The notes beneath the pieces were generated by a model, which saw only the letters and a list, made by a program, of their open reading frames with translations, searched no databases and had not been told where the DNA came from. Position numbers and translations under genes: made by a program. A stretch of DNA of 64,000 nucleotides from a bacterium (lineage in GTDB: Bacteria; Krumholzibacteriota; Krumholzibacteriia; Krumholzibacteriales; Krumholzibacteriaceae): contig CP070727.1 of assembly GCA_020350885.1 (NCBI GenBank), positions 977,960 through 1,041,959 on the forward strand. The letters are read 5' to 3'. Each line of letters starts with the position of its first letter. Positions within the stretch are counted from its first letter, which is position 1. Positions 1-64,000 of this stretch are shown in pieces.

Positions 1-24
1 AGCATAAATGTGTCAAAATGCGCT

Positions 25-41
25 TTGGCACGCTTGTTGCG
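25..41 (+). promoter_or_regulatory. Predicted sigma-54 (-24/-12) promoter for the pil operon
   Basis: The sequence TTGGCACGCTTGTTGCG fits the RpoN consensus YTGGCACGRNNNTTGCW at all but two degenerate positions. The invariant GG (27-28) and GC (39-40) are separated by the required 10 bases. The start site would lie near position 52, leaving an untranslated leader of about 120 bases before pilM at 172. Activator binding sites would lie upstream of the window and cannot be seen. A match this close beside a gene start is unlikely to be chance. Confidence 0.75.
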
Positions 42-171
42 AGATGGGGCACAAGAGGAGGTAGTTTCACAGCCTTCAATAACGGATATACATAGCGACC
101 TATTGAGTGCCGGTGGTGAAACCGGATACTGCAAGAGTAAGTTACAAAAAAGGAAAAAGGTTGGTGTGAGA

Positions 172-1245
172 ATGATCACGTTACCGTTTCGCAAGAAGAC
201 TTCCACGGTTGGCCTGGATATCGGATCGAGCATGATCAAGATCGTCGAGATAGATCATTCGGGCGACGGCCCGACGATCGTTCGATTCGGATTGAACAGG
301 CTGCTTCCCGAAGCGATCGTTGAAGGCGAGATCATGGACCGGGACCTCGTTATCGATGGGATAAAGGGGTGTGTCGAGCAGGCCGGGATAACGACGAACG
401 AGGTTGTCTCGGCTGTTTCGGGTCGGGCCGTTATCGTCAAGAAGGTCGTCATGGATAAGATGGCATCGGAGGACGCACAGGAAGCCATCTTCTGGGAAGC
501 TGAGCAGCACGTTCCATTCGATATCGACGATGTGTGCCTTGATTTCCAGATCTTGAAGGAAGACATTGGAGCAAACCAGATGGAAGTGCTCCTCGTAGCG
601 GCTAAGAAGGATATGGTCACCGTTCATGCCAGTCTTATCAGGGATGCCGGCCTGACACCGACGATCATTGATGTTGATTCGTTCGCTGTCCAGAACTGTT
701 TCGAAGTGAACAAGGGCGGACTTGAGGAGCAGGGTAACGCGGTGATCGGATTGCTGAATATCGGAAGCGACGTTACCAACATCAACATTATCCAGAACAA
801 GAGCCCGCACTTTACGAGGGATATTAGTGTCGGAACAAACAATTTTATAGAGATGATGCAGAAAGAGCTGGGCGTCGATTACGATGAGGGACAACGCATC
901 GTTTCCGGTCATTTCGATGATCGTAACAAGAGCAAGATCAAGGATATCGTCCGCCGGAGTTCAGACGATCTGTCATTGGGAATCGAGCGGAGCATCTCAT
1001 TCCTGAAAGCAGCCGGAGACACAGAGGAGATAGATGAGATCGCCTTGAGCGGTGGTGGTGCGCATATTCCTTTCCTCAAGGACATTCTATCCGAGAAGTA
1101 CAGCTTTGATATTTCTGTTCATAACCCGCTCGAGGGGATTGAATACGAAGAAGGAATATTCAACGAGTATGAAGAGGAAATCGACCAGATTGCGCCGATG
1201 CTGGCCGTCGGTATTGGTCTCGCTTTGAGAAAGGCGGGGAAATAA
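172..1245 (+). CDS. pilM: Type IV pilus assembly protein PilM
   Basis: Cytoplasmic actin-like ATPase that joins the PilN/O/P inner-membrane alignment complex to the pilus machine. The 357-residue product opens with an actin-fold phosphate-binding segment (GLDIGSSMIKIVEI, about residues 14-27), and a second nucleotide motif, LSGGGAHIP, lies near residue 295. Length matches the family. An in-frame upstream extension to position 10 exists, but it runs through the sigma-54 promoter and looks non-coding. The ATG at 172 follows the purine-rich AGGAAAAAGG and begins at the conserved N-terminus. Its stop overlaps the pilN start by one base (TAATG), which indicates translational coupling. Confidence 0.93.
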   Translation: MITLPFRKKTSTVGLDIGSSMIKIVEIDHSGDGPTIVRFGLNRLLPEAIVEGEIMDRDLVIDGIKGCVEQAGITTNEVVSAVSGRAVIVKKVVMDKMASEDAQEAIFWEAEQHVPFDIDDVCLDFQILKEDIGANQMEVLLVAAKKDMVTVHASLIRDAGLTPTIIDVDSFAVQNCFEVNKGGLEEQGNAVIGLLNIGSDVTNINIIQNKSPHFTRDISVGTNNFIEMMQKELGVDYDEGQRIVSGHFDDRNKSKIKDIVRRSSDDLSLGIERSISFLKAAGDTEEIDEIALSGGGAHIPFLKDILSEKYSFDISVHNPLEGIEYEEGIFNEYEEEIDQIAPMLAVGIGLALRKAGK

Positions 1246-1799
1246 TGATTAGGATCAATCTTCTTCCATCGGAAGATAGGGTTAAGAAACGCCGTTTCCA
1301 CCTTCCTGAGATGTCGACCATATACCTTGTGGCGGGAGTGGCGATCTTCTTCGCGGCAATCATCTTCACGAGTGTCATGCAACAGCACAAGGCCAAGGTA
1401 CTCGAGAAGAAGATCGAGGAGGCAAAAGAGGAATCGAAACGGCTGGCCCCGCAGCTTGCCAAGATCAAACAGATCACCAAGGAGCGGGAAGAAGTCAATC
1501 AGCGGCTCAGCATCATTACATCACTCGACCGCTATCGGTACTTTAGGGTGAGGATACTGAACGATCTCAGCTATAAACTGCCGGCGAACTGTTGGCTGAC
1601 GGATTTTTCCGAGGTATCGCCAAACCAGTACAATTTTGACGGGATCACCTTTTCCAATTACACCGTCGCCGATATGATGACAAATCTCGTAAAATCACCA
1701 CTCTTTACAAAGGTTGATCTCAGAATAGCGGAGAAAGGTACGATCAAAGATAGAGAGGTCATGAAGTTCAGTTTGAGCGCCAGTGCTATGCCTCAGTAG
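1245..1799 (+). CDS. pilN: Type IV pilus assembly protein PilN
   Basis: Bitopic inner-membrane protein of the pilus alignment complex. The 184-residue product begins MIRINLLP, the conserved PilN N-terminal peptide that docks in the PilM groove. One membrane helix follows (about residues 25-46), then a coiled coil rich in Lys and Glu (about 48-90), then a ferredoxin-like periplasmic domain. It is the second gene of pilMNOPQ and overlaps pilM by one base. The short N-terminal motif and the operon position make the call firm despite low sequence conservation in this family. Confidence 0.9.
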   Translation: MIRINLLPSEDRVKKRRFHLPEMSTIYLVAGVAIFFAAIIFTSVMQQHKAKVLEKKIEEAKEESKRLAPQLAKIKQITKEREEVNQRLSIITSLDRYRYFRVRILNDLSYKLPANCWLTDFSEVSPNQYNFDGITFSNYTVADMMTNLVKSPLFTKVDLRIAEKGTIKDREVMKFSLSASAMPQ

Positions 1800-1818
1800 G
1801 GAAGGAGAGGTCTGTACA

Positions 1819-2445
1819 ATGGATTTTAAGGATCCGCAAATACAAAAGACTATCATTGTGGTGATACTGCTTGCCTTGGCCGGCTACGTATATTTTTTCT
1901 CGGCCTTCCTGCCGTTCTTTTTCAATCCGATGAAGTCGAAAATCGAGACGCTCACGGCGGAATACGAGAAGATGAACGCGGAGCTGGAGAAGGCGCGGAA
2001 AACCGTAGGGAAATTAGCGCAGCTCGAGCAGGAATACAAGCGGCTGCATGAGAAGTGGGTGGCGGCTCAGAGTCTGCTGCCTCATGAGAAGGAGGTTGCG
2101 AGGCTGTTGCGTAAAGTGACGAGGGCCGGCAACCAGGCAGGGATCGATTTTCTTCTCTTCGAACCACAGGTACCGGTGCCGAAAGAATTCATTACCGAGA
2201 ATCCGGTGAAGGTTCGTGTGCAGGGAGAGTATCACCAGCTCGGTGTATTCCTCTCAAAGGTGGCGAATCTTGACAGGATCATCAATGTTTCCGGATTGCA
2301 TATCAAACCGGTGACGGAGCGGGAAAAACGTAAAGGTAAAGTTGGAAAATCTTATACGGTCGAAGCAGAGATGACGATGACGGCCTATACGCTTCTGGAA
2401 GGTGGTGACGTAGGCAATGAGGATGCAAAGAATAGTTCCTCGTAA
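1819..2445 (+). CDS. pilO: Type IV pilus assembly protein PilO
   Basis: Inner-membrane partner of PilN. The 208-residue product has a short cytoplasmic N-terminus, one membrane helix (about residues 11-35), a coiled coil (about 40-85) and a periplasmic ferredoxin-like domain. The ATG at 1819 is preferred over an upstream in-frame start because GGAAGGAGAGG lies just upstream. The upstream extension would also overlap pilN. The 3' end overlaps pilP by 29 bases. Identification rests on architecture and position more than on motifs. Confidence 0.87.
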   Translation: MDFKDPQIQKTIIVVILLALAGYVYFFSAFLPFFFNPMKSKIETLTAEYEKMNAELEKARKTVGKLAQLEQEYKRLHEKWVAAQSLLPHEKEVARLLRKVTRAGNQAGIDFLLFEPQVPVPKEFITENPVKVRVQGEYHQLGVFLSKVANLDRIINVSGLHIKPVTEREKRKGKVGKSYTVEAEMTMTAYTLLEGGDVGNEDAKNSSS

Positions 2446-2878
2446 GGAATGGAAGGTTCTCTGGGGACTCATTGTCCCAGTGATTCTTCTTACCGTAATC
2501 GTGCCTGCATATGTCGTTGCGGAAGACGACGAAATGCTGCAGAAGAAAAAACTGCGGGAAAAGAAGTATTACTATCAGGCATTCAACCGAAGGGATCCCT
2601 TCCAGAGCCTTATCGTCGGCGAGTTCGAGGAGTCGGAATTTGAACTCGTCGATATCTACAGTGTGAAGCTGGTCGGAGTACTCTCCGGTGGTATGGAGAG
2701 GTTCGCCATGCTCGAGGATAACAACGGATTTGGATACATATTGAAAACGGGTGATCCTATCAAGAACGGGAGTATCGTCTCGGTGGGGGATCGCTCACTT
2801 GTAGCCCGGGTAACGATGTTTGGTCAGACGAGCAGCGTCACCCTCCTTATGGAGGGAGCCAATGAAAAAGGAGAGTAA
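2417..2878 (+). CDS. pilP: Type IV pilus assembly protein PilP
   Basis: Periplasmic protein that links the PilN/O complex to the secretin PilQ. The 153-residue product has an N-terminal hydrophobic signal segment (about residues 14-35), a Lys-rich linker, and the conserved PilP core beginning FNRRDPFQSLI. A small beta-sandwich follows (KLVGVLSGGMERFAMLED ... GDPIKNGSIV). A second ATG at 2423 is an alternative start. The family often has an N-terminal lipid anchor; no lipobox cysteine is visible here, so this copy is probably anchored by its uncleaved helix or is soluble. Confidence 0.87.
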   Translation: MRMQRIVPRKEWKVLWGLIVPVILLTVIVPAYVVAEDDEMLQKKKLREKKYYYQAFNRRDPFQSLIVGEFEESEFELVDIYSVKLVGVLSGGMERFAMLEDNNGFGYILKTGDPIKNGSIVSVGDRSLVARVTMFGQTSSVTLLMEGANEKGE

Positions 2879-2879
2879 G

Positions 2880-4832
2880 ATGCAAGGGAACCGCAAGCTT
2901 GTGTTGATCGTTCTCTCGTGTTTGCTGTTGCCGTTAGTCGGCTTTGCCGCCGATACAGTGCAGAACGAGGTCAATGCGATCAAGGTCATTTCCGACCAGC
3001 GGTCGTTGCGGTTGGAGATCGGCACGGTTGGAAACGTCAACTTCGACGCCTTCACGATGGTCGAGCCGGACAGGCTTGTGGTCGATTGTGTCGGTGCGAA
3101 GTATGACATTCTCTGGAACGAGAAGGCAATAGAGAGCCCGTATGCCTATCGCATTCGGACGAGCCAGTTCGAGATCGAACCGATGCCGGTCAGCCGGATC
3201 GTTCTCGATCTGAAGCAGCCCGTTGATTACCGCCTCTGGCGTGAGGGTTCCGTACAGATGCTCGAGGTCGTTGGAAAGGGCATGGCTATGGGTGATGCCG
3301 TATCGTCTGTTCCCATGGAACCACCTGTTGAGGGTTCGGCGACCGAACCTCCTATTGTCGTGGATAAGGTCGTTGCACCGGAGCAGCAGAAGGTCGTCAC
3401 GGGTGCGGCGATGGGGCCGGTGCTTCCCCTGATAACACCTGAGGAGGATGCATCGGAGCAGGTGCCGACATCCGAGACGCAGAAGCCTCGATCAGAGGAT
3501 TCGCCGTGGCTACCGGATACGGGATGGGAGAGCGTTAAGCAGGTTCCTGATCAGCCGATGACGGTTGAGACGATGGCGTCCATGGGGAACCCACAGATGG
3601 AGCAGGCCGAAGGATGGATCGATGGTGCCTACATGCGTGGGGCGCCGGCCGCCGGTGGTGGTCTCGGTTTGGGATCTCGCAGGATCACGCTCGATGCACA
3701 GGGAGCCGATATCAAGACGGTTCTGAGAACCATATCCGACTTCGCGGGTGTCAATATCGTGGCCGGTTCCGGGGTGAAGGGTGATGTATACGTGCATATC
3801 AAGGATGCGCCGTGGGATGAGGCCCTCGATGTGTTGCTCAAGGCCTACGGATTCGGCTATCGCGAGGAGTTCGGGATGATCCGTGTCTGCGAGATGCAGA
3901 AGCTCATGAAGGAAGAGCTCGATCAGCAGACCGCAGAGCGGAAGAAGGAGGATCTCCTGCCGCTGGTGACCCGCATTATTTTCATAAACAACTCGAATGC
4001 CGAGGAGCTCAAGGACGCCCTGGCGAATGTCGTCACGAACAGGGGTGAGATCGACGTCGATTCGGGTAGCAACGCCCTAATCGTCAATGATATCGAACGG
4101 AATCTCGACAAGATAGAGCAGATGGTCAGAGAGCTCGACAAGAAGAATCATCAGGTCGATATCAACGCCAAGCTCGTCGAGGTTGATGTCGAGGCTACCC
4201 GCGAGCTCGGTATCGATTGGGGATTGTTGAATCTGCACAAATCCGGATTCAGCGGTGTTGGAAGTGCTACGGTGACTGCCGGGATCCCGTTGTCGTCGGG
4301 AACCCTCAAGTTCGGTACCGTCCGTTCGTGGGGTGAGCTGAATGCGATCCTCCAGATGCTGGAGAAGACGAACAAGGCGAACATTATATCCAATCCGCGT
4401 ATAACCACGATGGATAATCGGGAGGCAAGCATTCTTGTCGGTAAGGAGATTCCACTCATCGTCGCCGACGAGGCAGGTAACCCGATCACCGAGCTCACCA
4501 AGATCGGTATCATGCTCAAGGTGATTCCGCACGTGAACAGTGATAAGACCATCACACTCGATCTCCATCCGGAGGTCAGCGAGCTTCAGTCCGAGGCGAC
4601 CGCACAGGGTGGGGTTATCATCTCCACCAACGAGGCCGACACCAGGGTCATCGTCAAGAACGGCGAGACGGCCGTTATCGGTGGTCTCATCAAGAGGGTC
4701 GAGACGGACGTGAGACAAGGTATTCCGTTCCTGAAGGATGTCCCGATAATCGGAAGCCTCTTCTCTTCCTCGAGTACGGCTGACAAGAAGCAAGAACTTG
4801 TGATCTTTGTAACACCGACGATAGTGGAATGA
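2880..4832 (+). CDS. pilQ: Type IV pilus secretin PilQ
   Basis: Outer-membrane multimeric pore through which the pilus emerges. The 650-residue product shows a Sec signal peptide (about residues 1-25), an AMIN domain (about 30-115), a low-complexity acidic/Pro linker (about 130-260), an N0/STN domain (about 265-335), an N1 KH-like domain (about 360-430) and the C-terminal secretin domain (about 440-650). The last includes the typical VPIIGSLFSS and ELVIFVTPTIV segments. The ATG at 2880 is chosen because AAGGAG lies six bases upstream; it begins one base after the pilP stop. In-frame ATG 2862 is less likely. Only one AMIN domain is seen, whereas some PilQ proteins have two. Confidence 0.94.
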   Translation: MQGNRKLVLIVLSCLLLPLVGFAADTVQNEVNAIKVISDQRSLRLEIGTVGNVNFDAFTMVEPDRLVVDCVGAKYDILWNEKAIESPYAYRIRTSQFEIEPMPVSRIVLDLKQPVDYRLWREGSVQMLEVVGKGMAMGDAVSSVPMEPPVEGSATEPPIVVDKVVAPEQQKVVTGAAMGPVLPLITPEEDASEQVPTSETQKPRSEDSPWLPDTGWESVKQVPDQPMTVETMASMGNPQMEQAEGWIDGAYMRGAPAAGGGLGLGSRRITLDAQGADIKTVLRTISDFAGVNIVAGSGVKGDVYVHIKDAPWDEALDVLLKAYGFGYREEFGMIRVCEMQKLMKEELDQQTAERKKEDLLPLVTRIIFINNSNAEELKDALANVVTNRGEIDVDSGSNALIVNDIERNLDKIEQMVRELDKKNHQVDINAKLVEVDVEATRELGIDWGLLNLHKSGFSGVGSATVTAGIPLSSGTLKFGTVRSWGELNAILQMLEKTNKANIISNPRITTMDNREASILVGKEIPLIVADEAGNPITELTKIGIMLKVIPHVNSDKTITLDLHPEVSELQSEATAQGGVIISTNEADTRVIVKNGETAVIGGLIKRVETDVRQGIPFLKDVPIIGSLFSSSSTADKKQELVIFVTPTIVE

Positions 4833-4858
4833 CCTTGCCCCCTCCACTCACCGTCGAG

Positions 4859-4897
4859 CCCCCAGGGGTGATACACACCCCTGGGGGTTTTTGTTTT
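4859..4897 (+). terminator. Rho-independent terminator after pilQ
   Basis: A perfect 12-bp stem (4859-4870 pairing with 4876-4887, CCCCCAGGGGTG and its complement) closes a five-base loop and is followed by TTTTTGTTTT. It lies 27 bases past the pilQ stop and separates the pil operon from rsmD. Confidence 0.95.
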
Positions 4898-4969
4898 ATT
4901 GGTGTGGTTGTTCTGCTTTTCCCTTGCTCCCTTCTTCCGTGTTCTATATCCTGATAGTTCTTGTAAATC

Positions 4970-4991
4970 CCGTGTGTATCATTACACGGAG
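4970..4991 (+). promoter_or_regulatory. Hairpin overlapping the rsmD ribosome binding site
   Basis: CCGTGT at 4970-4975 pairs perfectly with ACACGG at 4984-4989, around an eight-base loop. The 3' arm contains the first bases of the GGAG that serves as the rsmD Shine-Dalgarno (4988-4991), so the fold would partly hide it. A role in translational control is inference. Confidence 0.4.
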
Positions 4992-4997
4992 CTGCAT

Positions 4998-5576
4998 GTG
5001 CGAGTTATTGCAGGAACGAAGAGGGGCTTACAGCTTCGGTGTGGAAGGGGACCGGTCTTCCGTCCGACGGCACAGATCGTGAAGGGCTCCATCTTCGATA
5101 CTCTCGGCGATGCGGTGGCGGGAGCCGTCTTTGTCGATCTGTTCGCCGGATCGGGTGCCGTCGGTATCGAGGCCCTCAGCAGGGGCGCGAAGCGGGCGGT
5201 CTTTATCGAGCAGGATCACCGGATCCTCAAGGCTCTCCGCACGAACCTGCAGCGGTGCGGTTTTACACACCAGGAGGCGGAGGTGAAGATGGGTGATGCC
5301 ATGCGGTTTCTCGATAAGCTCATCAACAGCGGGGAGACCGTCGATGTGATCTTCGCTGATCCCCCCTACGCCGGCAACCTCGCACAGCGGATCGTTCGGC
5401 GTATCGAAGAGAAAGGGCGGATGCCGTTTCGCCTGCTGGTCATCGAGCACGGCACGGCGATATTCACGAAAGAAGACAGTGTAATGGAAACAGTACGGAC
5501 GAAAAAATTCGGCCAGACACTGGTCAGCTATTTTCGATTCAGGGACCGCACAACAGACAGGAAGGGGGTGGAGTAG
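4998..5576 (+). CDS. rsmD: 16S rRNA (guanine-966-N2)-methyltransferase RsmD
   Basis: SAM-dependent methyltransferase that modifies G966 of 16S rRNA. The 192-residue product begins VRVIAGTKRG, the conserved RsmD N-terminus, and contains the SAM-binding VDLFAGSGAVGIEAL motif (about residues 50-64). The catalytic DPPY motif is in FADPPYAGN. An upstream in-frame ATG at 4899 would start inside the pilQ terminator, so GTG 4998 is preferred. It has GGAG upstream. The following coaD starts one base after this stop, a pairing common in bacteria. Confidence 0.93.
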   Translation: MRVIAGTKRGLQLRCGRGPVFRPTAQIVKGSIFDTLGDAVAGAVFVDLFAGSGAVGIEALSRGAKRAVFIEQDHRILKALRTNLQRCGFTHQEAEVKMGDAMRFLDKLINSGETVDVIFADPPYAGNLAQRIVRRIEEKGRMPFRLLVIEHGTAIFTKEDSVMETVRTKKFGQTLVSYFRFRDRTTDRKGVE

Positions 5577-5577
5577 A

Positions 5578-6060
5578 TTGAAGGACAGTACAGCTCTCTA
5601 CCCGGGCACCTTCGATCCAATCACCAACGGCCATGTCGATCTCGTAAGGCGGATTTCGAGAATCTTCAACAGGATCGTCGTGGCAGTGGCCGCGGGGTTT
5701 CACAAATCGACGCTGCTGAGCCTGGAGCAACGTTTCACACTCGTCAGGGAGAGCCTCTTGGGTATGCAGGGTGTCGAGGTGGTTACCTTCGAGGGGCTAC
5801 TCGTCGAAGAATTCACAAAGCAAAAAGTCGATGTCGTAATCAGGGGGCTCCGCGCAGTCTCCGACTTCGAATACGAGCTCATGATCGCATTGATGAATCG
5901 GAAGCTAAATCCCCATTTCGAGACCGTATTCATGATGCCCAGCGAGCAGTATATCTATCTGCATAGCTCCCTCGTGAAGGAGATCTATAAGCTTGGTGGG
6001 GAGATTACGTGCCTCGTCCCCGAGCCGGTCGTGAAGCGGCTGCGGGAGTGGAATATTTAG
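5578..6060 (+). CDS. coaD: Phosphopantetheine adenylyltransferase CoaD
   Basis: Catalyses the penultimate step of coenzyme A synthesis, adenylation of 4'-phosphopantetheine. The 160-residue product has the nucleotidyltransferase signature GTFDPITNGHVD (a T/HxGH motif, about residues 10-21), RGLRAVSDFEYEL in the middle, and the late HSSLVKE segment equivalent to the ISSTxVR region. The start is a TTG two bases after the rsmD stop codon, with GGGGGTGGAG upstream, so the two genes are translationally coupled. Length is typical. Confidence 0.95.
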   Translation: MKDSTALYPGTFDPITNGHVDLVRRISRIFNRIVVAVAAGFHKSTLLSLEQRFTLVRESLLGMQGVEVVTFEGLLVEEFTKQKVDVVIRGLRAVSDFEYELMIALMNRKLNPHFETVFMMPSEQYIYLHSSLVKEIYKLGGEITCLVPEPVVKRLREWNI

Positions 6061-6201
6061 TGATCGGAATAGGAAAGAGGAGTGGCCATGGCCTCCCTCT
6101 CGATGGGGAGGCGATGCGTCGTACGAACCGGAGGCGGTATATACTACGTTTAGTATCTTTTCGGTATAGTGCTATTATCGGCTTTTCAAGGAGGAATCGG
6201 C

Positions 6202-7395
6202 GTGGCCTCAGCGGTTAGCAAAAGGGCGAGCGGTATCGAGCTATCTATTACGCTGGCCTTGAACACGCGGGCGAACGAACTCAAGGAGAGGGGCGAAGAT
6301 GTCGTCGGGCTTACAGCCGGGGAGCCTGATTTCGATACTCCCGATGTGATCAAGGAGGCGGCGAAACGGGCTATCGACGACGGCAAGACCAAGTACACAC
6401 CGGCGGCCGGAATCCGGCCCCTCCGATCGGCGGTGGCCGAGGTCTATTCAGAGCGGCTCGGGGTACCGTATACACCGGATGAAGTCGTCGTATCCAATGG
6501 GGCGAAGCACTCGATATTCAATGCCCTGTACACGCTGATCGATCCTGGTGACGAGGTCATGATCCTCTCTCCCTACTGGACCAGTTACCCGGAGATGGTC
6601 ACGATTCTTGGGGGACGGCCCCGGATAGTGGAGCTCGACGAGAGGACCGATTACAAGCTGACCCCCGAACGGTTCGAACGGGAACTGTCGCGCGGGAGGC
6701 CGAGAACGCTCCTGTTCAACTCCCCCAGCAATCCGGCGGGGATCGTGTACGGTCGGGAGGAGCTCGAATCCCTATGCCGCATCGTGTGTGATTCGCAGAT
6801 GTCGCTCATCAGTGATGAGATCTACGAGTATTTAACCTACGACGGCCATACGCACTTCTCACCGGTCACCCTGCTCCCGGAGCTCAAGGAACGAACGATC
6901 GTCGTTTCGGGGGTTTCGAAGGGTTTTTCGATGACCGGCTGGCGCGTCGGCTTCGCATTGGCCGGTACTGATATCGCATTCCGTTCGGCCGCTTTCCAGG
7001 CCCATGCGACGGGATGTCCGAACTCGATTTCGCAGTGGGCGGCACTCGAGGCGATGACGAAGGGCGAGGAAGACCGGTTGCGGATGCGGGACGCCTTCGC
7101 CCGGCGGAAACGGTTCTTCGGTGAACGACTCTCCCAGATTCCGCACATCACGTACCCGGAGCCCGGAGGTGCCTTCTATTTCTTCGTGAATGTGTCGAAG
7201 CTCTACGATGCGTGCAACGTCTCGGGAAGCTCGGAGTTCTGTGATAAACTCCTCGATGAGCAAGGGCTGCTCCTTGTGCCGGGCAGCGCCTTTGGGTGTG
7301 ATGAGATGGTCAGATTCTCCTTCGCCGCCGGTGAGGGGGAGCTCCAGAGGGCGCTCGACAGATTCCAGGCGTTCGTCGAGCGGTACGGAGGTTGA
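6202..7395 (+). CDS. Class I aspartate-type aminotransferase (PLP-dependent)
   Basis: Fold-type I aminotransferase, subgroup Ib, probably aspartate or aspartate/prephenate aminotransferase. The 397-residue product has GLTAGEPDFDTPD near the N-terminus, the NSPSNPAGIVY motif, SDEIYEYLTYDG, and the PLP lysine in SGVSKGFSMTGWRVGF. A C-terminal Arg in VRFSFA would bind the alpha-carboxylate. GTG 6202 is chosen because AAGGAGG lies eight bases upstream; the in-frame ATG at 6169 has no ribosome site. Substrate specificity (aspartate, prephenate or another amino acid) cannot be fixed from sequence alone. Confidence 0.88.
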   Translation: MASAVSKRASGIELSITLALNTRANELKERGEDVVGLTAGEPDFDTPDVIKEAAKRAIDDGKTKYTPAAGIRPLRSAVAEVYSERLGVPYTPDEVVVSNGAKHSIFNALYTLIDPGDEVMILSPYWTSYPEMVTILGGRPRIVELDERTDYKLTPERFERELSRGRPRTLLFNSPSNPAGIVYGREELESLCRIVCDSQMSLISDEIYEYLTYDGHTHFSPVTLLPELKERTIVVSGVSKGFSMTGWRVGFALAGTDIAFRSAAFQAHATGCPNSISQWAALEAMTKGEEDRLRMRDAFARRKRFFGERLSQIPHITYPEPGGAFYFFVNVSKLYDACNVSGSSEFCDKLLDEQGLLLVPGSAFGCDEMVRFSFAAGEGELQRALDRFQAFVERYGG

Positions 7396-7414
7396 TCGCC
7401 ATGGCCTCCGTACC
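7382..7414 (+). repeat. Perfect hairpin spanning the aminotransferase stop codon
   Basis: GGTACGGAGG (7382-7391) is exactly complementary to CCTCCGTACC (7405-7414), giving a 10-bp stem with a 13-base loop that contains the TGA stop (7393-7395). No U-tract follows, so it is not a classical terminator. It may stabilise the 3' end or weaken read-through into the next gene. Confidence 0.6.
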
Positions 7415-7481
7415 GGTGCATGAATGTCTTTTCTGGCCGGACGGCGGCTGGAATCTCTCTGTATCGTGTAACTGATCCGCT

Positions 7482-8846
7482 ATGGTAGACGAATCGATAC
7501 GACAGATCGACCGGCTCGCTCGAAGCCTGCCCGGAATCCCCATTCATACGGAATCCCATTACCGGCTCGCGTATGCCTATGATGCGACGGGGCTTCGAGG
7601 GGAGTGCGGCGGTGTCGCCTTTCCCGGGAACCTGAGCGATCTCAGGCGGCTTGTCCGTGAAGCCGGCGCACGGGGGATCCCTCTCTTTCCGCGAGGCGCC
7701 GGGAGCGGTTTCACCGGTGGCTCGATTCCGCTTCGGGGCGGGCTGGTCGTCTCGGGTGAAAAGCTCGACCGTATCCGGTATTTCGACAGGGACCGTGAGA
7801 TCGTCTCCGTCGAGTGCGGGGTCGTAAACCATGCGCTGCAGGACTTTCTCGAGCCGCTCGGGTTCTTTTATCCTCCTGATCCGGCGAGTCTGAAATTCTC
7901 GACGATCGGCGGAAATATAGCCGAAAACGCCGGCGGACCGAAGGCATTCAAGTACGGGGTAACCCGTCGGTACGTGCGCTCCATCACATGGGTGGAGGCC
8001 GGAGGTGATCTCATCGAGACCGCTCCGGAGGGAGTGACCTCCCTTCTCGTCGGGGCGGAGGGAACCCTTGGGGTGATCTATTCGGCGACACTTTCGGTAC
8101 TGCCGCTGCCCGAAGCGTTCAAGACCGCATTGCTTGCGGTCGATGGGGACGAGCGCGCCGTCACCGAAGCCGTGTCCTTCATATCGAGTGGTTTCTGCCC
8201 GAGTGTACTCGAGTATATCGATTCCAAGACGATGCGGTGCGTCGCGGAGTACCGTGATCTCGGCATACTGGATGCGACGAGAAGTTACCTCTTCGTCGAG
8301 GTGGACGGCTCGCCGGAGGGTGTATGTGAGGAGTTTCGGCTCCTCGAGGATCTCTGCCGCAGCCGGAACATCCGCCTCATCACGGCACGGGACGCCTCGG
8401 AACGGGAGTTACTGTGGGAGGTGCGGAGATCGGTCAGTCCCAGCCTGGCCAGACGGGGTGTTACCAAGGTCAACGAGGATGTCTCGCTCCCCTTGGGGCG
8501 GCTCGCTGAAACCGTGGCCTTCGTGCACCGCCTGGCGGGGGAACTTGCTCTCGATTGCTACATCTTCGGTCATTGCGGTGATGGTAATCTCCATATCAAT
8601 ATCATGACTGACCGCCGGAACCGGGATGAGATGGAGCGGGTCGAACGGTTCGTTCGGGACCTTTTCGAGCGGGTGACCGCATCGGGTGGGACACTGAGCG
8701 GGGAGCACGGGATCGGGCTCACCAAATCGGAATTTCTCGGCATGATCTTTTCTCCCTCCGAGCGTGTGCTCCAGCGACGCATCAAGGAGGCACTCGATCC
8801 TCGGGGCATTCTCAATCCGGGTAAGTATTTCATGGTGGGCCAGTGA
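7482..8846 (+). CDS. FAD-linked oxidase of the GlcD / D-lactate dehydrogenase family
   Basis: Flavoprotein that oxidises a 2-hydroxyacid such as glycolate or D-lactate. The 454-residue product has an N-terminal FAD_binding_4 (PCMH) domain with PRGAGSGFTGGSIP (about residues 66-79) and GGNIAENAGGPKAFKYG. Its C-terminal FAD-oxidase domain contains FGHCGDGNLHIN and ends SGEHGIGLTKSEFL ... LDPRGILNPGKYF, the usual family ending. No separate GlcE or iron-sulfur GlcF partner lies nearby, so it resembles the single-subunit enzymes. The start lacks a clear ribosome site. Its TGA overlaps the obg ATG (TGATG). Confidence 0.85.
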   Translation: MVDESIRQIDRLARSLPGIPIHTESHYRLAYAYDATGLRGECGGVAFPGNLSDLRRLVREAGARGIPLFPRGAGSGFTGGSIPLRGGLVVSGEKLDRIRYFDRDREIVSVECGVVNHALQDFLEPLGFFYPPDPASLKFSTIGGNIAENAGGPKAFKYGVTRRYVRSITWVEAGGDLIETAPEGVTSLLVGAEGTLGVIYSATLSVLPLPEAFKTALLAVDGDERAVTEAVSFISSGFCPSVLEYIDSKTMRCVAEYRDLGILDATRSYLFVEVDGSPEGVCEEFRLLEDLCRSRNIRLITARDASERELLWEVRRSVSPSLARRGVTKVNEDVSLPLGRLAETVAFVHRLAGELALDCYIFGHCGDGNLHINIMTDRRNRDEMERVERFVRDLFERVTASGGTLSGEHGIGLTKSEFLGMIFSPSERVLQRRIKEALDPRGILNPGKYFMVGQ

Positions 8847-9844
8847 TGTTTATCGACCTGGTGGAGATCGATGTTAGGGGGGGCGACGGGGGAGCCGGCT
8901 GTGTCAGCTTCCGTCGGGAGAAGCATGTACCCCGCGGAGGACCCGACGGGGGGGACGGTGGGATGGGGGGGGATATCGTCATCGAGGTCGATCCGCAGAT
9001 GCGCACACTTTTGGATCTCAGATACCGGAAATCCTACAGGGCGGAGAACGGGCGTCCGGGGCAGGGTAAGTGCAGGGCCGGGCGGAATGGCTCTGCGGTG
9101 GTCATCACGGTACCGCCCGGTACGGTGGTGGAGGATCGGGATTCCGGCAGGATCCTCGCCGATCTGATCGATCCAGGCCAGACACTCGTCGCCGCGGCGG
9201 GGGGGAGGGGCGGGAAGGGCAACTATGCCTTCCGATCGTCGATCGATCAGGCACCGCGACGGGCCACGGGCGGGGAATCAGGTGCCGCGCGGAGATTACG
9301 ACTGACCCTCAAGCTGATCGCCGATGTGGGTATCGTCGGGCTGCCGAACGCCGGTAAATCAACACTTCTCCGTTCGGTGAGTGATGCCCATCCGAGGGTT
9401 GCACCGTACCCATTCACGACCGTCAATCCAGTTCTCGGTATCGTGCGCGTCGATGAGGCGAGGTCGTTTTGCATGGTCGATATACCCGGCCTTATCGAGG
9501 GTGCCCACGAGGGAAAGGGACTGGGCATTCAGTTCCTGCGTCATATCGAACGGTGTCGTATACTCCTGTTTATCGTGGACGTGGCGGCCCTCGTACCGCC
9601 TGAGGAGGCCTACCGGCAGTTGATGCATGAGATCCGGTGCTACAGTGAAACGCTACTCGAGCGTCCTAGGTACGTGGCGCTGAACAAGGTCGACCTGGTC
9701 CCGGAGTCGAATAACGCTATCCGGTTTGCACTGGAGGCGGGTGAGATGATCTTTCGCATCTCCGCCCTGACCCGGCGGGGGCTGGACGGGCTGGTGAAGG
9801 TGCTCTACCGGGCGGTATGCGAAGCCGATAACGGCCGTCTGTAG
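8846..9844 (+). CDS. obg: GTPase Obg (CgtA), ribosome assembly
   Basis: Essential GTPase of 50S maturation and stress signalling. The 332-residue product has the glycine-rich Obg fold (about residues 1-157; GGDGGAGCVSFRREK) followed by the GTPase domain: G1 GLPNAGKST, G2 within PFTTVNP, G3 DIPGLIEGAHEGKGLG and G4 NKVD. It lacks the optional C-terminal OCT domain, so it is the short form. The ATG at 8846 overlaps the preceding stop; a GTG three bases earlier is also in frame. The gene converges with the serpin gene with only three bases between the stops. Confidence 0.95.
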   Translation: MFIDLVEIDVRGGDGGAGCVSFRREKHVPRGGPDGGDGGMGGDIVIEVDPQMRTLLDLRYRKSYRAENGRPGQGKCRAGRNGSAVVITVPPGTVVEDRDSGRILADLIDPGQTLVAAAGGRGGKGNYAFRSSIDQAPRRATGGESGAARRLRLTLKLIADVGIVGLPNAGKSTLLRSVSDAHPRVAPYPFTTVNPVLGIVRVDEARSFCMVDIPGLIEGAHEGKGLGIQFLRHIERCRILLFIVDVAALVPPEEAYRQLMHEIRCYSETLLERPRYVALNKVDLVPESNNAIRFALEAGEMIFRISALTRRGLDGLVKVLYRAVCEADNGRL

Positions 9845-9847
9845 CCG

Positions 9848-11059
9848 TCACGACGGATCGAATATCGAGCCCATAAAGAGTACGAGCCCCGTTTTGTTGT
9901 CACGGATGGCGACAAAGAAGGGGCGATCGACGATCATGCGGAACGGTTTCTCCGGCATCTGGACGCTCGTAACACCGACGACGACGGAGGTGACCGCGGC
10001 GGCTTCCGTTCCCTCCTCATTCACATCCACGAAGGTTTTGTGGATCACATCACTGATGTAAATATTTCCGGAGGATCTCGAGCCCATCCTGGAGAAGTCC
10101 GCCCTGCCGGAAGAGAACGGTTCCTCCATCCCGATTTTGCGAAGTGCACTCTTGAGACTGGTCCCGAATTCCATGGTGAACCGCGGCAGCTCGATGTACC
10201 CGTCTCGACTGCTAAAACCCGAGGTCCACCGCTTCCAGTGTTCGGGGGCGAGTGTATCCTGGAAGTCCGAAAGGTTCGAGCCCTCGCGGGGCAGGAAGAC
10301 GTACATGCTCACCCGGCCCTCGCCGTAGGGGAGGCTGGCAGCCTGAAACTCCGGACACTCGAAGTAGCGGTACTCACCCTTCTGCCGCATGAGCGGTACC
10401 TTCCTCGTGGAGCCGTCGGCGAGATGAAACTCCTTCTTCAGGGTCAACGTTTTGTCGAATTCCTCGGACCACGAGCCCTTGAAGTAGATGGCGTTGATAA
10501 TGTATGCGATCACCTCGGGAGGGACCGATCCTACGATCTTTGCGATCTTCCCCTCCGTCTTCTCCTTGACCCAGCCATTGATCCGTGAAGGGGAGAGCCC
10601 GACGAAGACATCCGCTTCGAAGAAATGCCTGTTGCAGTCGGTGAACTCTTCGTAGAAGGTGAATCCTTTCTTGAGCCAGAGGGAGTTTGCGATCGAGAGA
10701 GCGACATCGGGTGCGGCTCCCTCGAGGCTTTCGATGAGTGCCTTATTCGCCTCGTTCAGCTCTCCACGGCCGAGCCCCGTGATGTGCAGTGCTTCCCCCA
10801 TCGATTGTTCCGTTTCTCCCGAGGCGCCGTTAATGGTCATCGCCAGAGCCAGCGCGATGCTCGCGGGGGAAACGAAGGTGTTTGTCTGTGGAAAGCTGTC
10901 GACGATCTCGGAGTAGAGGTCGAAGCCGAAATTATTGTAGGATGATGCAAGTCCCCGCACGTCGATTTCTTCCCCTTCGCCGGCACATACGTAGTGTACC
11001 GGCGACGTAATGACAAGCACGTAAAAAGCCAGCAGGAAAACGATCACGGTACCTTTCAT
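9848..11059 (-). CDS. Secreted serpin (serine protease inhibitor, family I4)
   Basis: Suicide inhibitor of serine or cysteine proteases. The 403-residue product has an N-terminal Sec signal (about residues 1-26), then the full serpin fold: NTFVSPASIALALAMTINGA, IINAIYFKGSW and the C-terminal RPFFVAIRDNKTGLVLFMG. The hinge EEGTEAAAVT is canonical for an inhibitory serpin, with small residues at P14-P9. Aligning hinge spacing to alpha-1-antitrypsin puts Thr-Ser at P1-P1', within the segment VVVGVTSVQM. That would suit an elastase- or subtilisin-like target rather than trypsin, though the exact bond is inferred. The cysteine near residue 26 is not in a good lipobox. GGGAGG precedes the ATG. Confidence 0.93.
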   Translation of the reverse strand: MKGTVIVFLLAFYVLVITSPVHYVCAGEGEEIDVRGLASSYNNFGFDLYSEIVDSFPQTNTFVSPASIALALAMTINGASGETEQSMGEALHITGLGRGELNEANKALIESLEGAAPDVALSIANSLWLKKGFTFYEEFTDCNRHFFEADVFVGLSPSRINGWVKEKTEGKIAKIVGSVPPEVIAYIINAIYFKGSWSEEFDKTLTLKKEFHLADGSTRKVPLMRQKGEYRYFECPEFQAASLPYGEGRVSMYVFLPREGSNLSDFQDTLAPEHWKRWTSGFSSRDGYIELPRFTMEFGTSLKSALRKIGMEEPFSSGRADFSRMGSRSSGNIYISDVIHKTFVDVNEEGTEAAAVTSVVVGVTSVQMPEKPFRMIVDRPFFVAIRDNKTGLVLFMGSIFDPS

Positions 11060-11469
11060 GGCAGACCTCCCTCGCCCGGGTCCGTTTGTAGAGCGTCACG
11101 GTATACAGCCCATCCGATCGTCTATTCCATTAAACAACCGGATGGCCTGTATGATTCCACTATGACCGGGGAGTTCCCCCTTGATGGGAGTATGACACCG
11201 GATAGGCACACTGTGTAGGAAAAAGAAACGGGGCTGAAGGGGGGTACCACAGCGAATCGGAATAGATATAATTTTGTATATGTTATTAGCTTATCGTGCA
11301 TTCTGTCGCGGTCATTTCCTGTTGACCGTGTGCGTCGTATGTGCTATAATTTAATATGATTAAGGACTATCGAATTCTCTCTGCTGGAGGGTCGATAGGA
11401 TGGTATATCTAAATAATGAATGTCGAAACATCCGTATGGATGAATCGTTTTATACCGAAAGGAGTTAGT
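11060..11469. other. 410-base divergent intergenic region
   Basis: Lies between the serpin (minus) and the CBM20 protein (plus). No coding frame is supported. It holds a clear sigma-70 promoter for the rightward gene (listed separately), an AT-rich stretch at 11265-11300, and an inferred untranslated leader of about 110 bases. The serpin's ribosome site is at the left edge. No convincing serpin promoter was recognised. Confidence 0.6.
11322..11350 (+). promoter_or_regulatory. Sigma-70-type promoter for the CBM20 gene
   Basis: TTGACC (11322-11327), a 17-base spacer, then a perfect TATAAT (11345-11350). The predicted start site is near 11357, about 113 bases upstream of the ATG at 11470. Confidence 0.8.
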
Positions 11470-12321
11470 ATGAAGCGGTTGTTAACGGTTCTCTTGGCGG
11501 TTCCGGTACTCCTCGTATGGACGGGAACCGCATTCGCCACGATCGATTGGGCCGGCGAGATCTGGCCCATACACGGGTATACCGTCTCCGAGGGTTCCGA
11601 CGTCGCCATCTACCTGCAGATCTACAAGACAGGTAAGACGGAGCCGGCGGGACAGGGTGACTCCATCTTGGCGACACTGTACTACGGTCCAGAGCTTGGA
11701 CCCTACACATCGGTGGCTATGAGTTACTTAGGCGATGTGGGCAACAACGACGAGTACCGGGGCTTTATTCCGGCGGCCGCGATCGAGGGGCAGGATTCGA
11801 TCTGGTTCTACTGCGAGGCGTACGATTCGACCGATGCTTCGACGTACACCGGCGCAAAGGACCAGAACCAGAATGATCCTCCGTTCGTATTGAACATCAC
11901 GCCGGTGCTGAACCAGGAGGTTACCGTCTGGTTCGGCATGTGCATGCCTCCCGAGGGGGATCCGGACTACGATCCCGATCCGGGCGATATATGCATTACC
12001 GGAAGCACGCCGGAGCTCACGAACTGGGGTAGCGGTGTACTGATGGCACGGCCGTGCGATTGGTACAGCCCGCTCTTCTACCAGGTGTCGGTAACCTTCC
12101 CGGCCGGCAGCAGCCCGTATATCGAGTACAAGTTCAGGAAGTGGGACTGTGTCGAGTGGGAGCCGGGAGGAAACCACAGCGTGATGATCGACGACACGAA
12201 TCCGACCATGCTTATGCCGTGGATCGACCACTTTGGATGGTACGAGGGTGACGATTGTCCGCTCTGTGGAGTAGGAACTGAAACCTCCACCTGGGGGAAG
12301 ATCAAAGGGATCTACAAGTAG
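11470..12321 (+). CDS. Secreted starch-binding protein with CBM20-like domain
   Basis: The 283-residue product has a Sec signal peptide (about residues 1-24), an unassigned beta-rich N-terminal domain (about 25-148) and a C-terminal CBM20-like starch-binding module (about 150-270). That module carries VTVWFGMC, an ELTNWGSG loop and an IEYKFRKWDCVEWEPGGNH strand pair. No catalytic domain is present, so it probably binds alpha-glucan outside the inner membrane. ATG 11470 follows AAAGGAG by five bases; an in-frame ATG at 11416 has no ribosome site. It has its own promoter and terminator, so it is probably monocistronic, and it opens the glucan locus. Confidence 0.78.
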   Translation: MKRLLTVLLAVPVLLVWTGTAFATIDWAGEIWPIHGYTVSEGSDVAIYLQIYKTGKTEPAGQGDSILATLYYGPELGPYTSVAMSYLGDVGNNDEYRGFIPAAAIEGQDSIWFYCEAYDSTDASTYTGAKDQNQNDPPFVLNITPVLNQEVTVWFGMCMPPEGDPDYDPDPGDICITGSTPELTNWGSGVLMARPCDWYSPLFYQVSVTFPAGSSPYIEYKFRKWDCVEWEPGGNHSVMIDDTNPTMLMPWIDHFGWYEGDDCPLCGVGTETSTWGKIKGIYK

Positions 12322-12335
12322 TCGGTAGATTTCAT

Positions 12336-12380
12336 GGGGGTGCCTTCTGCCATCTTAGGGTAGAAGGTATCCCCTTTTTT
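12336..12380 (+). terminator. Rho-independent terminator after the CBM20 gene
   Basis: A long stem with G-U and single mismatches pairs GGGGTGCCTTCTGCC with GGTAGAAGGTATCCCC and is followed directly by TTTTTT at 12375-12380. It sits 14 bases past the stop. Confidence 0.85.
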
Positions 12381-12551
12381 CTGTGTATGAGGGGGGTATG
12401 TGACGGCAACGGGATCTTCCCGGTAATCGCTCATCGATGAAATTACACACACAATGTACTTAGAAACCACTTTATATTAGCTATCTAATTAATTGATATG
12501 AAACGAATTACGGCTTTATTAGATAAAGGACGGAAGGAGGAGGCAGGAGCT

Positions 12552-14990
12552 ATGGAAGGCAATCGAAGCAGGGTCACACGAGTCATTCTCATCGTCGGAA
12601 TCCTTGCCCTCGCCGGAGGTTTCTCGCTTCTCATCGGTGGTGTTCCCCAGACGATCACCGTTGACGGATCGAACGATTTCCTGCCGGCGAACCTGGTCGA
12701 TGTCGACGGGGGGGATACACAGTTCTCGCAGCTCGACATCGACACGGTCTATGTGACGAACGATGCGAATAAGCTCTATATCGGTTTCTACTACAACAAG
12801 GGTGGCTGGACGGATGTCCAGCTCTGTGTCGCCATCGCGGTCGGTGACACGGCGGGCGGCACGACGGACGCGTGGGGCCATGCGATCGCATGGAACACGG
12901 CGCCGACGAAGCCGGATTATCAGGCCTGGTGCAATATGGACAACTCGTGGCAGGAGCTCAGGAAATGGAATTCCGGCACCTCGTCGTGGGACACCCCTAT
13001 CAGCGGCACCAGCTCGCTCGGCTGGATCAACAACACCGGTTTTGAGGAGATGGGTCTCAACTTCAGCGACCTCGGGATCTCGATGGGGGACACGGTCTGC
13101 ATCGAGTGGATCGTAACACAGACCGGCGCAACCAAGGGTCCCCTCGATGCCGTCATGAACGACGGGGATCAGTTGAGCAGGCCGAGCGGAACGACGTGGG
13201 ATGTCGGAACACCCGTCGAGCTCGATTCGATGTATTGCTATGTCGTTCAGGTGACGGGAGACACCGATCCGCCTGTCGTTCTCAATGTCGATGATCCTCC
13301 GGGAAGCCTCGTCGAGGCAGGAATAGACGATTTTATTCTTATCTTCAACGAGCCGGTCGACGAGACGACTGCCGAGAATGCCGGTAACTACACGATGCTC
13401 AATACGACAGCCGGTATCGACAGTGTCGTGCGGGATCCCGGCTCCCCGGATCGTGTACATATCTATCTCAATACAACGGTGTATCCCGGCGATTCGATAC
13501 GGGCCGTCGAGGTCGTCAATGTGGAGGATCTCGCGAGCAACGTGATCGTCGACAACGACTCGACCAATATGGGCGACTTCTACGTCAAGGGGGTTCTCTT
13601 CCGGGCCCTCATGAGTCTGCACTTCACGCAGCACTCCTTCCCGACCGACACCGTCACGGTCGAGGGGGATCTGGACGGCCTGACGTGGATCCCGTGCGAC
13701 AATGCGTTCATGACGCACGTCGGCGGCGACGTCTACGAGCAGAACCTCGTGATGATCATCGGCTCCGACGATGGCCAGGGGAATCCCAATAACCCGGATT
13801 CGAGCACCTTCAGCGTCGATTTCGAATGGAAACTCAACCACCAGTGCGCAGAGTACGAGCCGCGGCCGAACCGCCAGAGTACGATCAGTATCTACGGCGG
13901 CCCACGTGATACGCTCGAGGTCTGGTGGAACGACGAGGACGACGAGGACTACACCGATCACCCGATCGATGTGATCTTCACGTGCGACTTCAATATCATG
14001 TCTCCGGGACCGGACAGTGTTGCGGCGATCAACGGGAGCGTCTCTCCCCTCACCTTTGATGTGCCGTCGATGAACAACATGGCCGATGACGGCGTCTATC
14101 CGGACGGAACGGGCAGTGACGGGATCTATGCGATAAAGGTCAGATTCCCGGCGATCTCATTCAAGACGGTGAACTACAAATACCTCTACAACGACGTCTA
14201 CGAGTGTATCGGTATAGGTGACCGCGAGGTCTGGCTTAACGACGCCGCCTTCGATACGGTGGGCGGCACACTCGGGCCCCTCGTGATGCCGGTGCAGTAC
14301 TACGACCGCTGCATCACGATCGGGCGGGCCGTCGAGGTAGTATTCAGAGTGCGCACGCTCGGGATCCCGGATATCGATACGGTCGCGGTCAACGGCACGC
14401 CGAACAATCAGCTTCCCGAGGTGATCAACTGGAACATACCGTCGATCAATCCGATGACGCCAAGCACCAGCTATCCAGGCCATACGCCAGGTGAGGAGGT
14501 TCAGTGGTCAATAAGCATCACGTTCCCCGATTCCTCAGACAAGTACGTCGAGTACAAGTACCTCCACAACTCGAACTACGAATGCGAGGGGCAGGGGAAC
14601 CGGTACTTCTATATCGACGATACATACGATGCGGTCGGCAATCCGCAGATACTTGAGATCGACTACTTCGGCTCGTGCGATCCGACGGATGTGCCCGAGG
14701 AGGTGCCGGTCATTCCGCTCGTTCTCAATCAGAACTATCCGAATCCGTTCAACCCGGTCACGACGATCACCTTCACGGTGCCGGCACGGGAGCGTGCCGT
14801 GCTCCGTGTCTACAACGTCAAGGATGAGCTCGTCAGAACCATCCTCGACAGAGTCGTGGATAGCGGCGAGGTGTCCGTGACGTGGGAGGGGGACGATTCC
14901 AGGGGAAGACGGCTTGTGAGCGGCGTCTACTTCTACGAGTTGCGCGTGGGAACGAAGCGCATGAGCCGCAAGATGGTACTGCTCAGATAG
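12552..14990 (+). CDS. Surface protein with CBM9-like domain, three CBM20-like modules and T9SS-type tail
   Basis: The 812-residue product has a hydrophobic export signal (about residues 10-32). Next comes a CBM9/DOMON-like domain (about 33-233) starting GGVPQTITVDGSNDF, then an SbsA-like Ig domain (about 237-346, FNEPVDETTAENAGNY). Three related modules follow (about 347-450, 471-570, 593-696), each closing with a CBM20-like pattern such as EYKYLHNSNYECEGQGNR. The tail (about 722-812), NQNYPNPFNPVTTITF ... SGVYFYELRVG ... KMVLLR, is a T9SS type A / FlgD-like sorting domain. ATG 12552 is preferred over 12498 because of GGAAGGAGG upstream and alignment with the paralogue at 23639-28924. No catalytic domain is seen. 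Confidence 0.78.
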   Translation: MEGNRSRVTRVILIVGILALAGGFSLLIGGVPQTITVDGSNDFLPANLVDVDGGDTQFSQLDIDTVYVTNDANKLYIGFYYNKGGWTDVQLCVAIAVGDTAGGTTDAWGHAIAWNTAPTKPDYQAWCNMDNSWQELRKWNSGTSSWDTPISGTSSLGWINNTGFEEMGLNFSDLGISMGDTVCIEWIVTQTGATKGPLDAVMNDGDQLSRPSGTTWDVGTPVELDSMYCYVVQVTGDTDPPVVLNVDDPPGSLVEAGIDDFILIFNEPVDETTAENAGNYTMLNTTAGIDSVVRDPGSPDRVHIYLNTTVYPGDSIRAVEVVNVEDLASNVIVDNDSTNMGDFYVKGVLFRALMSLHFTQHSFPTDTVTVEGDLDGLTWIPCDNAFMTHVGGDVYEQNLVMIIGSDDGQGNPNNPDSSTFSVDFEWKLNHQCAEYEPRPNRQSTISIYGGPRDTLEVWWNDEDDEDYTDHPIDVIFTCDFNIMSPGPDSVAAINGSVSPLTFDVPSMNNMADDGVYPDGTGSDGIYAIKVRFPAISFKTVNYKYLYNDVYECIGIGDREVWLNDAAFDTVGGTLGPLVMPVQYYDRCITIGRAVEVVFRVRTLGIPDIDTVAVNGTPNNQLPEVINWNIPSINPMTPSTSYPGHTPGEEVQWSISITFPDSSDKYVEYKYLHNSNYECEGQGNRYFYIDDTYDAVGNPQILEIDYFGSCDPTDVPEEVPVIPLVLNQNYPNPFNPVTTITFTVPARERAVLRVYNVKDELVRTILDRVVDSGEVSVTWEGDDSRGRRLVSGVYFYELRVGTKRMSRKMVLLR

Positions 14991-15019
14991 GACCGCTTGG
15001 CAGGGTCGGGTGGCCAGGA

Positions 15020-15065
15020 GGGCCTTTCTTCTATATCGTATATGGAAGAAAGGCCCTTGCTTTTT
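15020..15065 (+). terminator. Rho-independent terminator after the T9SS-tailed protein
   Basis: A 17-bp stem with one mismatch (15020-15036 with 15040-15056, GGGCCTTTCTTC arm) and a three-base loop is followed by TTGCTTTTT. It lies 30 bases past the stop. Confidence 0.92.
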
Positions 15066-15101
15066 GCCTTGAGTACGGCCACTGTATACAGTATGAGTCT
15101 G

Positions 15102-15128
15102 CATGAACACCATTCGGAAACGTTCATG
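15102..15128. repeat. Inverted repeat upstream of the GH13 lipoprotein gene
   Basis: CATGAAC (15102-15108) and GTTCATG (15122-15128) are exact inverted repeats 13 bases apart, in the leader about 70 bases before the GH13 start. A separate 12-bp palindrome, ACTGTATACAGT, lies at 15081-15092. Either could be an operator, but short repeats like these also arise by chance. Confidence 0.3.
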
Positions 15129-15195
15129 TACCATATTGTTCTATGAGGAGTTACAGTATATGGCAGGATTGTGTCCGACGGAGGAGGGATTATCA

Positions 15196-18100
15196 ATGGT
15201 GTCGATTATGTTTCGGAACCGTACCGTCCCGCTCGTGCTGACGGGTTTGGCGATCGGTCTACTCGCTGCGTCGTGCTCACTCGAGCCCCCCGTGAAGACG
15301 CTCGAGGAGGGAAGGGTCGTAGAGAAGGAGATACCTGTCGAGGAGGGAAAGGTAGCCGTCACATTCACCTTCAAGCCGGATGGAACACCGGGCTCGGTCT
15401 ATCTGGCCGGCACCATGAACGACTGGAATTCCTCGAAGGATCGTTTGAGCGATGATGATGGTGACGGCATCTACCAGATCACGCTCGTCCTGGAACCCGG
15501 CTCATACCAGTACAAGTTCGTTATCGACGGGCAGTGGAAGGAGGACCCGGCGGCGTCCTCGTTCGTTGATGACAGGTACGGTGGAAAGAACTCGGTGCTC
15601 GAGCTTGCCGCCGACCAGAGACGGATAACCGTCGGTGTGGGCAAGGGGAAGGCAACGGCCGTGGTGACGAAGAAGGCCGCAAAGAAGCGGGAGGCACCCT
15701 CCGGTGCGGTACGGGTCACATTCCTCTACGAGGTAGGGGCCGGCACGGCGGCGAACGTCTTCCTCGCCGGCACGATAAACGACTGGAGCCCGGACAGCGA
15801 TCCCATGACCGACGACGACGGCGACGGGATCTATGCCATTACATTGGAGCTAGCCCCCGGACGCTACGAGTACAAGTTCGTCCATGACGGGCAGTGGCTG
15901 ACCGATGAGTCCGCCGAGGATTTCACGGACGACGGATTCGGCGGGAAGAACTCCGTACTCAACATCACCCCTGAGGACGCCGATACGGGGCTCATCGTTG
16001 GAATGTTCGAGAGACTTCCCGAGGATTTGGGCGATGCCGGTGCGGTCGTCGGCAGGGAGGGGGACGCGGAGCAGCTCCTCAAGGAGGTGACCTTTCGGTT
16101 TCAGCCGGTGATAAGCGGTGTTCAGAATATCTTCCTGGCCGGCACCTTCAACGACTGGAACGACTCTAAGACGAGGATGACCGACGATAACGGTGACGGC
16201 ATCTACGAGGTGACACTGCTGCTGCCGGTCGGTAGATACCAGTACAAGTTCGTCGTTGACGGGCAGTGGTTTACCGATGAGACGGCCGCCGACTTTGCCC
16301 CCGACGGGTTCGGCGGACAGAACTCGGTCATCAACGTCGACGACAGCTTCAAGGAGGTCCGTTTCGAGCTGGGAGACGGTGAGATGATGACGAGCGATAT
16401 CTCGTCTGCGCTCGACTACTCCATGGTGAATCCGGTGAGCAGGGATCGGATCGAGTTCACGGCACGTGCGCACCGGGACGATGTGGAAAACGTCCAACTG
16501 ATCTACTCGGTCGCGGGGGGCCAGCGGAAGTCGGTCGGGATGGTGCACGCCGAGGCCGATGCGGTATTCCAGTACTACATGGCAGCCCTAGAGGAGCCCG
16601 CCACGGCCGAGATCCAGTTCACCTTCCAGTACAGGGACGGTCAAGCGGCATTTTACGCAACCCCCAAGGGAATCGTGGAGGAGATGCCCGTGGACGACGA
16701 TATGTACGTCTATTCCGACGATATCCTCCCGCCCTTCTTCACTCCCGAGTGGGCGAAGGATGGCGTGTTCTACCAGATCTTTCCGGAACGCTTCCGGAAC
16801 GGAGATCCCGAAAACGATCCAAACTTTAGCGAGCCGTACTATGAGGGAGTGACGAAATTGCCACCCAGCGGCAGGACGAACGGAGAGTACTTCCATTTCG
16901 TACGCAACTGGGGCGATGTGAGCGGGCTTTCGAAGAGCCCGTACCGCACTGATGGAAGACCCGACTACTACTCCTTCTACGGAGGCGATATCGCCGGTGT
17001 AATGGAGAAGCTGCCATACCTCGCAGATCTCGGTGTTACGATCATCTACTTCAATCCGTTGAACCAGGCCCGGTCAAACCACAAGTACGATCCCGTGGAC
17101 TACATGACGATCGATCCCCACTTCGCCGACGAGGAGACATTCAAGGAGTTCGTGAAAGCGGCGCACGAACTCGGTATACGGATCATCGTTGACAAGGCCT
17201 TCAACCATACCGGGAACTGGCATTTCGCCTTCATCGACTCGCGGGACAGGGGGAGGGAGTCGGTCTACTGGGATTGGTACGAATGGAAGCGCTGGCCACT
17301 TCCCGAGGGAGATATCACTAATCCGCTCGATTACTACGACTGCTGGTGGGGATTCGGGATCCATCCGAACCTGAATTTCGATCTCTCGCGGCCGAACAAT
17401 CAGGAGAACGGCATTACCGATGCCGGAATGGCCCAGCCGAATACGGACCTCGTCGAGTACATACTCAATGTCGCACGCTACTGGCTCGGGGAACTCGGCA
17501 TCGACGGTTTCCGTCTCGACGTTCCCAACGAGGTACCCTTCTGGTTCTGGAAGGAGTTCAGGAATGTCGTGGACGAGGTGAATCCCGATGCCTTCCTGAT
17601 CGGCGAGATCTGGGGGAATGCCATGCCGTGGCTCGGTCCGTACGGCTTCCACTCAACGATGAACTACAAGTTTTTCCGCGAGCCGGTGCTCAAGTTCTTC
17701 GCCCTCGGCCAGGGGAGTGCGGCGCAGTTCGACCGTGAGCTCGCTCCGGGCAGGAGCCTCTATCCGAAACAGGCGACACAGGTGATGATGAACCTCGTGG
17801 GCAGTCACGATACCGAGCGGTTTCTCACGATCGCCTCCAACAAGGAAGACCGACTGATGCTTGCCGCACTCTTCCAGATGACTTACCTGGGTATACCCCA
17901 GATCTACTACGGCGACGAGGTCGGGATGAGGGGCGGTAAGGATCCCGATAACCGGCGGCCCTTCACCTGGGGGTGGAAGGAGAATCCCCGGCAGGAGCGG
18001 ATCCATGATTTCTACCGGAAGATCATCGGTATACGTCACACCTATCCCGCGTTACGGACCGGTGCGTTCAGGACGGTGCTTACCGAGGGGAAGGTCTACT

Positions 18101-18312
18101 CGTACCTGCGTGAGGACGATTACGATCGAGTGGTGGTCGTCCTGAACAACGAATCGGTATCGAAGCGGATCGAGCTGCCTCTCGGCGAATTCGGATTTTC
18201 AGACGGTATCCGGTTCGTCGACGAGCTGGGCAGCGGTGAATATCTGGTCGATGGAGGGAGTGTGGCACTCGAGATGCAGCCGATGACCGGCCTCATCCTG
18301 GTGCATCGATGA
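15196..18312 (+). CDS. Neopullulanase/cyclomaltodextrinase-type GH13 lipoprotein with three CBM48 modules
   Basis: Alpha-glucan hydrolase predicted to be membrane-anchored outside the cytoplasm. The 1,038-residue product has a lipobox (LLAASC, Cys27) and three tandem CBM48 modules (about residues 52-138, 171-257 and 296-382). Each module repeats VFLAGTxNDW ... YKFVxDGQW, keeping the glycan-stacking Trp and Lys. A GH13_20-type N-domain (about 388-495) and the catalytic barrel (from about 520) follow. VFYQIFPERFRNGDPENDP is a neopullulanase hallmark. Catalytic residues: Asp775 (GFRLDVPNE, nucleophile), Glu804 (IGEIWG, acid/base), Asp872 (GSHDTERF); region I is DKAFNH. ATG 15196 follows GGAGGAGGG. 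Exact substrate (pullulan, starch or cyclodextrin) is uncertain. Confidence 0.93.
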   Translation: MVSIMFRNRTVPLVLTGLAIGLLAASCSLEPPVKTLEEGRVVEKEIPVEEGKVAVTFTFKPDGTPGSVYLAGTMNDWNSSKDRLSDDDGDGIYQITLVLEPGSYQYKFVIDGQWKEDPAASSFVDDRYGGKNSVLELAADQRRITVGVGKGKATAVVTKKAAKKREAPSGAVRVTFLYEVGAGTAANVFLAGTINDWSPDSDPMTDDDGDGIYAITLELAPGRYEYKFVHDGQWLTDESAEDFTDDGFGGKNSVLNITPEDADTGLIVGMFERLPEDLGDAGAVVGREGDAEQLLKEVTFRFQPVISGVQNIFLAGTFNDWNDSKTRMTDDNGDGIYEVTLLLPVGRYQYKFVVDGQWFTDETAADFAPDGFGGQNSVINVDDSFKEVRFELGDGEMMTSDISSALDYSMVNPVSRDRIEFTARAHRDDVENVQLIYSVAGGQRKSVGMVHAEADAVFQYYMAALEEPATAEIQFTFQYRDGQAAFYATPKGIVEEMPVDDDMYVYSDDILPPFFTPEWAKDGVFYQIFPERFRNGDPENDPNFSEPYYEGVTKLPPSGRTNGEYFHFVRNWGDVSGLSKSPYRTDGRPDYYSFYGGDIAGVMEKLPYLADLGVTIIYFNPLNQARSNHKYDPVDYMTIDPHFADEETFKEFVKAAHELGIRIIVDKAFNHTGNWHFAFIDSRDRGRESVYWDWYEWKRWPLPEGDITNPLDYYDCWWGFGIHPNLNFDLSRPNNQENGITDAGMAQPNTDLVEYILNVARYWLGELGIDGFRLDVPNEVPFWFWKEFRNVVDEVNPDAFLIGEIWGNAMPWLGPYGFHSTMNYKFFREPVLKFFALGQGSAAQFDRELAPGRSLYPKQATQVMMNLVGSHDTERFLTIASNKEDRLMLAALFQMTYLGIPQIYYGDEVGMRGGKDPDNRRPFTWGWKENPRQERIHDFYRKIIGIRHTYPALRTGAFRTVLTEGKVYSYLREDDYDRVVVVLNNESVSKRIELPLGEFGFSDGIRFVDELGSGEYLVDGGSVALEMQPMTGLILVHR

Positions 18313-18369
18313 ACCGTCAGGGAAGTCGGGAATGCCGTGACCGCAGAGGTGTGGCGAACCGTCTGCATA

Positions 18370-18813
18370 TCACTTCACGATGATCAGCGAGTTTGTAAAA
18401 CCACCCTCCTGATCGGTATCCGGGTTGTTCGGATCGAGCTCCCAGCGGACGCCGTGATCGATCACGAACTTGTACTGGTACCTCCCGGGACGAAGCGGCT
18501 TTACAATCGTCCATATACCATCCCCGTCGTTGTCGCTCATCGGGTCGATCGTCGGATCGAACCGCCCCGTTCCCTCGGTTCCGCACCAGGTATTGAAGTT
18601 GCCGGCGAGGTTGACGTAACGCGCCGATGGAGCTTCATACTGGAACAGGATGCCGCCCTCGATCGGGTGCGGTTTGGGCAGGCGGTTTCTGATGACGCGC
18701 AGAAGCAGGCACCCTTCGAGAGGGAGCATCAGTGAGAGCAGTACCGAGACGACAAGAATCCCCCGGACGGTCTTCCGCGTGTGTCTTGTCATCATTGATC
18801 GAGTCCGATTCAT
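18370..18813 (-). CDS. Small CBM48 lipoprotein
   Basis: The 147-residue product has a signal peptide ending in the lipobox LPLEGC (Cys35) and a single CBM48 glycogen-binding module (about residues 50-146): YVNLAGNFNTW ... GRYQYKFVIDHGVRWELDP. The glycan-contact Trp, Lys and Trp are all present. There is no enzyme domain, so it is probably an envelope-tethered glucan-binding protein. It is the last gene of the leftward operon 28924-18370 and converges with the GH13 lipoprotein. A GTG at 18819 and an ATG at 18792 are alternative starts. Confidence 0.82.
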   Translation of the reverse strand: MNRTRSMMTRHTRKTVRGILVVSVLLSLMLPLEGCLLLRVIRNRLPKPHPIEGGILFQYEAPSARYVNLAGNFNTWCGTEGTGRFDPTIDPMSDNDGDGIWTIVKPLRPGRYQYKFVIDHGVRWELDPNNPDTDQEGGFTNSLIIVK

Positions 18814-18837
18814 CGGCACACAGCTCCGATCTTCGTA

Positions 18838-21069
18838 TCAAAATTTAAATATAGCCCGCAGTGTGACGACTGCCTTGTCCGCAAGCGCCTCTTCCGAGCG
18901 GAACATAGCCTCGCTGCTCAGCAGATACGACTCCAGGTTCGGTGTACCGACCAGGTACCGTGTTCTCGCCCAGTCACCGTACTGGACATGCTCCGTCGCT
19001 CCCTCTCGGAGATATTCCTGCCTGAAGTTGTACCGGCCTGTGTGGCGTCCCTCGTAGTCGATACCGAAGTCGAGCGGGTCGAGGCCGAATGCGAGAACGA
19101 GATCGACCTTCTTCGTCGGTGTGTACTCGATGCCGACGAAGGGGGCCGTAAAGAGCCTTGCTCTGTCGAGCACCGCATCGTCCAGGTAGATGTTCCTGAT
19201 ATCGAAGATGGCCGAAAGCCGATCGGTCAACCTGAACGATCCCCGGAGTATCGCCTCGAACGATGTGAGGTCGACCCTCCCGAAATCCGCTCCGTTGTCT
19301 CCCCCGACCTGCCCCGCATAGGACGTTCTACCCTCGTAACGCCGGTACTGGGATTCCAGCTCCAGGTCGACGGCCTTCAGGGGCTTCCACCTCAGGCCCG
19401 GCGATATCGAGAGGATGTACAGCCAGAGCGGCCAGTTGGGGATATCCATCTCGGTGAGAAAACGTTCGCACCGGAGATTCGCTCCAAAATATGTTTCGTT
19501 CCAGGAGCATGTGAGTTCGCTATGGCTCACCGTATGGCCCTGCGGTGCTAAGGACCAAGATATTCCAAACAGCTTGTTGGCCTCGCTCTCCGGACGGAAG
19601 AGGTAGTTCCAGGTAACAACTTCCCCCTCGGTAGGATGAATGACCTCCATCCTGGAGTGCTTGGCATGTATCTCGAGGCCTTCGATCGCATAGAGGCGCA
19701 CCGAGCCGTGGGCGATCCACAGGTCGCGCTCGAGTATCGGCACGTCGATCGGTCCGTTGCCTCCTTCGAACCCCGAGTTGTTTCCCGTCACGAATCCCTG
19801 GTCGATCGCGCCTCGGAGGTATTCGAACTGCGGGATCAGGCGGTCTTCGAGGAGGTGCAGGGTGAAGTCTGGTCCGAAGAGGTAATACCTATCCTGGAAC
19901 TCGAACCAATCGCTGTTGTCCTGTTTGCTGTTGAGATATTCGTTCAGCTGTGGAATGCTGGTTTCGGCCGGAAGTGTGCCTGCGCCCGATATGTTGGACC
20001 AGTACAGGTTTCGCTCCATGAAGAAGTTGCCACCGACCGTAAGCTTCATAGGCTCTATGGGCAGTACCTCCCAGAGGTTTGCAAAGAGGCGGGCGTGTAT
20101 GAGGTCCGTGCCGATGTTATCGAAAAGATCGGGATCGTTGTAGAAATCGTGGTCGTGCATGTTGGCGATAAAGCCGTGCAGCCCGAACCACCCCTGATCG
20201 CTGGTCACGACTGCCCCCGCCGTGCCCTTGCCGAGTTTCAGGTGGTCGTCGCCGATCGTTCCCGGAAGATCGATGTCGCCGAAGAGTGCCAGTGGATCGG
20301 TCGAGCTCAAGGCCTCCCTGTTGTAGTATCCCGTAAGCGTGAACTGTGCCGGATTGATCTCGATGTGCGCTTCATCCATGAAAGCGGATATGTTGTTTGG
20401 TTGCAATAGGTTACGCTCGCTGTCGATCCTGAGACGTGTGTAGCCGTGAACCATGTCGCTGATCGTGATCCTGAAGTTGAAATCGACGTTCTGCACCGGT
20501 CGCTGCACCCGCCACCGTTCATCGTCCTCGATCCCCTTCTCGGTCTTCGTCCGTGAGAGGTATCGACCGCCGATATTGACCCGGGCACTGAGCGGGGTGT
20601 TTGAGATCGGGCGCGCCTCGGCCTTCGAAACCAATTCACCCTTGCTGTCGATCTCGACGACCGAATTCATCCCGCCGTAGGGATCCGATTTCGTGTTTGG
20701 ATTGTCGATATCGGTGATCCACGCGCCGTCGACGACGAACTTGTACTCGTGCTCACCGGATCCGAGTTCGAGAACAACCGTCCAGTATCCCTCCTCGTCC
20801 CTGCTCAGGGGTGTGGCGGTGGTGCTCCATCCGTTCATGGTGCCTGCCAGATGCACCTGGCCGGCATCGGGATCGTAGTAGGTGAACTTGATACCCTCGT
20901 CGGTCTTCTCGACCGCGCCCTCGGCCATCGCACAGAGGGAGAAGAGCACGCAGAGGACTAGACTGATCGTTGGAAGGATTCCGTCATGGACGCGGGCGGT
21001 TTGGTATCGCGATCTCCCGCCGCCTCGATCCTTTGTTCCGGTTTCGGTTCTGTTCGTGTAACGCTTCAT
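18838..21069 (-). CDS. Outer-membrane beta-barrel protein with N-terminal CBM48
   Basis: The 743-residue product has a signal peptide (about residues 30-51), a CBM48 module (about 55-141; QVHLAGTMNGW ... HEYKFVVDGAW, binding residues intact) and a roughly 600-residue region of alternating amphipathic strands. It ends in Phe (TLRAIFKF), the usual beta-barrel insertion signal. There is no TonB box or plug domain, so it is not SusC-like. I infer a porin-type barrel that holds or admits glucan; transport has no direct sequence proof. AAGGGATGAG precedes the ATG. It lies 11 bases after the preceding barrel gene and 24 bases before the CBM48 lipoprotein. Confidence 0.75.
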   Translation of the reverse strand: MKRYTNRTETGTKDRGGGRSRYQTARVHDGILPTISLVLCVLFSLCAMAEGAVEKTDEGIKFTYYDPDAGQVHLAGTMNGWSTTATPLSRDEEGYWTVVLELGSGEHEYKFVVDGAWITDIDNPNTKSDPYGGMNSVVEIDSKGELVSKAEARPISNTPLSARVNIGGRYLSRTKTEKGIEDDERWRVQRPVQNVDFNFRITISDMVHGYTRLRIDSERNLLQPNNISAFMDEAHIEINPAQFTLTGYYNREALSSTDPLALFGDIDLPGTIGDDHLKLGKGTAGAVVTSDQGWFGLHGFIANMHDHDFYNDPDLFDNIGTDLIHARLFANLWEVLPIEPMKLTVGGNFFMERNLYWSNISGAGTLPAETSIPQLNEYLNSKQDNSDWFEFQDRYYLFGPDFTLHLLEDRLIPQFEYLRGAIDQGFVTGNNSGFEGGNGPIDVPILERDLWIAHGSVRLYAIEGLEIHAKHSRMEVIHPTEGEVVTWNYLFRPESEANKLFGISWSLAPQGHTVSHSELTCSWNETYFGANLRCERFLTEMDIPNWPLWLYILSISPGLRWKPLKAVDLELESQYRRYEGRTSYAGQVGGDNGADFGRVDLTSFEAILRGSFRLTDRLSAIFDIRNIYLDDAVLDRARLFTAPFVGIEYTPTKKVDLVLAFGLDPLDFGIDYEGRHTGRYNFRQEYLREGATEHVQYGDWARTRYLVGTPNLESYLLSSEAMFRSEEALADKAVVTLRAIFKF

Positions 21070-21080
21070 GTCTCATCCCT

Positions 21081-22679
21081 TTAGAAGTACAGTTTCAGAA
21101 ACATCTTGATCCGGTGATCGATGCGATCACTCGAGCCCTCATTCACGAAGTGATCGGTATGAACCAGATGCTCGCTTTTCCACGGATCGCCGTATTCGAC
21201 GAAGAACTCGGCTCCCCATCCAATGTCATAGCGGACCTGGGCAAAGACGGTCGCACGCGCCTCCGTCTCCTCGTTGACATTGAGGATGCGGAAGTATCCC
21301 TTGAGCTTTCCGGTGGCGTTGAACTCTACATCGAAGCCGTAGGCGAAGACCTCGCGGAAGGTGTTGAAGTCACGGATACGGCTCTGAATCCGGACCTTTG
21401 CCAGTTTGTTCTCCACCGAGAGCTCGGCAACGATGTTGGGATAGGTGAAGAAGTCGAAGACCTCGCCGGATCCATCGAATCCGTGCCAGCGGTTATAGGC
21501 GATCTTTCCCCGGAAGCCCTTGATGAATTCGACGTAGAGCTCGGTATAGAGGTTGTAGGTGGGACGGAGAAGACCGCCCTCCTCATCGACGATGCGTTTC
21601 TTGTAAAAGTCGTATGCCACAATGGCCGTGATCGCCTTCTTCGGCACGAGGTAGATCCCCTCGATGTGGTACTGGCGGCGGTTGAACTCGCGGTCCTCGT
21701 CGAAGCGCCGCGACAGGTAATCACGGAAATTTTCTCCAAAATCGTTGTACCATGCATGAATAATCAAATTCTGGAGGCGCACGTTTCTGATCTCCGCGGC
21801 GAAGACGTATCGGTTCTTGTTGGTGCGCACATCACTCGTCTCTACCTGGAACGGATCGCGGCTCATCGCATACTCTGTTATGAAGCTTGCATTCTCCAGG
21901 TTCAACGGACCGAGGGACAGCCCACCCTCGACGATGTTTCTCGGATAGATGGAGACGTCGAATGCGAGAACCTCGTTAAAGCTGCTGCTGAGGTACTGTT
22001 TCGTAACGTTTGTGTTCGTCCAGTCCTTGCGCAGGAATGTCGATCCCACCTCGAGCCGGTCGCCGAACGATTTCTTCCGCAGACGGAAGATGAGGTTGTC
22101 TGTGCCGTCGGCCACGGCCAGATCCGGGTCGTCGGTCCAGTTGAATGTGCCCCCGTCGTCGAAGTAGATAAGGGTGCCGCCGAGCCCCCTGAGCCTCCAG
22201 AGATCGACGTTCCAGAAATCCGCCCTGATACCGCTCGATTGCGGGCCCCAGTTGTCGTTCTTGAGCTTATCCTGCTCTACGAGGCGCAGGAGTGGTTCGT
22301 CGTGTATCCAGAACCTGTTCTGGCGGGCGAAGATGAATGTTTCCCACTTTTCACCGCGGAACTTGAGGTGGCCTTCGGCCGCGAGGTACGGTGGGCTCTT
22401 ATACTCGATGTCCGGTGTGAGGGATTCGTCCCGGTTCGATTGCGCCCGGAGCTTGAAGAATCCTTCCAGGTTCGTGTAGGGCCAGGTGAGGTACTTGAGC
22501 TCGAGATAGTGCCGCGGCTGTCCCTCACCGCTGCCCGGGCCGAACTGCCAGCGTTGCTCCATGCGCTGGAAGGAGGCTTCGACCTCGTAGAATCCCTCGA
22601 GCTTGTTGACGGCGTACGCCCCGCTGGAGGCGAGGACCACGCACACGAAGAAAGCGAATGCCGTGATGTTCCGTTTCAT
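21081..22679 (-). CDS. Predicted outer-membrane beta-barrel protein
   Basis: The 532-residue product has a clear signal peptide (MKRNITAFAFFVCVVLASS, about residues 1-24). The rest is a run of amphipathic strands rich in Tyr, Phe, Arg and Asp, ending KMFLKLYF with a terminal Phe. No named family is recognised. The charged, aromatic-rich strands resemble porins for sugars. An in-frame extension to 22835 overlaps the upstream gene; ATG 22679 gives the signal peptide and an ATGA overlap with it, so translation is coupled. It sits between a PorV-like barrel and a CBM48 barrel, which suggests a role in glucan passage (inference). Confidence 0.68.
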   Translation of the reverse strand: MKRNITAFAFFVCVVLASSGAYAVNKLEGFYEVEASFQRMEQRWQFGPGSGEGQPRHYLELKYLTWPYTNLEGFFKLRAQSNRDESLTPDIEYKSPPYLAAEGHLKFRGEKWETFIFARQNRFWIHDEPLLRLVEQDKLKNDNWGPQSSGIRADFWNVDLWRLRGLGGTLIYFDDGGTFNWTDDPDLAVADGTDNLIFRLRKKSFGDRLEVGSTFLRKDWTNTNVTKQYLSSSFNEVLAFDVSIYPRNIVEGGLSLGPLNLENASFITEYAMSRDPFQVETSDVRTNKNRYVFAAEIRNVRLQNLIIHAWYNDFGENFRDYLSRRFDEDREFNRRQYHIEGIYLVPKKAITAIVAYDFYKKRIVDEEGGLLRPTYNLYTELYVEFIKGFRGKIAYNRWHGFDGSGEVFDFFTYPNIVAELSVENKLAKVRIQSRIRDFNTFREVFAYGFDVEFNATGKLKGYFRILNVNEETEARATVFAQVRYDIGWGAEFFVEYGDPWKSEHLVHTDHFVNEGSSDRIDHRIKMFLKLYF

Positions 22680-23608
22680 AATCGAATCGTAGCTGCGAAC
22701 TGATAAGTATTTCCGAGCTCGTAGTGTGTTTCCAGCATCACATCGATCTGCCATCTGTTGTGTTTGAGACCGAAGCCCCCCGTCATGTTCTCCTGTTCGA
22801 ATCCACCGCGAAGGGCGACCGCCTCGAAGAACCATATCTCGCTTCCGATCCGCCCGACGGTATTGTCCAAGTCACCGTACCTGGATTTAATATCGTAGCT
22901 TACGAGAAGCAAGTCCCTGAACTTGTAGCTGACCCCGATGGCGATGTCACGATAGACGGGATCGGGATGAACGGTCGTCTTCAACAACTTGAGTTTCGGT
23001 TCGTTGATGTTGTAGACGACGGCGCCGATCGTCCATCGGTGTTTCGATCGGTAATGGATCCCGAGATCGAAGCTCGGCTTGACATCACGTCCTTCGTAGG
23101 CCGGATCGTTGTACTTCTCGTAGCCCGGAGCGGAGAGGGAGAAGATCTTTACGCTACCCCCGATAGAGAGCCCCTTGATGAAGGGCGCCTTCCGTGCGAT
23201 GGCGAAGTTGATCGTATCCTCGTGGTATATATCCTCGAGATCGAGCCGAACCCAGCTGACACCGAAGGCGGCGACGCCATGCCAGTGGTACGCTCCGCTG
23301 ATGTAATCGTTGGAGAGGTTGTCGACCGCATAGAGGAGTGTTCTGCACCCGGTGACCTCGAACCGTTCGATATGTGTTATACCCGCCGGGTTCCAGTAGA
23401 CCGCATTCACATCATCCGCCACTCCCACGAATGCCGAGCCCATGGCCCTGGGACGCGGTCCCATACGGGCATGACGGAAGTCGGCCCATCCCTGGTTGGA
23501 GGGGAGGATGACGGCGAGAAGAGATACGATGCCGATGACAGAACGGCGCAAACCCCGGCTAGCTCCTTCTGCTGATAACACGTTATTGCAATAGGTTACG
23601 CCAATCAT
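22676..23608 (-). CDS. PorV/PorQ-like outer-membrane protein (FadL superfamily)
   Basis: The 310-residue product has a signal peptide and then ARMGPRPRAMGSAFVGVADDVNAVYWNPAGI, split here as RPRAMGSAFVGVADD and NAVYWNPAGI, which is the N-terminal hallmark of PorV/PorQ and FadL-type barrels. The remainder is beta-strand rich and ends AATIRL. PorV proteins shuttle substrates of the type IX system, which would fit the T9SS-like tails on neighbouring surface proteins. ATG 23608 lacks a ribosome site; a TTG at 23548 with AAGGAG upstream also gives a good signal peptide. It overlaps the next barrel gene by four bases. Confidence 0.72.
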   Translation of the reverse strand: MIGVTYCNNVLSAEGASRGLRRSVIGIVSLLAVILPSNQGWADFRHARMGPRPRAMGSAFVGVADDVNAVYWNPAGITHIERFEVTGCRTLLYAVDNLSNDYISGAYHWHGVAAFGVSWVRLDLEDIYHEDTINFAIARKAPFIKGLSIGGSVKIFSLSAPGYEKYNDPAYEGRDVKPSFDLGIHYRSKHRWTIGAVVYNINEPKLKLLKTTVHPDPVYRDIAIGVSYKFRDLLLVSYDIKSRYGDLDNTVGRIGSEIWFFEAVALRGGFEQENMTGGFGLKHNRWQIDVMLETHYELGNTYQFAATIRL

Positions 23609-23638
23609 ATCAAGCGTTTTCTTAAGTTTGGCCCTTCC

Positions 23639-26600
23639 TTATTTAATGACGGCCACCGCTGCGTTCTGCCGTATCGTTCGCCGTCCTGCCGCCTGTGCGA
23701 AATTCACCGTGAAGCGGGCGATGTAGATGCCATATGGAACGACCCTGCCGGCACCGTCCCTGCCATCCCAGATGATACCGGTGATCCGTCTCGGCTTCTT
23801 GTCCAGAACATCCTCGGCGGTGAAGGATACCCTCTCTTCGAGGATCTGGACGCGTGTGCCCTCTATGTCGAAGATCTCGATCGTAACCACCGCCTCCTCC
23901 GCCAGGTAGAAGCTGATATTCGTCTCCTCGTAGAGGCCGTCACCGTTCGGCGAAAACGGGTTCGGCGAGAAGGCTATTCCCGAGAAGACCTCGTTTGGAT
24001 CGTAATTGAAGCTGGGGTTGTAGAATACGCCGTATGTACCGAGCCTGAGGATCTCAATGGTGATCAGGTTACCGAAGGGGTTCACGTTCCCACCGAGGTA
24101 GATCCATGTATTCGTCGTGTGGTTGTACTCGTAGGCGGCGAGCAGGTTCTCATCGAGGCCTTCAATCGAGTATTCCGGATAGTGGAGCGATATACGGGTC
24201 AGCCCCTCTAGTCGCTCGAGCGGGATCGGATCCATCCCCCCGCCCGGCGTGGCGAAAAGCTCGAGTGTTCTGATGACGTTGATCGAGGTTGCTCCCCCCT
24301 GGGGAAGGTTGAATTCCGAGAGATCCCGGGGACTGAGTCGGAAGGTGAACGGTATGCCGTCGAGATACTCGGGGACCACCTCGTGCGGTATGGAGATGAA
24401 TGTGCCCTCGGGCGCTCTCGCCTCGAAGTCCCGGCCGAGATCGATTCCCGTGATCTCGTACGTTGCGATCGGCTTCAGGATCTCCATCGTATAGAGGGGT
24501 GTAACGGCGATATTTCCGGATGGGTCCCGGGCCTCGATGATGAATTCGATATTTCTCGTGCTGTCGAGGTCGGCCACCGGTACGGTGGCAGTGATCTCGT
24601 CCACCGGCAGGTCGACGCTCCAGATCTCGCCGCCTGCGTACCCCATCTCGATCTCCCCCATCCACACACCGCCAAGATTCGTGTCTGCCTGCCACATGAA
24701 CGTGGCCCGGGAGACCTCGTCGTCGTCGCTGATGACGGCGGTGTAGTAGAGGGGTGCATTGATAAGGGCGATGTAGGGGACCGTCTCCTCGATGATCTCG
24801 CTGATACTGATCACGGGGGGCCCCTGATCCTCGAAGGCGGTCGCTTCGAGAACCACCGCCGTCTCTCCCCTCTCGGACCGTTTGACGGCCTCACGGCTCT
24901 TGTAGTTCAGCAGATCGCTCTGGCTCCGGCCCGCCTTCTTGCCGAGCCCCGGGGAGGTGACCATATCGATGATGTTCGGGTCGCGATCACTGTCGAGACC
25001 GCCGCAGAACCTCCATTCGCAGTCGGAGGCGTCGTTCACCCACCGGGTATCCCCGAAGTTGTTGTCGTCGCTGTGACCATCGTGGCTCGTCATGAGCACC
25101 GTGATATCCCACTTGAGGATATCCTGCTCGGTCGGATTTCCGAGGGCATCCTTGGAGACGATGGCGGTTATCGTGTTCTGGTTGTAATCGGAGAGGAGCA
25201 CGATGTCATTGTCGCCCTTTCTCGCGGTCGACGACCATGCCGCCGGAGTATTCTGGTTGTTCGATGTAATAACCCCCTTGTACCAGCCATCCATGACGAT
25301 GGCGTAATCCCATGCATCCCACTTTGCGAAGTCGTTCTGCCGGTTCGGCAGCCCCTCGGTGGCACCTCCCTTGAGGGCGTCGATATAGATGTCGATCTTC
25401 TGTATGTTGATGTCCGCATAGGTGGGGTTCCAGTCGGCGGTTCCCTCGTCGGCTGGATTCGGAAAGTTTCCCATCCGGACCATGAAGGCGTAGCTGGGGA
25501 TGACCTCGCCGCCGAAGATGTTGGTCGTCTCGAAGATGACGACCTCTTCCAGATCGAAGGCACCGAGCACGAAGACAACGTTCGAGGGATAATTATAGTA
25601 GAGGCCGGTCCTGCCGAAAAGGTTCGGCCCGTGATCGTCGCCGGTCTCGTCGGTGATCCTTCGTATCGGCTCGAAGGCCCCCTCGACATCGATAATGACC
25701 GTGGTCACGTTTCCATTGATGTTGAGAGAATCCCTGGCCGTGATCTGGAGCTCGTACGAGCCCGTCGAGATGTCGGGTGCGACGAGGTGCTGGTGGCTGT
25801 AGGTTCCGTCACCGGGAGTTACATCGCCGTTCGTGCCGTCGTCCTTCATACGCTGGAAACGGGGTCCGCCGAGTGGGGAGAGGTCGATGTAGACATTGCC
25901 GATGCCGTCATCCGCATCGGTCAACGTCGCCGTGAATCTCACCATACCGCCCGCCTGCACCTCTGTGGGTTCCACCCTGCGGGATGAGATCACCGGTGCG
26001 CCCGGAAGGATGAGAGGGGGGGAGTAGTAGTGAAGAACGAGATCCGGCTGTTCGAATCCCCAGTCCGCCGGTTCCTCCTCGAGATCGAGTGTCGAATCGT
26101 GGGGGGACGAATCGAAGGGTCCGTGCTTGTATGGAATGTCATTGATATATACCTCGTACATAATGTAGACCTGTGCTCGGAGGGAGATCGGTGTCCTCCC
26201 CCGGAACACCCGGTAGGGGATCGTGTACTCTACGTACCCGGGCCCCTTCTCCACCCACGATTCCCTGACGTTAATCGTCTCGACGTAATTGCCGAGATCG
26301 CTGGTCGAGATGTAGGTCTTCGAGCCGTCATCCCACCAGTTCCATTCGTCGTTCGCCCATTTTCTGAAGTCTGCGTATTCGTCGGATGTATACTTGTACG
26401 TGAATGTGTACTCCGGTCTCAGGGAATGACCGTAACGGATCGGAAACTCGAACGGGTCACTCGGAGCTCCGGCGGCATCGCCTCCCGTCTCCAGGATCGT
26501 TGCGATGTGCACATTCCCGACCGACCAGGTACTCGAGAAGTCGATGGTCACCTTGAATCCCTCGAGGCTCGTCTGTACAGAGACATCGGTCAGATCCATC

Positions 26601-28924
26601 TGCTCGAGCGTGTTGTGCGCCGGGTCTGGCTCGGGCCAGGAGGGATCGCTGAAGGAGATCGTTGAGATCTGCTCTATGAAGAATGTCGTTCCCTCGACGG
26701 GGAACGCACCGGCCGTACCGTCGATCTCGACGATGCCCGGTCTACTTCCGGCGGAAAATTCCGCGACGACCTTTCCGTCGGCATCGAAGTCCGCCGAAAG
26801 TGGTGTTAGGGTACCGGCGGAAACGGGGTAGTAGGTAAATGTGATCGATCCCCCCGCTTGGGGTACCGCGTTCCCATAGACGTCTATCTTCTGCGCCTCG
26901 ATCGGCATCGTTTCGTTGATACCCATCGATGACATTGTGCTCGTTATCCTGATCGCGTCCACCGGTCCCGGAACAACGGTAACCTCGACAAACTCACCCC
27001 CCTCATCACCGATCATTCCCAGTTCCTTGTTTCCGTAGAAAGCTGTCGCCCGGATCAAGAGTTTGCCGGCGATTGTGGCCGTGAGCGACGTGAAGAATTC
27101 GCCGTTCGCCGATGTCTCGGTTGATGGAATCGTGAAGGTTCCCTGGCCCGTCGAGCTCTGATCGAATGAGAAGTTCACCTCTACGCCGGCTATCCTCACC
27201 GGATTGAGGTTTATATCGAGTAGCTGTCCACGGATGACGACCTCGTCGGTGCCGTCTGCTACGACGGTGTTCTCGACTGCGTAGAGCTCGAAGTACTCCG
27301 GTTCCGGTGAACGGATGCCGATCTTGAATCGTCCCGTAATGGTAGTGTCCGCGTTCTCGACAAAGACCCGCAACACCTCGATTTCGTCATCCCTGAGGAG
27401 GAAGCTGCCCCTTCCGTCCGTAAGCCGGATCGACTCCGTCTGAACGGTATCGGTCTCGAAAAAGATCAGGTCTCCCCGGGGTTGCGAATAATTATTGAGC
27501 TTCGTTGCACGAAGGTTTATGGGATCGAGCCGGTCATCCAGGTCGAAGAGGTCCCGGCGGTCGGAATCGTCCCTCGCCTCGATCGTCATCTCTGCGTAGA
27601 AGAATATACCGGAGTCGGGAATGCTGATCGTGGTCGCCGTGCTGAGGATCTCCGTGCCGTCGACATCGATCAGTACGAGTTTCGTCGCCCTGACCGCCGA
27701 TAGCTCCAGGATACCGACATGGATGCTGTCGTTCCCGGCAACCTGCACCATGGCCGTATCGGCTATGTATCCCGGCGCTGCGGCGACGACATGGAAGGTT
27801 CCGACGGGGGCGAGGATCTGGAAATCTCCGGCGGTTGGGAGGATTGTCCGGGCATCCTCGTCGGGAATCTCACCAGTCGCACTGTCGTAGGCCGCGACGG
27901 CAATCTCACCCCCCGGTCCCTCGGAGAAGACCACTTCGCCGGTAATCTTGCCGACGCGGGGGAGGACGAAGTCGATGTTTCGCACGGTATCCTGACTCAC
28001 GACGATGCCTGGCTGCCTGATCCTCGAGTAGCCTTTGGCCCGGGCCTCGACGAAGTACGGACCGTCGGGGAGACCGCCGATGAGGTAAGCACCCCCGCCG
28101 GGCTCCGTCTGGACGGTCCGTATGAGTTGATCGGTCTCTTCATCGAAAGCCGATACGGTCGCAACCGTCTGGTCGTCGAGAGGATCGATATACGTCACCG
28201 TTCCCTCGATCGCCCCGATGGGTAGCTGCTCGAGGACATAGGCGAACATCGAATCGAGCTCGACCGGTTCGCCGACATCCCAGGTCGTCCCGCTAGGCCT
28301 GCTGAGCTGGTCGCCGTCGTTGACCATGCAGTCGAGGGGACCCTTCGATCCGCCCTCTTGCGTCGAGACGATCTCGATGTATACCGTATCGCCGATCGAG
28401 ACCCCCAAGGTATCGAGACCGATGCCGATCTCCTCGAAGCCGGTGTTGTTGGCCCAGCCGAGCGACTGCTCTCCATCATAGATTGCATCCCACGAGGATG
28501 TTTCCCCGTTCCACTTTCTGAGCTCCTGCCAGGTGTTGTCCATGTTGCACCAGGCCTGGTAATCGATCTTCGTGGGCGCCGTGTTCCATGCGACCGCATG
28601 CCCCCACGCGTCCGTCGTGCCGCCCGAGGTATTGCCGACGGCGATCATGATGCCGAGCTGGTTGCCGTTCCAGCCGCCCTTGTCGTACTCGAATCCGATA
28701 TAGAGCCTCTCGTCATCGTGTGTGATGTAGACGGAACCGATGTCGATCTGGGAGTGTTCGGTGTCACTAACGTCTTCATCGACCAGGTTTACGGGGAGGA
28801 AATCGTTTGTGCCGTCGACGACGATCGTCTGTGGAACCCCGCCGACAAGCAGTGACAGGACGCCCGCGAAGGCGATCAATCCAAACCCGACAAGTATAGT
28901 TGTGAAAATGTTGCTTCTGGTCAC
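23639..28924 (-). CDS. Giant glucan-associated surface protein with glucodextranase-C-like module
   Basis: The 1,761-residue product has an export signal (about residues 1-30) and a CBM9/DOMON-like domain (about 33-232) very similar to that of the protein at 12552-14990. Two carboxypeptidase-regulatory-like folds (about 235-403), a long linker, two invasin-type Ig domains (about 553-655, 653-755) and further E-set regions follow. A module at about 1085-1325 resembles the C-terminal domain of glucodextranase and amylopullulanases (ETGDDHGPNLFG ... YPSNVVFVLGAFDLEEV). It ends with a FlgD/T9SS-like tail (about 1646-1761, FSPNPFSPNGDGLYEETNI ... YGIYIARF). No catalytic domain is seen. Start is GTG with GAGG upstream. 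Probably a surface adhesin or scaffold for alpha-glucan. Confidence 0.75.
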   Translation of the reverse strand: MTRSNIFTTILVGFGLIAFAGVLSLLVGGVPQTIVVDGTNDFLPVNLVDEDVSDTEHSQIDIGSVYITHDDERLYIGFEYDKGGWNGNQLGIMIAVGNTSGGTTDAWGHAVAWNTAPTKIDYQAWCNMDNTWQELRKWNGETSSWDAIYDGEQSLGWANNTGFEEIGIGLDTLGVSIGDTVYIEIVSTQEGGSKGPLDCMVNDGDQLSRPSGTTWDVGEPVELDSMFAYVLEQLPIGAIEGTVTYIDPLDDQTVATVSAFDEETDQLIRTVQTEPGGGAYLIGGLPDGPYFVEARAKGYSRIRQPGIVVSQDTVRNIDFVLPRVGKITGEVVFSEGPGGEIAVAAYDSATGEIPDEDARTILPTAGDFQILAPVGTFHVVAAAPGYIADTAMVQVAGNDSIHVGILELSAVRATKLVLIDVDGTEILSTATTISIPDSGIFFYAEMTIEARDDSDRRDLFDLDDRLDPINLRATKLNNYSQPRGDLIFFETDTVQTESIRLTDGRGSFLLRDDEIEVLRVFVENADTTITGRFKIGIRSPEPEYFELYAVENTVVADGTDEVVIRGQLLDINLNPVRIAGVEVNFSFDQSSTGQGTFTIPSTETSANGEFFTSLTATIAGKLLIRATAFYGNKELGMIGDEGGEFVEVTVVPGPVDAIRITSTMSSMGINETMPIEAQKIDVYGNAVPQAGGSITFTYYPVSAGTLTPLSADFDADGKVVAEFSAGSRPGIVEIDGTAGAFPVEGTTFFIEQISTISFSDPSWPEPDPAHNTLEQMDLTDVSVQTSLEGFKVTIDFSSTWSVGNVHIATILETGGDAAGAPSDPFEFPIRYGHSLRPEYTFTYKYTSDEYADFRKWANDEWNWWDDGSKTYISTSDLGNYVETINVRESWVEKGPGYVEYTIPYRVFRGRTPISLRAQVYIMYEVYINDIPYKHGPFDSSPHDSTLDLEEEPADWGFEQPDLVLHYYSPPLILPGAPVISSRRVEPTEVQAGGMVRFTATLTDADDGIGNVYIDLSPLGGPRFQRMKDDGTNGDVTPGDGTYSHQHLVAPDISTGSYELQITARDSLNINGNVTTVIIDVEGAFEPIRRITDETGDDHGPNLFGRTGLYYNYPSNVVFVLGAFDLEEVVIFETTNIFGGEVIPSYAFMVRMGNFPNPADEGTADWNPTYADINIQKIDIYIDALKGGATEGLPNRQNDFAKWDAWDYAIVMDGWYKGVITSNNQNTPAAWSSTARKGDNDIVLLSDYNQNTITAIVSKDALGNPTEQDILKWDITVLMTSHDGHSDDNNFGDTRWVNDASDCEWRFCGGLDSDRDPNIIDMVTSPGLGKKAGRSQSDLLNYKSREAVKRSERGETAVVLEATAFEDQGPPVISISEIIEETVPYIALINAPLYYTAVISDDDEVSRATFMWQADTNLGGVWMGEIEMGYAGGEIWSVDLPVDEITATVPVADLDSTRNIEFIIEARDPSGNIAVTPLYTMEILKPIATYEITGIDLGRDFEARAPEGTFISIPHEVVPEYLDGIPFTFRLSPRDLSEFNLPQGGATSINVIRTLELFATPGGGMDPIPLERLEGLTRISLHYPEYSIEGLDENLLAAYEYNHTTNTWIYLGGNVNPFGNLITIEILRLGTYGVFYNPSFNYDPNEVFSGIAFSPNPFSPNGDGLYEETNISFYLAEEAVVTIEIFDIEGTRVQILEERVSFTAEDVLDKKPRRITGIIWDGRDGAGRVVPYGIYIARFTVNFAQAAGRRTIRQNAAVAVIK

Positions 28925-28962
28925 GGAACCTCGTCTCTAGGCCGAACGCTACTCTAATTAAG

Positions 28963-28992
28963 AATCTATTCCACTAACGGAAGCGTTGGCAA
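28963..28992 (-). promoter_or_regulatory. Possible promoter of the leftward glucan operon
   Basis: On the minus strand TTGCCA (28992-28987) is followed after 18 bases by TAGATT (28968-28963), about 40 bases before the GTG start at 28924. The -10 is only four of six, so this is a modest match. Confidence 0.35.
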
Positions 28993-29047
28993 GTGAGAAA
29001 TCCGCGCGATGGTTGCAGGGTTTTCCTTTTGCACCTCCTGACTCGAC

Positions 29048-29869
29048 TCAGGTTCTTCGTGTGTGGGGAGCAAACAGTTTTCTGGCGAGTGTCGATAAAC
29101 CCAAGGCGGCTGTGAGTACGAGAACGATCGTTGCTCCCGAGGGGATGTCGATCACAAGCGAGATCCAGAGCCCCAGTATCGTGAGGCACACTGCAGCAAC
29201 CGTTGCGTAGAGGATCAATCTTCCCAGTGTATTTGTGAACTGCCTGGCGATCACCGCCGGAATCGTTAGGAGTGCGATAACGAGGATGATCCCCACGACG
29301 CGGATGAGAACGATGATGCTGAGGGCTACGAGGCAGAGCAAAAGCAGGTAGAGACTCCGTGTCGGTACACCCATGATTTCAGTGAACTCCTCATCAAAGG
29401 AAACGGCCTTCAGCTCCTTGAAGAGACCGGCGACCGTTAGGATAATGATGGCGTCGAGGACCAGCATCAATAGGATATCGGTACGGGGAACGGTGAGGAT
29501 CGATCCGAAGAGATAGCTGAAGAGATCCGGTGCGTACCCCGGTGACAGCCCGATGAAGAGCACACCGAGTGCCATACCTACAGCCCAGAGTATGCCGATG
29601 GCCGAATCCTCGCTGATTCGAATGCGTCTACTCATCGTTCCTATGCCGAGGGCAGAGAGGAGGCTGAACGGGATCGCCGCCATGACGGGATTTATTTCCA
29701 GGAGGTATCCCAGACCGATTCCACCGAAGGCGGCATGGGCGATGCCGCCGCTGATGAAGACGATCCGTTTGATTACCACAAATGTTCCAACAATGCCGCA
29801 GGCGATACCGACGAGGAAGGCGGCCAGGATGGCGTTCCGCACGAAATCGTATTGCAGGGCCTCGATCAT
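29048..29869 (-). CDS. znuB: Zinc/manganese-type ABC transporter permease (ZnuB-like)
   Basis: Inner-membrane channel of a cluster 9 metal importer (ABC-3 family). The 273-residue product shows about eight hydrophobic helices and the family segment [17 protein letters not shown] near residue 45. The true start is ATG 29869, overlapping the znuC stop as ATGA; an in-frame extension to 30106 lies inside znuC. Zinc versus manganese cannot be settled from the permease alone. Confidence 0.9.
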
Positions 29870-30636
29870 TCGTGATCTCCGAGGACGCGATGGGGGAGCC
29901 CGTGGGCGATCAGCTCGATCGGGCATTTGTAAGTATCGACGAGATGCTCGATCCCCTCCGTTGTAGAGCCGTGGTAGTAGAGCTTCCGGTTGAGGCAGGC
30001 GACCTGCTTGACATAGGCGGACAGCGCGCCGACGTCGTGGGTGACGAGAACGATCGCCATCTCGCCGTTCAGCTCCTTGAGGAGGTCGTAGAACGAATTC
30101 TGCCAACGCGTATCGATACTCGAGAGCGGCTCATCGAGCATGAGGATTCGGGGTTCGGTGGTAAGTGCCCGGGCGATGAACACACGCTGCCGCTCCCCGC
30201 CCGAAAGCTCCCCGATCTGCCGATCGCCGTGATTCTCCATTCCGACCTTACGGAGTGCGTCGAGTGCTATGGATCTGTCCCTCTTCGAGTACCGTTTCAG
30301 GAGCTTGTTCCTGCCGAGCTTGCCCATGAGGACGACTTCGAGCACGCTGATCGGGAAATCGAGATCCGAGAGAAAGAGTTGCGGTACGTAGCCGATGCGG
30401 CGCCTTCCCGTTTTCGGATTCGAGCCGAAGACCGTGATCTCGCCCCTATCGGGTACGAGCAGACCGAGAATGAGCTGCAGGATCGTCGTCTTCCCACCGC
30501 CGTTGGGACCGATGATACCGAGGAAGTCCCGCTCATGTATGGTAAAGCTGACATCCTCGAGTACGGGCATGGATCCGTATGAGAAGAAGATGCTTTTCAA
30601 TTCGACGATGATGCCGTTTGAGGATTCCGTACTCAT
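29866..30636 (-). CDS. znuC: Zinc-type ABC transporter ATPase (ZnuC-like)
   Basis: Energy-coupling ATPase of the metal importer. The 256-residue product has Walker [10 protein letters not shown], signature LSGGERQR, Walker B ILMLDEP and the switch His in LVTHD. Length and order (binding protein, ATPase, permease) match znuA-znuC-znuB operons. It lies 74 bases after znuA and overlaps znuB by four bases. Confidence 0.92.
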
Positions 30637-30710
30637 GAGATCCGTCCTGGGCAGTTATCTCACGGAAGTTGCTTCCAACGATGCACTCCCAGCATGCGGC
30701 GTGATCGGCT

Positions 30711-31610
30711 TCATCGCATCGCCGCGGCGAGTGCGCCGGCCACCCTTCGCATATTACCGATGTAATCCCGGTCCAGCGGATCGATCGGTACGACACTGCC
30801 ACCGATCTCACCGGCGACGACCTTCGCACTCTTGCTGCTGAATTGGGGCGATGCAAAGACCACGGTGACACCTCTCTCCCTGGCGAGTGTGATGAGAAGT
30901 CTGATATCGCGTGCCGTCGGCTCTTTCCCTTTCTTCTCGATCGCGATCTGTTTCAAACCGTAGTCTCTCGCGAAGTATCCCCAGGCAGGATGGAACACGA
31001 TGAACTCCCGCTTTCTTGCACCTTCGAGTGTGCGGGTGATGGCATTGTCCACGGCGTGCAGCTCTTCCAGATACGATGCCGTATTGGCCCGGTAGTATTC
31101 CCTGTGGTTCGGATCGACCGCAACAAGTGCTTCATGGATCTGCTCGACCATGATCATCACGTTCTTGGGGGATACCCATATGTGTGGATCGAGGTGTTCG
31201 CCTTCGCCCGTGTCGTCTGCGTTTCCGTGATGATGCGGGAGTTTTGCAGCCTCTATCCTTTCAGATAGATTCACCACGTGCATCCGGGGATTGACGGAAC
31301 GCACCTTTTCAAACCATGCGAGTTCGAATTCTATGCCTGAGCCGACCTTGATGTAGATCTGCGCCCTGCTCACGTCGACGAGCTGGCTGGGCTTCGGCTC
31401 GTATGTGTGTGGATTCGCACCGGGCGGCACCATAACCGTCACACGAACGTATTCTCCGCCGATGCGTTCGACGAATTGCGCCTGCGGGGCAACGGTAACG
31501 GCCACGCCGATCGTTCCGTTCTCGGGCCTGTGTCTGCCGCATCCAGCGCATACCATGAAGATAAGGAACAAGAGTCCGAATATGCCCGGATTGTATCGAA
31601 CGGTTTTCAC
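30711..31610 (-). CDS. znuA: Metal-binding lipoprotein of the ABC importer (ZnuA-like)
   Basis: Cluster A-I substrate-binding protein. The 299-residue product has a signal peptide with a CAGC lipobox-like site, the NPHTYEPKPSQ segment with the first metal His, and a His/Asp-rich loop (LPHHHGNADD ... HLDPHIW) usual for zinc binders. A later VFHPAWGYFARDYGL supplies another His. GTG 31610 is chosen because GGAAGG lies nine bases upstream and it gives a normal signal length. The His-rich loop favours zinc over manganese. No Zur box was recognised. Confidence 0.9.
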   Translation of the reverse strand: MKTVRYNPGIFGLLFLIFMVCAGCGRHRPENGTIGVAVTVAPQAQFVERIGGEYVRVTVMVPPGANPHTYEPKPSQLVDVSRAQIYIKVGSGIEFELAWFEKVRSVNPRMHVVNLSERIEAAKLPHHHGNADDTGEGEHLDPHIWVSPKNVMIMVEQIHEALVAVDPNHREYYRANTASYLEELHAVDNAITRTLEGARKREFIVFHPAWGYFARDYGLKQIAIEKKGKEPTARDIRLLITLARERGVTVVFASPQFSSKSAKVVAGEIGGSVVPIDPLDRDYIGNMRRVAGALAAAMR

Positions 31611-31709
31611 GATCACCCACCTTCCGTATCCCTGCGGGTCGAATCGGATGCTACCATAGAACGCCACGCCCGTTCAAGTGGCCTGCTCGAGCATGTGGGA
31701 TTATCTTCA

Positions 31710-31738
31710 TTGAAAATGTCACCATCGGTCTCTACAAT
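31710..31738 (+). promoter_or_regulatory. Sigma-70-type promoter for the sugar-binding protein gene
   Basis: TTGAAA (31710-31715), a 17-base spacer and TACAAT (31733-31738). The start site would be near 31745, about 85 bases before the GTG at 31830, in the divergent gap with znuA. Confidence 0.72.
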
Positions 31739-31829
31739 AATTATAAACTGGATGAGAAGACATCGGTACCGGCTGTTAGGCATGGATCGGGAGGTAGGAA
31801 CATTGAACGGAAACTTGGGAGGGCCATTC

Positions 31830-33140
31830 GTGAGAGGGTCTTTGGCGGGACGTATGAGAGAAGCGTTCCGGTTACGGATTCACTGTACTACTGTGCATAC
31901 CGTTATAGCGGCGTGTGTAATCGCCGTCGCGGTCGGCGCCTTCCTGCCGCTGCTTATGGGTTGCGGGGAAAAACAGAAGCAGCCTATGGAGATCGTCGTG
32001 TGGGAGCAGAAGGATCCCGAGGAACAGCTCCTGCTCCGAAGGCACCTCGATGCCTTTATGGAGAAACACCCGGGCCTCGTGATCTCCACCCTCCACTTCG
32101 AGACCGACCAGCTCCACAGCCAGTTTCAAACAGCGGCGCTCGCAGGAGGAGGACCGGATCTCGTCTACGGGCCGTCGGATAAGGTCGGCCCCTATTCCGT
32201 CATGGGACTGATAAAACCGCTCGAGGGGCTCTTCGATGCCTCCTTCTTCGAGCTCTACGAATCGAGCAGCGTGGCCGTACTCGATGGACACATCTACGCA
32301 GTCCCGGATCAGATCGGTAACCACCTGATGCTCCTCTACAACAAGGAGCTCGTGACAAGGGTGCCGGGCAACAGTGACGAGTGGATCGCGATATGCAGGG
32401 AGAATACGGTCGATCTCGACGGGAACGGTATTCCCGACCGCTACGGGCTTGTCTTCAATTTCAACGAACCGTTCTGGCTTATCCCGTTTATCGGCGGTTT
32501 CGGCGGGTGGGTGATGAATGCGGATGGTGCGCCGACATTGAATACGGAGGCGGTCATCGGCGCCCTCCGGTTCCTCGCCGATCTCAGGAACCATCACAAG
32601 GTGATTCCCCGTGAGAGCAACTACGAGGTCAGCGATACGATGTTCAAGCAGGGAATGGCAGCCTTCATCATCAACGGTCCCTGGTCAATCAAGGCATACG
32701 TGAAGGCCGGGATCGACCTGGGTATCATACCGCTGCCCGTGATCACGGCAACCGGCAGGCACCCGACGCCGATGGTGTCCAGCAAGGGATACTCGATCAA
32801 CATCAATGTCGACGAAGCGCGCCTTTCGATCGTCAAGGAGCTCCTCGTCTACCTGACATCGAAAGAGGTCCAGCGTGAAATCGCTACCGAGCTCCTCATC
32901 CTTCCGAGCCTGAAGGATCTCTACCAGGATCAATCGATCACGCAGCACGAGATCCTCAGGGGGTCGCTCGAGCAGTCGAAGCTCGGAAGGCCCATGCCCC
33001 TCGTGCCGGAGATGCGGGCGATCTGGGATGCCATTCGCCCATTCTACCAGAGTGTTCTCGGCGGCCAGATGACACCTGAGGATGCCGCAGAACAGATGCA
33101 GGAGAGGGCCGAGAAGAAGATTGCCGAGATGCGCGGGTAG
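31830..33140 (+). CDS. Maltose/maltodextrin-type ABC substrate-binding lipoprotein
   Basis: Family 1 extracellular solute-binding protein. The 436-residue product has a signal with lipobox LLMGC (about residue 41), then the SBP fold: IVVWEQKDPEEQ, ALAGGGPDLVYGPSDKVGPY, a central FIINGPWSI segment typical of maltodextrin binders (GPW), and YLTSKEVQ near the C-terminus. GTG 31830 follows GGGAGGG by six bases and lies downstream of a good promoter; in-frame starts further upstream lie in the znuA gap or are poorer. The matching permeases are 4.5 kb downstream and the ATPase 6.3 kb downstream. Its stop abuts the stop of the convergent gene with no base between. Confidence 0.87.
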   Translation: MRGSLAGRMREAFRLRIHCTTVHTVIAACVIAVAVGAFLPLLMGCGEKQKQPMEIVVWEQKDPEEQLLLRRHLDAFMEKHPGLVISTLHFETDQLHSQFQTAALAGGGPDLVYGPSDKVGPYSVMGLIKPLEGLFDASFFELYESSSVAVLDGHIYAVPDQIGNHLMLLYNKELVTRVPGNSDEWIAICRENTVDLDGNGIPDRYGLVFNFNEPFWLIPFIGGFGGWVMNADGAPTLNTEAVIGALRFLADLRNHHKVIPRESNYEVSDTMFKQGMAAFIINGPWSIKAYVKAGIDLGIIPLPVITATGRHPTPMVSSKGYSININVDEARLSIVKELLVYLTSKEVQREIATELLILPSLKDLYQDQSITQHEILRGSLEQSKLGRPMPLVPEMRAIWDAIRPFYQSVLGGQMTPEDAAEQMQERAEKKIAEMRG

Positions 33141-34826
33141 CTAGCCCCGCCTTCTCTTGCGCACCTTCTCCTTGATAGAGAGGATATGACCCCTCCCCAG
33201 CGCCTTGACCTCGCATCCGAGCTCGAAGTATCGCTCGATCGCCTCGTCCGTTAGGATCCCGAAACAGTCGATGACGGCGAGTGGACTGCCGGCCCATTTC
33301 ACCACACGGTCGGGATCGAGGCGCAGGTAGGGTTCGTGCGGTACGGCGAGGATTACGGCCTCCGCTCCCTTCAATGCGTTCTTCAGATCCTTCTGGACAC
33401 GCAGGTCGACGAGCTCATCCTGATTGCGGAAGAACCGCTTCCAGCTGAGGCCCGGAGCGGGGTAGACGTCCTGCTTCTCGAGTTCGTACCAGTGCTCGAC
33501 GTACGGATCATGGATACGCATGTAGGCGCCCATCTCGGTGAGTTTGCGGAGCACCATTTCGGAGCCGCTGTAACGTGTGTCACCGACATCCTGCCGGTAG
33601 CTGGCGCCGCAGATAAGAACCTCTGCACCGGCGATGTAGCGTCCCATATTCCTGAGCGCATCACGGGTGAGCTCGGCGACGTGTAGACCGCGTGTGTCGT
33701 TTATATCGATTGCCGTCGGGGTTATCCTGAAGATGCCGTCACCGTCCTCGAAACCGAGTATGTGGCGGTAGGCCCAGTACCCCAGGCCCCCGTCCTTCGG
33801 CAGACAGTAACCCCCGATGCCGGGACCCGGGAAGATGATATTGCTGTGGGTGGGCCGCATCTTTATCGCATTGATGACCTTGATGAGATCGACGCCGTTG
33901 CGCTCTGCAAAGAGACTCCATTCGTTCAGAAACGCGAGTATCGTGGCCCGGTACGAGTTCTCGACGATCTTGGTCGTCTCGGATTCGATCGGCCTGTCCA
34001 TAATGGTGAGCGGGTAGTCAATGGTGTTGAGGACTTCTCTCAGGAAGCGCTCCACGCGCCGACGTGCCTCGGTGGTGCATCCCGCGCAGACACGCCAGAA
34101 ATCCCGTATACTCGAGACGTACTCTTTTCCCGGCATCACGCGCTCGAAGCTGTGCGCGAGAAGCGGTGCCGACTTGGTGCCACGCGAGGTGAATGCTTTT
34201 TTGAGGATCGGCCATGCGACGAACTCGGTCGTACCCGGTGCGACCGTCGTCTCGATGAGAACCAGGCACTTGGGTTGTATCTTCTCGCCGATGGTACGCA
34301 TCGTCGCCTCGAGAGCAGCCATGTCGGCTTCACCGGTGCGCATTGCACCGAGGTCGTTCTTGATGTAGTCGCACTGAACATCGACAACGACACAGTCGGC
34401 CAACTGGAGGCAGTCACTATTGTACGTTGCGGTGAGCGTCTTTTTCTCGAGAACGCATCGGGCGATCATTTCGTCGACTTCCGGGTCTTCCGCCTTTACG
34501 GGAGCGCAGCCCTTGTTGAGCAGGGGGATCTTCCAGTAGCTCCGGATACTGGGCCGCTGACATCCGATCACGTACTTCGTGGGTCGCCCCTTTCTATCCC
34601 GACTGTCGGCGATGATCGCCGCCATGACCGCCCCGACGAATCCAACGCCCATGACGACCACGATTTCCTTTCCTTCCTTCCGGGCTTTTGTGGTGAGCCG
34701 CTTCAGGCGACTGAGCTCCGCGGCGTACTCGTTCTGCCGCGGGATAGGAAACCGCTCCCCCTCGGGGCTTACAGAGTATTGGATGTCACCCTTCACCGTT
34801 CTCGTTGTCTTTTTCGTTCGAGCCAT
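33141..34826 (-). CDS. Nucleotide-sugar dehydrogenase (UDP-glucose/UDP-ManNAc dehydrogenase family)
   Basis: NAD-dependent oxidation of a UDP-hexose to a uronate. The 561-residue product is longer than the usual 430-450. It has a charged N-terminal extension of about 50 residues, the Rossmann motif VVMGVGFVGAVMA (about 57-69), ETTVAPGTTEFV, the catalytic cysteine in GGYCLPKDGG and a C-terminal UDP-binding domain (CGASYRQDVGDTRYSGSE). The C-terminus is strongly basic. Product is probably a precursor for capsule, exopolysaccharide or O-antigen. GGAGG precedes the ATG. No neighbouring glycosyltransferases are present to indicate the sugar. Confidence 0.87.
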   Translation of the reverse strand: MARTKKTTRTVKGDIQYSVSPEGERFPIPRQNEYAAELSRLKRLTTKARKEGKEIVVVMGVGFVGAVMAAIIADSRDRKGRPTKYVIGCQRPSIRSYWKIPLLNKGCAPVKAEDPEVDEMIARCVLEKKTLTATYNSDCLQLADCVVVDVQCDYIKNDLGAMRTGEADMAALEATMRTIGEKIQPKCLVLIETTVAPGTTEFVAWPILKKAFTSRGTKSAPLLAHSFERVMPGKEYVSSIRDFWRVCAGCTTEARRRVERFLREVLNTIDYPLTIMDRPIESETTKIVENSYRATILAFLNEWSLFAERNGVDLIKVINAIKMRPTHSNIIFPGPGIGGYCLPKDGGLGYWAYRHILGFEDGDGIFRITPTAIDINDTRGLHVAELTRDALRNMGRYIAGAEVLICGASYRQDVGDTRYSGSEMVLRKLTEMGAYMRIHDPYVEHWYELEKQDVYPAPGLSWKRFFRNQDELVDLRVQKDLKNALKGAEAVILAVPHEPYLRLDPDRVVKWAGSPLAVIDCFGILTDEAIERYFELGCEVKALGRGHILSIKEKVRKRRRG

Positions 34827-34972
34827 GCGTGATAACCTCCTACAGGCTTACGTTACCATTCTTTCTCAGCTTTTACCGTAAAGGGAGCGGAACGAGCAAG
34901 GATTAATCCTATTTCATTCCTTACCTTTTTCTTGATTTTTGCTCATTGCTCCGGTGATACTGATACATTGAA

Positions 34973-35013
34973 CCAACCGGTCGAGACCCGCCGGTACCGG
35001 TTTGGATGGTGTC
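34973..35013 (+). other. Leader hairpin upstream of the GuaA-like gene
   Basis: In the 278-base divergent gap, CCAACCGGT (from 34973) pairs with ACCGGTTTGG (ending near 35013), leaving one bulged base. It lies about 90 bases before the ATG at 35105. It could be a leader structure; no known riboswitch consensus was recognised. Confidence 0.3.
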
Positions 35014-35104
35014 AACCGCCGTCCATAGTACGGTTCTTCCCGGTTGAGAATCCATTGCAGGTACATTACCGTACACACGGATCCTTTACTCATGGGAGGT
35101 ATCG

Positions 35105-36070
35105 ATGCAGATAGCAGAGTTACGTACGGAGGATCTGAAAGCGGAGGAATTCATTTCGCAACAAGTGGGCGAGATCTCATCAGCCGTCGGTGATGGAATC
35201 GCAGTGAACGCCCTCTCGGGGGGTGTGGATTCGTCGGTCGTTACCCTATTGGGGCACCGTGCCATCGGACAGTGCCTGAAGACCTACTTCATCGAAAACG
35301 GTCTTATGCGCGAAGGGGAGCCGCAGCGGATCGTCGAGCTCTTCGGCGGCCTTGGTATCCAGGTCGAGGTGGTCGATGCGCGAGACGAGTTCTTCTCGGC
35401 GCTCAGGGGAGTCACGGATCCCGAAGAGAAACGCGAAGCGATCACACAGACATTCTACAAGAACGTATTCGGACGGGTCGTACGCGAGAGCGGTGCCCGG
35501 TTTCTCCTGCAGGGCACGAACTACACCGATGTCGAGGAGACCGTCGCCGGTGTCAAGCGTCAACATAACATCCTCGAACAGCTCGGCATAGATACTGAGG
35601 CGGAATTCGGTTACAAGGTCCTGGAACCGATCATCCAGCTCAGAAAGTCCGGTGTGCGTGAGGTGGCACGATCCCTTGGGCTTCCCGAGGAGATATATGC
35701 CCGCCCGCCGTTTCCCGGACCTGCGTTGGCGGCGAGGGTCATCGGGGAGGTAACGCCGGAGCGTATTGCGACCGTCCGCAGGGCGACGGCGATCGTCGAG
35801 GAGATCCTGCGCGACTGTGGAGCGTTTCAGTATCTGGCGATCCTGCACGAAGACAGGGTCACAGGGGTGCGTGAGGGCAGGCGCGATTTCGGAAACCAGA
35901 TCGAGATCCGTTGCTGGGACAGCGTGGATGCGAGGATTGGAACACCCACGCGGCTTCCGCACGAGACGCTTTCCGAACTAGCTGCCCGGATCACCGACGA
36001 GGTGCCAGGTGTGGTGAGCGTGACGTACAACATTGCAAGCAAACCTCCCTCAACGATCGAACCGGTGTAG
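35105..36070 (+). CDS. GuaA-like ATP pyrophosphatase lacking a glutamine amidotransferase domain
   Basis: Homologue of the C-terminal half of GMP synthase. The 321-residue product has the ATP-PPase P-loop LSGGVDSSV (about residues 38-46), LLQGTNYTDVEET, FPGPALAARVIGEVTPERI and the terminal ASKPPSTIEPV. It resembles archaeal GMP synthase subunit B in lacking the GATase domain. However, the nucleotide-binding HHNVGGLP segment of true GuaA is replaced by RQHNILEQLG, and the C-terminal TIEWE is altered. It may therefore be a divergent amidotransferase-independent enzyme rather than the main GMP synthase. No guaB or GATase lies nearby. GGGAGG precedes the ATG. Confidence 0.75.
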   Translation: MQIAELRTEDLKAEEFISQQVGEISSAVGDGIAVNALSGGVDSSVVTLLGHRAIGQCLKTYFIENGLMREGEPQRIVELFGGLGIQVEVVDARDEFFSALRGVTDPEEKREAITQTFYKNVFGRVVRESGARFLLQGTNYTDVEETVAGVKRQHNILEQLGIDTEAEFGYKVLEPIIQLRKSGVREVARSLGLPEEIYARPPFPGPALAARVIGEVTPERIATVRRATAIVEEILRDCGAFQYLAILHEDRVTGVREGRRDFGNQIEIRCWDSVDARIGTPTRLPHETLSELAARITDEVPGVVSVTYNIASKPPSTIEPV

Positions 36071-36078
36071 GGGGGAAC

Positions 36079-36786
36079 GTGAAGGTCATTGGATTACTCG
36101 GCGGCATGAGCTGGGAATCTACGCTGACGTACTACCGCATCATCAACGAGGGGGTGCGGGCCCGTCTGGGTGGTTCCCACTCGGCCGAATGCGTCATCTA
36201 CTCGGTCGACTTTGAACCGGTCGAGCAGCTCCAGCACGAAGGTCGGTGGGATGAGCTCACGGAGGTCCTGATACGCTGTGCGCAGAGGATCGAAGCGGGC
36301 GGTGCCCAGCTGCTTCTCATCTGTACAAATACGATGCATCGTATGGCTGATGAGGTAGAGGCGGCGATCACGATTCCCCTTATCCATATTGTCGATGCCA
36401 CAGCCGAGGAGATAGTACGGGCGGGGATCGGAACGGTCGGGCTTCTCGGCACCAGGTTTACCATGGAGGAGGACTTCTACCGTGAACGGCTCCGTCTCGG
36501 ATTCGGCATCAATGTCGTGATTCCCGGCGAGGAGGATCGTGAGACGGTACACGGGGTGATCTATGAGGAGCTGGTCAGGGGGAGGATCGAGGAACGATCG
36601 CGCCTGGAATTCACACGGGTGATCGAATCGCTGGCGGATCGCGGCGCCGGCGGGATCGTGCTCGGGTGCACGGAGATTCCGTTACTGGTGGGTCCTGATG
36701 ACACCGATGTGCCGCTCTTTGATACGACGCGGATCCACGCCACGGCGGCGGTGGCGGCCGCACTCGGAGCGGGGGGCCATCCATGA
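36079..36786 (+). CDS. Aspartate/glutamate racemase family protein
   Basis: Cofactor-independent racemase fold (YgeA/RacX-like). The 235-residue product has GLLGGMSWESTLTYY at the N-terminus, the first catalytic Cys in LICTNTMH and the second in GIVLGCTEIPLL; both thiols of the two-base mechanism are present. The GTG start at 36079 follows GGGGGGAA and lies eight bases after the preceding stop. The stop overlaps the next gene as ATGA. The amino acid could be aspartate, glutamate or a broader set. Confidence 0.88.
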   Translation: MKVIGLLGGMSWESTLTYYRIINEGVRARLGGSHSAECVIYSVDFEPVEQLQHEGRWDELTEVLIRCAQRIEAGGAQLLLICTNTMHRMADEVEAAITIPLIHIVDATAEEIVRAGIGTVGLLGTRFTMEEDFYRERLRLGFGINVVIPGEEDRETVHGVIYEELVRGRIEERSRLEFTRVIESLADRGAGGIVLGCTEIPLLVGPDDTDVPLFDTTRIHATAAVAAALGAGGHP

Positions 36787-37556
36787 GGGGAACGGTCGGT
36801 TCCTGGCTTCTCAAGCAGCCGATCGCACACAGGGGTTACCACTCCGGTGATCACGCGTGTCCGGAGAACTCGATTGCGGCGTGTGAACGTGCGATCGAGA
36901 AGGAATTCGCCATCGAGATCGACATCCAGTCGACCGCCGACGATCGACTCGTCGTCTTCCATGACGATAACATTCTCAGGATGACCGGTATCGACGGGGC
37001 GGTGCGGTCCATGGAAGCCGGCCGGCTCTGCTCTTTTCGTCTCCTTGGCTCGGACGAGACCATTCCGCTCCTCGTCGATGTGCTCGAGCTCGTCGGTGAC
37101 CGGGTACCGCTGCTCATCGAGATCAAGAACAGGGGGCGGGTGGGGGCGATGGAGAGGCGTCTTCTACAGCTTCTCCTGCACTACCAGGGCCGCATCGCCG
37201 TCCAGTCGTTCAATCCATTCTCGATTCGCTGGTTCCGGATTCATGCACCGCGCATCGAGCGGGGTCTCGTCTCCGGAGATTTCAGGCACGAACCCATCGC
37301 ATGGTACCGGAAACTCATCCTCAAACATCTCCTCCTCTCGAATATATGCTGTCCGCATTTCATCAATTATGATATACAATCGCTGCCGAACCGGGCGACC
37401 GATCGGCACAGGAGACTCGGGATCTCTATCATCGGCTGGACAGCGAGGTCGATGGAGGAATATATGCGGGCACGACAGCTGTGCGAGAACGTCGTATTCG
37501 AGGGCTTCGATCCAACCGAGATGGACCGTGACGGTGCCGTGCCCCATGGAACGTAA
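36783..37556 (+). CDS. Glycerophosphodiester phosphodiesterase
   Basis: GDPD-family TIM barrel that releases glycerol-3-phosphate from glycerophosphodiesters. The 257-residue product shows the family motifs: IAHRGYHSG ... PENSIAACERAIE, then EIDIQSTADDRLVVFHDD. These supply the catalytic His, Glu, Asp and second His. LIEIK and a C-terminal IIGWT segment complete the fold. There is no signal peptide, so it is probably cytoplasmic. It overlaps the racemase gene by four bases and precedes the sugar permeases by 51 bases. Confidence 0.9.
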   Translation: MRGTVGSWLLKQPIAHRGYHSGDHACPENSIAACERAIEKEFAIEIDIQSTADDRLVVFHDDNILRMTGIDGAVRSMEAGRLCSFRLLGSDETIPLLVDVLELVGDRVPLLIEIKNRGRVGAMERRLLQLLLHYQGRIAVQSFNPFSIRWFRIHAPRIERGLVSGDFRHEPIAWYRKLILKHLLLSNICCPHFINYDIQSLPNRATDRHRRLGISIIGWTARSMEEYMRARQLCENVVFEGFDPTEMDRDGAVPHGT

Positions 37557-37607
37557 CGATCCCGTGCAGCCGTGTTACCGTATCGGATCACGGCACTGCC
37601 GTAGCGA

Positions 37608-38483
37608 ATGAAAACGAAATACTTGATATGGTTCTTCCTGCTGCCGTCGGTAGTGGTGATCGGCTGCGTGGTCTTCTATCCCTTCCTCTACAACTTCTAC
37701 ATATCCACAACGAATATGAGCCTCTACCACATCAGGGATTACACTTTCAAGGGACTCGTGAACTACAGGGAGATATTCTCCGAACCAGATCTCTACTACT
37801 ATTTCGGGAAGACGATCATCTGGACACTCGTGAACCTCTTCTTTCATCTCGTGCTCGGTATCTCGATCGCCATGCTGCTGAACAGACGTATCGTCGGCCG
37901 CTCGGTATTCCGTGCGCTCCTGATACTGCCGTGGGCGATGCCCCAGTACATCAGCGCACTCACCTGGAAGGGGATGTTCAACTATCAGTACGGCTCGATC
38001 AACCTTATTCTGCAAAAGCTATTCCACGTACAGGGCATCGAATGGTTCTCGAACGAGACGTGGGCTTTTGTCGCCCCAATCCTGACCAATATCTGGCTCG
38101 GATTCCCCTTTATCATGGTCGTGACCCTCGGCGGATTGCAGAGTATCCCGCGTGATCTCTACGAGGCGGCGGAGATAGACGGGGCCTCTGCGATTCAGCG
38201 CTTCACGCACATCACACTGCCGATGCTCAAGCCGGTTCTCACTCCGGCGGTTATTCTCGGCACGATCTGGACCTTCAACAACCTGAATGTCATCTGGCTC
38301 GTGACCGAGCGTGGCCTTCCTGCCGACAAGTCGCACATACTCGTGACCTACGTATACAAAGCTGCATTCACCTACTACCGCTACGGCTATGCGGCGGCTT
38401 TTTCGATATTCATCTTCATAATTCTGCTCATCTTCGTGCTCGTCTATCTCAAGCAGACGAGAACCTTGGAGAGGGAGGCCTAG
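37608..38483 (+). CDS. Sugar ABC transporter permease, MalF-type
   Basis: First inner-membrane subunit of a CUT1 carbohydrate importer. The 291-residue product shows about six helices and the cytoplasmic EAA loop EAAEIDGASAIQRFTHITLP (about residues 185-204), which contacts the MalK-type ATPase. It lacks the large periplasmic P2 loop of E. coli MalF, as is usual outside enterobacteria. The next gene starts at the very next base. Confidence 0.9.
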   Translation: MKTKYLIWFFLLPSVVVIGCVVFYPFLYNFYISTTNMSLYHIRDYTFKGLVNYREIFSEPDLYYYFGKTIIWTLVNLFFHLVLGISIAMLLNRRIVGRSVFRALLILPWAMPQYISALTWKGMFNYQYGSINLILQKLFHVQGIEWFSNETWAFVAPILTNIWLGFPFIMVVTLGGLQSIPRDLYEAAEIDGASAIQRFTHITLPMLKPVLTPAVILGTIWTFNNLNVIWLVTERGLPADKSHILVTYVYKAAFTYYRYGYAAAFSIFIFIILLIFVLVYLKQTRTLEREA

Positions 38484-39332
38484 GTGGAAAGGCGCAGCAG
38501 AAATGTTACGGGTATCATCCGGAAGGTCTCGATCTATGTCCTTCTCGTCTTTATTACGCTGGTCACGGTCTATCCGATCGTCCAGATCTTCGGTATCTCG
38601 CTCCGTCCTTCCGATCAGCTCTATTCAACCTCGCTCAAGATAATCCCCGATGATGCAACCTTCGAGGCTTACCGCACCGTGCTCTTCGAGAAGGATTTCT
38701 TCACCTGGCTGCGCAACAGTCTGATCGTCGCCCTCTCCGTTTCCATCTTCGGGGTTGCGCTCGCCTCGACCGCCGGGTATGCGTTCTCGCGCTTCCGTTT
38801 CAGGGGGCACAGGGCGGGCCTCGTCGTCATCCTCATCACGCAGATGTTTCCGGCGACGATGCTGCTTCTTCCCCTGTATGTCTTGATGAAGCGTTTCGGA
38901 TTGATCGATACCCTCCTGGGTATCATTATCGCCTATACGGCGACCGCACTCCCCTTCTGCATCTGGACGATGAAAGGTTACTACGATACGATACCGCGGG
39001 ATCTTGAGGAGGCCGCGGTCATCGACGGTACAACGCAGCTCGGGGCGTTCCTTCGCGTCACGCTGCCGCTGTCGGCACCGGCGCTCACCATCACGGGACT
39101 CTTCAGTTACATGGCCGGCTGGTCTGAGTTCATCGTCGCCCGTGTCATTATCAACAGGCAGGGCCTTTACACGCTTCCCCTCGGACTCGAGAGCCTCAGC
39201 AGCACCTTCCAGACAGAGTGGGCCAACTACGCCGCAGGAAGTATCATCGTCTGCATCCCGGTCGTCGTGCTCTTTTTGCTGCTGAGCAAGTTCCTCATCT
39301 CCGGCCTCACGCTCGGCGGCGTGAAGGGGTAG
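38484..39332 (+). CDS. Sugar ABC transporter permease, MalG-type
   Basis: Second CUT1 permease subunit. The 282-residue product has about six helices and the EAA loop EEAAVIDGTTQLGAFLRVTL (about residues 175-194). It ends KFLISGLTLGGVKG, the conserved MalG tail. The GTG start immediately follows the MalF-type stop. The ATPase gene lies opposite and convergent, 119 bases away. Confidence 0.9.
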   Translation: MERRSRNVTGIIRKVSIYVLLVFITLVTVYPIVQIFGISLRPSDQLYSTSLKIIPDDATFEAYRTVLFEKDFFTWLRNSLIVALSVSIFGVALASTAGYAFSRFRFRGHRAGLVVILITQMFPATMLLLPLYVLMKRFGLIDTLLGIIIAYTATALPFCIWTMKGYYDTIPRDLEEAAVIDGTTQLGAFLRVTLPLSAPALTITGLFSYMAGWSEFIVARVIINRQGLYTLPLGLESLSSTFQTEWANYAAGSIIVCIPVVVLFLLLSKFLISGLTLGGVKG

Positions 39333-39450
39333 CACGCGGCACCGCCCGTACGGTTTTACGCGTATCACCGCATCCCGGATCGATCGACATCCGGTTCCCC
39401 GGTGCCGTTCCGTCATGTACCCGTGCGTGGGTGTGTGAGAATCGTGTGTA

Positions 39451-40557
39451 TTACGATGCGGCGAGGGACCTGCCCGTCTCGCTCTCGAAGAGATGTATCC
39501 TGTCGAGGTTCAGAAAGAGCTCGACCGTATCACCGACGGAGTAAGTCGTCTGCGAGGGTTCCCGAGCGACGATCTCCTTGTCACCACATTTCAGGTGGAA
39601 GATGATCTCGTTACCGAGGGGCTCCGCAACCTCGACCGCCGCCGGGCAGGCATGTAGATTCACCTCGGGTATTTCGGGCTTTTCCAGGTAGATGTCCTCC
39701 GGACGTATCCCGATCGTGACCGAACGTTCGGAGTATCCTCGGAGGGTTTCGCTGAAACGCTTCGGAATGGGGATGCCGGTAAAGGAGGTTCTGACCTCGG
39801 GTGCCTCAGTACCCGTGATCTCACCTTCGATGAAGTTCATGGCCGGAGAGCCGATGAAGGCGGCCACGAATCGTTCGGCGGGCCTGTCGTAGAGCTCGAG
39901 CGGCGTGCCTACCTGCAGGATTCGACCCTCGTGCATGACGGCCAATCGATCACCGAGCGTCATCGCCTCTACTTGGTCGTGTGTCACGTAGATCATTGTC
40001 GTCTGGATCTTGAGGTTGAGCTTGCGGATCTCGGTACGCATCTGCACGCGCATCTTTGCGTCGAGGTTCGAGAGCGGCTCATCGAAAAGGAAGACACTCG
40101 GTTTCCGCACGATCGAGCGGCCGAGTGCCACGCGCTGGCGCTGTCCCCCCGAGAGGGCCTTCGGTTTCCGTTCCAAGAGCCCGTCGATCCCGAGGATACC
40201 GGCCGCCTCCTCGACCCTGGTTCGGATCTCGTCCTTGGGATACTTCCTGAGCTTGAGCCCGAAGGCCATATTGTCGTACACAGACATGTGCGGATAGAGG
40301 GCGTAGTTCTGAAATACCATCGCCACGTTCCGGTCCTTCGGAGGGAGATCGTTCACGACCGTGCCGTCGAAGCGTATCTCTCCCTCCGTGGTGTCCTCGA
40401 GACCGGCAACCATTCGAAGCACCGTTGATTTTCCACAACCGGACGGTCCGACGAGGACGAGAAGCTCCTTGTCTTCGATCGTGAGATTGATGTCCGTGGC
40501 AGCGACGATATTCCCGCTGTAAATCTTTTGGACGTTCGTGAATGTTACTTCAGCCAT
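39451..40557 (-). CDS. Sugar ABC transporter ATPase, MalK/UgpC/MsmX-type
   Basis: Energises CUT1 importers. The 368-residue product has Walker A GPSGCGKST, Q-loop FQNYALYPH, signature LSGGQRQRVALGRSI, Walker B VFLFDEPLSNLD, switch His in YVTHDQ, and a C-terminal OB/TOBE regulatory domain (about residues 240-360). It is the only MalK-type ATPase in the window and so is the likely partner of the permeases at 37608-39332. AGAGGA precedes the ATG. It is divergent from the debranching enzyme across a 115-base gap. Confidence 0.92.
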   Translation of the reverse strand: MAEVTFTNVQKIYSGNIVAATDINLTIEDKELLVLVGPSGCGKSTVLRMVAGLEDTTEGEIRFDGTVVNDLPPKDRNVAMVFQNYALYPHMSVYDNMAFGLKLRKYPKDEIRTRVEEAAGILGIDGLLERKPKALSGGQRQRVALGRSIVRKPSVFLFDEPLSNLDAKMRVQMRTEIRKLNLKIQTTMIYVTHDQVEAMTLGDRLAVMHEGRILQVGTPLELYDRPAERFVAAFIGSPAMNFIEGEITGTEAPEVRTSFTGIPIPKRFSETLRGYSERSVTIGIRPEDIYLEKPEIPEVNLHACPAAVEVAEPLGNEIIFHLKCGDKEIVAREPSQTTYSVGDTVELFLNLDRIHLFESETGRSLAAS

Positions 40558-40594
40558 ACTGGAATCCTCTGCTTGAAGAACTCTAGAGGAGGGT

Positions 40595-40623
40595 GGTACC
40601 TTCAGTCAAGTGAAGATGGTACC
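40595..40623. promoter_or_regulatory. Inverted repeat between the divergent ATPase and debranching genes
   Basis: GGTACCTTCA (40595-40604) is mirrored by TGAA (40611-40614) and GGTACC (40618-40623), with a three-base interruption in the right arm. It sits in the divergent gap of two alpha-glucan genes, where a shared operator would be expected. Function is inference. Confidence 0.35.
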
Positions 40624-40672
40624 GTCCGGCTCGCAGGGGCCTCGGTGAGTCACATGCGAAGGAGTCGTCAGG

Positions 40673-43207
40673 GTGATATACTCACGATATGTGAATGCGC
40701 GCGGTACCGTGCCGAATCGCAAACATCATATACGGACGGGTGACGTTCGGCACATTAGCTCCACCGTCCTGCTGGCCGTACTCGTCGCCGTTGCCTGCAT
40801 CGGAGTGTGTACCGGTTGCGGTCCGGCCGCGGGAACGCGCGACTCCGGGGGTGATTTTGTGAATGAATCAGTACCGGGGGAACTGATCCGGGAGGCCGAA
40901 TCGACACGTGTGCGCTGGGAGATCGTCGTTGGTGCAGGCGCATCACGCGAGTTCATTTACACGAACAAGGTTGCCACACACTTCAGCGGGGAGGCTACGG
41001 GGGCGCACAGCAGAAGCTACCATGGCCTTTTCTGCGCCATGCACGAATACCTCGACTCGTGGGATCTCCACGTAAACGGGGAGCCGATCGATCCGGGCAC
41101 GATCGCCAGAAGCTTTGCCTTTCCACACGTTCTGTATAGAGAGTATCCGCATGCCGGGCTCGTCGAGGAGATCTTCGTGCCGGATGTCGAGAACGGACTC
41201 GTCGTCCGCTTCGGTGGTTCGCTGACCGGAGAATGTGCACTCGTCCCCTGGATCGATATGCGTTTCATATGGGATGTACCGCAGCCCGAGTACCGCATCT
41301 TCTGGGAGGAGGGTAACAACCTGCTTCTCGTCTCGCGGGTCGATGCCCCGTTTGCACAGGGACGGCCTCGATGGCTGGCCGTCACAGCCGATTGCGGTCT
41401 CCGCTTCATCGCGGAGGAACGGCGACGTGAAACACACTATCCGAAGGATGCTGCAAGACGGGCTATGGGCAAAACGTATCCCTTCTCACCCGGCCGATTG
41501 TTGTTTCTGTTCGAGGGGCCCACCCCTCTACACGTCACCGTTGCATTCGGTCTGGGAGTGAGCGAGGAAGAGGCTGCCTCCCAGGCGCTCCGGCTGGTTA
41601 CCGGTTACGAGGAACTGAAACGTGTAAAGCTTGCGCGCGTTGAGGGACTCTTCTCTCTCGCCTCGGTAGAGACTGAGAACGAGCGGTTCAACAGGGCGCT
41701 CAGGTGGGCGCGCGTCTCCATGGACAACCTGATCATGGACCAGCGCGGCCGCGGCATCTATGCCGGATTTCACTGGTTTCCGAACTATTGGGGCAGGGAC
41801 AGCTTCATCTGCCTTCCCGGGGCGTGCCTGGCGACGGGGGCGATGCAAGAGGCCCGGGAGATTCTTCTATCATTCATGGAGTATCAGCAAACGGAATCCG
41901 GCAGCCGCCACCTGGGGCGCTTCCCGAACATCGTAAATCCCCAGAATCTGCAGTACGCCGGCGTCGACGGTACCTGGTGGCTCGTGCGGGCCGCCTGGAA
42001 ATACTACCGGGCGAGCGGCGACCGGGACTTTCTCCTGCGCGCCTTTCCCCGGATAGAGCTCGCTATTGAGGGAGCCCTCGCTCATGCAGTCGACGGATTG
42101 GGTTTTCTCACGCACGGCGACGGAGAGACCTGGATGGATGCGGGTGGGGAGGCACATCCATATTCCCCCCGGGGGAGCAGGGCGGTCGAGGTGCAGGCGT
42201 TGTTTCATCACGGCCTCCTCGTCGGGGCCGTATGGGCGCGTGAGCTCGCGGCCGCCGAGGGCCGTGGAGGGCCTGCCGCCGCAGGTGCGGGTGAAGCGGT
42301 CGTGGTTGACACCACGCACCTCGAACGATTGGCGAGTCGATGGGAGCAACGGGCGCAGCGTCTGCGTGAAAGCTTCAACAACCTTTTTTGGAACAGGCAG
42401 GCAGGGACACTCTACGATCATTTGAATGCAGACGGGAGCCCTGATGGCCAGATACGCCCGAACGCGATTCTGGCCCTCTGGGTGTCGCTGGATGTTGCTG
42501 ATTGTGAACCGGGGCCGATGAACGACGACCGGTTCGATTTTCTCGAGCGGAACAGGTTGCTCACGCACCGGCAGGCCGCATCGATTGTCGGCACTGCATT
42601 GAAGACGATCTGTCTCGAGCACGGAATCGCATCACTCTCACCAGACGATCCTGCCTTTCATCCGCATCACCTGAATCTCGAACGCTACTACTATGATGAG
42701 GCGTATCACAACGGGGACGTGTGGGAGTGGTTGTCGGGACCCATGGCGAGCTGCCTGCTCGCCGTCGGCGAGGTTGAGACGGCGTGGGATCTCGTGGCGC
42801 CGCTCGTTGACGAGATTCTCGATGAGGCGTGCGTGGGCAGCCTCAGAGAGATCAGAGACGGTCTCCATGAGGAGGGCAGGGAGGAGTTCGGGGGTGCCAC
42901 GAGCCAGGCTTGGTCGTTGGCCGAGTTTATCAGGATCTGTCATACCGGTTTCATACGGGCGGGGCCCCCCGAGGGGGGTGTACATCCGGGAACGGATGCA
43001 ACGGGCGCCGGATCCCCCGTGACGATCACGCACGGAGTTGCGGACCCGCAGCAGTTACCTCTGGCCTGGGGTCGTACACGGTTTTTCGTTCCCCTGCTTC
43101 TCGCACCGCACGTACGACCGTCCGGGGCCTACCTCACGGTTCGAGGTGTTGCGGTGCCCGGGGCGGAGGGCCGGAAACGGGCTCAACCCCTGCGACGTCT
43201 CCGGTAG
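40673..43207 (+). CDS. Lipoprotein glycogen-debranching enzyme (amylo-alpha-1,6-glucosidase, GH133-like)
   Basis: The 844-residue product has a signal and lipobox-like Cys (GVCTGC, about residue 49), then an N-terminal GDE domain starting near residue 75 (REFIYTNKVATHFSG ... RSYHGLF). A C-terminal (alpha/alpha)6 barrel follows (about 330-780) with WFPNYWGRDSFICLPG, DAGGEAHPYSPRGSRAVEVQ, QIRPNAILALW and GGATSQAWSLAEFIR, all typical of prokaryotic GDE. Such enzymes are normally cytoplasmic, so an exported, lipid-anchored form is unusual. About 60 residues after the GDE core are low-complexity. GTG 40673 follows AAGGAG by eight bases. It probably removes branch points from imported or surface-bound glucan. 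Confidence 0.87.
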   Translation: MIYSRYVNARGTVPNRKHHIRTGDVRHISSTVLLAVLVAVACIGVCTGCGPAAGTRDSGGDFVNESVPGELIREAESTRVRWEIVVGAGASREFIYTNKVATHFSGEATGAHSRSYHGLFCAMHEYLDSWDLHVNGEPIDPGTIARSFAFPHVLYREYPHAGLVEEIFVPDVENGLVVRFGGSLTGECALVPWIDMRFIWDVPQPEYRIFWEEGNNLLLVSRVDAPFAQGRPRWLAVTADCGLRFIAEERRRETHYPKDAARRAMGKTYPFSPGRLLFLFEGPTPLHVTVAFGLGVSEEEAASQALRLVTGYEELKRVKLARVEGLFSLASVETENERFNRALRWARVSMDNLIMDQRGRGIYAGFHWFPNYWGRDSFICLPGACLATGAMQEAREILLSFMEYQQTESGSRHLGRFPNIVNPQNLQYAGVDGTWWLVRAAWKYYRASGDRDFLLRAFPRIELAIEGALAHAVDGLGFLTHGDGETWMDAGGEAHPYSPRGSRAVEVQALFHHGLLVGAVWARELAAAEGRGGPAAAGAGEAVVVDTTHLERLASRWEQRAQRLRESFNNLFWNRQAGTLYDHLNADGSPDGQIRPNAILALWVSLDVADCEPGPMNDDRFDFLERNRLLTHRQAASIVGTALKTICLEHGIASLSPDDPAFHPHHLNLERYYYDEAYHNGDVWEWLSGPMASCLLAVGEVETAWDLVAPLVDEILDEACVGSLREIRDGLHEEGREEFGGATSQAWSLAEFIRICHTGFIRAGPPEGGVHPGTDATGAGSPVTITHGVADPQQLPLAWGRTRFFVPLLLAPHVRPSGAYLTVRGVAVPGAEGRKRAQPLRRLR

Positions 43208-43256
43208 CAGGATCAGGGGCACTTGCAATAGAACGGCATCGATGGTACGATTGTAG

Positions 43257-43290
43257 GCAGCGGGGGGCGATTCATGCTCCCCGCCGCTGC
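43257..43290 (+). other. GC-rich hairpin between the debranching enzyme and dprA
   Basis: GCAGCGGGGGGC and GCTCCCCGCCGCTGC form a strong, slightly bulged stem around a seven-base loop. No U-tract follows, so it may be a weak or factor-assisted terminator. Confidence 0.4.
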
Positions 43291-43392
43291 GATGCATGTT
43301 GGGTTGTGGTGTGGACGACGGGTTTCAGGCGGTACACGTCATCTCTCCCGTTATATTCGTCGTCAGAGCTTCGTGTCGTGTGGAGGTGGTCG

Positions 43393-44514
43393 ATGCAGTT
43401 GTCGAAGCAGACTCGTCTATGGATGGAGATCCTCTCTGCGAAGGGAGTACGTCCTTCACGATGGCTCCGTCTCAGCACGGTAATGCCGTTGGAGAGGATC
43501 GCCGATATGATTACGAGCGGTACGGGGTGTGCAGAGCTCGAACGCCTCCTCGCACGGACGATCGACCCGCCGGATGGGGTGGCGCTTTCGCGATGCATCG
43601 AGGTGCTGGAGAACGTGGGTTGCGGTGCGTTCTCCGTCTCCGATGCCTGCTATCCAACGCTCCTGCGCGAGATCCCTGATCCACCGCCGCTTCTCTATTT
43701 CCGGGGCGAGACCGGGATCCTTGGGCGACCGGCCATCTGCATCGTCGGTTCGAGGGGTGCCTCGCGGCGGGGGAGGGTGGTGGCGGCGGCCTTCGCCCGC
43801 GACCTGTCCAGACGGGGAATAGCCGTTGTGAGCGGGCTTGCCCGCGGTATCGATCGTGCAGCGCACGAGGGGGCACTGCGTGGTGACGGCGGCACCTGTG
43901 CCGTGCTCGGGTGCGGTATCGATCTCGTCTATCCCCCGGAGCACGACGCATTGGCCGGGGAGATCGCTCGCAACGGTCTCGTTCTCTCGGAATTCCCTCC
44001 AGGGACGAAACCTCTCAGGCATCACTTCCCGTTGCGGAACAGGTTGCTGTCGGGGCTCTCGCTCGGCGTCGCCGTCATAGAGGCCGATGTCACGAGCGGT
44101 GCCCTGGGAACCGCCAGATGGGCCGTGGAGCAGAACAGGGAGATCTTCGCCGTGCCTGGGCCCATCGAGTATCCGGGGAGCAGAGGGCCGCACCGTTTGA
44201 TCCGGCAGGGTGCACACCTGGTCGAGCGGGTCGAGGACATACTCGCCGAGCTCCCTCCGTGCGGTCGGGTTGCCGAGGAGGCGGATACGCCGGTAACTGA
44301 AATCCGCTGTGATGATCTCTCCCCCGACGAGCGTGTCGTGTTCTATGCAATCGGGTGTGAACCGAAACATATTGATGAGCTTGTTGAAATCTGCCATATT
44401 CCAGCTACAGCCATCCTTCCGATCCTTCTCAATCTCGAGATGCGGGGGATGGTTGCTCCGTGCGGGGGCGGCTCCTTTACACGGACGTCATTTCTCGAGG
44501 AGCGTGTACCGTAG
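43393..44514 (+). CDS. dprA: DNA processing protein DprA
   Basis: Loads RecA on incoming single-stranded DNA during natural transformation. The 373-residue product has an N-terminal helix-rich region, then the Rossmann core: ICIVGSRGASRRG, VVSGLARGIDRAAHEGAL, GIDLVYPPEH and FPLRNRLLSG, then EQNREIFAVPGP. A winged-helix-like C-terminus (about 300-365, DELVEICHIPATAILPILLNL) follows. ATG 43393 has GGAGG six bases upstream; in-frame sequence back to 42910 overlaps the debranching gene and is rejected. Together with the type IV pilus genes this suggests natural competence (inference). Confidence 0.93.
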   Translation: MQLSKQTRLWMEILSAKGVRPSRWLRLSTVMPLERIADMITSGTGCAELERLLARTIDPPDGVALSRCIEVLENVGCGAFSVSDACYPTLLREIPDPPPLLYFRGETGILGRPAICIVGSRGASRRGRVVAAAFARDLSRRGIAVVSGLARGIDRAAHEGALRGDGGTCAVLGCGIDLVYPPEHDALAGEIARNGLVLSEFPPGTKPLRHHFPLRNRLLSGLSLGVAVIEADVTSGALGTARWAVEQNREIFAVPGPIEYPGSRGPHRLIRQGAHLVERVEDILAELPPCGRVAEEADTPVTEIRCDDLSPDERVVFYAIGCEPKHIDELVEICHIPATAILPILLNLEMRGMVAPCGGGSFTRTSFLEERVP

Positions 44515-44517
44515 GCG

Positions 44518-45672
44518 ATGGTGACAACCGATGAGACCCGGTCGAAGACGAAGCAGCGCCGGACGGTAAGCGTCAGCCGGTGTTCGTCTTACGATGTCGA
44601 AGCGGTAAGCGAGGCGTTGCACCGCTGCCTTTCTCCGATCGGAGGGATGGCGGCATTCGTGAAGCCGAACCAGCGGGTCTTCCTCAAACCGAATCTTCTC
44701 TCTGCCAAGGATCCTGCAAAGGCCGTCACCACGCATCCCGCCATTGTCGAAGCCGTAATCGGGGCGGTGCGTGAAACCGGTGCTGTCCCCGTTGTCGGTG
44801 ACAGTCCCGGCGGCGCCATTCGCGGGGTCAGGCGTGTCTGGACGAATACCGGCATGGAGGAGATGGCACGTCGCGTCGGCGTCGAGCTCATCAATCTTGA
44901 GGCATCGGGATCGAAGGCGATCAAGTTCGGACGGTACACCTTTTTCATCGCCAAACCCGTCCTGGAAGCGGATGTGATCATCAACCTGCCGAAGCTCAAG
45001 ACACATTCACTCACACTTCTCACATGTGCGGTAAAGAACATCTTCGGTGTCATACCGGGTTTCCGGAAGGGCGAGCAGCACAAGCTCTTCCCGAAGCCCA
45101 GGGAGTTTTCCGAAATGCTCGTACACCTCTACAAGCTGGTGACACCCACCTTGAATATCGTGGATGCCGTACTGGCCATGGAGGGGAACGGACCGAGTTC
45201 CGGGATGCCCCGCAAGCTGTCCTTCATGCTCGCCGGAGAGGACGCCGTTGCGATCGATACGGTCGCCGCTGCTATTGTCGGATTTCCGGACGGCGCGATC
45301 GAGACGACGCGCATCGCAGCAGAGATGGGGCTCGGGGAGGGTGGGCTCGAACGGATCGAGCTTGCAGGTGATGGAATCGATGTCCGGCCGGAACACTACG
45401 AGCTTCCCTCGAACCTGGCAGTCAGGTTGATTCCCCGTCCTCTCGCAAGACTCGTTGCGCCGCTCGTTTGGGTCAAGCCCTCGATCGATCCGGAGCGCTG
45501 TACGGGGTGCGCGTTCTGTTTCGAGAGCTGCCCGGTGCAGGCGATCCAGAAGAACGGCGCCGTATACTGCATCGATGATAAGCGGTGTGTCACATGTCTC
45601 TGCTGTCACGAACTCTGCCCGGAATCGAGTGTCGTCATCAGGATGAGCTGGCTCGCCCGGCATGTTACATGA
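44518..45672 (+). CDS. DUF362 protein with two C-terminal 4Fe-4S clusters
   Basis: The 384-residue product has a DUF362 domain (about residues 40-300; VFLKPNLLSAKDP, VGDSPGGA, NLPKLKTHSLTLLTCAVKN) and a ferredoxin-type tail with CTGCAFCFESCP and CVTCLCCHELCP. These supply eight cysteines for two 4Fe-4S clusters. The family's biochemical role is unsettled; an electron-transfer or iron-sulfur-dependent enzymatic role is likely. There is no signal peptide, so it is cytoplasmic. It begins three bases after the dprA stop. Confidence 0.85.
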   Translation: MVTTDETRSKTKQRRTVSVSRCSSYDVEAVSEALHRCLSPIGGMAAFVKPNQRVFLKPNLLSAKDPAKAVTTHPAIVEAVIGAVRETGAVPVVGDSPGGAIRGVRRVWTNTGMEEMARRVGVELINLEASGSKAIKFGRYTFFIAKPVLEADVIINLPKLKTHSLTLLTCAVKNIFGVIPGFRKGEQHKLFPKPREFSEMLVHLYKLVTPTLNIVDAVLAMEGNGPSSGMPRKLSFMLAGEDAVAIDTVAAAIVGFPDGAIETTRIAAEMGLGEGGLERIELAGDGIDVRPEHYELPSNLAVRLIPRPLARLVAPLVWVKPSIDPERCTGCAFCFESCPVQAIQKNGAVYCIDDKRCVTCLCCHELCPESSVVIRMSWLARHVT

Positions 45673-45758
45673 ACGGAGTGATTATCGCCTTCTCGGGGTG
45701 AGAGGTGGTCTAGCCGCCCGAGCGGCGTTAGCCGGGTGGGATCGAAGGACGGGAGGTT

Positions 45759-46676
45759 ATGTCCAGCGTGCAACGGAAACGGTTCCAGCACCGGCTCGAG
45801 CTCTTTGGCGTCAGGCTCGTTACCGGCCTCCTCGGTATCCTCCCGCTGCGATGGTCGGTTGCACTCGGCGGCGTGCTCGGTAGAATAGCCTTCGATCTCC
45901 TTCGTATCAGGCGTTCCGTCACACTCACTAATCTGGAACGCGCCCTTGGGTCCACCCTCACCCGCGGGGAGCGGATCGTGACCGCCCGCCGCTCCTATAT
46001 CAATTTTGCCAAGTCGATGGTCGAGTTTGCCCTGCTCGGCCATCTGGCACCCCAACGGCTCAGGTCCCTCGTCCGTTTGAGGGATTTCCACCATATCGAC
46101 CGAGCCCTCTCAAATGGTTCGGGCGCGCTGGTCATCACCGGGCATTTTGGCAGCTGGGAACTCCTCGGGGCGGCCACTGCTGCCAACGGTTACCCGGTGG
46201 ATTTTCTCGTCGGCCAGCAATCGAACCGTCTGGTCGACGACCTTATGAATGAGCTTCGAAGAAAGGCCGGAATCGGCATCATCTCACGTGGAATCGCCGC
46301 TCGCGGTGTTCTCGGTTCGATAAAGAACAACCACATCGTTGCACTCCTCTCCGACCAGGATGCTCGCAGGATGGGGATATTCGTCGACTTCTTCGGGACC
46401 CCCGCTTCCACCTTCCAGGGGGTGGCGCAATTCGCATACCGCACGGACTGCCCGATCTTCTGTGTCTTTATCATTCGTCTGGACGATGGGACACACGATG
46501 CAGTCTGCCTGCCCCCGATTGAAGTGCGGGCTGGTGCCGATCGTGATGAAGAGGTACGGCGTCTTACGGAGGAGCATACCAGACGGCTGGAAGAATACGT
46601 CACCCGGTATCCCGAGCACTACTTCTGGGCGCACCGCCGCTGGAAGACGCGGCCGCCGGCAACGGGAGTCTCCTGA
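45759..46676 (+). CDS. LpxL/HtrB-like lysophospholipid or lipid A acyltransferase
   Basis: Inner-membrane acyltransferase that probably adds a secondary acyl chain to lipid A or a related glycolipid. The 305-residue product has an N-terminal hydrophobic segment (about residues 17-50), the catalytic HxxxxD/E motif in TGHFGSWELLG (about 129-139), the LSDQDARRMGIFVDFFG segment and a terminal HYFWAHRRWKTRP. All of these are standard for the family. GGGAGG precedes the ATG. The acyl donor and acceptor cannot be told from sequence. Confidence 0.88.
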   Translation: MSSVQRKRFQHRLELFGVRLVTGLLGILPLRWSVALGGVLGRIAFDLLRIRRSVTLTNLERALGSTLTRGERIVTARRSYINFAKSMVEFALLGHLAPQRLRSLVRLRDFHHIDRALSNGSGALVITGHFGSWELLGAATAANGYPVDFLVGQQSNRLVDDLMNELRRKAGIGIISRGIAARGVLGSIKNNHIVALLSDQDARRMGIFVDFFGTPASTFQGVAQFAYRTDCPIFCVFIIRLDDGTHDAVCLPPIEVRAGADRDEEVRRLTEEHTRRLEEYVTRYPEHYFWAHRRWKTRPPATGVS

Positions 46677-46683
46677 GTGTTCC

Positions 46684-47031
46684 TTAAGTCTTCTTGTCCT
46701 TGCCCTTCTCCTCCACGGGCGGTAGCGTTGTCTGGAAGCCGATGGATTGTGCGTCGGCTTTGCCGGGTTTCTGCGGAGGAAGTTTGATCTCTCCGAAGGA
46801 GTCCTCGTACTTCTTGATCGTACGTTCGAGAACAACGTGGAGCGACTTTGCCGATTGCGGCGTCATGACGATGCGTGAGAATACCTTGGCCTTTTTTGCG
46901 CCCGGCAACATTCGGGCGAAGTCGACAATAAACTCCGACTGCGTATGGGCCGTAAGCACAAAATTGGAATAGATACCCTCTGCTGCTTTTTCATCGAGTT
47001 CGACCGAGATGGGCTGCGGCTGTGCCTGCAT
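46684..47031 (-). CDS. DUF3467 domain protein
   Basis: The 115-residue product matches the DUF3467 pattern: an N-terminal NFVLTAHTQSEFIVDFA, the core RIVMTPQSAKSLHVVLERTI and YEDSFGEI. A charged, Pro/Lys-rich tail follows. The function of this small cytoplasmic family is unknown. AAAGGAG lies five bases before the ATG. It is convergent with the acyltransferase, seven bases apart. Confidence 0.8.
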   Translation of the reverse strand: MQAQPQPISVELDEKAAEGIYSNFVLTAHTQSEFIVDFARMLPGAKKAKVFSRIVMTPQSAKSLHVVLERTIKKYEDSFGEIKLPPQKPGKADAQSIGFQTTLPPVEEKGKDKKT

Positions 47032-47164
47032 GCATGCTCCTTTCGGACAGGGTATGCACTATCTTTTCAAAATGCGTCCGTTCTGATATGATGAAGCAGC
47101 CTCAGTGGGAGAGTCAATAGAGGATTGCGGCGGCCGATCCCTCATGGTGCGTGGTGAGTCGCCT

Positions 47165-47599
47165 ATGGCGTTACTATGTCCACGATGCGGTAGAGAGTAT
47201 GATGTCACACTCTTCGAGTACGGGCACCGGATCCGTTGCCCGTGCGGGGAGCTGATCACGCACGAGAGCGGTCACAGGATCGAGTGGGAACCCGACTGGG
47301 AATCAATCGAGCGCGAGCTCTTCGGTCCCGACGAACTCCGCCGCCGCCGGCTCGATAGGCAGGAGATGGAAAGGATACGCAGGCAAGCCGATCGGATCAC
47401 CTCGCTTATCCTCTACAGCGATCTACCCCGTGTCGATGTCGAGATCGAGATTCGTGCCTTCAAGCGGTCCGTTCTCGATACATTTCCCGAAAGGGCCGCC
47501 TTGTTCGATGCGCTCTATATAGGCCGGTTCAAGAGGTTGTGGAGCCAGTTTCGTGATACCGAGGAAGGGCTCTTCGACGGTGAAACCCCTTCTGATTAA
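47165..47599 (+). CDS. Zinc-ribbon protein of unknown function
   Basis: The 144-residue product opens with a four-cysteine zinc ribbon (LLCPRCGREYDVTLFEYG ... CPCGELI, about residues 4-31), then an acidic and Arg-rich helical region. No family name is recognised. ATG 47165 is preferred because GGTGAG lies six bases upstream and the ribbon then starts at residue 2; in-frame starts at 47144 and 47105 also exist. It may be a nucleic-acid or protein-binding regulator, which is inference. Confidence 0.65.
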   Translation: MALLCPRCGREYDVTLFEYGHRIRCPCGELITHESGHRIEWEPDWESIERELFGPDELRRRRLDRQEMERIRRQADRITSLILYSDLPRVDVEIEIRAFKRSVLDTFPERAALFDALYIGRFKRLWSQFRDTEEGLFDGETPSD

Positions 47600-47706
47600 T
47601 ACCTTGATCGAAATCATACCTGCAGGTATATTTCCCGAAGTTACGCTATAGAACACGGAAGATTGTGTCCTGTAAGACCGCTCTGGACCGGAGTGAGAGG
47701 AGGGCC

Positions 47707-48684
47707 ATGCGGCGACGCAGGGTACGCAGGATATGCGAGGCGATGAAGGGGTCGACGGTAGCCGTGATCGGCGACCTCATGCTGGACCGCTACATCTGGG
47801 GGCAGGTGGAGCGGATCAGCCCCGAAGCACCGGTTCCGGTCGTCTCGGTCGAAAGTACCAACGTGAGGATGGGGGGGGCTGCGAACGTCGCATGGAACCT
47901 CGTATCCCTCGGTATAACGGTTCCGCTCGTCGCCGTTGTAGGCACGGATCCCTCGGCGCGCCAGATTCGCACAATCATTGCGGAGAGCGGAATCGAAACG
48001 GGCTTGCTGGTAAAGGATCGCAACAGGGTTACGACTGAAAAGATACGGATCATCGCTCATAACCAACAGGTCGTGCGGGCGGATTTCGAGGCGACGGTCG
48101 AGGTGGTGGGGAAATCCCTAGGGAGGCTGCTTGATGCGATCGAGCGGGCCGTACGACGGGCCGATCTGGTTGTGGTCTCCGATTACGGAAAGGGAGTAGT
48201 CTGCGCTCCCGTCATGGACAAGGTACGGAGCCTTGCGGCGGAAAGGGGAATCCCCGTTCTGGTCGATCCGAAGGAGGGGCATTTTGCACTCTACCGCGGC
48301 TGCTTTGCCATCACTCCAAACACGAAGGAGGCCGGGGGATTCTACAATACAAAGATCAAATCCGATGAAGAGCTCGAGAAGGTCGGACGATCGCTCCTGC
48401 ACGACCTGGAGGCCACCGCCGTGCTCATCACGAGGGGAGAGGGGGGGATGACCCTCTTCGGAGAGGGGCAAGCGACACGCCACTTTTCCACCATGGCGAG
48501 CGACGTATACGATGTGACCGGGGCGGGTGATACCGTGATCGGTATCCTGGGCGCCGCACTCGTAGCGGGCGCCGCCATCGGGGAGGCGATCGAGCTGGCG
48601 AACGCCGCGGCGGGGATCGTCGTCCGTGAAGTCGGCACCGCAGCGGTCGGTGCCGACGAGCTCATTTCAGCCTTTCGGGCGTGA
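47707..48684 (+). CDS. rfaE1: D-glycero-beta-D-manno-heptose-7-phosphate kinase (HldE domain 1 / RfaE1)
   Basis: PfkB-family kinase of the ADP-heptose pathway for LPS inner core. The 325-residue product has VAVIGDLMLDRYIWGQVERISPEAP, split here as GDLMLDRYIWG and ERISPEAPVPVV, then GGAANVAWNL, VSDYGKGV and the PfkB anion hole with catalytic Asp in DVTGAGDTVIG. ATG 47707 follows GAGAGGAGGG. The kinase and adenylyltransferase are separate here rather than fused as in E. coli HldE. Confidence 0.9.
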   Translation: MRRRRVRRICEAMKGSTVAVIGDLMLDRYIWGQVERISPEAPVPVVSVESTNVRMGGAANVAWNLVSLGITVPLVAVVGTDPSARQIRTIIAESGIETGLLVKDRNRVTTEKIRIIAHNQQVVRADFEATVEVVGKSLGRLLDAIERAVRRADLVVVSDYGKGVVCAPVMDKVRSLAAERGIPVLVDPKEGHFALYRGCFAITPNTKEAGGFYNTKIKSDEELEKVGRSLLHDLEATAVLITRGEGGMTLFGEGQATRHFSTMASDVYDVTGAGDTVIGILGAALVAGAAIGEAIELANAAAGIVVREVGTAAVGADELISAFRA

Positions 48685-48688
48685 AGGA

Positions 48689-49168
48689 ATGGATGAGGCG
48701 AACAGCAGAGTACTGGAGAGTGAGGATCTCGGGCGCTTCAGGGAGGAGCACTGCACGGACAGGATCGTCTTTACGAACGGCTGCTTCGATCTCCTGCACC
48801 GGGGTCATGTCTGGCTACTCGGCCGGGCTCGAGAATTCGGTAGTTGCCTGATCGTCGGGATCAACAGCGATGATTCGCTCAGGCGTCTCAAGGGCGCCTC
48901 GAGACCGCTCATGCATCAGGACGATAGAGCCTTCATACTGCTCCAGCTCCGTTCAGTCGATTATGTAACGGTCTTCGATGAAGACACCCCCCTGGAGACG
49001 ATCCGTAAGCTGAAACCCGACGTGCTCGTCAAGGGCGCCGAATACGAAAAGGACGAGATCGTCGGAGGAGACTACGTGGAAGCGCTCGGTGGACGCGTTG
49101 AACGGATCGAGATGCTCGAATCCTACTCGACGAGCGACCTGATCGAACGGATAAAACGTGAGGCTTGA
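48689..49168 (+). CDS. rfaE2: D-glycero-beta-D-manno-heptose 1-phosphate adenylyltransferase (HldE domain 2 / RfaE2)
   Basis: Cytidylyltransferase-like enzyme that forms ADP-heptose. The 159-residue product has the FTNGCFDLLHRGHVWLL motif (about residues 27-43; HxGH nucleotide site), GINSDDSLRRLKG and the C-terminal ESYSTSDLIERI. ATG 48689 has AAGGA directly adjacent, which is too close for an ordinary ribosome site. Being four bases past the kinase stop, it probably relies on coupling. The phosphatase gmhB and isomerase gmhA are not in the window. Confidence 0.9.
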   Translation: MDEANSRVLESEDLGRFREEHCTDRIVFTNGCFDLLHRGHVWLLGRAREFGSCLIVGINSDDSLRRLKGASRPLMHQDDRAFILLQLRSVDYVTVFDEDTPLETIRKLKPDVLVKGAEYEKDEIVGGDYVEALGGRVERIEMLESYSTSDLIERIKREA

Positions 49169-49248
49169 GGGAATTCGGATCGCTGGCCGTCCCCGGCCGA
49201 TCGTCGCTGACAGTTGCTATATCTACTGCGGAGGTGAACTGTTCTGTT

Positions 49249-50562
49249 ATGGCTAAGAGAAGAATCGTAATTATGGGGGCGGCGGGAAGGGATTTTCATA
49301 ATTTCAACACGTTGTACCGCGAGGATGAAGCTGTCGAGGTCGTTGCCTTCACCGCGACACAGATCCCGGATATCGAGGGGCGGCGCTACCCCGCAGAGCT
49401 TGCGGGCGGGCTCTATTCCGAAGGTATCCCGATTGTGGCCGAGGATGAGCTGGCCGATCTCATCGTGAATGAAGCAATCGACGAGGTCGTCTTCAGCTAC
49501 AGCGATGTCTCGAACCAATACGTGATGGAGAAAGCACAGTTCGTAAACGCACTCGGAGCCCACTTCACGGTCGTCGGTGCGGGTCCCACGATGATCGCCA
49601 GCTCGAAACCCGTCGTCAGTGTCTGCGCGATACGGACCGGATGCGGAAAGAGCCAGACGACGAGACGGGTGGCCGCCATCCTGCTCGAAGCTGGCAAGAA
49701 GGTTGTGGCCGTTCGGCACCCGATGCCGTACGGCGATCTGGCGAAGCAACGTGTTCAGCGGTTCGCAACGCTCGAAGATCTCGAAACACACGGTTGTACC
49801 ATCGAGGAGATCGAGGAGTACGAACCACACATCGTAAAGGGTGTCGTCGTGTATGCGGGTGTTGATTACGAGGCGATACTCAGGGAGGCCGAGAAGGAGG
49901 CGGATGTCATCGTGTGGGACGGCGGAAACAACGACATGCCGTTCTACAGGGCGGATCTCAAGATCGTCGTTACCGATCCACACCGTCCGGGGCATGAGCT
50001 TACCTACTTTCCCGGTCTTACGAACCTCCTCCTGGCCGATGCCGTCGTAATCAACAAGATCGATACCGCCGATATGAGCGGTGTGGATGAGGTGCGGCGC
50101 AACATCGCCCGTTTCAATCCCGATGCGGTGGTGATCGATGCCGCCTCCCCGCTCCACGTCGAGAACGGATCGCTGATCACCGGGAAACGGGTCCTCTGCG
50201 TCGAGGATGGTCCGACACTCACGCACGGGGGAATGAAGTACGGAGCGGCGGTTATGGCCGCACGGAAATTCCAGGCAGCCGAGATCGTCGATCCGCGTCC
50301 GTACGTGACGGGAAAGATCGGGCGTACGTTCGAACGGTATCCCGACATCGGCCGGCTCCTGCCGGCGATGGGGTATGGTGAGGAACAGGTAAGGGATCTC
50401 GAGCGGACGATCGCAAAGGTCGACTGCGATCTGGTCGTCATCGGAACCCCGATCGATCTCGGCAGAATCGTAACCATCCCGCAACCGTCCCTGCGGGTCA
50501 CCTACGAGCTGGCGGAGATCGGGCGGCCCAACCTCGAGGATGCACTCAAGGGCATCCTATGA
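49249..50562 (+). CDS. Cyclic 2,3-diphosphoglycerate synthetase-like GTPase (COG2403 family)
   Basis: The 437-residue product has an N-terminal Rossmann-like domain (RRIVIMGAAGRDFHNFN, about residues 4-20), a P-loop (IRTGCGKSQTTRRVA, about 128-142), VWDGGNNDMPF and NKID. These match the family that includes archaeal cDPG synthetase and uncharacterised bacterial GTPases. True cDPG synthesis in this organism is unproven. ATG 49249 has GGAGGTGA 11 bases upstream; in-frame sequence back to TTG 49165 is poor. It lies between heptose genes and sucCD. Confidence 0.82.
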   Translation: MAKRRIVIMGAAGRDFHNFNTLYREDEAVEVVAFTATQIPDIEGRRYPAELAGGLYSEGIPIVAEDELADLIVNEAIDEVVFSYSDVSNQYVMEKAQFVNALGAHFTVVGAGPTMIASSKPVVSVCAIRTGCGKSQTTRRVAAILLEAGKKVVAVRHPMPYGDLAKQRVQRFATLEDLETHGCTIEEIEEYEPHIVKGVVVYAGVDYEAILREAEKEADVIVWDGGNNDMPFYRADLKIVVTDPHRPGHELTYFPGLTNLLLADAVVINKIDTADMSGVDEVRRNIARFNPDAVVIDAASPLHVENGSLITGKRVLCVEDGPTLTHGGMKYGAAVMAARKFQAAEIVDPRPYVTGKIGRTFERYPDIGRLLPAMGYGEEQVRDLERTIAKVDCDLVVIGTPIDLGRIVTIPQPSLRVTYELAEIGRPNLEDALKGIL

Positions 50563-50628
50563 TGATAAACCATATTCTGAGATGAATAACGCAATACACT
50601 GTATTAATGTAAGTAACGGAGGTTTAGA

Positions 50629-51762
50629 TTGAAGATTCATGAGGCCCACGCACGGAAGATATTCAGCGATTTCGGCCTTCCCGTTCCGCCAAGCCGCATG
50701 ATCACGAGCTCCGCAGAGGCACGTGCCGCAACCGAAGAGATCCCCGGTCCCTTCGTTGTCAAGGCGCAGGTGCTCGTCGGTGGTAGGGGAAAGGCCGGGG
50801 GTGTGAAGCTGGCCGGGACACCGGATGAGGCGGTCGAGAAGGCCGAGACAATCCTCGGCATGGAGATCAAGGGCATTACCGTGGACAAGGTCCTGATCGC
50901 CCACGCCGTCGATATCGCACACGAGCTCTACGCCGGTATCATCGTGGACCGCCGCAGCAGGAGACCCCTCATGATGGTCTCTCCCTCCGGCGGTATCGAT
51001 ATAGAGGAGGTTGCACGCACCACACCGGAGAAGATTCTCAAGATCCGGATCGATCCGATGTGGGGCCTCCTGCCCTTCCAGATACGGCAGATGACTTCGT
51101 TTCTCACGGATGACAGGGAGGCGGCGAAGCAGATCGGGCGGGCTCTGGCCGCCCTCTACCAGGCGTTCATGGGTGTTGATGCCTCGCTGGCGGAGATCAA
51201 CCCGCTCGTCATAAGTCCCGACAGGAAGGTGTGGGCAATCGATGCCAAGATAAATATCGATGACAACGGGCTCATCCGGCGGAAGTCGATCGCAGAACTT
51301 AGGGACGAATCGGCGGAGGATCCCGGTGAGGTCGAGGCCAGGTCGAACGGCCTTTCGTTCGTCAAGCTCGACGGCTCCATCGGCTGCATCGTGAACGGCG
51401 CCGGCCTGGCAATGGCCACGATGGATATGATAAAGCACTACGGCGCAGAGCCGGCCAACTTCCTCGATATCGGCGGGAGCTCGAGCCCGGAGAAGGTGCT
51501 GGCCGCAATGCGGATCATCCTGCGGGATCCTAACGTGAAATCGATTCTCATCAATATCTTCGGTGGAATCACCCGCTGTGACGATGTAGCGAGTGGAATC
51601 ATCGAAGCAAAAAACGAGCTCGGGATCGATGTACCCCTCGTTGTGCGCCTCACAGGAACCAACGAGGAGGCCGCAAAGAAGATCCTCGCCGGAACCGATC
51701 TCATACCGGCGGAGACGATGGATGGAGGAGTTAAGAAAGCGATTGAGATGGCAGGTTCATGA
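50629..51762 (+). CDS. sucC: Succinyl-CoA synthetase beta subunit
   Basis: ATP-grasp subunit of the TCA-cycle ligase. The 377-residue product begins MKIHEAHARKIFSDFGLPVP, has KAQVLVGGRGKAGGVK in the ATP-grasp domain, and carries the CoA-ligase domain with ILINIFGGITRCDDVA. The start is TTG with CGGAGGT five to six bases upstream; no better start exists. Unlike the usual tight operon, 111 AT-rich bases separate it from sucD. Confidence 0.94.
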   Translation: MKIHEAHARKIFSDFGLPVPPSRMITSSAEARAATEEIPGPFVVKAQVLVGGRGKAGGVKLAGTPDEAVEKAETILGMEIKGITVDKVLIAHAVDIAHELYAGIIVDRRSRRPLMMVSPSGGIDIEEVARTTPEKILKIRIDPMWGLLPFQIRQMTSFLTDDREAAKQIGRALAALYQAFMGVDASLAEINPLVISPDRKVWAIDAKINIDDNGLIRRKSIAELRDESAEDPGEVEARSNGLSFVKLDGSIGCIVNGAGLAMATMDMIKHYGAEPANFLDIGGSSSPEKVLAAMRIILRDPNVKSILINIFGGITRCDDVASGIIEAKNELGIDVPLVVRLTGTNEEAAKKILAGTDLIPAETMDGGVKKAIEMAGS

Positions 51763-51873
51763 TATTGTAAATAAAAGAGTTATTAATTATTACATCTATT
51801 GTTTCTTTGGGTTCTGAAACGTTTCTATCACATCCGTGTTTCGGATCCAGAGACCGAGTAGAAGGAGGAGGAT

Positions 51874-52746
51874 TTGAGCATACTAGTCGATGAGGCCACG
51901 CAGGTCATCGTGCAGGGCATTACGGGAAGGGATGGAGCCTTCCATACCCACCAGATGATCGAGTACGGGACGAAGGTGGTTGGGGGGGTTACACCGGGCA
52001 AGGGTGGAGTGAAAACGGAAGACGGTGTTCCGGTATTCAACAGTATGTCGGAGGCCGTCGCCGAGACCGGCGCCAATACCAGCGTCGTCTATGTCCCTGC
52101 CACATTCGCCGCAGACGCCGTGTGCGAGGCGGCGGATGCCGCTATAACACTTGTCGTCTGTATCACGGAGGGGATTCCCGTTCAAGACATGGTCAAGATC
52201 CTTCCGTACCTCGACTCGCGCGGTGCCAGGATGATCGGCCCGAACAGCCCGGGTATCATCTCGCCCGGAAAGAGTAAGGTTGGTATCATGCCGGGTGCCA
52301 TCCACAGGCAGGGACCGGTAGGTGTCGTCTCTCGAAGCGGAACGCTCACCTATGAGGTCGTCTACCATCTCTCCGAACTCGGTCTCGGCCAGTCGACCTG
52401 TATGGGCATCGGGGGTGATCCGATCGTAGGTACGAATTTACTCGATGCCCTTGCGCTCTTCGCCGACGATGATCAAACGGATGCAGTGGTCTTGATCGGT
52501 GAGATCGGAGGGAACGATGAGGAGGAGGCAGCCGCCGTCATCGCCCGGAACTATCCGAAGAAGGTGGCTGCGTTCATCGCCGGCAGGACTGCACCGCCTG
52601 GCAAACGGATGGGTCATGCCGGTGCGATCGTAACGGGTGGTACCGGGACCGCAGCCGAGAAGATTGCCGCCTTCGAGAAGGCCGGTGTCGAGGTTGCCGA
52701 CACGCCGGCAGACGTAGCCCGGATCATGAAGGGATTGCTGACGTAA
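51874..52746 (+). CDS. sucD: Succinyl-CoA synthetase alpha subunit
   Basis: CoA-binding subunit. The 290-residue product has [47 protein letters not shown], and the phosphohistidine in [10 protein letters not shown]. The start is again a TTG, preceded by GAAGGAGGAGG. Length and motifs are standard. Confidence 0.95.
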
Positions 52747-52828
52747 CCCGTTCACATGACGATACGGCACCGATTCGTGCCATATGCGGGAGAAATCGAT
52801 TTCGCGACCGAGTGACCGGAGGTTGTAT

Positions 52829-53233
52829 GTGGAGAGAACATTCCTGATGCTGAAGCCCGAGATCGTCGAACGGGGCCTCCAGGGGGAGATTATCGACCTT
52901 CTCATCAAGAACCGGTTCGCGATACGCAAAATGAGGCAATTCCGCTTCGATGAATCGAGCGCGCGGCGTTTCTACGCCGTTCACGATGGGAAAGACTTCT
53001 TCGAGCCCCTTATTGCGTATATGACTTCGGGATCCGTAATCGGCCTGGAGCTTGAGAAGGAAGATGCGGTTCTGCACCTCCGCGAGCTTGTCGGCGCCAC
53101 CGATCCCGCAGAGGCCAGACCGGGTACCGTCAGGTATATGTACGGAACTGATCTCCGGCACAACGCCGTCCACGCATCCGACTCACCGGAGTCGGCGCAA
53201 AAAGAACTTGCGATTGTGTTTCCCAAAAGCTAG
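52829..53233 (+). CDS. ndk: Nucleoside diphosphate kinase
   Basis: Interconverts nucleoside di- and triphosphates. The 134-residue product begins VERTFLMLKPEIVERGLQG and has the catalytic histidine in HNAVHASDSPESAQKE. GTG 52829 lies six bases after CGGAGGT; an in-frame ATG at 52784 would add a non-conserved extension. It follows sucCD, whose nucleotide product it can use. Confidence 0.94.
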   Translation: MERTFLMLKPEIVERGLQGEIIDLLIKNRFAIRKMRQFRFDESSARRFYAVHDGKDFFEPLIAYMTSGSVIGLELEKEDAVLHLRELVGATDPAEARPGTVRYMYGTDLRHNAVHASDSPESAQKELAIVFPKS

Positions 53234-53245
53234 TATAAATGGTTT

Positions 53246-53785
53246 ATGAAAAAGGATCTTCCCGGTATGAAGCTGGATCTCGGCCGTATCGAGAAGCCGG
53301 AATCCTTTGTATTCCACGAACAGTTTCCGGTGCCCCTCGAGGGCGAGGGAACGGTGGAATGTGATGCGAAGGTGGCCGGAACGGTCACGCCGACCGGAAG
53401 CCGCCTGCTTCTGGATGCAGAGATCACCAGCACCCTTCGGGTAGCCTGCAGCAGGTGTCTGGCCGTTTTTCTGTTTCCGTTGGCGAGTGGATTCAAGCTC
53501 GTATTTCATCGAGAACGGAGGGGAACGATACCGGACGATATAGATGAGGAAGACTTCATTCTGCTTACCGATACGATCGAGAGCGGGTACGATATCTTTC
53601 CCCGTGTTCGGGAGGCGATACTTCTCGAGCTGCCGATCAGGTACCTCTGCAGTGAAGATTGCAAGGGTCTCTGCAGCACATGCGGGAAGAACCTGAACGA
53701 GGGGGACTGCGGTTGCGAGCACGAAGAGGGTGATTCCCGCTGGAATGCCTTGAAAAAGTTATTGAGCCGACGAGACGATACATGA
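53246..53785 (+). CDS. yceD: YceD family protein (DUF177, 23S rRNA accumulation)
   Basis: The 179-residue product has the DUF177 pattern: V(A)CSRCLAVF in the middle, an acidic stretch, then a C-terminal [21 protein letters not shown] zinc-binding-like cluster, cited here as [13 protein letters not shown]. It directly precedes rpmF, the usual pairing. An internal ATG at 53267, ten bases after AAAAAGGA, is an equally plausible start and matches the common N-terminus better. Confidence 0.88.
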
Positions 53786-53813
53786 ATATTTCCCGATAAC
53801 GGGGGGAGTGGAC

Positions 53814-54002
53814 ATGGCAGTTCCGAAACGGAGAACATCGAAGGCAAGGAAGAACAAACGCAGATCGCACTGGAAGGCGAAGGCACCGGCCCTGACCCGG
53901 TGCTCCCATTGCCATCAACCGAAACCGCCCCATATCGTGTGCCCGAATTGCGGCTATTATGGTGGGCGTGAAGTCATTAAACCCAAGGTCGAGGAAACCT
54001 GA
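53814..54002 (+). CDS. rpmF: 50S ribosomal protein L32
   Basis: The 62-residue product begins [20 protein letters not shown], the conserved L32 N-terminus, and retains a four-cysteine zinc ribbon (CSHC ... CPNC). GGGGGGAG lies five bases before the ATG. It lies between yceD and plsX, the classic fatty-acid operon layout. Confidence 0.96.
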
Positions 54003-54077
54003 TAGTACTCGTATCGGTCGACGGGGGGCCGGTTTCATGGTGGCGGTGCAGGAGTGCCGGTCGGTCTCGGGGGTAGC

Positions 54078-55079
54078 ATGAAGATAGCTCTGGATGCGAT
54101 GGGAGGTGACCGGGCGCCCGTCGGAATCATCGACGGGGCGGTCGAGGCGGCCCGCCATTGTGCGGGCAGGTTCGGTCTCGTGCTCGTCGGTAAACGCGAG
54201 GTCATCGAGCGTTATATCAACGAGAACGGATTCGGCGGCAGCGGCATGGAGATCGTCGAGGCGCCCGAGACGATCGAGATGTCGGAAAGCCCCGCCACGG
54301 CGATCAGGCGCAAGCGGAACTCTTCGATCGTGACGGCGATGCGCCTACAGAAGGAGGGTGCGGTCCAGGCGGTCGTGAGTGCCGGAAATACCGGTGCCGT
54401 GGTTGCAAGCTCACTGCTCTCGATGGGCAGGCTTCGCGGCATCAACAGACCCGCCATCGCCATACATATTCCCACGAGGGGTGGCGGCACCGTGCTCCTC
54501 GACGGAGGAGCCAACTCGGACTGCGATCCGATGAACCTCCTGCAATTTGCCTTTATGGGCTCCGTATACGCAGAAACCATTCTCGAGAAGCGGGAGCCCA
54601 AGGTGGGACTCCTGAGCATCGGTGAAGAGAGCTCGAAGGGGAACGAGCTGACGAGGAACGCCCACGAGCTTCTCGGGAAGAGTGATATGAATTTCGTCGG
54701 CAATGTCGAGGGACGGGACGTGTTCCTCGGCATCGTCGATGTCGTGGTGACCGACGGATTCGTCGGAAACGTCGTTTTGAAATTTACAGAGAGTATTATT
54801 CAGTATATAAACAGTTTGATTAGGGAAGAGGTCGCGCGTCATCCGCTGGCCCGAGTGGGTGCCGTTTTTATGAAACCGGCCTTCAACGGAGTAAAGCGCA
54901 CGTTGGACTACGCTGAATACGGCGGTGCCCCGTTGCTGGGCATCAATGGCGTGGTCATCATCGGTCACGGCGGTAGTTCGCCGAGGGCGATCAAGAATGC
55001 AATCCTTGCAGCGGAGAAGTTCGCGGTGCGTGGGATCAACGAGAAGATCAAGGTAAAAGTGGAGGAATCCCGGCCGTGA
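54078..55079 (+). CDS. plsX: Phosphate acyltransferase PlsX
   Basis: Makes acyl-phosphate from acyl-ACP for phospholipid synthesis. The 333-residue product begins MKIALDAMGGDRAPVGII and has VSAGNTGAVVASSL, LLDGGANSDCDP and VVTDGFVGNVVLKFTE, all family hallmarks. ATG 54078 is chosen at the conserved N-terminus. The stop overlaps the fabH GTG. Confidence 0.95.
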   Translation: MKIALDAMGGDRAPVGIIDGAVEAARHCAGRFGLVLVGKREVIERYINENGFGGSGMEIVEAPETIEMSESPATAIRRKRNSSIVTAMRLQKEGAVQAVVSAGNTGAVVASSLLSMGRLRGINRPAIAIHIPTRGGGTVLLDGGANSDCDPMNLLQFAFMGSVYAETILEKREPKVGLLSIGEESSKGNELTRNAHELLGKSDMNFVGNVEGRDVFLGIVDVVVTDGFVGNVVLKFTESIIQYINSLIREEVARHPLARVGAVFMKPAFNGVKRTLDYAEYGGAPLLGINGVVIIGHGGSSPRAIKNAILAAEKFAVRGINEKIKVKVEESRP

Positions 55080-56077
55080 TCAAACAAGCAAAAGAGACGG
55101 GAGCGACATTTGTCGGTATCGGGTATTACCTTCCGGAGAAGGTGCTTTCCAACTTCGATCTCGAGAAGATGGTCGATACGTCAGATGAATGGATCCTCAC
55201 GCGTACCGGCATCAGGGAACGTCGCGTGGCCGCAGAGAACGAGGCGTCGAGCGATATGGCATACCGGGCTGCCGTCATGGCAATGGAGGATGCTGGAGTA
55301 GGGGCGGAGGAGATCGATACGATCATCGTCGGAACCGTCACACCCGATATGCTCTTTCCCTCTACCGCCTGCATCGTTCAGGATCGGCTGGGTGCCGTGA
55401 AAGCGGCCGCCTTTGATGTCACAGCCGCCTGCTCCGGATTCATCTACGGCGTCACACTCGCACAGTCTATGATTACAACCGGAAAGTCGAGATGCGCCCT
55501 TATAGTCGGTGTAGAAACCCTCTCCCGCATACTCGATTTCACCGACCGGACCACATGCGTGCTCTTCGGAGACGGTGCAGGTGCCGTCGTCATGAAATCC
55601 TGCAAGCCGGGTGAAGGCATATTGAGCACATTCATGCAGAGTGACGGCTCGTATGCCGAGCTCCTGTATCTGCCCGGCGGCGGCTCGCGATCGCCGCTTA
55701 CACCCGAGGCACTCGAACGCGGCGAGCAGTACGTCAAGATGAGGGGTGACGGTCTCTTCAAGTACGCCGTCAAGGCGATGGTGAATGCGAGCAAGAAGGT
55801 GCTCGATGAGGCGAACCTGAAGTCGAGCGACGTCGACTTTCTCATTCCACACCAGGCAAACGTTCGGATCATCGACGGCGTGCGTAAGCGCCTGCGGATA
55901 CCCAAGAAGAAGGTTATCGTGAATATCGACAGGGTCGGGAACACCTCGGCGGCGAGCATACCGATCGCCCTCGGTGAGGCGAAGGAGCAGGGATTGATAC
56001 AGAAGGGCAGCACGATCCTCATGGTCGGATTCGGCGGAGGCCTGACGTGGGGCGCGGTTCTGCTGAGGTACGTGTAG
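55076..56077 (+). CDS. fabH: 3-oxoacyl-ACP synthase III (FabH)
   Basis: Starts fatty acid synthesis by condensing acetyl-CoA with malonyl-ACP. The 333-residue product has the catalytic Cys in TAACSGFIYG, His in PHQANVRI and Asn in VGNTSAASIP. The start is GTG, overlapping plsX by four bases. Length is typical. Confidence 0.95.
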   Translation: MIKQAKETGATFVGIGYYLPEKVLSNFDLEKMVDTSDEWILTRTGIRERRVAAENEASSDMAYRAAVMAMEDAGVGAEEIDTIIVGTVTPDMLFPSTACIVQDRLGAVKAAAFDVTAACSGFIYGVTLAQSMITTGKSRCALIVGVETLSRILDFTDRTTCVLFGDGAGAVVMKSCKPGEGILSTFMQSDGSYAELLYLPGGGSRSPLTPEALERGEQYVKMRGDGLFKYAVKAMVNASKKVLDEANLKSSDVDFLIPHQANVRIIDGVRKRLRIPKKKVIVNIDRVGNTSAASIPIALGEAKEQGLIQKGSTILMVGFGGGLTWGAVLLRYV

Positions 56078-56102
56078 CGGTGCGTGCGGAAGGAGTTGAT
56101 AC

Positions 56103-57044
56103 GTGAAAACTGCGCTCATCTTTCCCGGCCAGGGTTCCCAGTATGTCGGGATGGGAAAGGATCTGGCCGAACGGTACCGGGAAATAGCCGGGCTGTACGA
56201 GGAAGCCGACGAAGTGCTCGGATTCCGCATTTCCCGCCTCTCCTTCCAGGGGGATCAGGACTTTCTCAGGGAGACGAGAAACGCACAACCGGCGATCCTC
56301 CTGCACAGTGTTGCGGTCTGCCGCCTGCTGACGAAGGATGCCGGGATCACGCCCGCCATCGTTGCAGGTCACAGCCTGGGGGAGTATTCCGCCCTGGTCG
56401 CCGCCGGTGTGCTCGATGCCTTGGACGCCCTGCGCATAGTCCGAAAGCGCGGAGAGCTCATGTACGATGCCGGCCTCGCACAGCCGGGCACCATGGCTGC
56501 GATCATGGGCTTGGAGCGGGAGGCATGTGATGAGATCTGCCGGGATGTTTCCGGCGACCGGGTCGTCGTGGTGGCGAATATCAATTCCCCGCGGCAGGTG
56601 GTGGTATCGGGACACGTCGAGGCTGTGGAGGAGGCGATGACGCGTGCCACCGAACGGGGGGCCAGAAAGGTCGTCAGGCTCAACGTGAGCGGTGCCTTCC
56701 ATTCGCCGCTGGTTACCTCGGCGCAGGAAGAGCTCGTTTCCTATATGAGGACCTTCACATTCAACGATGCAGCGGTTGATGTTATCTGTAACGTCGACGC
56801 AGCGGTGATCAGGAAGAAAGATAAGATAATCGATGCCCTTTCGAGGCAGCTTACGAATCCGGTGTTGTGGTCGGATTCGATGAAGATACTTCTCGAACGC
56901 TGGGAAGGGGATATCATGGAGATCGGCCCGGGGCGCGTTCTAGCCGGGTTGATGCGGCAAATCGATAGAGGGAGGCAGGTGCGAACCGCAGGTGTCGCCC
57001 CTGAGGTCGAGAGGTTCGTGGCGCCGAGCATCGAGGTGACGTAG
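56103..57044 (+). CDS. fabD: Malonyl-CoA:ACP transacylase (FabD)
   Basis: Loads malonate on ACP. The 313-residue product has FPGQGSQYVGMG, the catalytic Ser in GHSLGEYSAL, and the His in GAFHSPLV. GAAGGAG lies just upstream of the GTG start. Third gene of the fab cluster. Confidence 0.95.
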   Translation: MKTALIFPGQGSQYVGMGKDLAERYREIAGLYEEADEVLGFRISRLSFQGDQDFLRETRNAQPAILLHSVAVCRLLTKDAGITPAIVAGHSLGEYSALVAAGVLDALDALRIVRKRGELMYDAGLAQPGTMAAIMGLEREACDEICRDVSGDRVVVVANINSPRQVVVSGHVEAVEEAMTRATERGARKVVRLNVSGAFHSPLVTSAQEELVSYMRTFTFNDAAVDVICNVDAAVIRKKDKIIDALSRQLTNPVLWSDSMKILLERWEGDIMEIGPGRVLAGLMRQIDRGRQVRTAGVAPEVERFVAPSIEVT

Positions 57045-57092
57045 GCGCTCTTTCTCTTCCGGTTCGAATGGGGTTCGATCGGGGAGCTACCC

Positions 57093-57839
57093 ATGCTGGG
57101 TCTCGAAGGCAAGACGGCGATTGTGACGGGGGCGGGCCGGGGTATCGGCCGGGATATAGCCCTGACGCTGGGCGAATACGGCGTCGATGTAGCCGTCGTA
57201 GACGTCGACATCGCCGGTGCCGGGGAGACCGTCTCTCAGTTGGTTGGGATGGGGAGAGCGGGGCTCGCACTCGAGTGTGATGTCAGTGACACCGGGCAGG
57301 CCCAGCGGTGTATCGACGAGGTTCTGAAGTGGCACGACCAGATTCATATCCTCGTCAACAACGCAGGGATCACACGGGACAACCTTCTGCTCCGGATGAG
57401 CGAGCAGGAGTGGCGGAGTGTGATCGATGTAAACCTGACGGGTACTTTTAACTTCACAAAGGCGGTATCGAAGCATATGATCAGGAAGAGATACGGTAGA
57501 ATTGTCAGTATTTCTTCCGTAATCGGTCTCATGGGAAACGCTGGACAGGGTAACTACGCTGCCAGCAAAGCTGGGATAATCGGTTTTACCAAGGCCATAG
57601 CGAAGGAGTTGGCTGCCAGGAATATCACCGTCAACGCCATCGCTCCCGGTTTCATCGAGACTGCGATGACCGCATCCCTTCCCGAGAAGCGCAGGGAAGA
57701 GATGCAGGGCATGATACCGTTAGGTATGTTCGGGACGGGCCGGGATGTGTCGAACATCGTCGTATTTCTCGTCTCCGAACTCGGAGGCTATGTCACGGGT
57801 CAGGTAATCCACTGCGACGGTGGCATGGTGATGTCGTAG
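57093..57839 (+). CDS. fabG: 3-oxoacyl-ACP reductase (FabG)
   Basis: NADPH-dependent SDR. The 248-residue product has the nucleotide motif [24 protein letters not shown], and the active-site Ser with YAASKAG. It ends HCDGGMVMS as FabG proteins do. It lies 48 bases after fabD. Confidence 0.95.
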
Positions 57840-57868
57840 GGCACATTTTGCAGGAGGTGCATCGCTCC

Positions 57869-58105
57869 ATGACAGTCGAGGAAAGGGTAAAGAAAGTAAT
57901 CGAAGAGCAACTATCCGTAAACCAGGATCAGATCACACGCGATGCTTCGTTCATTGATGATCTTGGGGCGGATTCGCTCGACACCGTCGAGCTCGTTATG
58001 GCGCTCGAGGAGGAGTTCGGTGTCGAGATACCCGATGAGGAGGCGGAAAAGATTACGAAGGTAGGCGAGGCTATCGACTACATCGAAGCACATATCAAGG
58101 TGTGA
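57869..58105 (+). CDS. acpP: Acyl carrier protein
   Basis: The 78-residue product has the phosphopantetheine serine in [18 protein letters not shown] (Ser36). CAGGAGGTG precedes the ATG by about ten bases. A TTG at 57848 in frame is not needed. It lies between fabG and fabF as usual. Confidence 0.96.
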
Positions 58106-58161
58106 TTCGATAGCCGGGATGCTATCTTCGAGAGTTACGATAGCACGAGCAGGGGGGAAAG

Positions 58162-59406
58162 GTGTCAGCGAACGGTAGAAGGGTGGTTGTCACCGGCATG
58201 GGCTTGATATGCCCATGCGGTAAGACCGTCGAAGAGAGCTGGGAGAATATAGTCGCCGGAAGGTCCGGGATCGGGAAGATCACCGCCTTCGACGTCAGTT
58301 CATATGACAGCCAGGTGGGTGGTGAGGTCAAGAACTTCGATCCTCTCGAATTCATGGATAAGAAGGAAGCACGCCGCACCGACCGGTCCGTTCAGTTTGC
58401 ACTGGCGGCTTCAAAGGAGGCGATGCGTACGCTGGACGGGGCCGAGTATGATGGCGAGAAATTCGGGACGATCATCGGCTCGGGTATCGGCGGTATCAAG
58501 ACATTCGAGCAACAGCATGCGGTGCTGCTCGAGCGGGGGCCGTCGAGGATCAGCCCCTTTTTCATACCGATGATGATCTCGGATATGGCGGCGGGTCAGG
58601 TGTCTATCAAGTACGGGCTGCGCGGGCCGAACTTCGGTACGGTCTCAGCTTGTGCGTCGGGCGGCCATGCAATCTGCGATTCGTATATGTACGTCAGGAA
58701 CGGGTATGCGGACATGATCCTGACCGGGGGCACCGAGGCAACCATCAGTCCCATGGCTCTCGGAGGCTTCTGCTCGATGAAGGCGCTCTCGGTCAGAAAC
58801 GATGCGCCGGAAGCGGCGAGCCGGCCGTTCGACAAGGATCGTGACGGATTTGTCATGGCCGAAGGCTGTGGATTGATTGTACTCGAGGAATACGAGCATG
58901 CCAGGCGGAGGGGAGCCGGGATCTTGGCTGAGGTCGCCGGCATCGGACTCACGGGAGATGCCTACCATATCACGTCCCCCGTCCCCGGAGGCGTCGGTGC
59001 CGCCAATGCGATGCGGATGGCGCTCAGAGACTCGGGAATCGAACCGGGCATGGTCGATTATATCAATGCGCACGGGACGTCCACCATGTACAACGACAAG
59101 GTCGAGTCCCAGGCCATTCTCAGCGTGTTCGGCAATGATTCCGACAGGCCGAGGGTGAGTTCCTCCAAGTCGGTGACCGGCCATCTTCTCGGGGCGGCAG
59201 CCGCCTTGGAATTCATCGTCTGTGTCAAGGCTCTGAACGAAGGGATAATTCCACCCACGATCAATCTCGATAACCCCGACCCCGATTGTTCGCTCAGCCA
59301 TGTGCCGAACAACGCTGAGAGGTGCGACTTGCGTTGTGTCGTTTCCAACTCCTTCGGCTTCGGCGGACATAACGTGAGCGTAGTCCTCAAACCGGTGGAT
59401 TCGTAG
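58162..59406 (+). CDS. fabF: 3-oxoacyl-ACP synthase II (FabF)
   Basis: Elongating condensing enzyme. The 414-residue product has the catalytic Cys in SACASGGHAI, His in NAHGTSTMYND and second His in GHLLGAAAAL. GTG 58162 follows GGGGGGAAAG and yields the conserved VVVTGMGLICP N-terminus. Confidence 0.95.
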   Translation: MSANGRRVVVTGMGLICPCGKTVEESWENIVAGRSGIGKITAFDVSSYDSQVGGEVKNFDPLEFMDKKEARRTDRSVQFALAASKEAMRTLDGAEYDGEKFGTIIGSGIGGIKTFEQQHAVLLERGPSRISPFFIPMMISDMAAGQVSIKYGLRGPNFGTVSACASGGHAICDSYMYVRNGYADMILTGGTEATISPMALGGFCSMKALSVRNDAPEAASRPFDKDRDGFVMAEGCGLIVLEEYEHARRRGAGILAEVAGIGLTGDAYHITSPVPGGVGAANAMRMALRDSGIEPGMVDYINAHGTSTMYNDKVESQAILSVFGNDSDRPRVSSSKSVTGHLLGAAAALEFIVCVKALNEGIIPPTINLDNPDPDCSLSHVPNNAERCDLRCVVSNSFGFGGHNVSVVLKPVDS

Positions 59407-59426
59407 CCCGAAACCGAGAACCAGAC

Positions 59427-60182
59427 ATGCTTGGATTATTTAAGGGCTTTTGGCGGTTTATCCGTCCGCAGAGTGAAACCGGGGACATTGACATCCGCGT
59501 AATAGAAGAAAAGCTGGGCTACCGGTTCAAGGACCGGAGATGCCTGATAGAGGCCCTCACCCACAGGTCGGTTCTCGGGGAGCTCCTTCCGGGGGAGGAA
59601 AGTATCACATACGAACGACTGGAGTTTCTGGGGGACTCGGTCCTGGCGTTGGTGACGAGCGAGTATCTTCTCACGAGTTTCCCGAGGGACGACGAGGGAC
59701 AGCTCACGAAGAAAAAGTCACTTCTCGTGAGCAAGGCGGTCCTTGCGAGGAAGGCGGAAGAGATCGGCATAAAGGACCACATCATCCTGAGCGAGAACGC
59801 CTCACGGGGAGGGGTTGCAGAGCAGGATTCCGTGCTCAATGCGGCTCTGGAAGCCGTGATCGGTGCGATCTACCTCGATGGCGGCCTCGAGGCCGCATGC
59901 CGGTTCATCGAGGAGCTGATACTCGATGATATCGACGAGATCCTCGAACACCGGGATCATATCAATTACAAGAGCATCCTCCAGGAGTGGACGCAGAGCA
60001 AGTTCAGGAGCTATCCCAGCTACCGCGTCAGATCGACAACCGGGCCTGAACATGATAAGATCTTCCTGATCGAGGTACGGATCGGTGGGAAGACCGTGGG
60101 CAGGGGCAGGGGTAAAAGCAAGAAGGATGCAGAACAGATGGCGGCCAAGGAGGCGTTGCACACCATGAGGAAAACGCATTAG
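59427..60182 (+). CDS. rnc: Ribonuclease III
   Basis: Double-strand-specific endoribonuclease. The 251-residue product has the signature ERLEFLGDSVLALV (about residues 67-80), AALEAVIGAIYLDGG and a C-terminal double-stranded RNA-binding domain (about 178-250, NYKSILQEWTQ ... AEQMAAKEAL). A 25-residue N-terminal extension precedes the catalytic core. It follows fabF by 20 bases, a common arrangement. Confidence 0.95.
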   Translation: MLGLFKGFWRFIRPQSETGDIDIRVIEEKLGYRFKDRRCLIEALTHRSVLGELLPGEESITYERLEFLGDSVLALVTSEYLLTSFPRDDEGQLTKKKSLLVSKAVLARKAEEIGIKDHIILSENASRGGVAEQDSVLNAALEAVIGAIYLDGGLEAACRFIEELILDDIDEILEHRDHINYKSILQEWTQSKFRSYPSYRVRSTTGPEHDKIFLIEVRIGGKTVGRGRGKSKKDAEQMAAKEALHTMRKTH

Positions 60183-60192
60183 GAAGGAAAGC

Positions 60193-60678
60193 ATGGAGGA
60201 GAAAAAGCTTGTCCATTTTCCCTTCACCTACGGGGGCGATTTGGGCCTTTTCTGCGAGGAATGCCAGCTTCCCTGCAACCTCGAGGAGATGAGCTTGGAC
60301 TGCCACCGCCGACTCTTCCTTCAGGGTATGATCAACTGTTCCTACTTCGTCTACGGGTACTGCCTTCTGGTCGATCAACCGGGATGCGTCTTCGATAACG
60401 GTGGTCGACACGATACCTACTGGCTCCAGCTCCTCAACGAGTACGTACACAACGTCGGCAGCAGGGAGGTGGACGAGCAGTTCATGAAACATCGCGAGGA
60501 TGCGCTCAAGCTCGTTCAGGACCAGGTAGAGGGGCAGAACGTCTATCTTTGCCGGTATCTCGAAGAGTACTACCACCAGATCCTCAAGACGGGCGGTGGA
60601 CTCAGTGAGGATATGCTCGCCAAGCTGGACGAGGCCTACCTCTCCCTCTTACGTGGCATAAGCCGCAAATCGGACTAG
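60193..60678 (+). CDS. Cys-rich protein of unknown function
   Basis: The 161-residue product has seven or more cysteines concentrated in its first 70 residues (CEECQLPC at about 21-28, then DCH, NCSY, GYC, GCVF). The C-terminal half is helical and rich in Tyr and Gln. No family was recognised. There is no signal peptide, so a metal or iron-sulfur site in the cytoplasm is possible (inference). It lies ten bases after rnc in the same direction and converges with the next barrel gene. GGAAGG lies upstream of the ATG. Confidence 0.6.
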   Translation: MEEKKLVHFPFTYGGDLGLFCEECQLPCNLEEMSLDCHRRLFLQGMINCSYFVYGYCLLVDQPGCVFDNGGRHDTYWLQLLNEYVHNVGSREVDEQFMKHREDALKLVQDQVEGQNVYLCRYLEEYYHQILKTGGGLSEDMLAKLDEAYLSLLRGISRKSD

Positions 60679-60689
60679 AGGGGATCTCC

Positions 60690-62048
60690 CTAGAATCGAT
60701 AGCCACCTGATGCGATGACCTGTATGGAGCTCAGGTCTTCGGTAAGTCCTCCCGCGGTCCGCTCGAAGCCACCGATGGCAATGGCGACATCGAGTGTGAG
60801 GACACGGTCAATGAGCGCCCCGACGCCGAAGGAGAAGTGCTGTCGGTTCTTCGTGACATCGGAGTCGGCAACGAGTGTCAATGGGAGATCGTAGATCGAT
60901 TCATAGTCGGCAATATCACCCGAGATGTATGTGATCTCGCTGATCGTCTTGAGCACGAGGGGTGAATAGGAGTAACCGCCTCGGAATCTGATCGGGTACA
61001 TGGGAAGTGTGAATTCGGCTCCGACATTGAAATTCCACGCACTCTTCAACACCTTCCGTCCGCCGATATCATTTTCGTCTATTATCGAAAGCCCCTCCCA
61101 CTTCGTCTGAGAATAATCGATGTAGGTGATATCGGCGGCGATGAGCAGTGATGAGGCGATGTTGACCGAGAGGCCTCCCCTCATTCGCCAAGGGAGGGTG
61201 TATTCGGTTTCGATGATTCCCAGTTCGGAATCGGGTTCCCAGCCGCCCCCTGCTTCATAGGCGGAGCTGTAGGTGGTAAAGCCCTCGCCGTTGTAGGAAA
61301 TCCAGGTCGGGCTCGAGAGCATGAATCCCGCCCTGACCCTCTCGTGCAGGCGGAAGAGGACTCCGAGGTTGAAGCTGAATCCGTCGAGGTCTTGGGAGAC
61401 ATCGTCCGTGTACAGGGCCACCGAGTCGCTGTCTTCGTAGTAGATCTCCTCGGTGAAATCCGTCGACTCATCCCAGATCACCAATCCCGCTCCGAGCGCG
61501 AGCCGCGGTGAGATGTCGAGACCGACACCGAGATGGTACTGGTATATATTGCCGGATTGAAGGAATAGGTTTTCGGCGTAGCCGTCTACTATCAAGGGAT
61601 CTTCGATGACGCCGCCTCGCATCGTCTCGAGTTGGGAACTGCCGACCCTGAAGATCCCGAATCCCACGACGAGGCTCCCGCGGTAGGTCGGATACGGATA
61701 GACGGCACTGAAATGACCGAATGCTGTGTAAGTGTGCGATTTCTCGACCGCGAGGCCTGTGAGGTCGTTCGTGATGTCATCGTTGGAATGGTGGAGCCCG
61801 ATCGAGACCTCCTTGCGCCGTATCTGCGCAAGCCCGGCTGGATTATAGAGGAGAGCGAAGGCGTCGTCGCTCACGGCGGTAAAGGCGCCTCCCATCGCGA
61901 AGGGGCGCGCACCGGTTCCGGTGGTCGTCAGCATGCCGAGCCTTTCGAGTGCCAGCGCAGTTGAGATCTGGGAGTTCGCCTCACGGGGACAACAGGTGGT
62001 CGCCATGAGCACGGTACAACCTAACACAAGGATTCGTTTGACCATCAT
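60690..62048 (-). CDS. FadL/PorV-like outer-membrane beta-barrel protein
   Basis: The 452-residue product has a signal peptide with ATTCCPREA near residue 20, then GTGARPFAMGGAFTAVSDD and LLYNPAGLAQI, the FadL/PorV N-terminal signature. The remainder is strand-rich and ends IASGGYRF with the terminal Phe of outer-membrane barrels. ATG 62048 overlaps the preceding lipoprotein stop by one base. A second ATG lies at 62045. Whether it serves protein secretion (PorV) or hydrophobic transport (FadL) is open; it is a relative of the barrel at 22676-23608. Confidence 0.8.
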   Translation of the reverse strand: MMVKRILVLGCTVLMATTCCPREANSQISTALALERLGMLTTTGTGARPFAMGGAFTAVSDDAFALLYNPAGLAQIRRKEVSIGLHHSNDDITNDLTGLAVEKSHTYTAFGHFSAVYPYPTYRGSLVVGFGIFRVGSSQLETMRGGVIEDPLIVDGYAENLFLQSGNIYQYHLGVGLDISPRLALGAGLVIWDESTDFTEEIYYEDSDSVALYTDDVSQDLDGFSFNLGVLFRLHERVRAGFMLSSPTWISYNGEGFTTYSSAYEAGGGWEPDSELGIIETEYTLPWRMRGGLSVNIASSLLIAADITYIDYSQTKWEGLSIIDENDIGGRKVLKSAWNFNVGAEFTLPMYPIRFRGGYSYSPLVLKTISEITYISGDIADYESIYDLPLTLVADSDVTKNRQHFSFGVGALIDRVLTLDVAIAIGGFERTAGGLTEDLSSIQVIASGGYRF

Positions 62049-62629
62049 CACCGCTTCCTTTTCTTGTCTTTTGATTCCTTTTTATTCTTATCCGTTTCGG
62101 ACTCTTCTTTCCGTTCGTTGCGTTCTCTCCGCTTCGTATCGGAATCCCTCCGTTTCCTGGTGCGCCGACCTCGATCTATCGAACGCTCGGAGGCACGCTT
62201 CTCTTTCCGTTCCTTGGTCTTGACCTCGCCGCCCTCGTCGGTGCCCTGATCCGTCTCGACCTTGTCGTCCCGTACCGGTGGTGTAATCGACGGAAATGTT
62301 GGATTGATGCCGAGACCCGAATCATGGAACCGGGTCCTCCCCTCATAGATGAATCGCCGCACCGGCGCCTCTCCTTCCTCGGTGACCATCTCTACGTCGT
62401 CGTACCACCAGGGTATCATGTAGTAGTCCAGCCATGGATCGCCGTAGACGGCATCATACGGACCGGGGTGATGGTAGTACTCGTGACATGCGCTGCACCG
62501 GCTGAAATCCTGGGTATCCGGTTCGTCCGTCACGTCGGGATGGCGGAGGATGGTATAGCAGCCCGAGACAGATACGGTAACGATGACGATTACGAGGAAT
62601 ACACAGCAATTATACAGCGTGGTCTTCAT
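62048..62629 (-). CDS. CxxCH lipoprotein with Lys/Arg/Glu-rich tail
   Basis: The 193-residue product has a signal with lipobox VSVSGC (about residue 24), then FSRCSACHEYYHHPG (about 43-57), a CxxCH motif that could bind one c-type haem. A central Trp/Tyr/Asp-rich stretch follows, then a highly charged tail of about 75 residues (KERKEKRASERS ... KDKKRKR). No family was recognised. The tail may bind polyanions or peptidoglycan (inference). GGTGAGG precedes the ATG and a strong promoter lies upstream; translation is coupled to the following barrel gene. Confidence 0.62.
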   Translation of the reverse strand: MKTTLYNCCVFLVIVIVTVSVSGCYTILRHPDVTDEPDTQDFSRCSACHEYYHHPGPYDAVYGDPWLDYYMIPWWYDDVEMVTEEGEAPVRRFIYEGRTRFHDSGLGINPTFPSITPPVRDDKVETDQGTDEGGEVKTKERKEKRASERSIDRGRRTRKRRDSDTKRRERNERKEESETDKNKKESKDKKRKR

Positions 62630-62648
62630 CACTCCTCACCTAACGTAC

Positions 62649-62678
62649 ATAATATATCAGCTTTACACGAGGTGTCAA
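62649..62678 (-). promoter_or_regulatory. Sigma-70-type promoter for the lipoprotein/barrel pair
   Basis: On the minus strand a perfect TTGACA (62678-62673) is followed by TATATT after 16 bases or TATTAT after 18. It lies about 20 bases before the ATG at 62629 and is back to back with the next promoter. Confidence 0.65.
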
Positions 62679-62709
62679 CTCATTTGCTACGATCATGGTC
62701 CTATATCGT

Positions 62710-62738
62710 TTGCCATACGGATGGCAGCCGCATATAAT
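62710..62738 (+). promoter_or_regulatory. Sigma-70-type promoter for the TPR protein gene
   Basis: TTGCCA (62710-62715), a 17-base spacer, then a perfect TATAAT (62733-62738). The predicted start near 62745 is about 23 bases before the ATG at 62768. Confidence 0.75.
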
Positions 62739-62767
62739 AGTATGTATATATGAAAGGGTCTAATGCA

Positions 62768-64000
62768 ATGAAAACATTAGTGATTCTGCTTGCTGTGGTC
62801 ACATCCCTCTCGATGCCGCCCGTTGCGGGGAATACCCGGGAAGAGATCGATCCGAGGGCGCTGTCGGCATACCTCAAGGGTGCCTTCTTCGAGGCCCGGC
62901 ACGACCTTGCCAATGCGTTCCGGTTCTATATCCTCGCCGAGCGCTTCGATCCCGAGAATCGACGCATCCGCCTCAAGACGGCACGTATTGCGCTCCAACT
63001 CGGCGATCTCGAGCAGGCCGAGTCACGAGCAGAGGGCCTTACGGGTGGCGGTGTGGACGACATCGATGCACAGCTGTTACTTGCGGAGATCGAATACCGG
63101 AGAGGCGAGCAGGAACGTGCTCTCGAACGCCTCAAGGGGATGCGCGCTGTCGGGGAGTATCCGCGCCTCGAGGTTCTCAAGTTCCTTGCGAAGATAAACA
63201 TGGAAATCGGTAAGACACAGGATGCCCGAGAGGTTCTGGAGGAGGCTGAAGAGCGCTATCCGGGCGACTTTTTCGTGCATTTCCGTTTAGGATTCATCAG
63301 GGCGGAGGCGGGTGAAATCGATCAGGCGATCGACTCGTTCGAGAGGGCGGTTGCGGTGAATCCGGGATTCGCGAACGCCTATCTCGCCCTCGCTTCACTC
63401 CTGAAGCATGCCGAGCGGGTCGATGAGGCCAAACGGGCTTACCGCAGCACCCTTGAGATCGAGCCGGATAACAGGCAGGCACTTCTTGAGCTGGCGGAAT
63501 TGCTCTATCGTGAAGGTGAATTCACACAGGGAGTGGATCTTCTCGAACCCCGTCTCCAGGAAGGGAAGCTCGACAACGCAGGCACGACCGCCTTGGGAAG
63601 GTTCTACTACCGGGTGGGTAGGACCGAGGATGCCCTGCGTCTCTTCATGGAGCTATTGGAGGAGCTCGGAGAGGTTCCCATGCTGATGCGCGTGATCGCC
63701 GAGATCGAAATCGACCAGGGAGCGCTCAAGACCGCATACGGCCGTCTCAGGAGACTGGTCGAAATCGAACCCGATCTCTTCAACAACTATATCGGTCTCG
63801 TGCTGATTCTCGGTGGGCTTGCCGGTGAGCCCGCAAGCCCCGAGGAGGCGGTTGTCGCCGATACTGCCGAGGTAGAGCATTATCTCGAGGAGGCGGCCAA
63901 ACGGATCGATGCCAATTCACTCGACGAGAACTATCTCCTGGGAACGGTGTACCGTAAGTACGGCAATCTCGCAGAGGCGGAACGGTATCTCCTGCGTGCG
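62768..64000 (+). CDS. Exported TPR-repeat protein (3' end beyond the window)
   Basis: An open frame of 411 codons from ATG 62768 continues past the window end without a stop. The product starts with a Sec signal (MKTLVILLAVVTSLSMPPVAG) followed by at least eight tandem TPR-like helical pairs. Clear repeats include FFVHFRLGFIRAEAGEIDQA, IDSFERAVAVNPGFANAYLA and AKRAYRSTLEIEPDNRQ. GAAAGGG lies nine bases upstream; an in-frame ATG at 62750 is a weaker start. Probably a periplasmic scaffold or assembly protein. Confidence 0.85.
   Translation, partial: MKTLVILLAVVTSLSMPPVAGNTREEIDPRALSAYLKGAFFEARHDLANAFRFYILAERFDPENRRIRLKTARIALQLGDLEQAESRAEGLTGGGVDDIDAQLLLAEIEYRRGEQERALERLKGMRAVGEYPRLEVLKFLAKINMEIGKTQDAREVLEEAEERYPGDFFVHFRLGFIRAEAGEIDQAIDSFERAVAVNPGFANAYLALASLLKHAERVDEAKRAYRSTLEIEPDNRQALLELAELLYREGEFTQGVDLLEPRLQEGKLDNAGTTALGRFYYRVGRTEDALRLFMELLEELGEVPMLMRVIAEIEIDQGALKTAYGRLRRLVEIEPDLFNNYIGLVLILGGLAGEPASPEEAVVADTAEVEHYLEEAAKRIDANSLDENYLLGTVYRKYGNLAEAERYLLRA

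Follow-up and report, generated by a model that had tools for sequence, protein, structure and literature searches.

The gene P0001, which lies in a starch locus of a Krumholzibacteriota genome, encodes an N-terminal CBM48 module with intact glucan-contact residues joined to a C-terminal domain predicted to be an outer-membrane β-barrel; the CBM48-barrel fusion is real and is conserved in Krumholzibacteriota. We give an even chance to the reading that P0001 is a barrel with a periplasmic glucan-binding CBM48 that acts in the outer-membrane step of a starch/maltodextrin uptake route independent of SusCD and LamB. All coordinates are positions in the window, the 64,000-nt stretch of this genome that was analysed, unless another locus is named. 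The parts of P0001 are as follows:

18838..21069, minus strand: P0001 CBM48-barrel coding sequence, a single 743-aa ORF with a C-terminal Phe
20920..21069, minus strand: N-terminal leader and signal peptide, residues 1 to ~50, without a lipobox (from the sequence)
20644..20907, minus strand: CBM48 / AMPK1_CBM domain, residues 55-142 (Pfam, alignment)
20827-20829 and 20740-20742, minus strand: contact residues W81 and K110
20719-20721 and 20665-20667, minus strand: contact residues W117 and N135
20584..20643, minus strand: linker, residues 143-162 (AF2 model)
18841..20583, minus strand: predicted outer-membrane β-barrel domain, residues 163-743, ~22 strands, C-terminal Phe (AF2, Foldseek)

The signal peptide was read by eye from the sequence, in which no lipobox was found, and translation may in fact begin at a codon inside the leader. 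A conserved family of relatives rules out a chance ORF or artefact. The CBM48 region matches PF16561 (AMPK1_CBM; residues 68-142, E=4.8e-14) and PF02922 (CBM_48; residues 55-132, E=2.8e-12), with scores above both curated Pfam cut-offs (52.8 bits vs 26.8, and 47.2 vs 22.4). A sub-threshold Pfam match to the pullulanase X25 module lies inside the same region, and NCBIfam gives only partial matches for P0001, between its CBM48 region and glycogen-branching enzymes. The best sequence relatives in the PDB are the glycogen-binding modules of AMPK β (E ~1e-9), and residues W81, K110, W117 and N135, which we take to be the equivalents of W100, K126, W133 and N150 in AMPK β1 numbering, are all invariant among 13 aligned P0001 relatives. 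These matches and residues bear out the first-pass annotation, which had proposed a CBM48 fusion with intact glucan contacts. The W/K/W set is retained in all 25 CBM48 domains from 17 relatives of the starch-locus barrel, and the intact contact residues suggest that the P0001 CBM48 is a functional α-glucan binder. P0001 shares this module and its contact residues with the CBM48 proteins AMPK β, SEX4 and GH13, but those are a kinase, a phosphatase and a hydrolase, whereas P0001 appears to be a membrane barrel.

Residues 163-743 have no Pfam, NCBIfam or PDB family match by sequence, no sequence relative of P0001 with a known transport function was found, and neither P0001 nor its neighbor P0002 has a convincing sequence relative of known structure for its barrel. 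AlphaFold2 (AF2), run on mature P0001 with 12 relatives, returned a model of medium confidence (pLDDT 72.4, pTM 0.65) in which a β-sandwich (residues 51-143) is followed by a linker and by long strands from residue 163 to the C-terminus. When the model was compared with the PDB by Foldseek, every one of the 50 best matches was an outer-membrane barrel (best E 1.5e-9); they include Fiu, FemA, PirA, ZnuD and the MtrB complex; since TM values to known barrels are only ~0.25-0.45, the class of fold is supported but its detail is not. Hydrophobicity alternation along the strands exceeds that of shuffled sequences (p 0.02), and a C-terminal Phe β-signal is present in all complete relatives. The C-terminal domain is thus supported as a predicted outer-membrane barrel of ~22 strands, and the earlier suggestion of a C-terminal barrel ending in Phe agrees with the structure prediction.

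The strands were merged by hand into 22, a count that rests on the medium-confidence model. With this assignment the odd loops average 20.8 aa and the even turns 3.8 aa (11 long loops vs 10 short turns; Mann-Whitney p 2e-4), and among relatives the even turns are near-constant in length and several odd loops are variable. Because of this loop/turn pattern and the even strand count, both termini should be periplasmic. The pattern is predicted to place the CBM48 in the periplasm or in the barrel lumen, and its most likely position in the model is in the periplasm, at the inner mouth of the barrel; two tandem CBM48s are present in 8 of 17 relatives, which argues against both of them serving as a lumen plug. 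It is therefore improbable that the CBM48 grips extracellular starch. The first-pass annotation had spoken of a "tethered porin" and had left the side of the CBM48 to structure prediction; the barrel, the glucan contacts and the setting in a starch locus agree with that phrase, but the loop/turn alternation makes a surface tether doubtful, and it had been only a guess. Two odd loops, residues 251-281 and 307-318 (20116-20319, minus strand), are conserved above the level of the barrel strands, which is unusual for porins; these predicted extracellular loops carry the motifs PGTIxxDHLxxGKG and YNDPDLFDN, and their conservation suggests a functional or partner-binding role.

The genes of interest around P0001 are these:

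11416..12321, plus strand: protein with a borderline CBM20 starch-binding match
12498..14990, plus strand: 830-aa protein with a FlgD_ig / T9SS-like tail
15103..18312, plus strand: GH13 amylase, likely a lipoprotein (AASC), with three N-terminal CBM48s with intact binding residues
18370..18819, minus strand: small CBM48 protein, 149 aa, with a lipobox-like LEGC and intact contact residues
21081..22679, minus strand: P0002, a second barrel-like protein, likely start M53 of a 584-aa ORF
22676..23608, minus strand: PorV/PorQ-family (FadL-like) outer-membrane protein, 310 aa (Pfam, NCBIfam)
23639..28924, minus strand: P0006, a 1761-aa surface protein with CarboxypepD_reg, Big_1/Invasin_D3, choice_anch_X and Glucodextran_C domains and a C-terminal CHU_C/T9SS-like tail (weak)
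31407..33140, plus strand: sugar-type solute-binding protein (MalE-like)
37608..39332, plus strand: two ABC permeases (MalF/MalG-like; 37608-38483 and 38484-39332)
39451..40557, minus strand: MalK-like ATPase (ABC_tran, OB_MalK, TOBE_2)
40673..43207, plus strand: debranching amylo-α-1,6-glucosidase (GDE_C)

P0001 is the fourth of five genes in the order T9SS-tailed surface protein, PorV-like protein, P0002, P0001 and CBM48 lipoprotein, and the gaps between them (30, -4, 11 and 18 bp) make it very probable that they form one operon. The amylase gene is convergent to this operon with 57 bp between them, and most relatives of the small CBM48 protein carry LAGC-type lipoboxes. P0006 is a candidate glucan receptor. 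A GMP synthase C-terminal/NAD synthase-like protein and a glycerophosphodiester phosphodiesterase (35105-37556, plus strand) lie between the solute-binding protein and the Mal-type permeases. Rfam and terminator scans found nothing. P0002 is highly conserved and has no Pfam, NCBIfam or PDB relative; its model, which is of low confidence, gives weak fold matches to porins, AlgE and maltoporin. The P0001 model does not give such porin/maltoporin-like matches, so P0001 might not itself be the channel. The idea that the two barrels are copies of one another was rejected, since no homology between them is detectable; a working partnership between them is plausible.

A scan of GTDB genome contigs with one narrow peptide pattern, which does not in itself prove restriction to the phylum, found 12 relatives of P0001, and those with taxon titles are all Krumholzibacteriota/Krumholzibacteriia. 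The barrel profile was matched in 41 of 80 Krumholzibacteriota genomes at E<=1e-8 and in 30 at E<=1e-25; one of the 30 (G034) holds a barrel fragment, so that full-length relatives number ~29 of 80. Barrel and amylase occur together in 27 of these genomes, the barrel alone in three, the amylase alone in one and neither in 49 (Fisher p 7e-17, with shared ancestry ignored), and in 18 genomes the two lie on one contig within 9 kb. In the single amylase-only genome (G011) the P0002 copy stops ~230 bp before the contig end, so its barrel was probably cut off. The corresponding counts for barrel and P0002 are 29/1/2/48, and wherever the two genes share a contig, which is the case in 28 genomes, they are same-strand neighbors. 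The order P0006, PorV-like protein, P0002, barrel, CBM48 lipoprotein recurs in many relatives, usually with the amylase nearby. No relatives were found on plasmids, and a PHROGs search gave no match.

The locus resembles the Bacteroidota Sus system (SusC/D/E/F/G) in that a barrel, surface starch-binding proteins and a lipoprotein amylase are encoded together, with starch as the target. It differs in that the genome has no match to SusD (PF07980) and that P0001 is plugless and carries its binding domain on the same polypeptide as the barrel, in a position predicted to be periplasmic. P0001 contains no TonB plug (PF07715), and all four TonB-plug matches in the genome lie outside the window; with the plug missing, its identification as a TonB-dependent transporter or SusC was rejected. 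As in the enterobacterial LamB/MalEFGK system, a maltodextrin-type ABC importer is close by and an outer-membrane channel is expected, but P0001 has no sequence relation to LamB, which is an 18-stranded trimer without a CBM, and the genome has no LamB match (PF02264). LamB and SusCD, both absent by profile, were accordingly rejected as the uptake route of this locus. The nearest architectural precedent is found in the CBM9-DUF5916 proteins, which have an N-terminal carbohydrate-binding-like domain and a long C-terminal domain that presumably forms a barrel. Two are encoded in this genome (L092:1483-4194 and L093:1249-4128), but their CBM family is a different one and their C-terminal domain is not matched by P0001 (no PF19313 match).

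A paralogous module is present at a second locus of the same genome:

L074:8266-10659 (G000:C1 about 1270265-1272658): paralogous CBM48-barrel (645 aa) and CBM48 lipoprotein

This locus begins with genes for an S8 protease with a T9SS tail, PPDK, a CDP-alcohol phosphatidyltransferase (PgsA-like) and a DUF4388 protein, and continues with a PorV-like protein, a 501-aa protein, the CBM48-barrel, the CBM48 lipoprotein and then an Ig-type protein. The module is conserved across the phylum without an amylase. Its barrel is homologous to that of P0001 (hhalign 99.7%, E 5e-27, 462 columns); the 501-aa protein was rejected as a P0002 homolog, the relation not being detectable. The Lys and second Trp are lost in 8 of 11 copies of the paralogous CBM48, whose binding residues are degraded in this genome. 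The remaining three copies, in which both residues are kept, belong to other families of the class, and their genomes lack the amylase at the cut-off used. The intact site is thus universal in the starch-locus copies, and the contrast with the paralogs is partial because three of the 11 keep these residues. As judged from these sequences, the CBM48-barrel plan serves more than starch. The fusion had been called unusual at the outset, and the literature that we searched describes neither this locus nor a fusion of CBM48 to a barrel, so the design is undescribed as far as those searches reach; it is not a one-off, however, but a phylum-wide family with a conserved operon and a paralogous module.

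In the uptake reading, P0006, the CBM48 lipoproteins and the CBM48 amylase would bind and cut starch, and the barrel pair P0001/P0002 would pass maltodextrins through the outer membrane. The P0001 CBM48 at the inner mouth would hold the arriving chain, which would favor inward movement and hand-over; the MalEFGK-type proteins would then import the maltodextrin, and the debranching enzyme would finish its breakdown. The reading builds on the fusion, the intact binding residues, the barrel-type fold of the model, the operon-like arrangement and the co-occurrence with the amylase; from these we infer glucan binding, a role in transport, the periplasmic side and the P0001/P0002 partnership. The modest model (pLDDT 72, TM ~0.4) and the amylase-free paralogous module with 8 of 11 sites degraded count against it. 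A fuller version would be an undescribed machine, in which a plugless 22-strand barrel whose CBM48 grips the chain from the periplasm works together with another barrel and a PorV-like protein and replaces SusCD/LamB, the module being re-used at the second locus for another ligand; this we offer tentatively, as possible but on the doubtful side.

The T9SS translocon SprA-PorV-Plug (T9SS background, PMC10994853) offers a further comparison, as P0001 has PorV-family and T9SS-tailed neighbors and the T9SS plug model holds a CBM48-like stretch. The papers that we consulted call T9SS Bacteroidota-specific, and the SprA homolog of this genome (G000:C1:3268043-3272491) is in Krumholzibacteriota. P0001 could be a structural component of a T9SS/PorV-linked complex whose task is to assemble or anchor the giant surface protein encoded beside it. 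Its CBM48 would then be mainly a docking or plug-like part, with glucan binding as a secondary property that the paralogs may have lost. The starch and paralogous loci do share the order PorV-like protein, 500-580-aa protein, CBM48-barrel, CBM48 lipoprotein, and both lie next to giant Ig/T9SS-tailed proteins; their barrels are homologous (the hhalign result above), SprA is present, and the T9SS plug model matches the amylase CBM48s (E 5e-16) and has a weak match to the small lipoprotein of the paralogous locus. P0001 itself, however, matches neither the T9SS plug model (NF052315, at E 0.1) nor the SprA model, and SprA is encoded elsewhere; docking alone would not require W/K/W in every starch-locus copy, nor does it fit the near-perfect co-occurrence of barrel and amylase, and we regard such a structural role as rather unlikely. 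An outward-facing CBM48 that tethers starch to the cell surface, with the barrel as anchor or porin, would suit the intact binding residues, the position of the CBM48 directly after the signal peptide, the presence of two CBM48s in some relatives and the need to meet starch outside; as the loop/turn pattern and even strand count place both termini in the periplasm and P0001 has no lipobox, this arrangement seems improbable. Finally, the AlgE alginate-export barrels among the matches of the P0002 model could point to a locus that makes or exports α-glucan, or handles an envelope glucan, instead of taking up starch. That model is of low confidence, and the GH13 amylase, debranching enzyme and MalEFGK-type importer nearby are catabolic, which leaves little room for this last possibility.

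A study of a coal seam reports that, among the glycoside hydrolases of a Krumholzibacteriota bin, those for starch/glycogen had the highest gene abundance (PMC10936416). The passage of large α-glucans through the outer membrane is, to our knowledge, largely undescribed for bacteria that lack SusCD and LamB. P0001, a predicted barrel with its own putative glucan-binding domain in a conserved starch operon, is a direct, testable candidate for this step in a little-studied phylum. Two barrel-like protein families that Pfam does not cover are named here, together with a PorV/barrel/CBM48 module that has been re-used, and the P0001 family would represent a variant among glycan-utilisation outer-membrane proteins.

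Follow-up and report, generated by a model that had tools for sequence, protein, structure and literature searches.

A predicted exported GDE_C-type (amylo-alpha-1,6-glucosidase-like) protein encoded opposite a MalK-type ATPase in a Krumholzibacteriota-like genome

The GDE_C gene and its surroundings

The gene at 40673-43207 (+ strand) has a GTG start and codes for an 844-residue amylo-alpha-1,6-glucosidase-like protein of the Pfam GDE_C family, in which it falls into an exported-type clade. It lies in the window (the whole 64,000-nucleotide stretch of DNA that was analysed, positions 977,960-1,041,959) of a 4.13 Mb genome assembled as a single contig, where it is the sole PF06202 gene, and a protein search retrieved relatives that bear titles such as Candidatus Krumholzibacteriota, Eisenbacteria and Latescibacteria. 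A first-pass annotation of this DNA had placed the gene opposite a MalK-type ATPase and, in fact, a gene for a MalK/UgpC-type ABC ATPase (39451-40557, - strand) is head to head with it across a gap of 115 bp. A divergent promoter shared by the two genes was considered and rejected, as a single sigma-70-like match was found, on the - strand only, and none on the + strand. Downstream of the GDE_C gene, no terminator-like fold was detected (z -0.74).

Other genes for alpha-glucan transport and processing are found on the + strand of the window. A MalF-type permease (37608-38483) and a MalG-type permease (38484-39332) have as their top NCBIfam families PRK10999 MalF (182.6 bits, below the cut-off of 392) and PRK10998 MalG (177.3 bits, below the cut-off of 261); thus, the equivalog cut-offs are not reached, yet these are the top-scoring families for both permeases. 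Further upstream are a MalE-like solute-binding protein with the lipobox LLMGC (31854-33140, in an open reading frame that opens at 31407), a neopullulanase/cyclomaltodextrinase-like GH13 protein with CBM48-type N-terminal modules and the lipobox LAASC (15196-18312), whose nearest PDB entries are neopullulanases and cyclomaltodextrinases, and a small protein that has a signal-like N-terminal segment and carries a starch-binding domain of the CBM20 type (11416-12321; Pfam CBM_20, 23.7 bits). A homologue of the latter is encoded beside the GDE gene in locus L016.

The local transporter could also be Ugp-like, as the ATPase passes the NCBIfam UgpC subfamily cut-off, with MalK second, and a gene for a glycerophosphodiester phosphodiesterase (GDPD; 36783-37556) directly precedes malF, an arrangement also seen in Ugp-type systems. 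This glycerol-3-phosphate setting was set aside because the permeases fit MalF and MalG best and because orthologous MalF/MalG genes adjoin MalE and a neopullulanase-like GH13 gene in loci L014 and L018, where the order is GDE-MalE-GH13-MalF-MalG.

The CBM20 and GH13 genes belong to a longer run of alpha-glucan and envelope genes (11416-28924) that additionally includes an 830-residue FlgD_ig-tailed protein (12498-14990), a 743-residue CBM48 protein, a PorV-family outer-membrane protein and a 1761-residue Glucodextran_C/choice-of-anchor protein (23639-28924). The 830- and 1761-residue proteins open near-identically (GGVPQTI.VDG.NDFLP), which suggests that they share a predicted exported domain. 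A serpin (serine protease inhibitor) gene is also present at 9848-11059 (- strand; Pfam, 368 bits).

Family, fold and catalytic residues

The first-pass annotation had assigned the protein to the glycogen-debranching (GDE_C) family, and this assignment holds: PF06202 matches it with 202 bits, against a gathering score of 21, and GDE_C ranks first among its sequence matches. The NCBIfam model for archaeal-type glycogen debranching (TIGR01561) scored it at 120 bits, short of the 364 that this model requires. According to Pfam and to an AlphaFold2 model (pLDDT 80, pTM 0.86), the 844 residues are made up of just two domains, a beta-rich one at the N-terminus and GDE_C. The model shows the beta-sandwich and (alpha/alpha)6 barrel of 7vma, the amylo-alpha-1,6-glucosidase of the archaeon Thermococcus gammatolerans STB12, which is its top structural match (Z 30.8, 560 aligned residues, rmsd 3.7); the second match, the dextran dextrinase 9ju0 (Z 29.9), is tied with it within one unit.

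Both acids expected in this family have counterparts in the protein. Asp489 (TWMD; codon at 42137-42139, + strand) matches the catalytic Asp1241 of the Candida glabrata enzyme in a profile alignment, and Glu726 (LREI; codon at 42848-42850, + strand) falls, in the family alignment, in the column of the second acid that canonical GDE_C proteins conserve (SEI), so that its match to Glu1492 is an indirect one, by way of the SEI glutamate of those proteins. In the same family alignment, the aspartate is kept in all 40 exported-type members that cover the column and the glutamate in all 38. An excerpt of PMC4837477 reports that mutation of either Asp1241 or Glu1492 abolishes debranching by C. glabrata GDE.

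Known enzymes resemble the protein to different extents. The T. gammatolerans enzyme is likewise a stand-alone GDE_C-type protein, similar along the whole chain, although the two are only 18% identical; in the portion of PMC9142091 that describes it, where export is not discussed, this enzyme debranches maltodextrin directly and prefers medium chains. The glucosidase (GC) domain of C. glabrata GDE (5d06) has the same fold, whereas eukaryotic GDE carries an extra 4-alpha-glucanotransferase part that is absent from our protein. Canonical bacterial and archaeal GDE_C proteins (GH133), such as Sulfolobus GH133, share the Pfam domain and align at both catalytic acids, but form a separate clade; GH133 members, the Sulfolobus one for instance, are treated as glycogen-breakdown enzymes in the extract of PMC11046441. 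By its Pfam domain, predicted fold and catalytic acids, our protein is a member of this GH133-type (GDE_C) amylo-alpha-1,6-glucosidase family, and it is quite likely to hydrolyse alpha-1,6-glucosidic bonds.

Export signal and exported-type relatives

The N-terminal signal segment noticed in the first reading is indeed present. Residues 1-49 (40673-40819, + strand), compared with relatives, make up a predicted export signal in which a basic n-region is followed by a hydrophobic uncharged stretch (residues 28-41) and then by Cys42 (40796), Cys46 (40808) and Cys49 (40817). The peak 11-residue hydropathy is 3.31 within the first 80 residues, compared with 1.89 in the remainder of the protein. Shuffling of the first 80 residues attained the peak of 3.31 in 52 of 20,000 trials, and shuffling of the whole protein did so in 6 of 5,000. 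Judged from its sequence, the protein is very probably exported from the cytoplasm.

This property had been presented as if it were singular, and here the first reading has to be corrected, as export of GDE_C is, as predicted from sequence, a trait of a whole subfamily and not a one-off. From 148 hits, 82 distinct GDE_C open reading frames were gathered and split, by the higher phmmer score against either the window protein or one canonical protein, into 42 exported-type and 40 canonical members, the latter drawn largely from the 30 top-scoring PF06202 matches and 20 chosen lower-scoring places among 84 matching genomes. The N-terminus could be evaluated in 38 and 39 of them, respectively (4 and 1 were left out). 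With a hydropathy heuristic used instead of SignalP (11-residue hydropathy of at least 1.8, preceded by a basic residue), a signal was found in 29 of the 38 exported-type members compared with 0 of the 39 canonical ones, and raising the threshold to 2.0 gave 26 and 0. The contrast drawn in the first reading with canonical GDE_C proteins, normally cytoplasmic and here signal-less, is thus borne out.

By eye, signals can also be recognised in L010, L044, L145 and L153, which brings the exported-type count to 33 of 38. The expectation that homologues would keep the signal is consequently largely confirmed, except for L143, L144, L147 and L149, which lack one, and for L002. In the latter (L002:2701-3120, Candidatus Latescibacteria 4484_7), the N-terminus is disrupted or the contig chimeric at this point, and a search of the upstream frames revealed no clear signal. 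In the signal-less L144, L147 and L149, a large open reading frame matching the CBM48 protein of the window is found 4-43 bp away from the GDE_C gene.

In a midpoint-rooted tree of 77 sequences, the exported-type members are monophyletic (37 of 37, support 1.0), and the window protein falls within a 26-member clade (support 1.0) that leaves the four signal-less members outside. Relatives without a signal, which the first reading had named as grounds for refutation, thus do not clearly refute it. The tree labels were assigned with a looser hydropathy cut of 1.65, at which the canonical L155 is labelled signal-like.

The proposed tie to alpha-glucan ABC uptake is supported by gene context: 23 of 33 exported-type loci (22 without L150, whose MalK match scores only 78 bits) have a Mal-type transporter gene or a GH13, CBM48 or CBM20 gene no more than 6 kb away. 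The remaining 10 loci have no such neighbour; several loci are incomplete, and the queries were proteins encoded in the window, which means that neighbours unlike them are missed. Among the nearest relatives, the head-to-head MalK gene is present in L002, L003, L004, L006 and, for the genome of L026, L094. L005 lacks this arrangement, which is also found in the more distant L007.

Predicted-exported amylo-alpha-1,6-glucosidase-like proteins are already known from the literature, at least as described in excerpts. According to a section of PMC10714752, XAC2598 of Xanthomonas citri 306 is predicted to be periplasmic, is encoded in a starch utilization locus and has an amylo-alpha-1,6-glucosidase-like stretch, a resemblance to our protein that is one of description only. 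XAC2598 differs in the make-up of its locus, with a TonB-dependent transporter, an MFS protein and a GH97 enzyme, and that section assigns it no GH family. Similarly, MCA0553 of Methylococcus capsulatus has an amylo-alpha-1,6-glucosidase domain and is predicted to be secreted (PMC4257694, in part), but the portion of text concerned assigns it to type I secretion, with no signal peptide, and gives it a discoidin domain. No description of the exported GDE_C clade was found in searches of open-licence PMC texts, and the clade appears to be a little-studied branch of a known enzyme family.

Proposed function and alternative readings

We consider it likely that the exported GDE_C protein clips alpha-1,6 branches while its substrate is in the periplasm, ahead of uptake by the ABC transporter, its location, anchor, substrate and place in the order of steps being deduced from family, residues, fold and context. 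In such a course, the neopullulanase-like GH13 lipoprotein, at the surface or in the periplasm, would shorten external alpha-glucan together with starch-binding partners, as expected from its family, and the resulting branched maltodextrins would arrive in the periplasm. There, the GDE_C protein, either lipid-anchored or soluble, would hydrolyse the alpha-1,6 branch points by a glucoamylase-like acid/base mechanism with Asp489 and Glu726, and the linear products would be imported by the MalE/MalFGK-type ABC system. Against this course, no outer-membrane importer was identified. The genome has no match to GH77 4-alpha-glucanotransferases, and GH57 members and a glycogen synthase homologue are present in it. 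As maltodextrin is a direct substrate of the T. gammatolerans debranching enzyme, exported debranching by a stand-alone enzyme is mechanistically reasonable even if no glucanotransferase takes part.

Outside the cytoplasm, debranching is usually performed by pullulanases. The exported-type clade, whose members come from several bacterial families, largely uncultured, and are linked to genes for the import of alpha-glucan, would add GDE_C proteins to the means of debranching there. As a rule for annotation, a 'glycogen debranching enzyme' that belongs to this clade should not be taken as evidence of glycogen storage. The question is also raised of why the window genome has an exported-type GDE_C alone.

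While export is well supported, lipidation is only somewhat probable, as the protein's own lipobox is ambiguous and two relatives, L026 from the same family and L005 from the same order, have signals of the signal-peptidase-I type without a usable lipobox. The first-pass annotation had suggested a lipid anchor at a cysteine near residue 49. Cys49 is present, but its context (VCTGC) has an unusual cysteine at position -3, and a PROSITE-like lipobox pattern has a single match in the protein that ends at Cys42 instead. The Cys42 box lies 16 residues past the last charge, in line with the clear AAGC lipoboxes of three close relatives, L003, L004 and L006, which lie 15, 15 and 16 residues past it; both observations speak against an unlipidated protein. 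If the protein were exported unlipidated, cleaved by signal peptidase I or membrane-anchored, it would be a soluble or inner-membrane-tethered periplasmic enzyme, a reading that seems the less probable of the two and that agrees with the signals of L026 and L005, with the signal-peptidase-I-type signal of most members of the wider exported-type clade and with the odd residue in the Cys49 box.

Periplasmic debranching as proposed above also depends on where translation starts, and the first reading had named a downstream start, with loss of the signal, as grounds for refutation. Initiation in frame at 40673, 40691 or 40709 keeps the signal, and initiation at GTG 40805 or GTG 40859 would remove it. 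The Shine-Dalgarno-like sequence GAAGGAG (40658-40664, + strand), 8 nt upstream of GTG 40673, offers only moderate pairing (predicted anti-SD duplex of -8.3 kcal/mol), far weaker than the strongest predicted SD of the gene, which is part of GGGGGTGAT (40847-40861, + strand, including the in-frame GTG 40859) and reaches -15.2 kcal/mol. Such a candidate internal start therefore exists, although it does not clearly refute the first reading, and strong SDs are likewise found just past the signals of L026 and L005, three related genes in all with that of the window. That the main product begins at GTG 40859 and is cytoplasmic, with the upstream signal stretch untranslated or only sometimes translated, is nevertheless very unlikely: the signal-bearing starts of L003 (-14.2), L004 (-12.2), L006 (-11.4) and L026 (-11.7 kcal/mol) have good SDs of their own, and the hydrophobic stretch is conserved within the subfamily. 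Internal initiation as a family trait was set aside as unconvincing, as strong internal SDs in 33 members were not clearly more frequent at in-frame starts (3 of 39) than at starts out of frame (2 of 44). Equally improbable is the production of two forms by alternative initiation, a full-length envelope enzyme from GTG 40673 acting on imported glucan and a signal-less cytoplasmic glycogen enzyme from GTG 40859, although, if true, it would explain the lack of any other GDE_C gene despite the glycogen synthase homologue. As to the substrate, it is unlikely, though less so than a cytoplasmic start, that the exported protein is a glycosidase of GDE_C fold whose substrate is some glucoside different from branched alpha-1,4/1,6-glucan. 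The fold is common to GH15, GH63, GH94, GH116 and other families, with structural scores that are nearly equal, and this reading would also be consistent with the low identity to 7vma and with the lack of GH77 in the genome; against it stand the first rank of GDE_C among the sequence matches and the neighbouring genes for a neopullulanase-like GH13 protein, CBM48 and CBM20 proteins and Mal-type transport.
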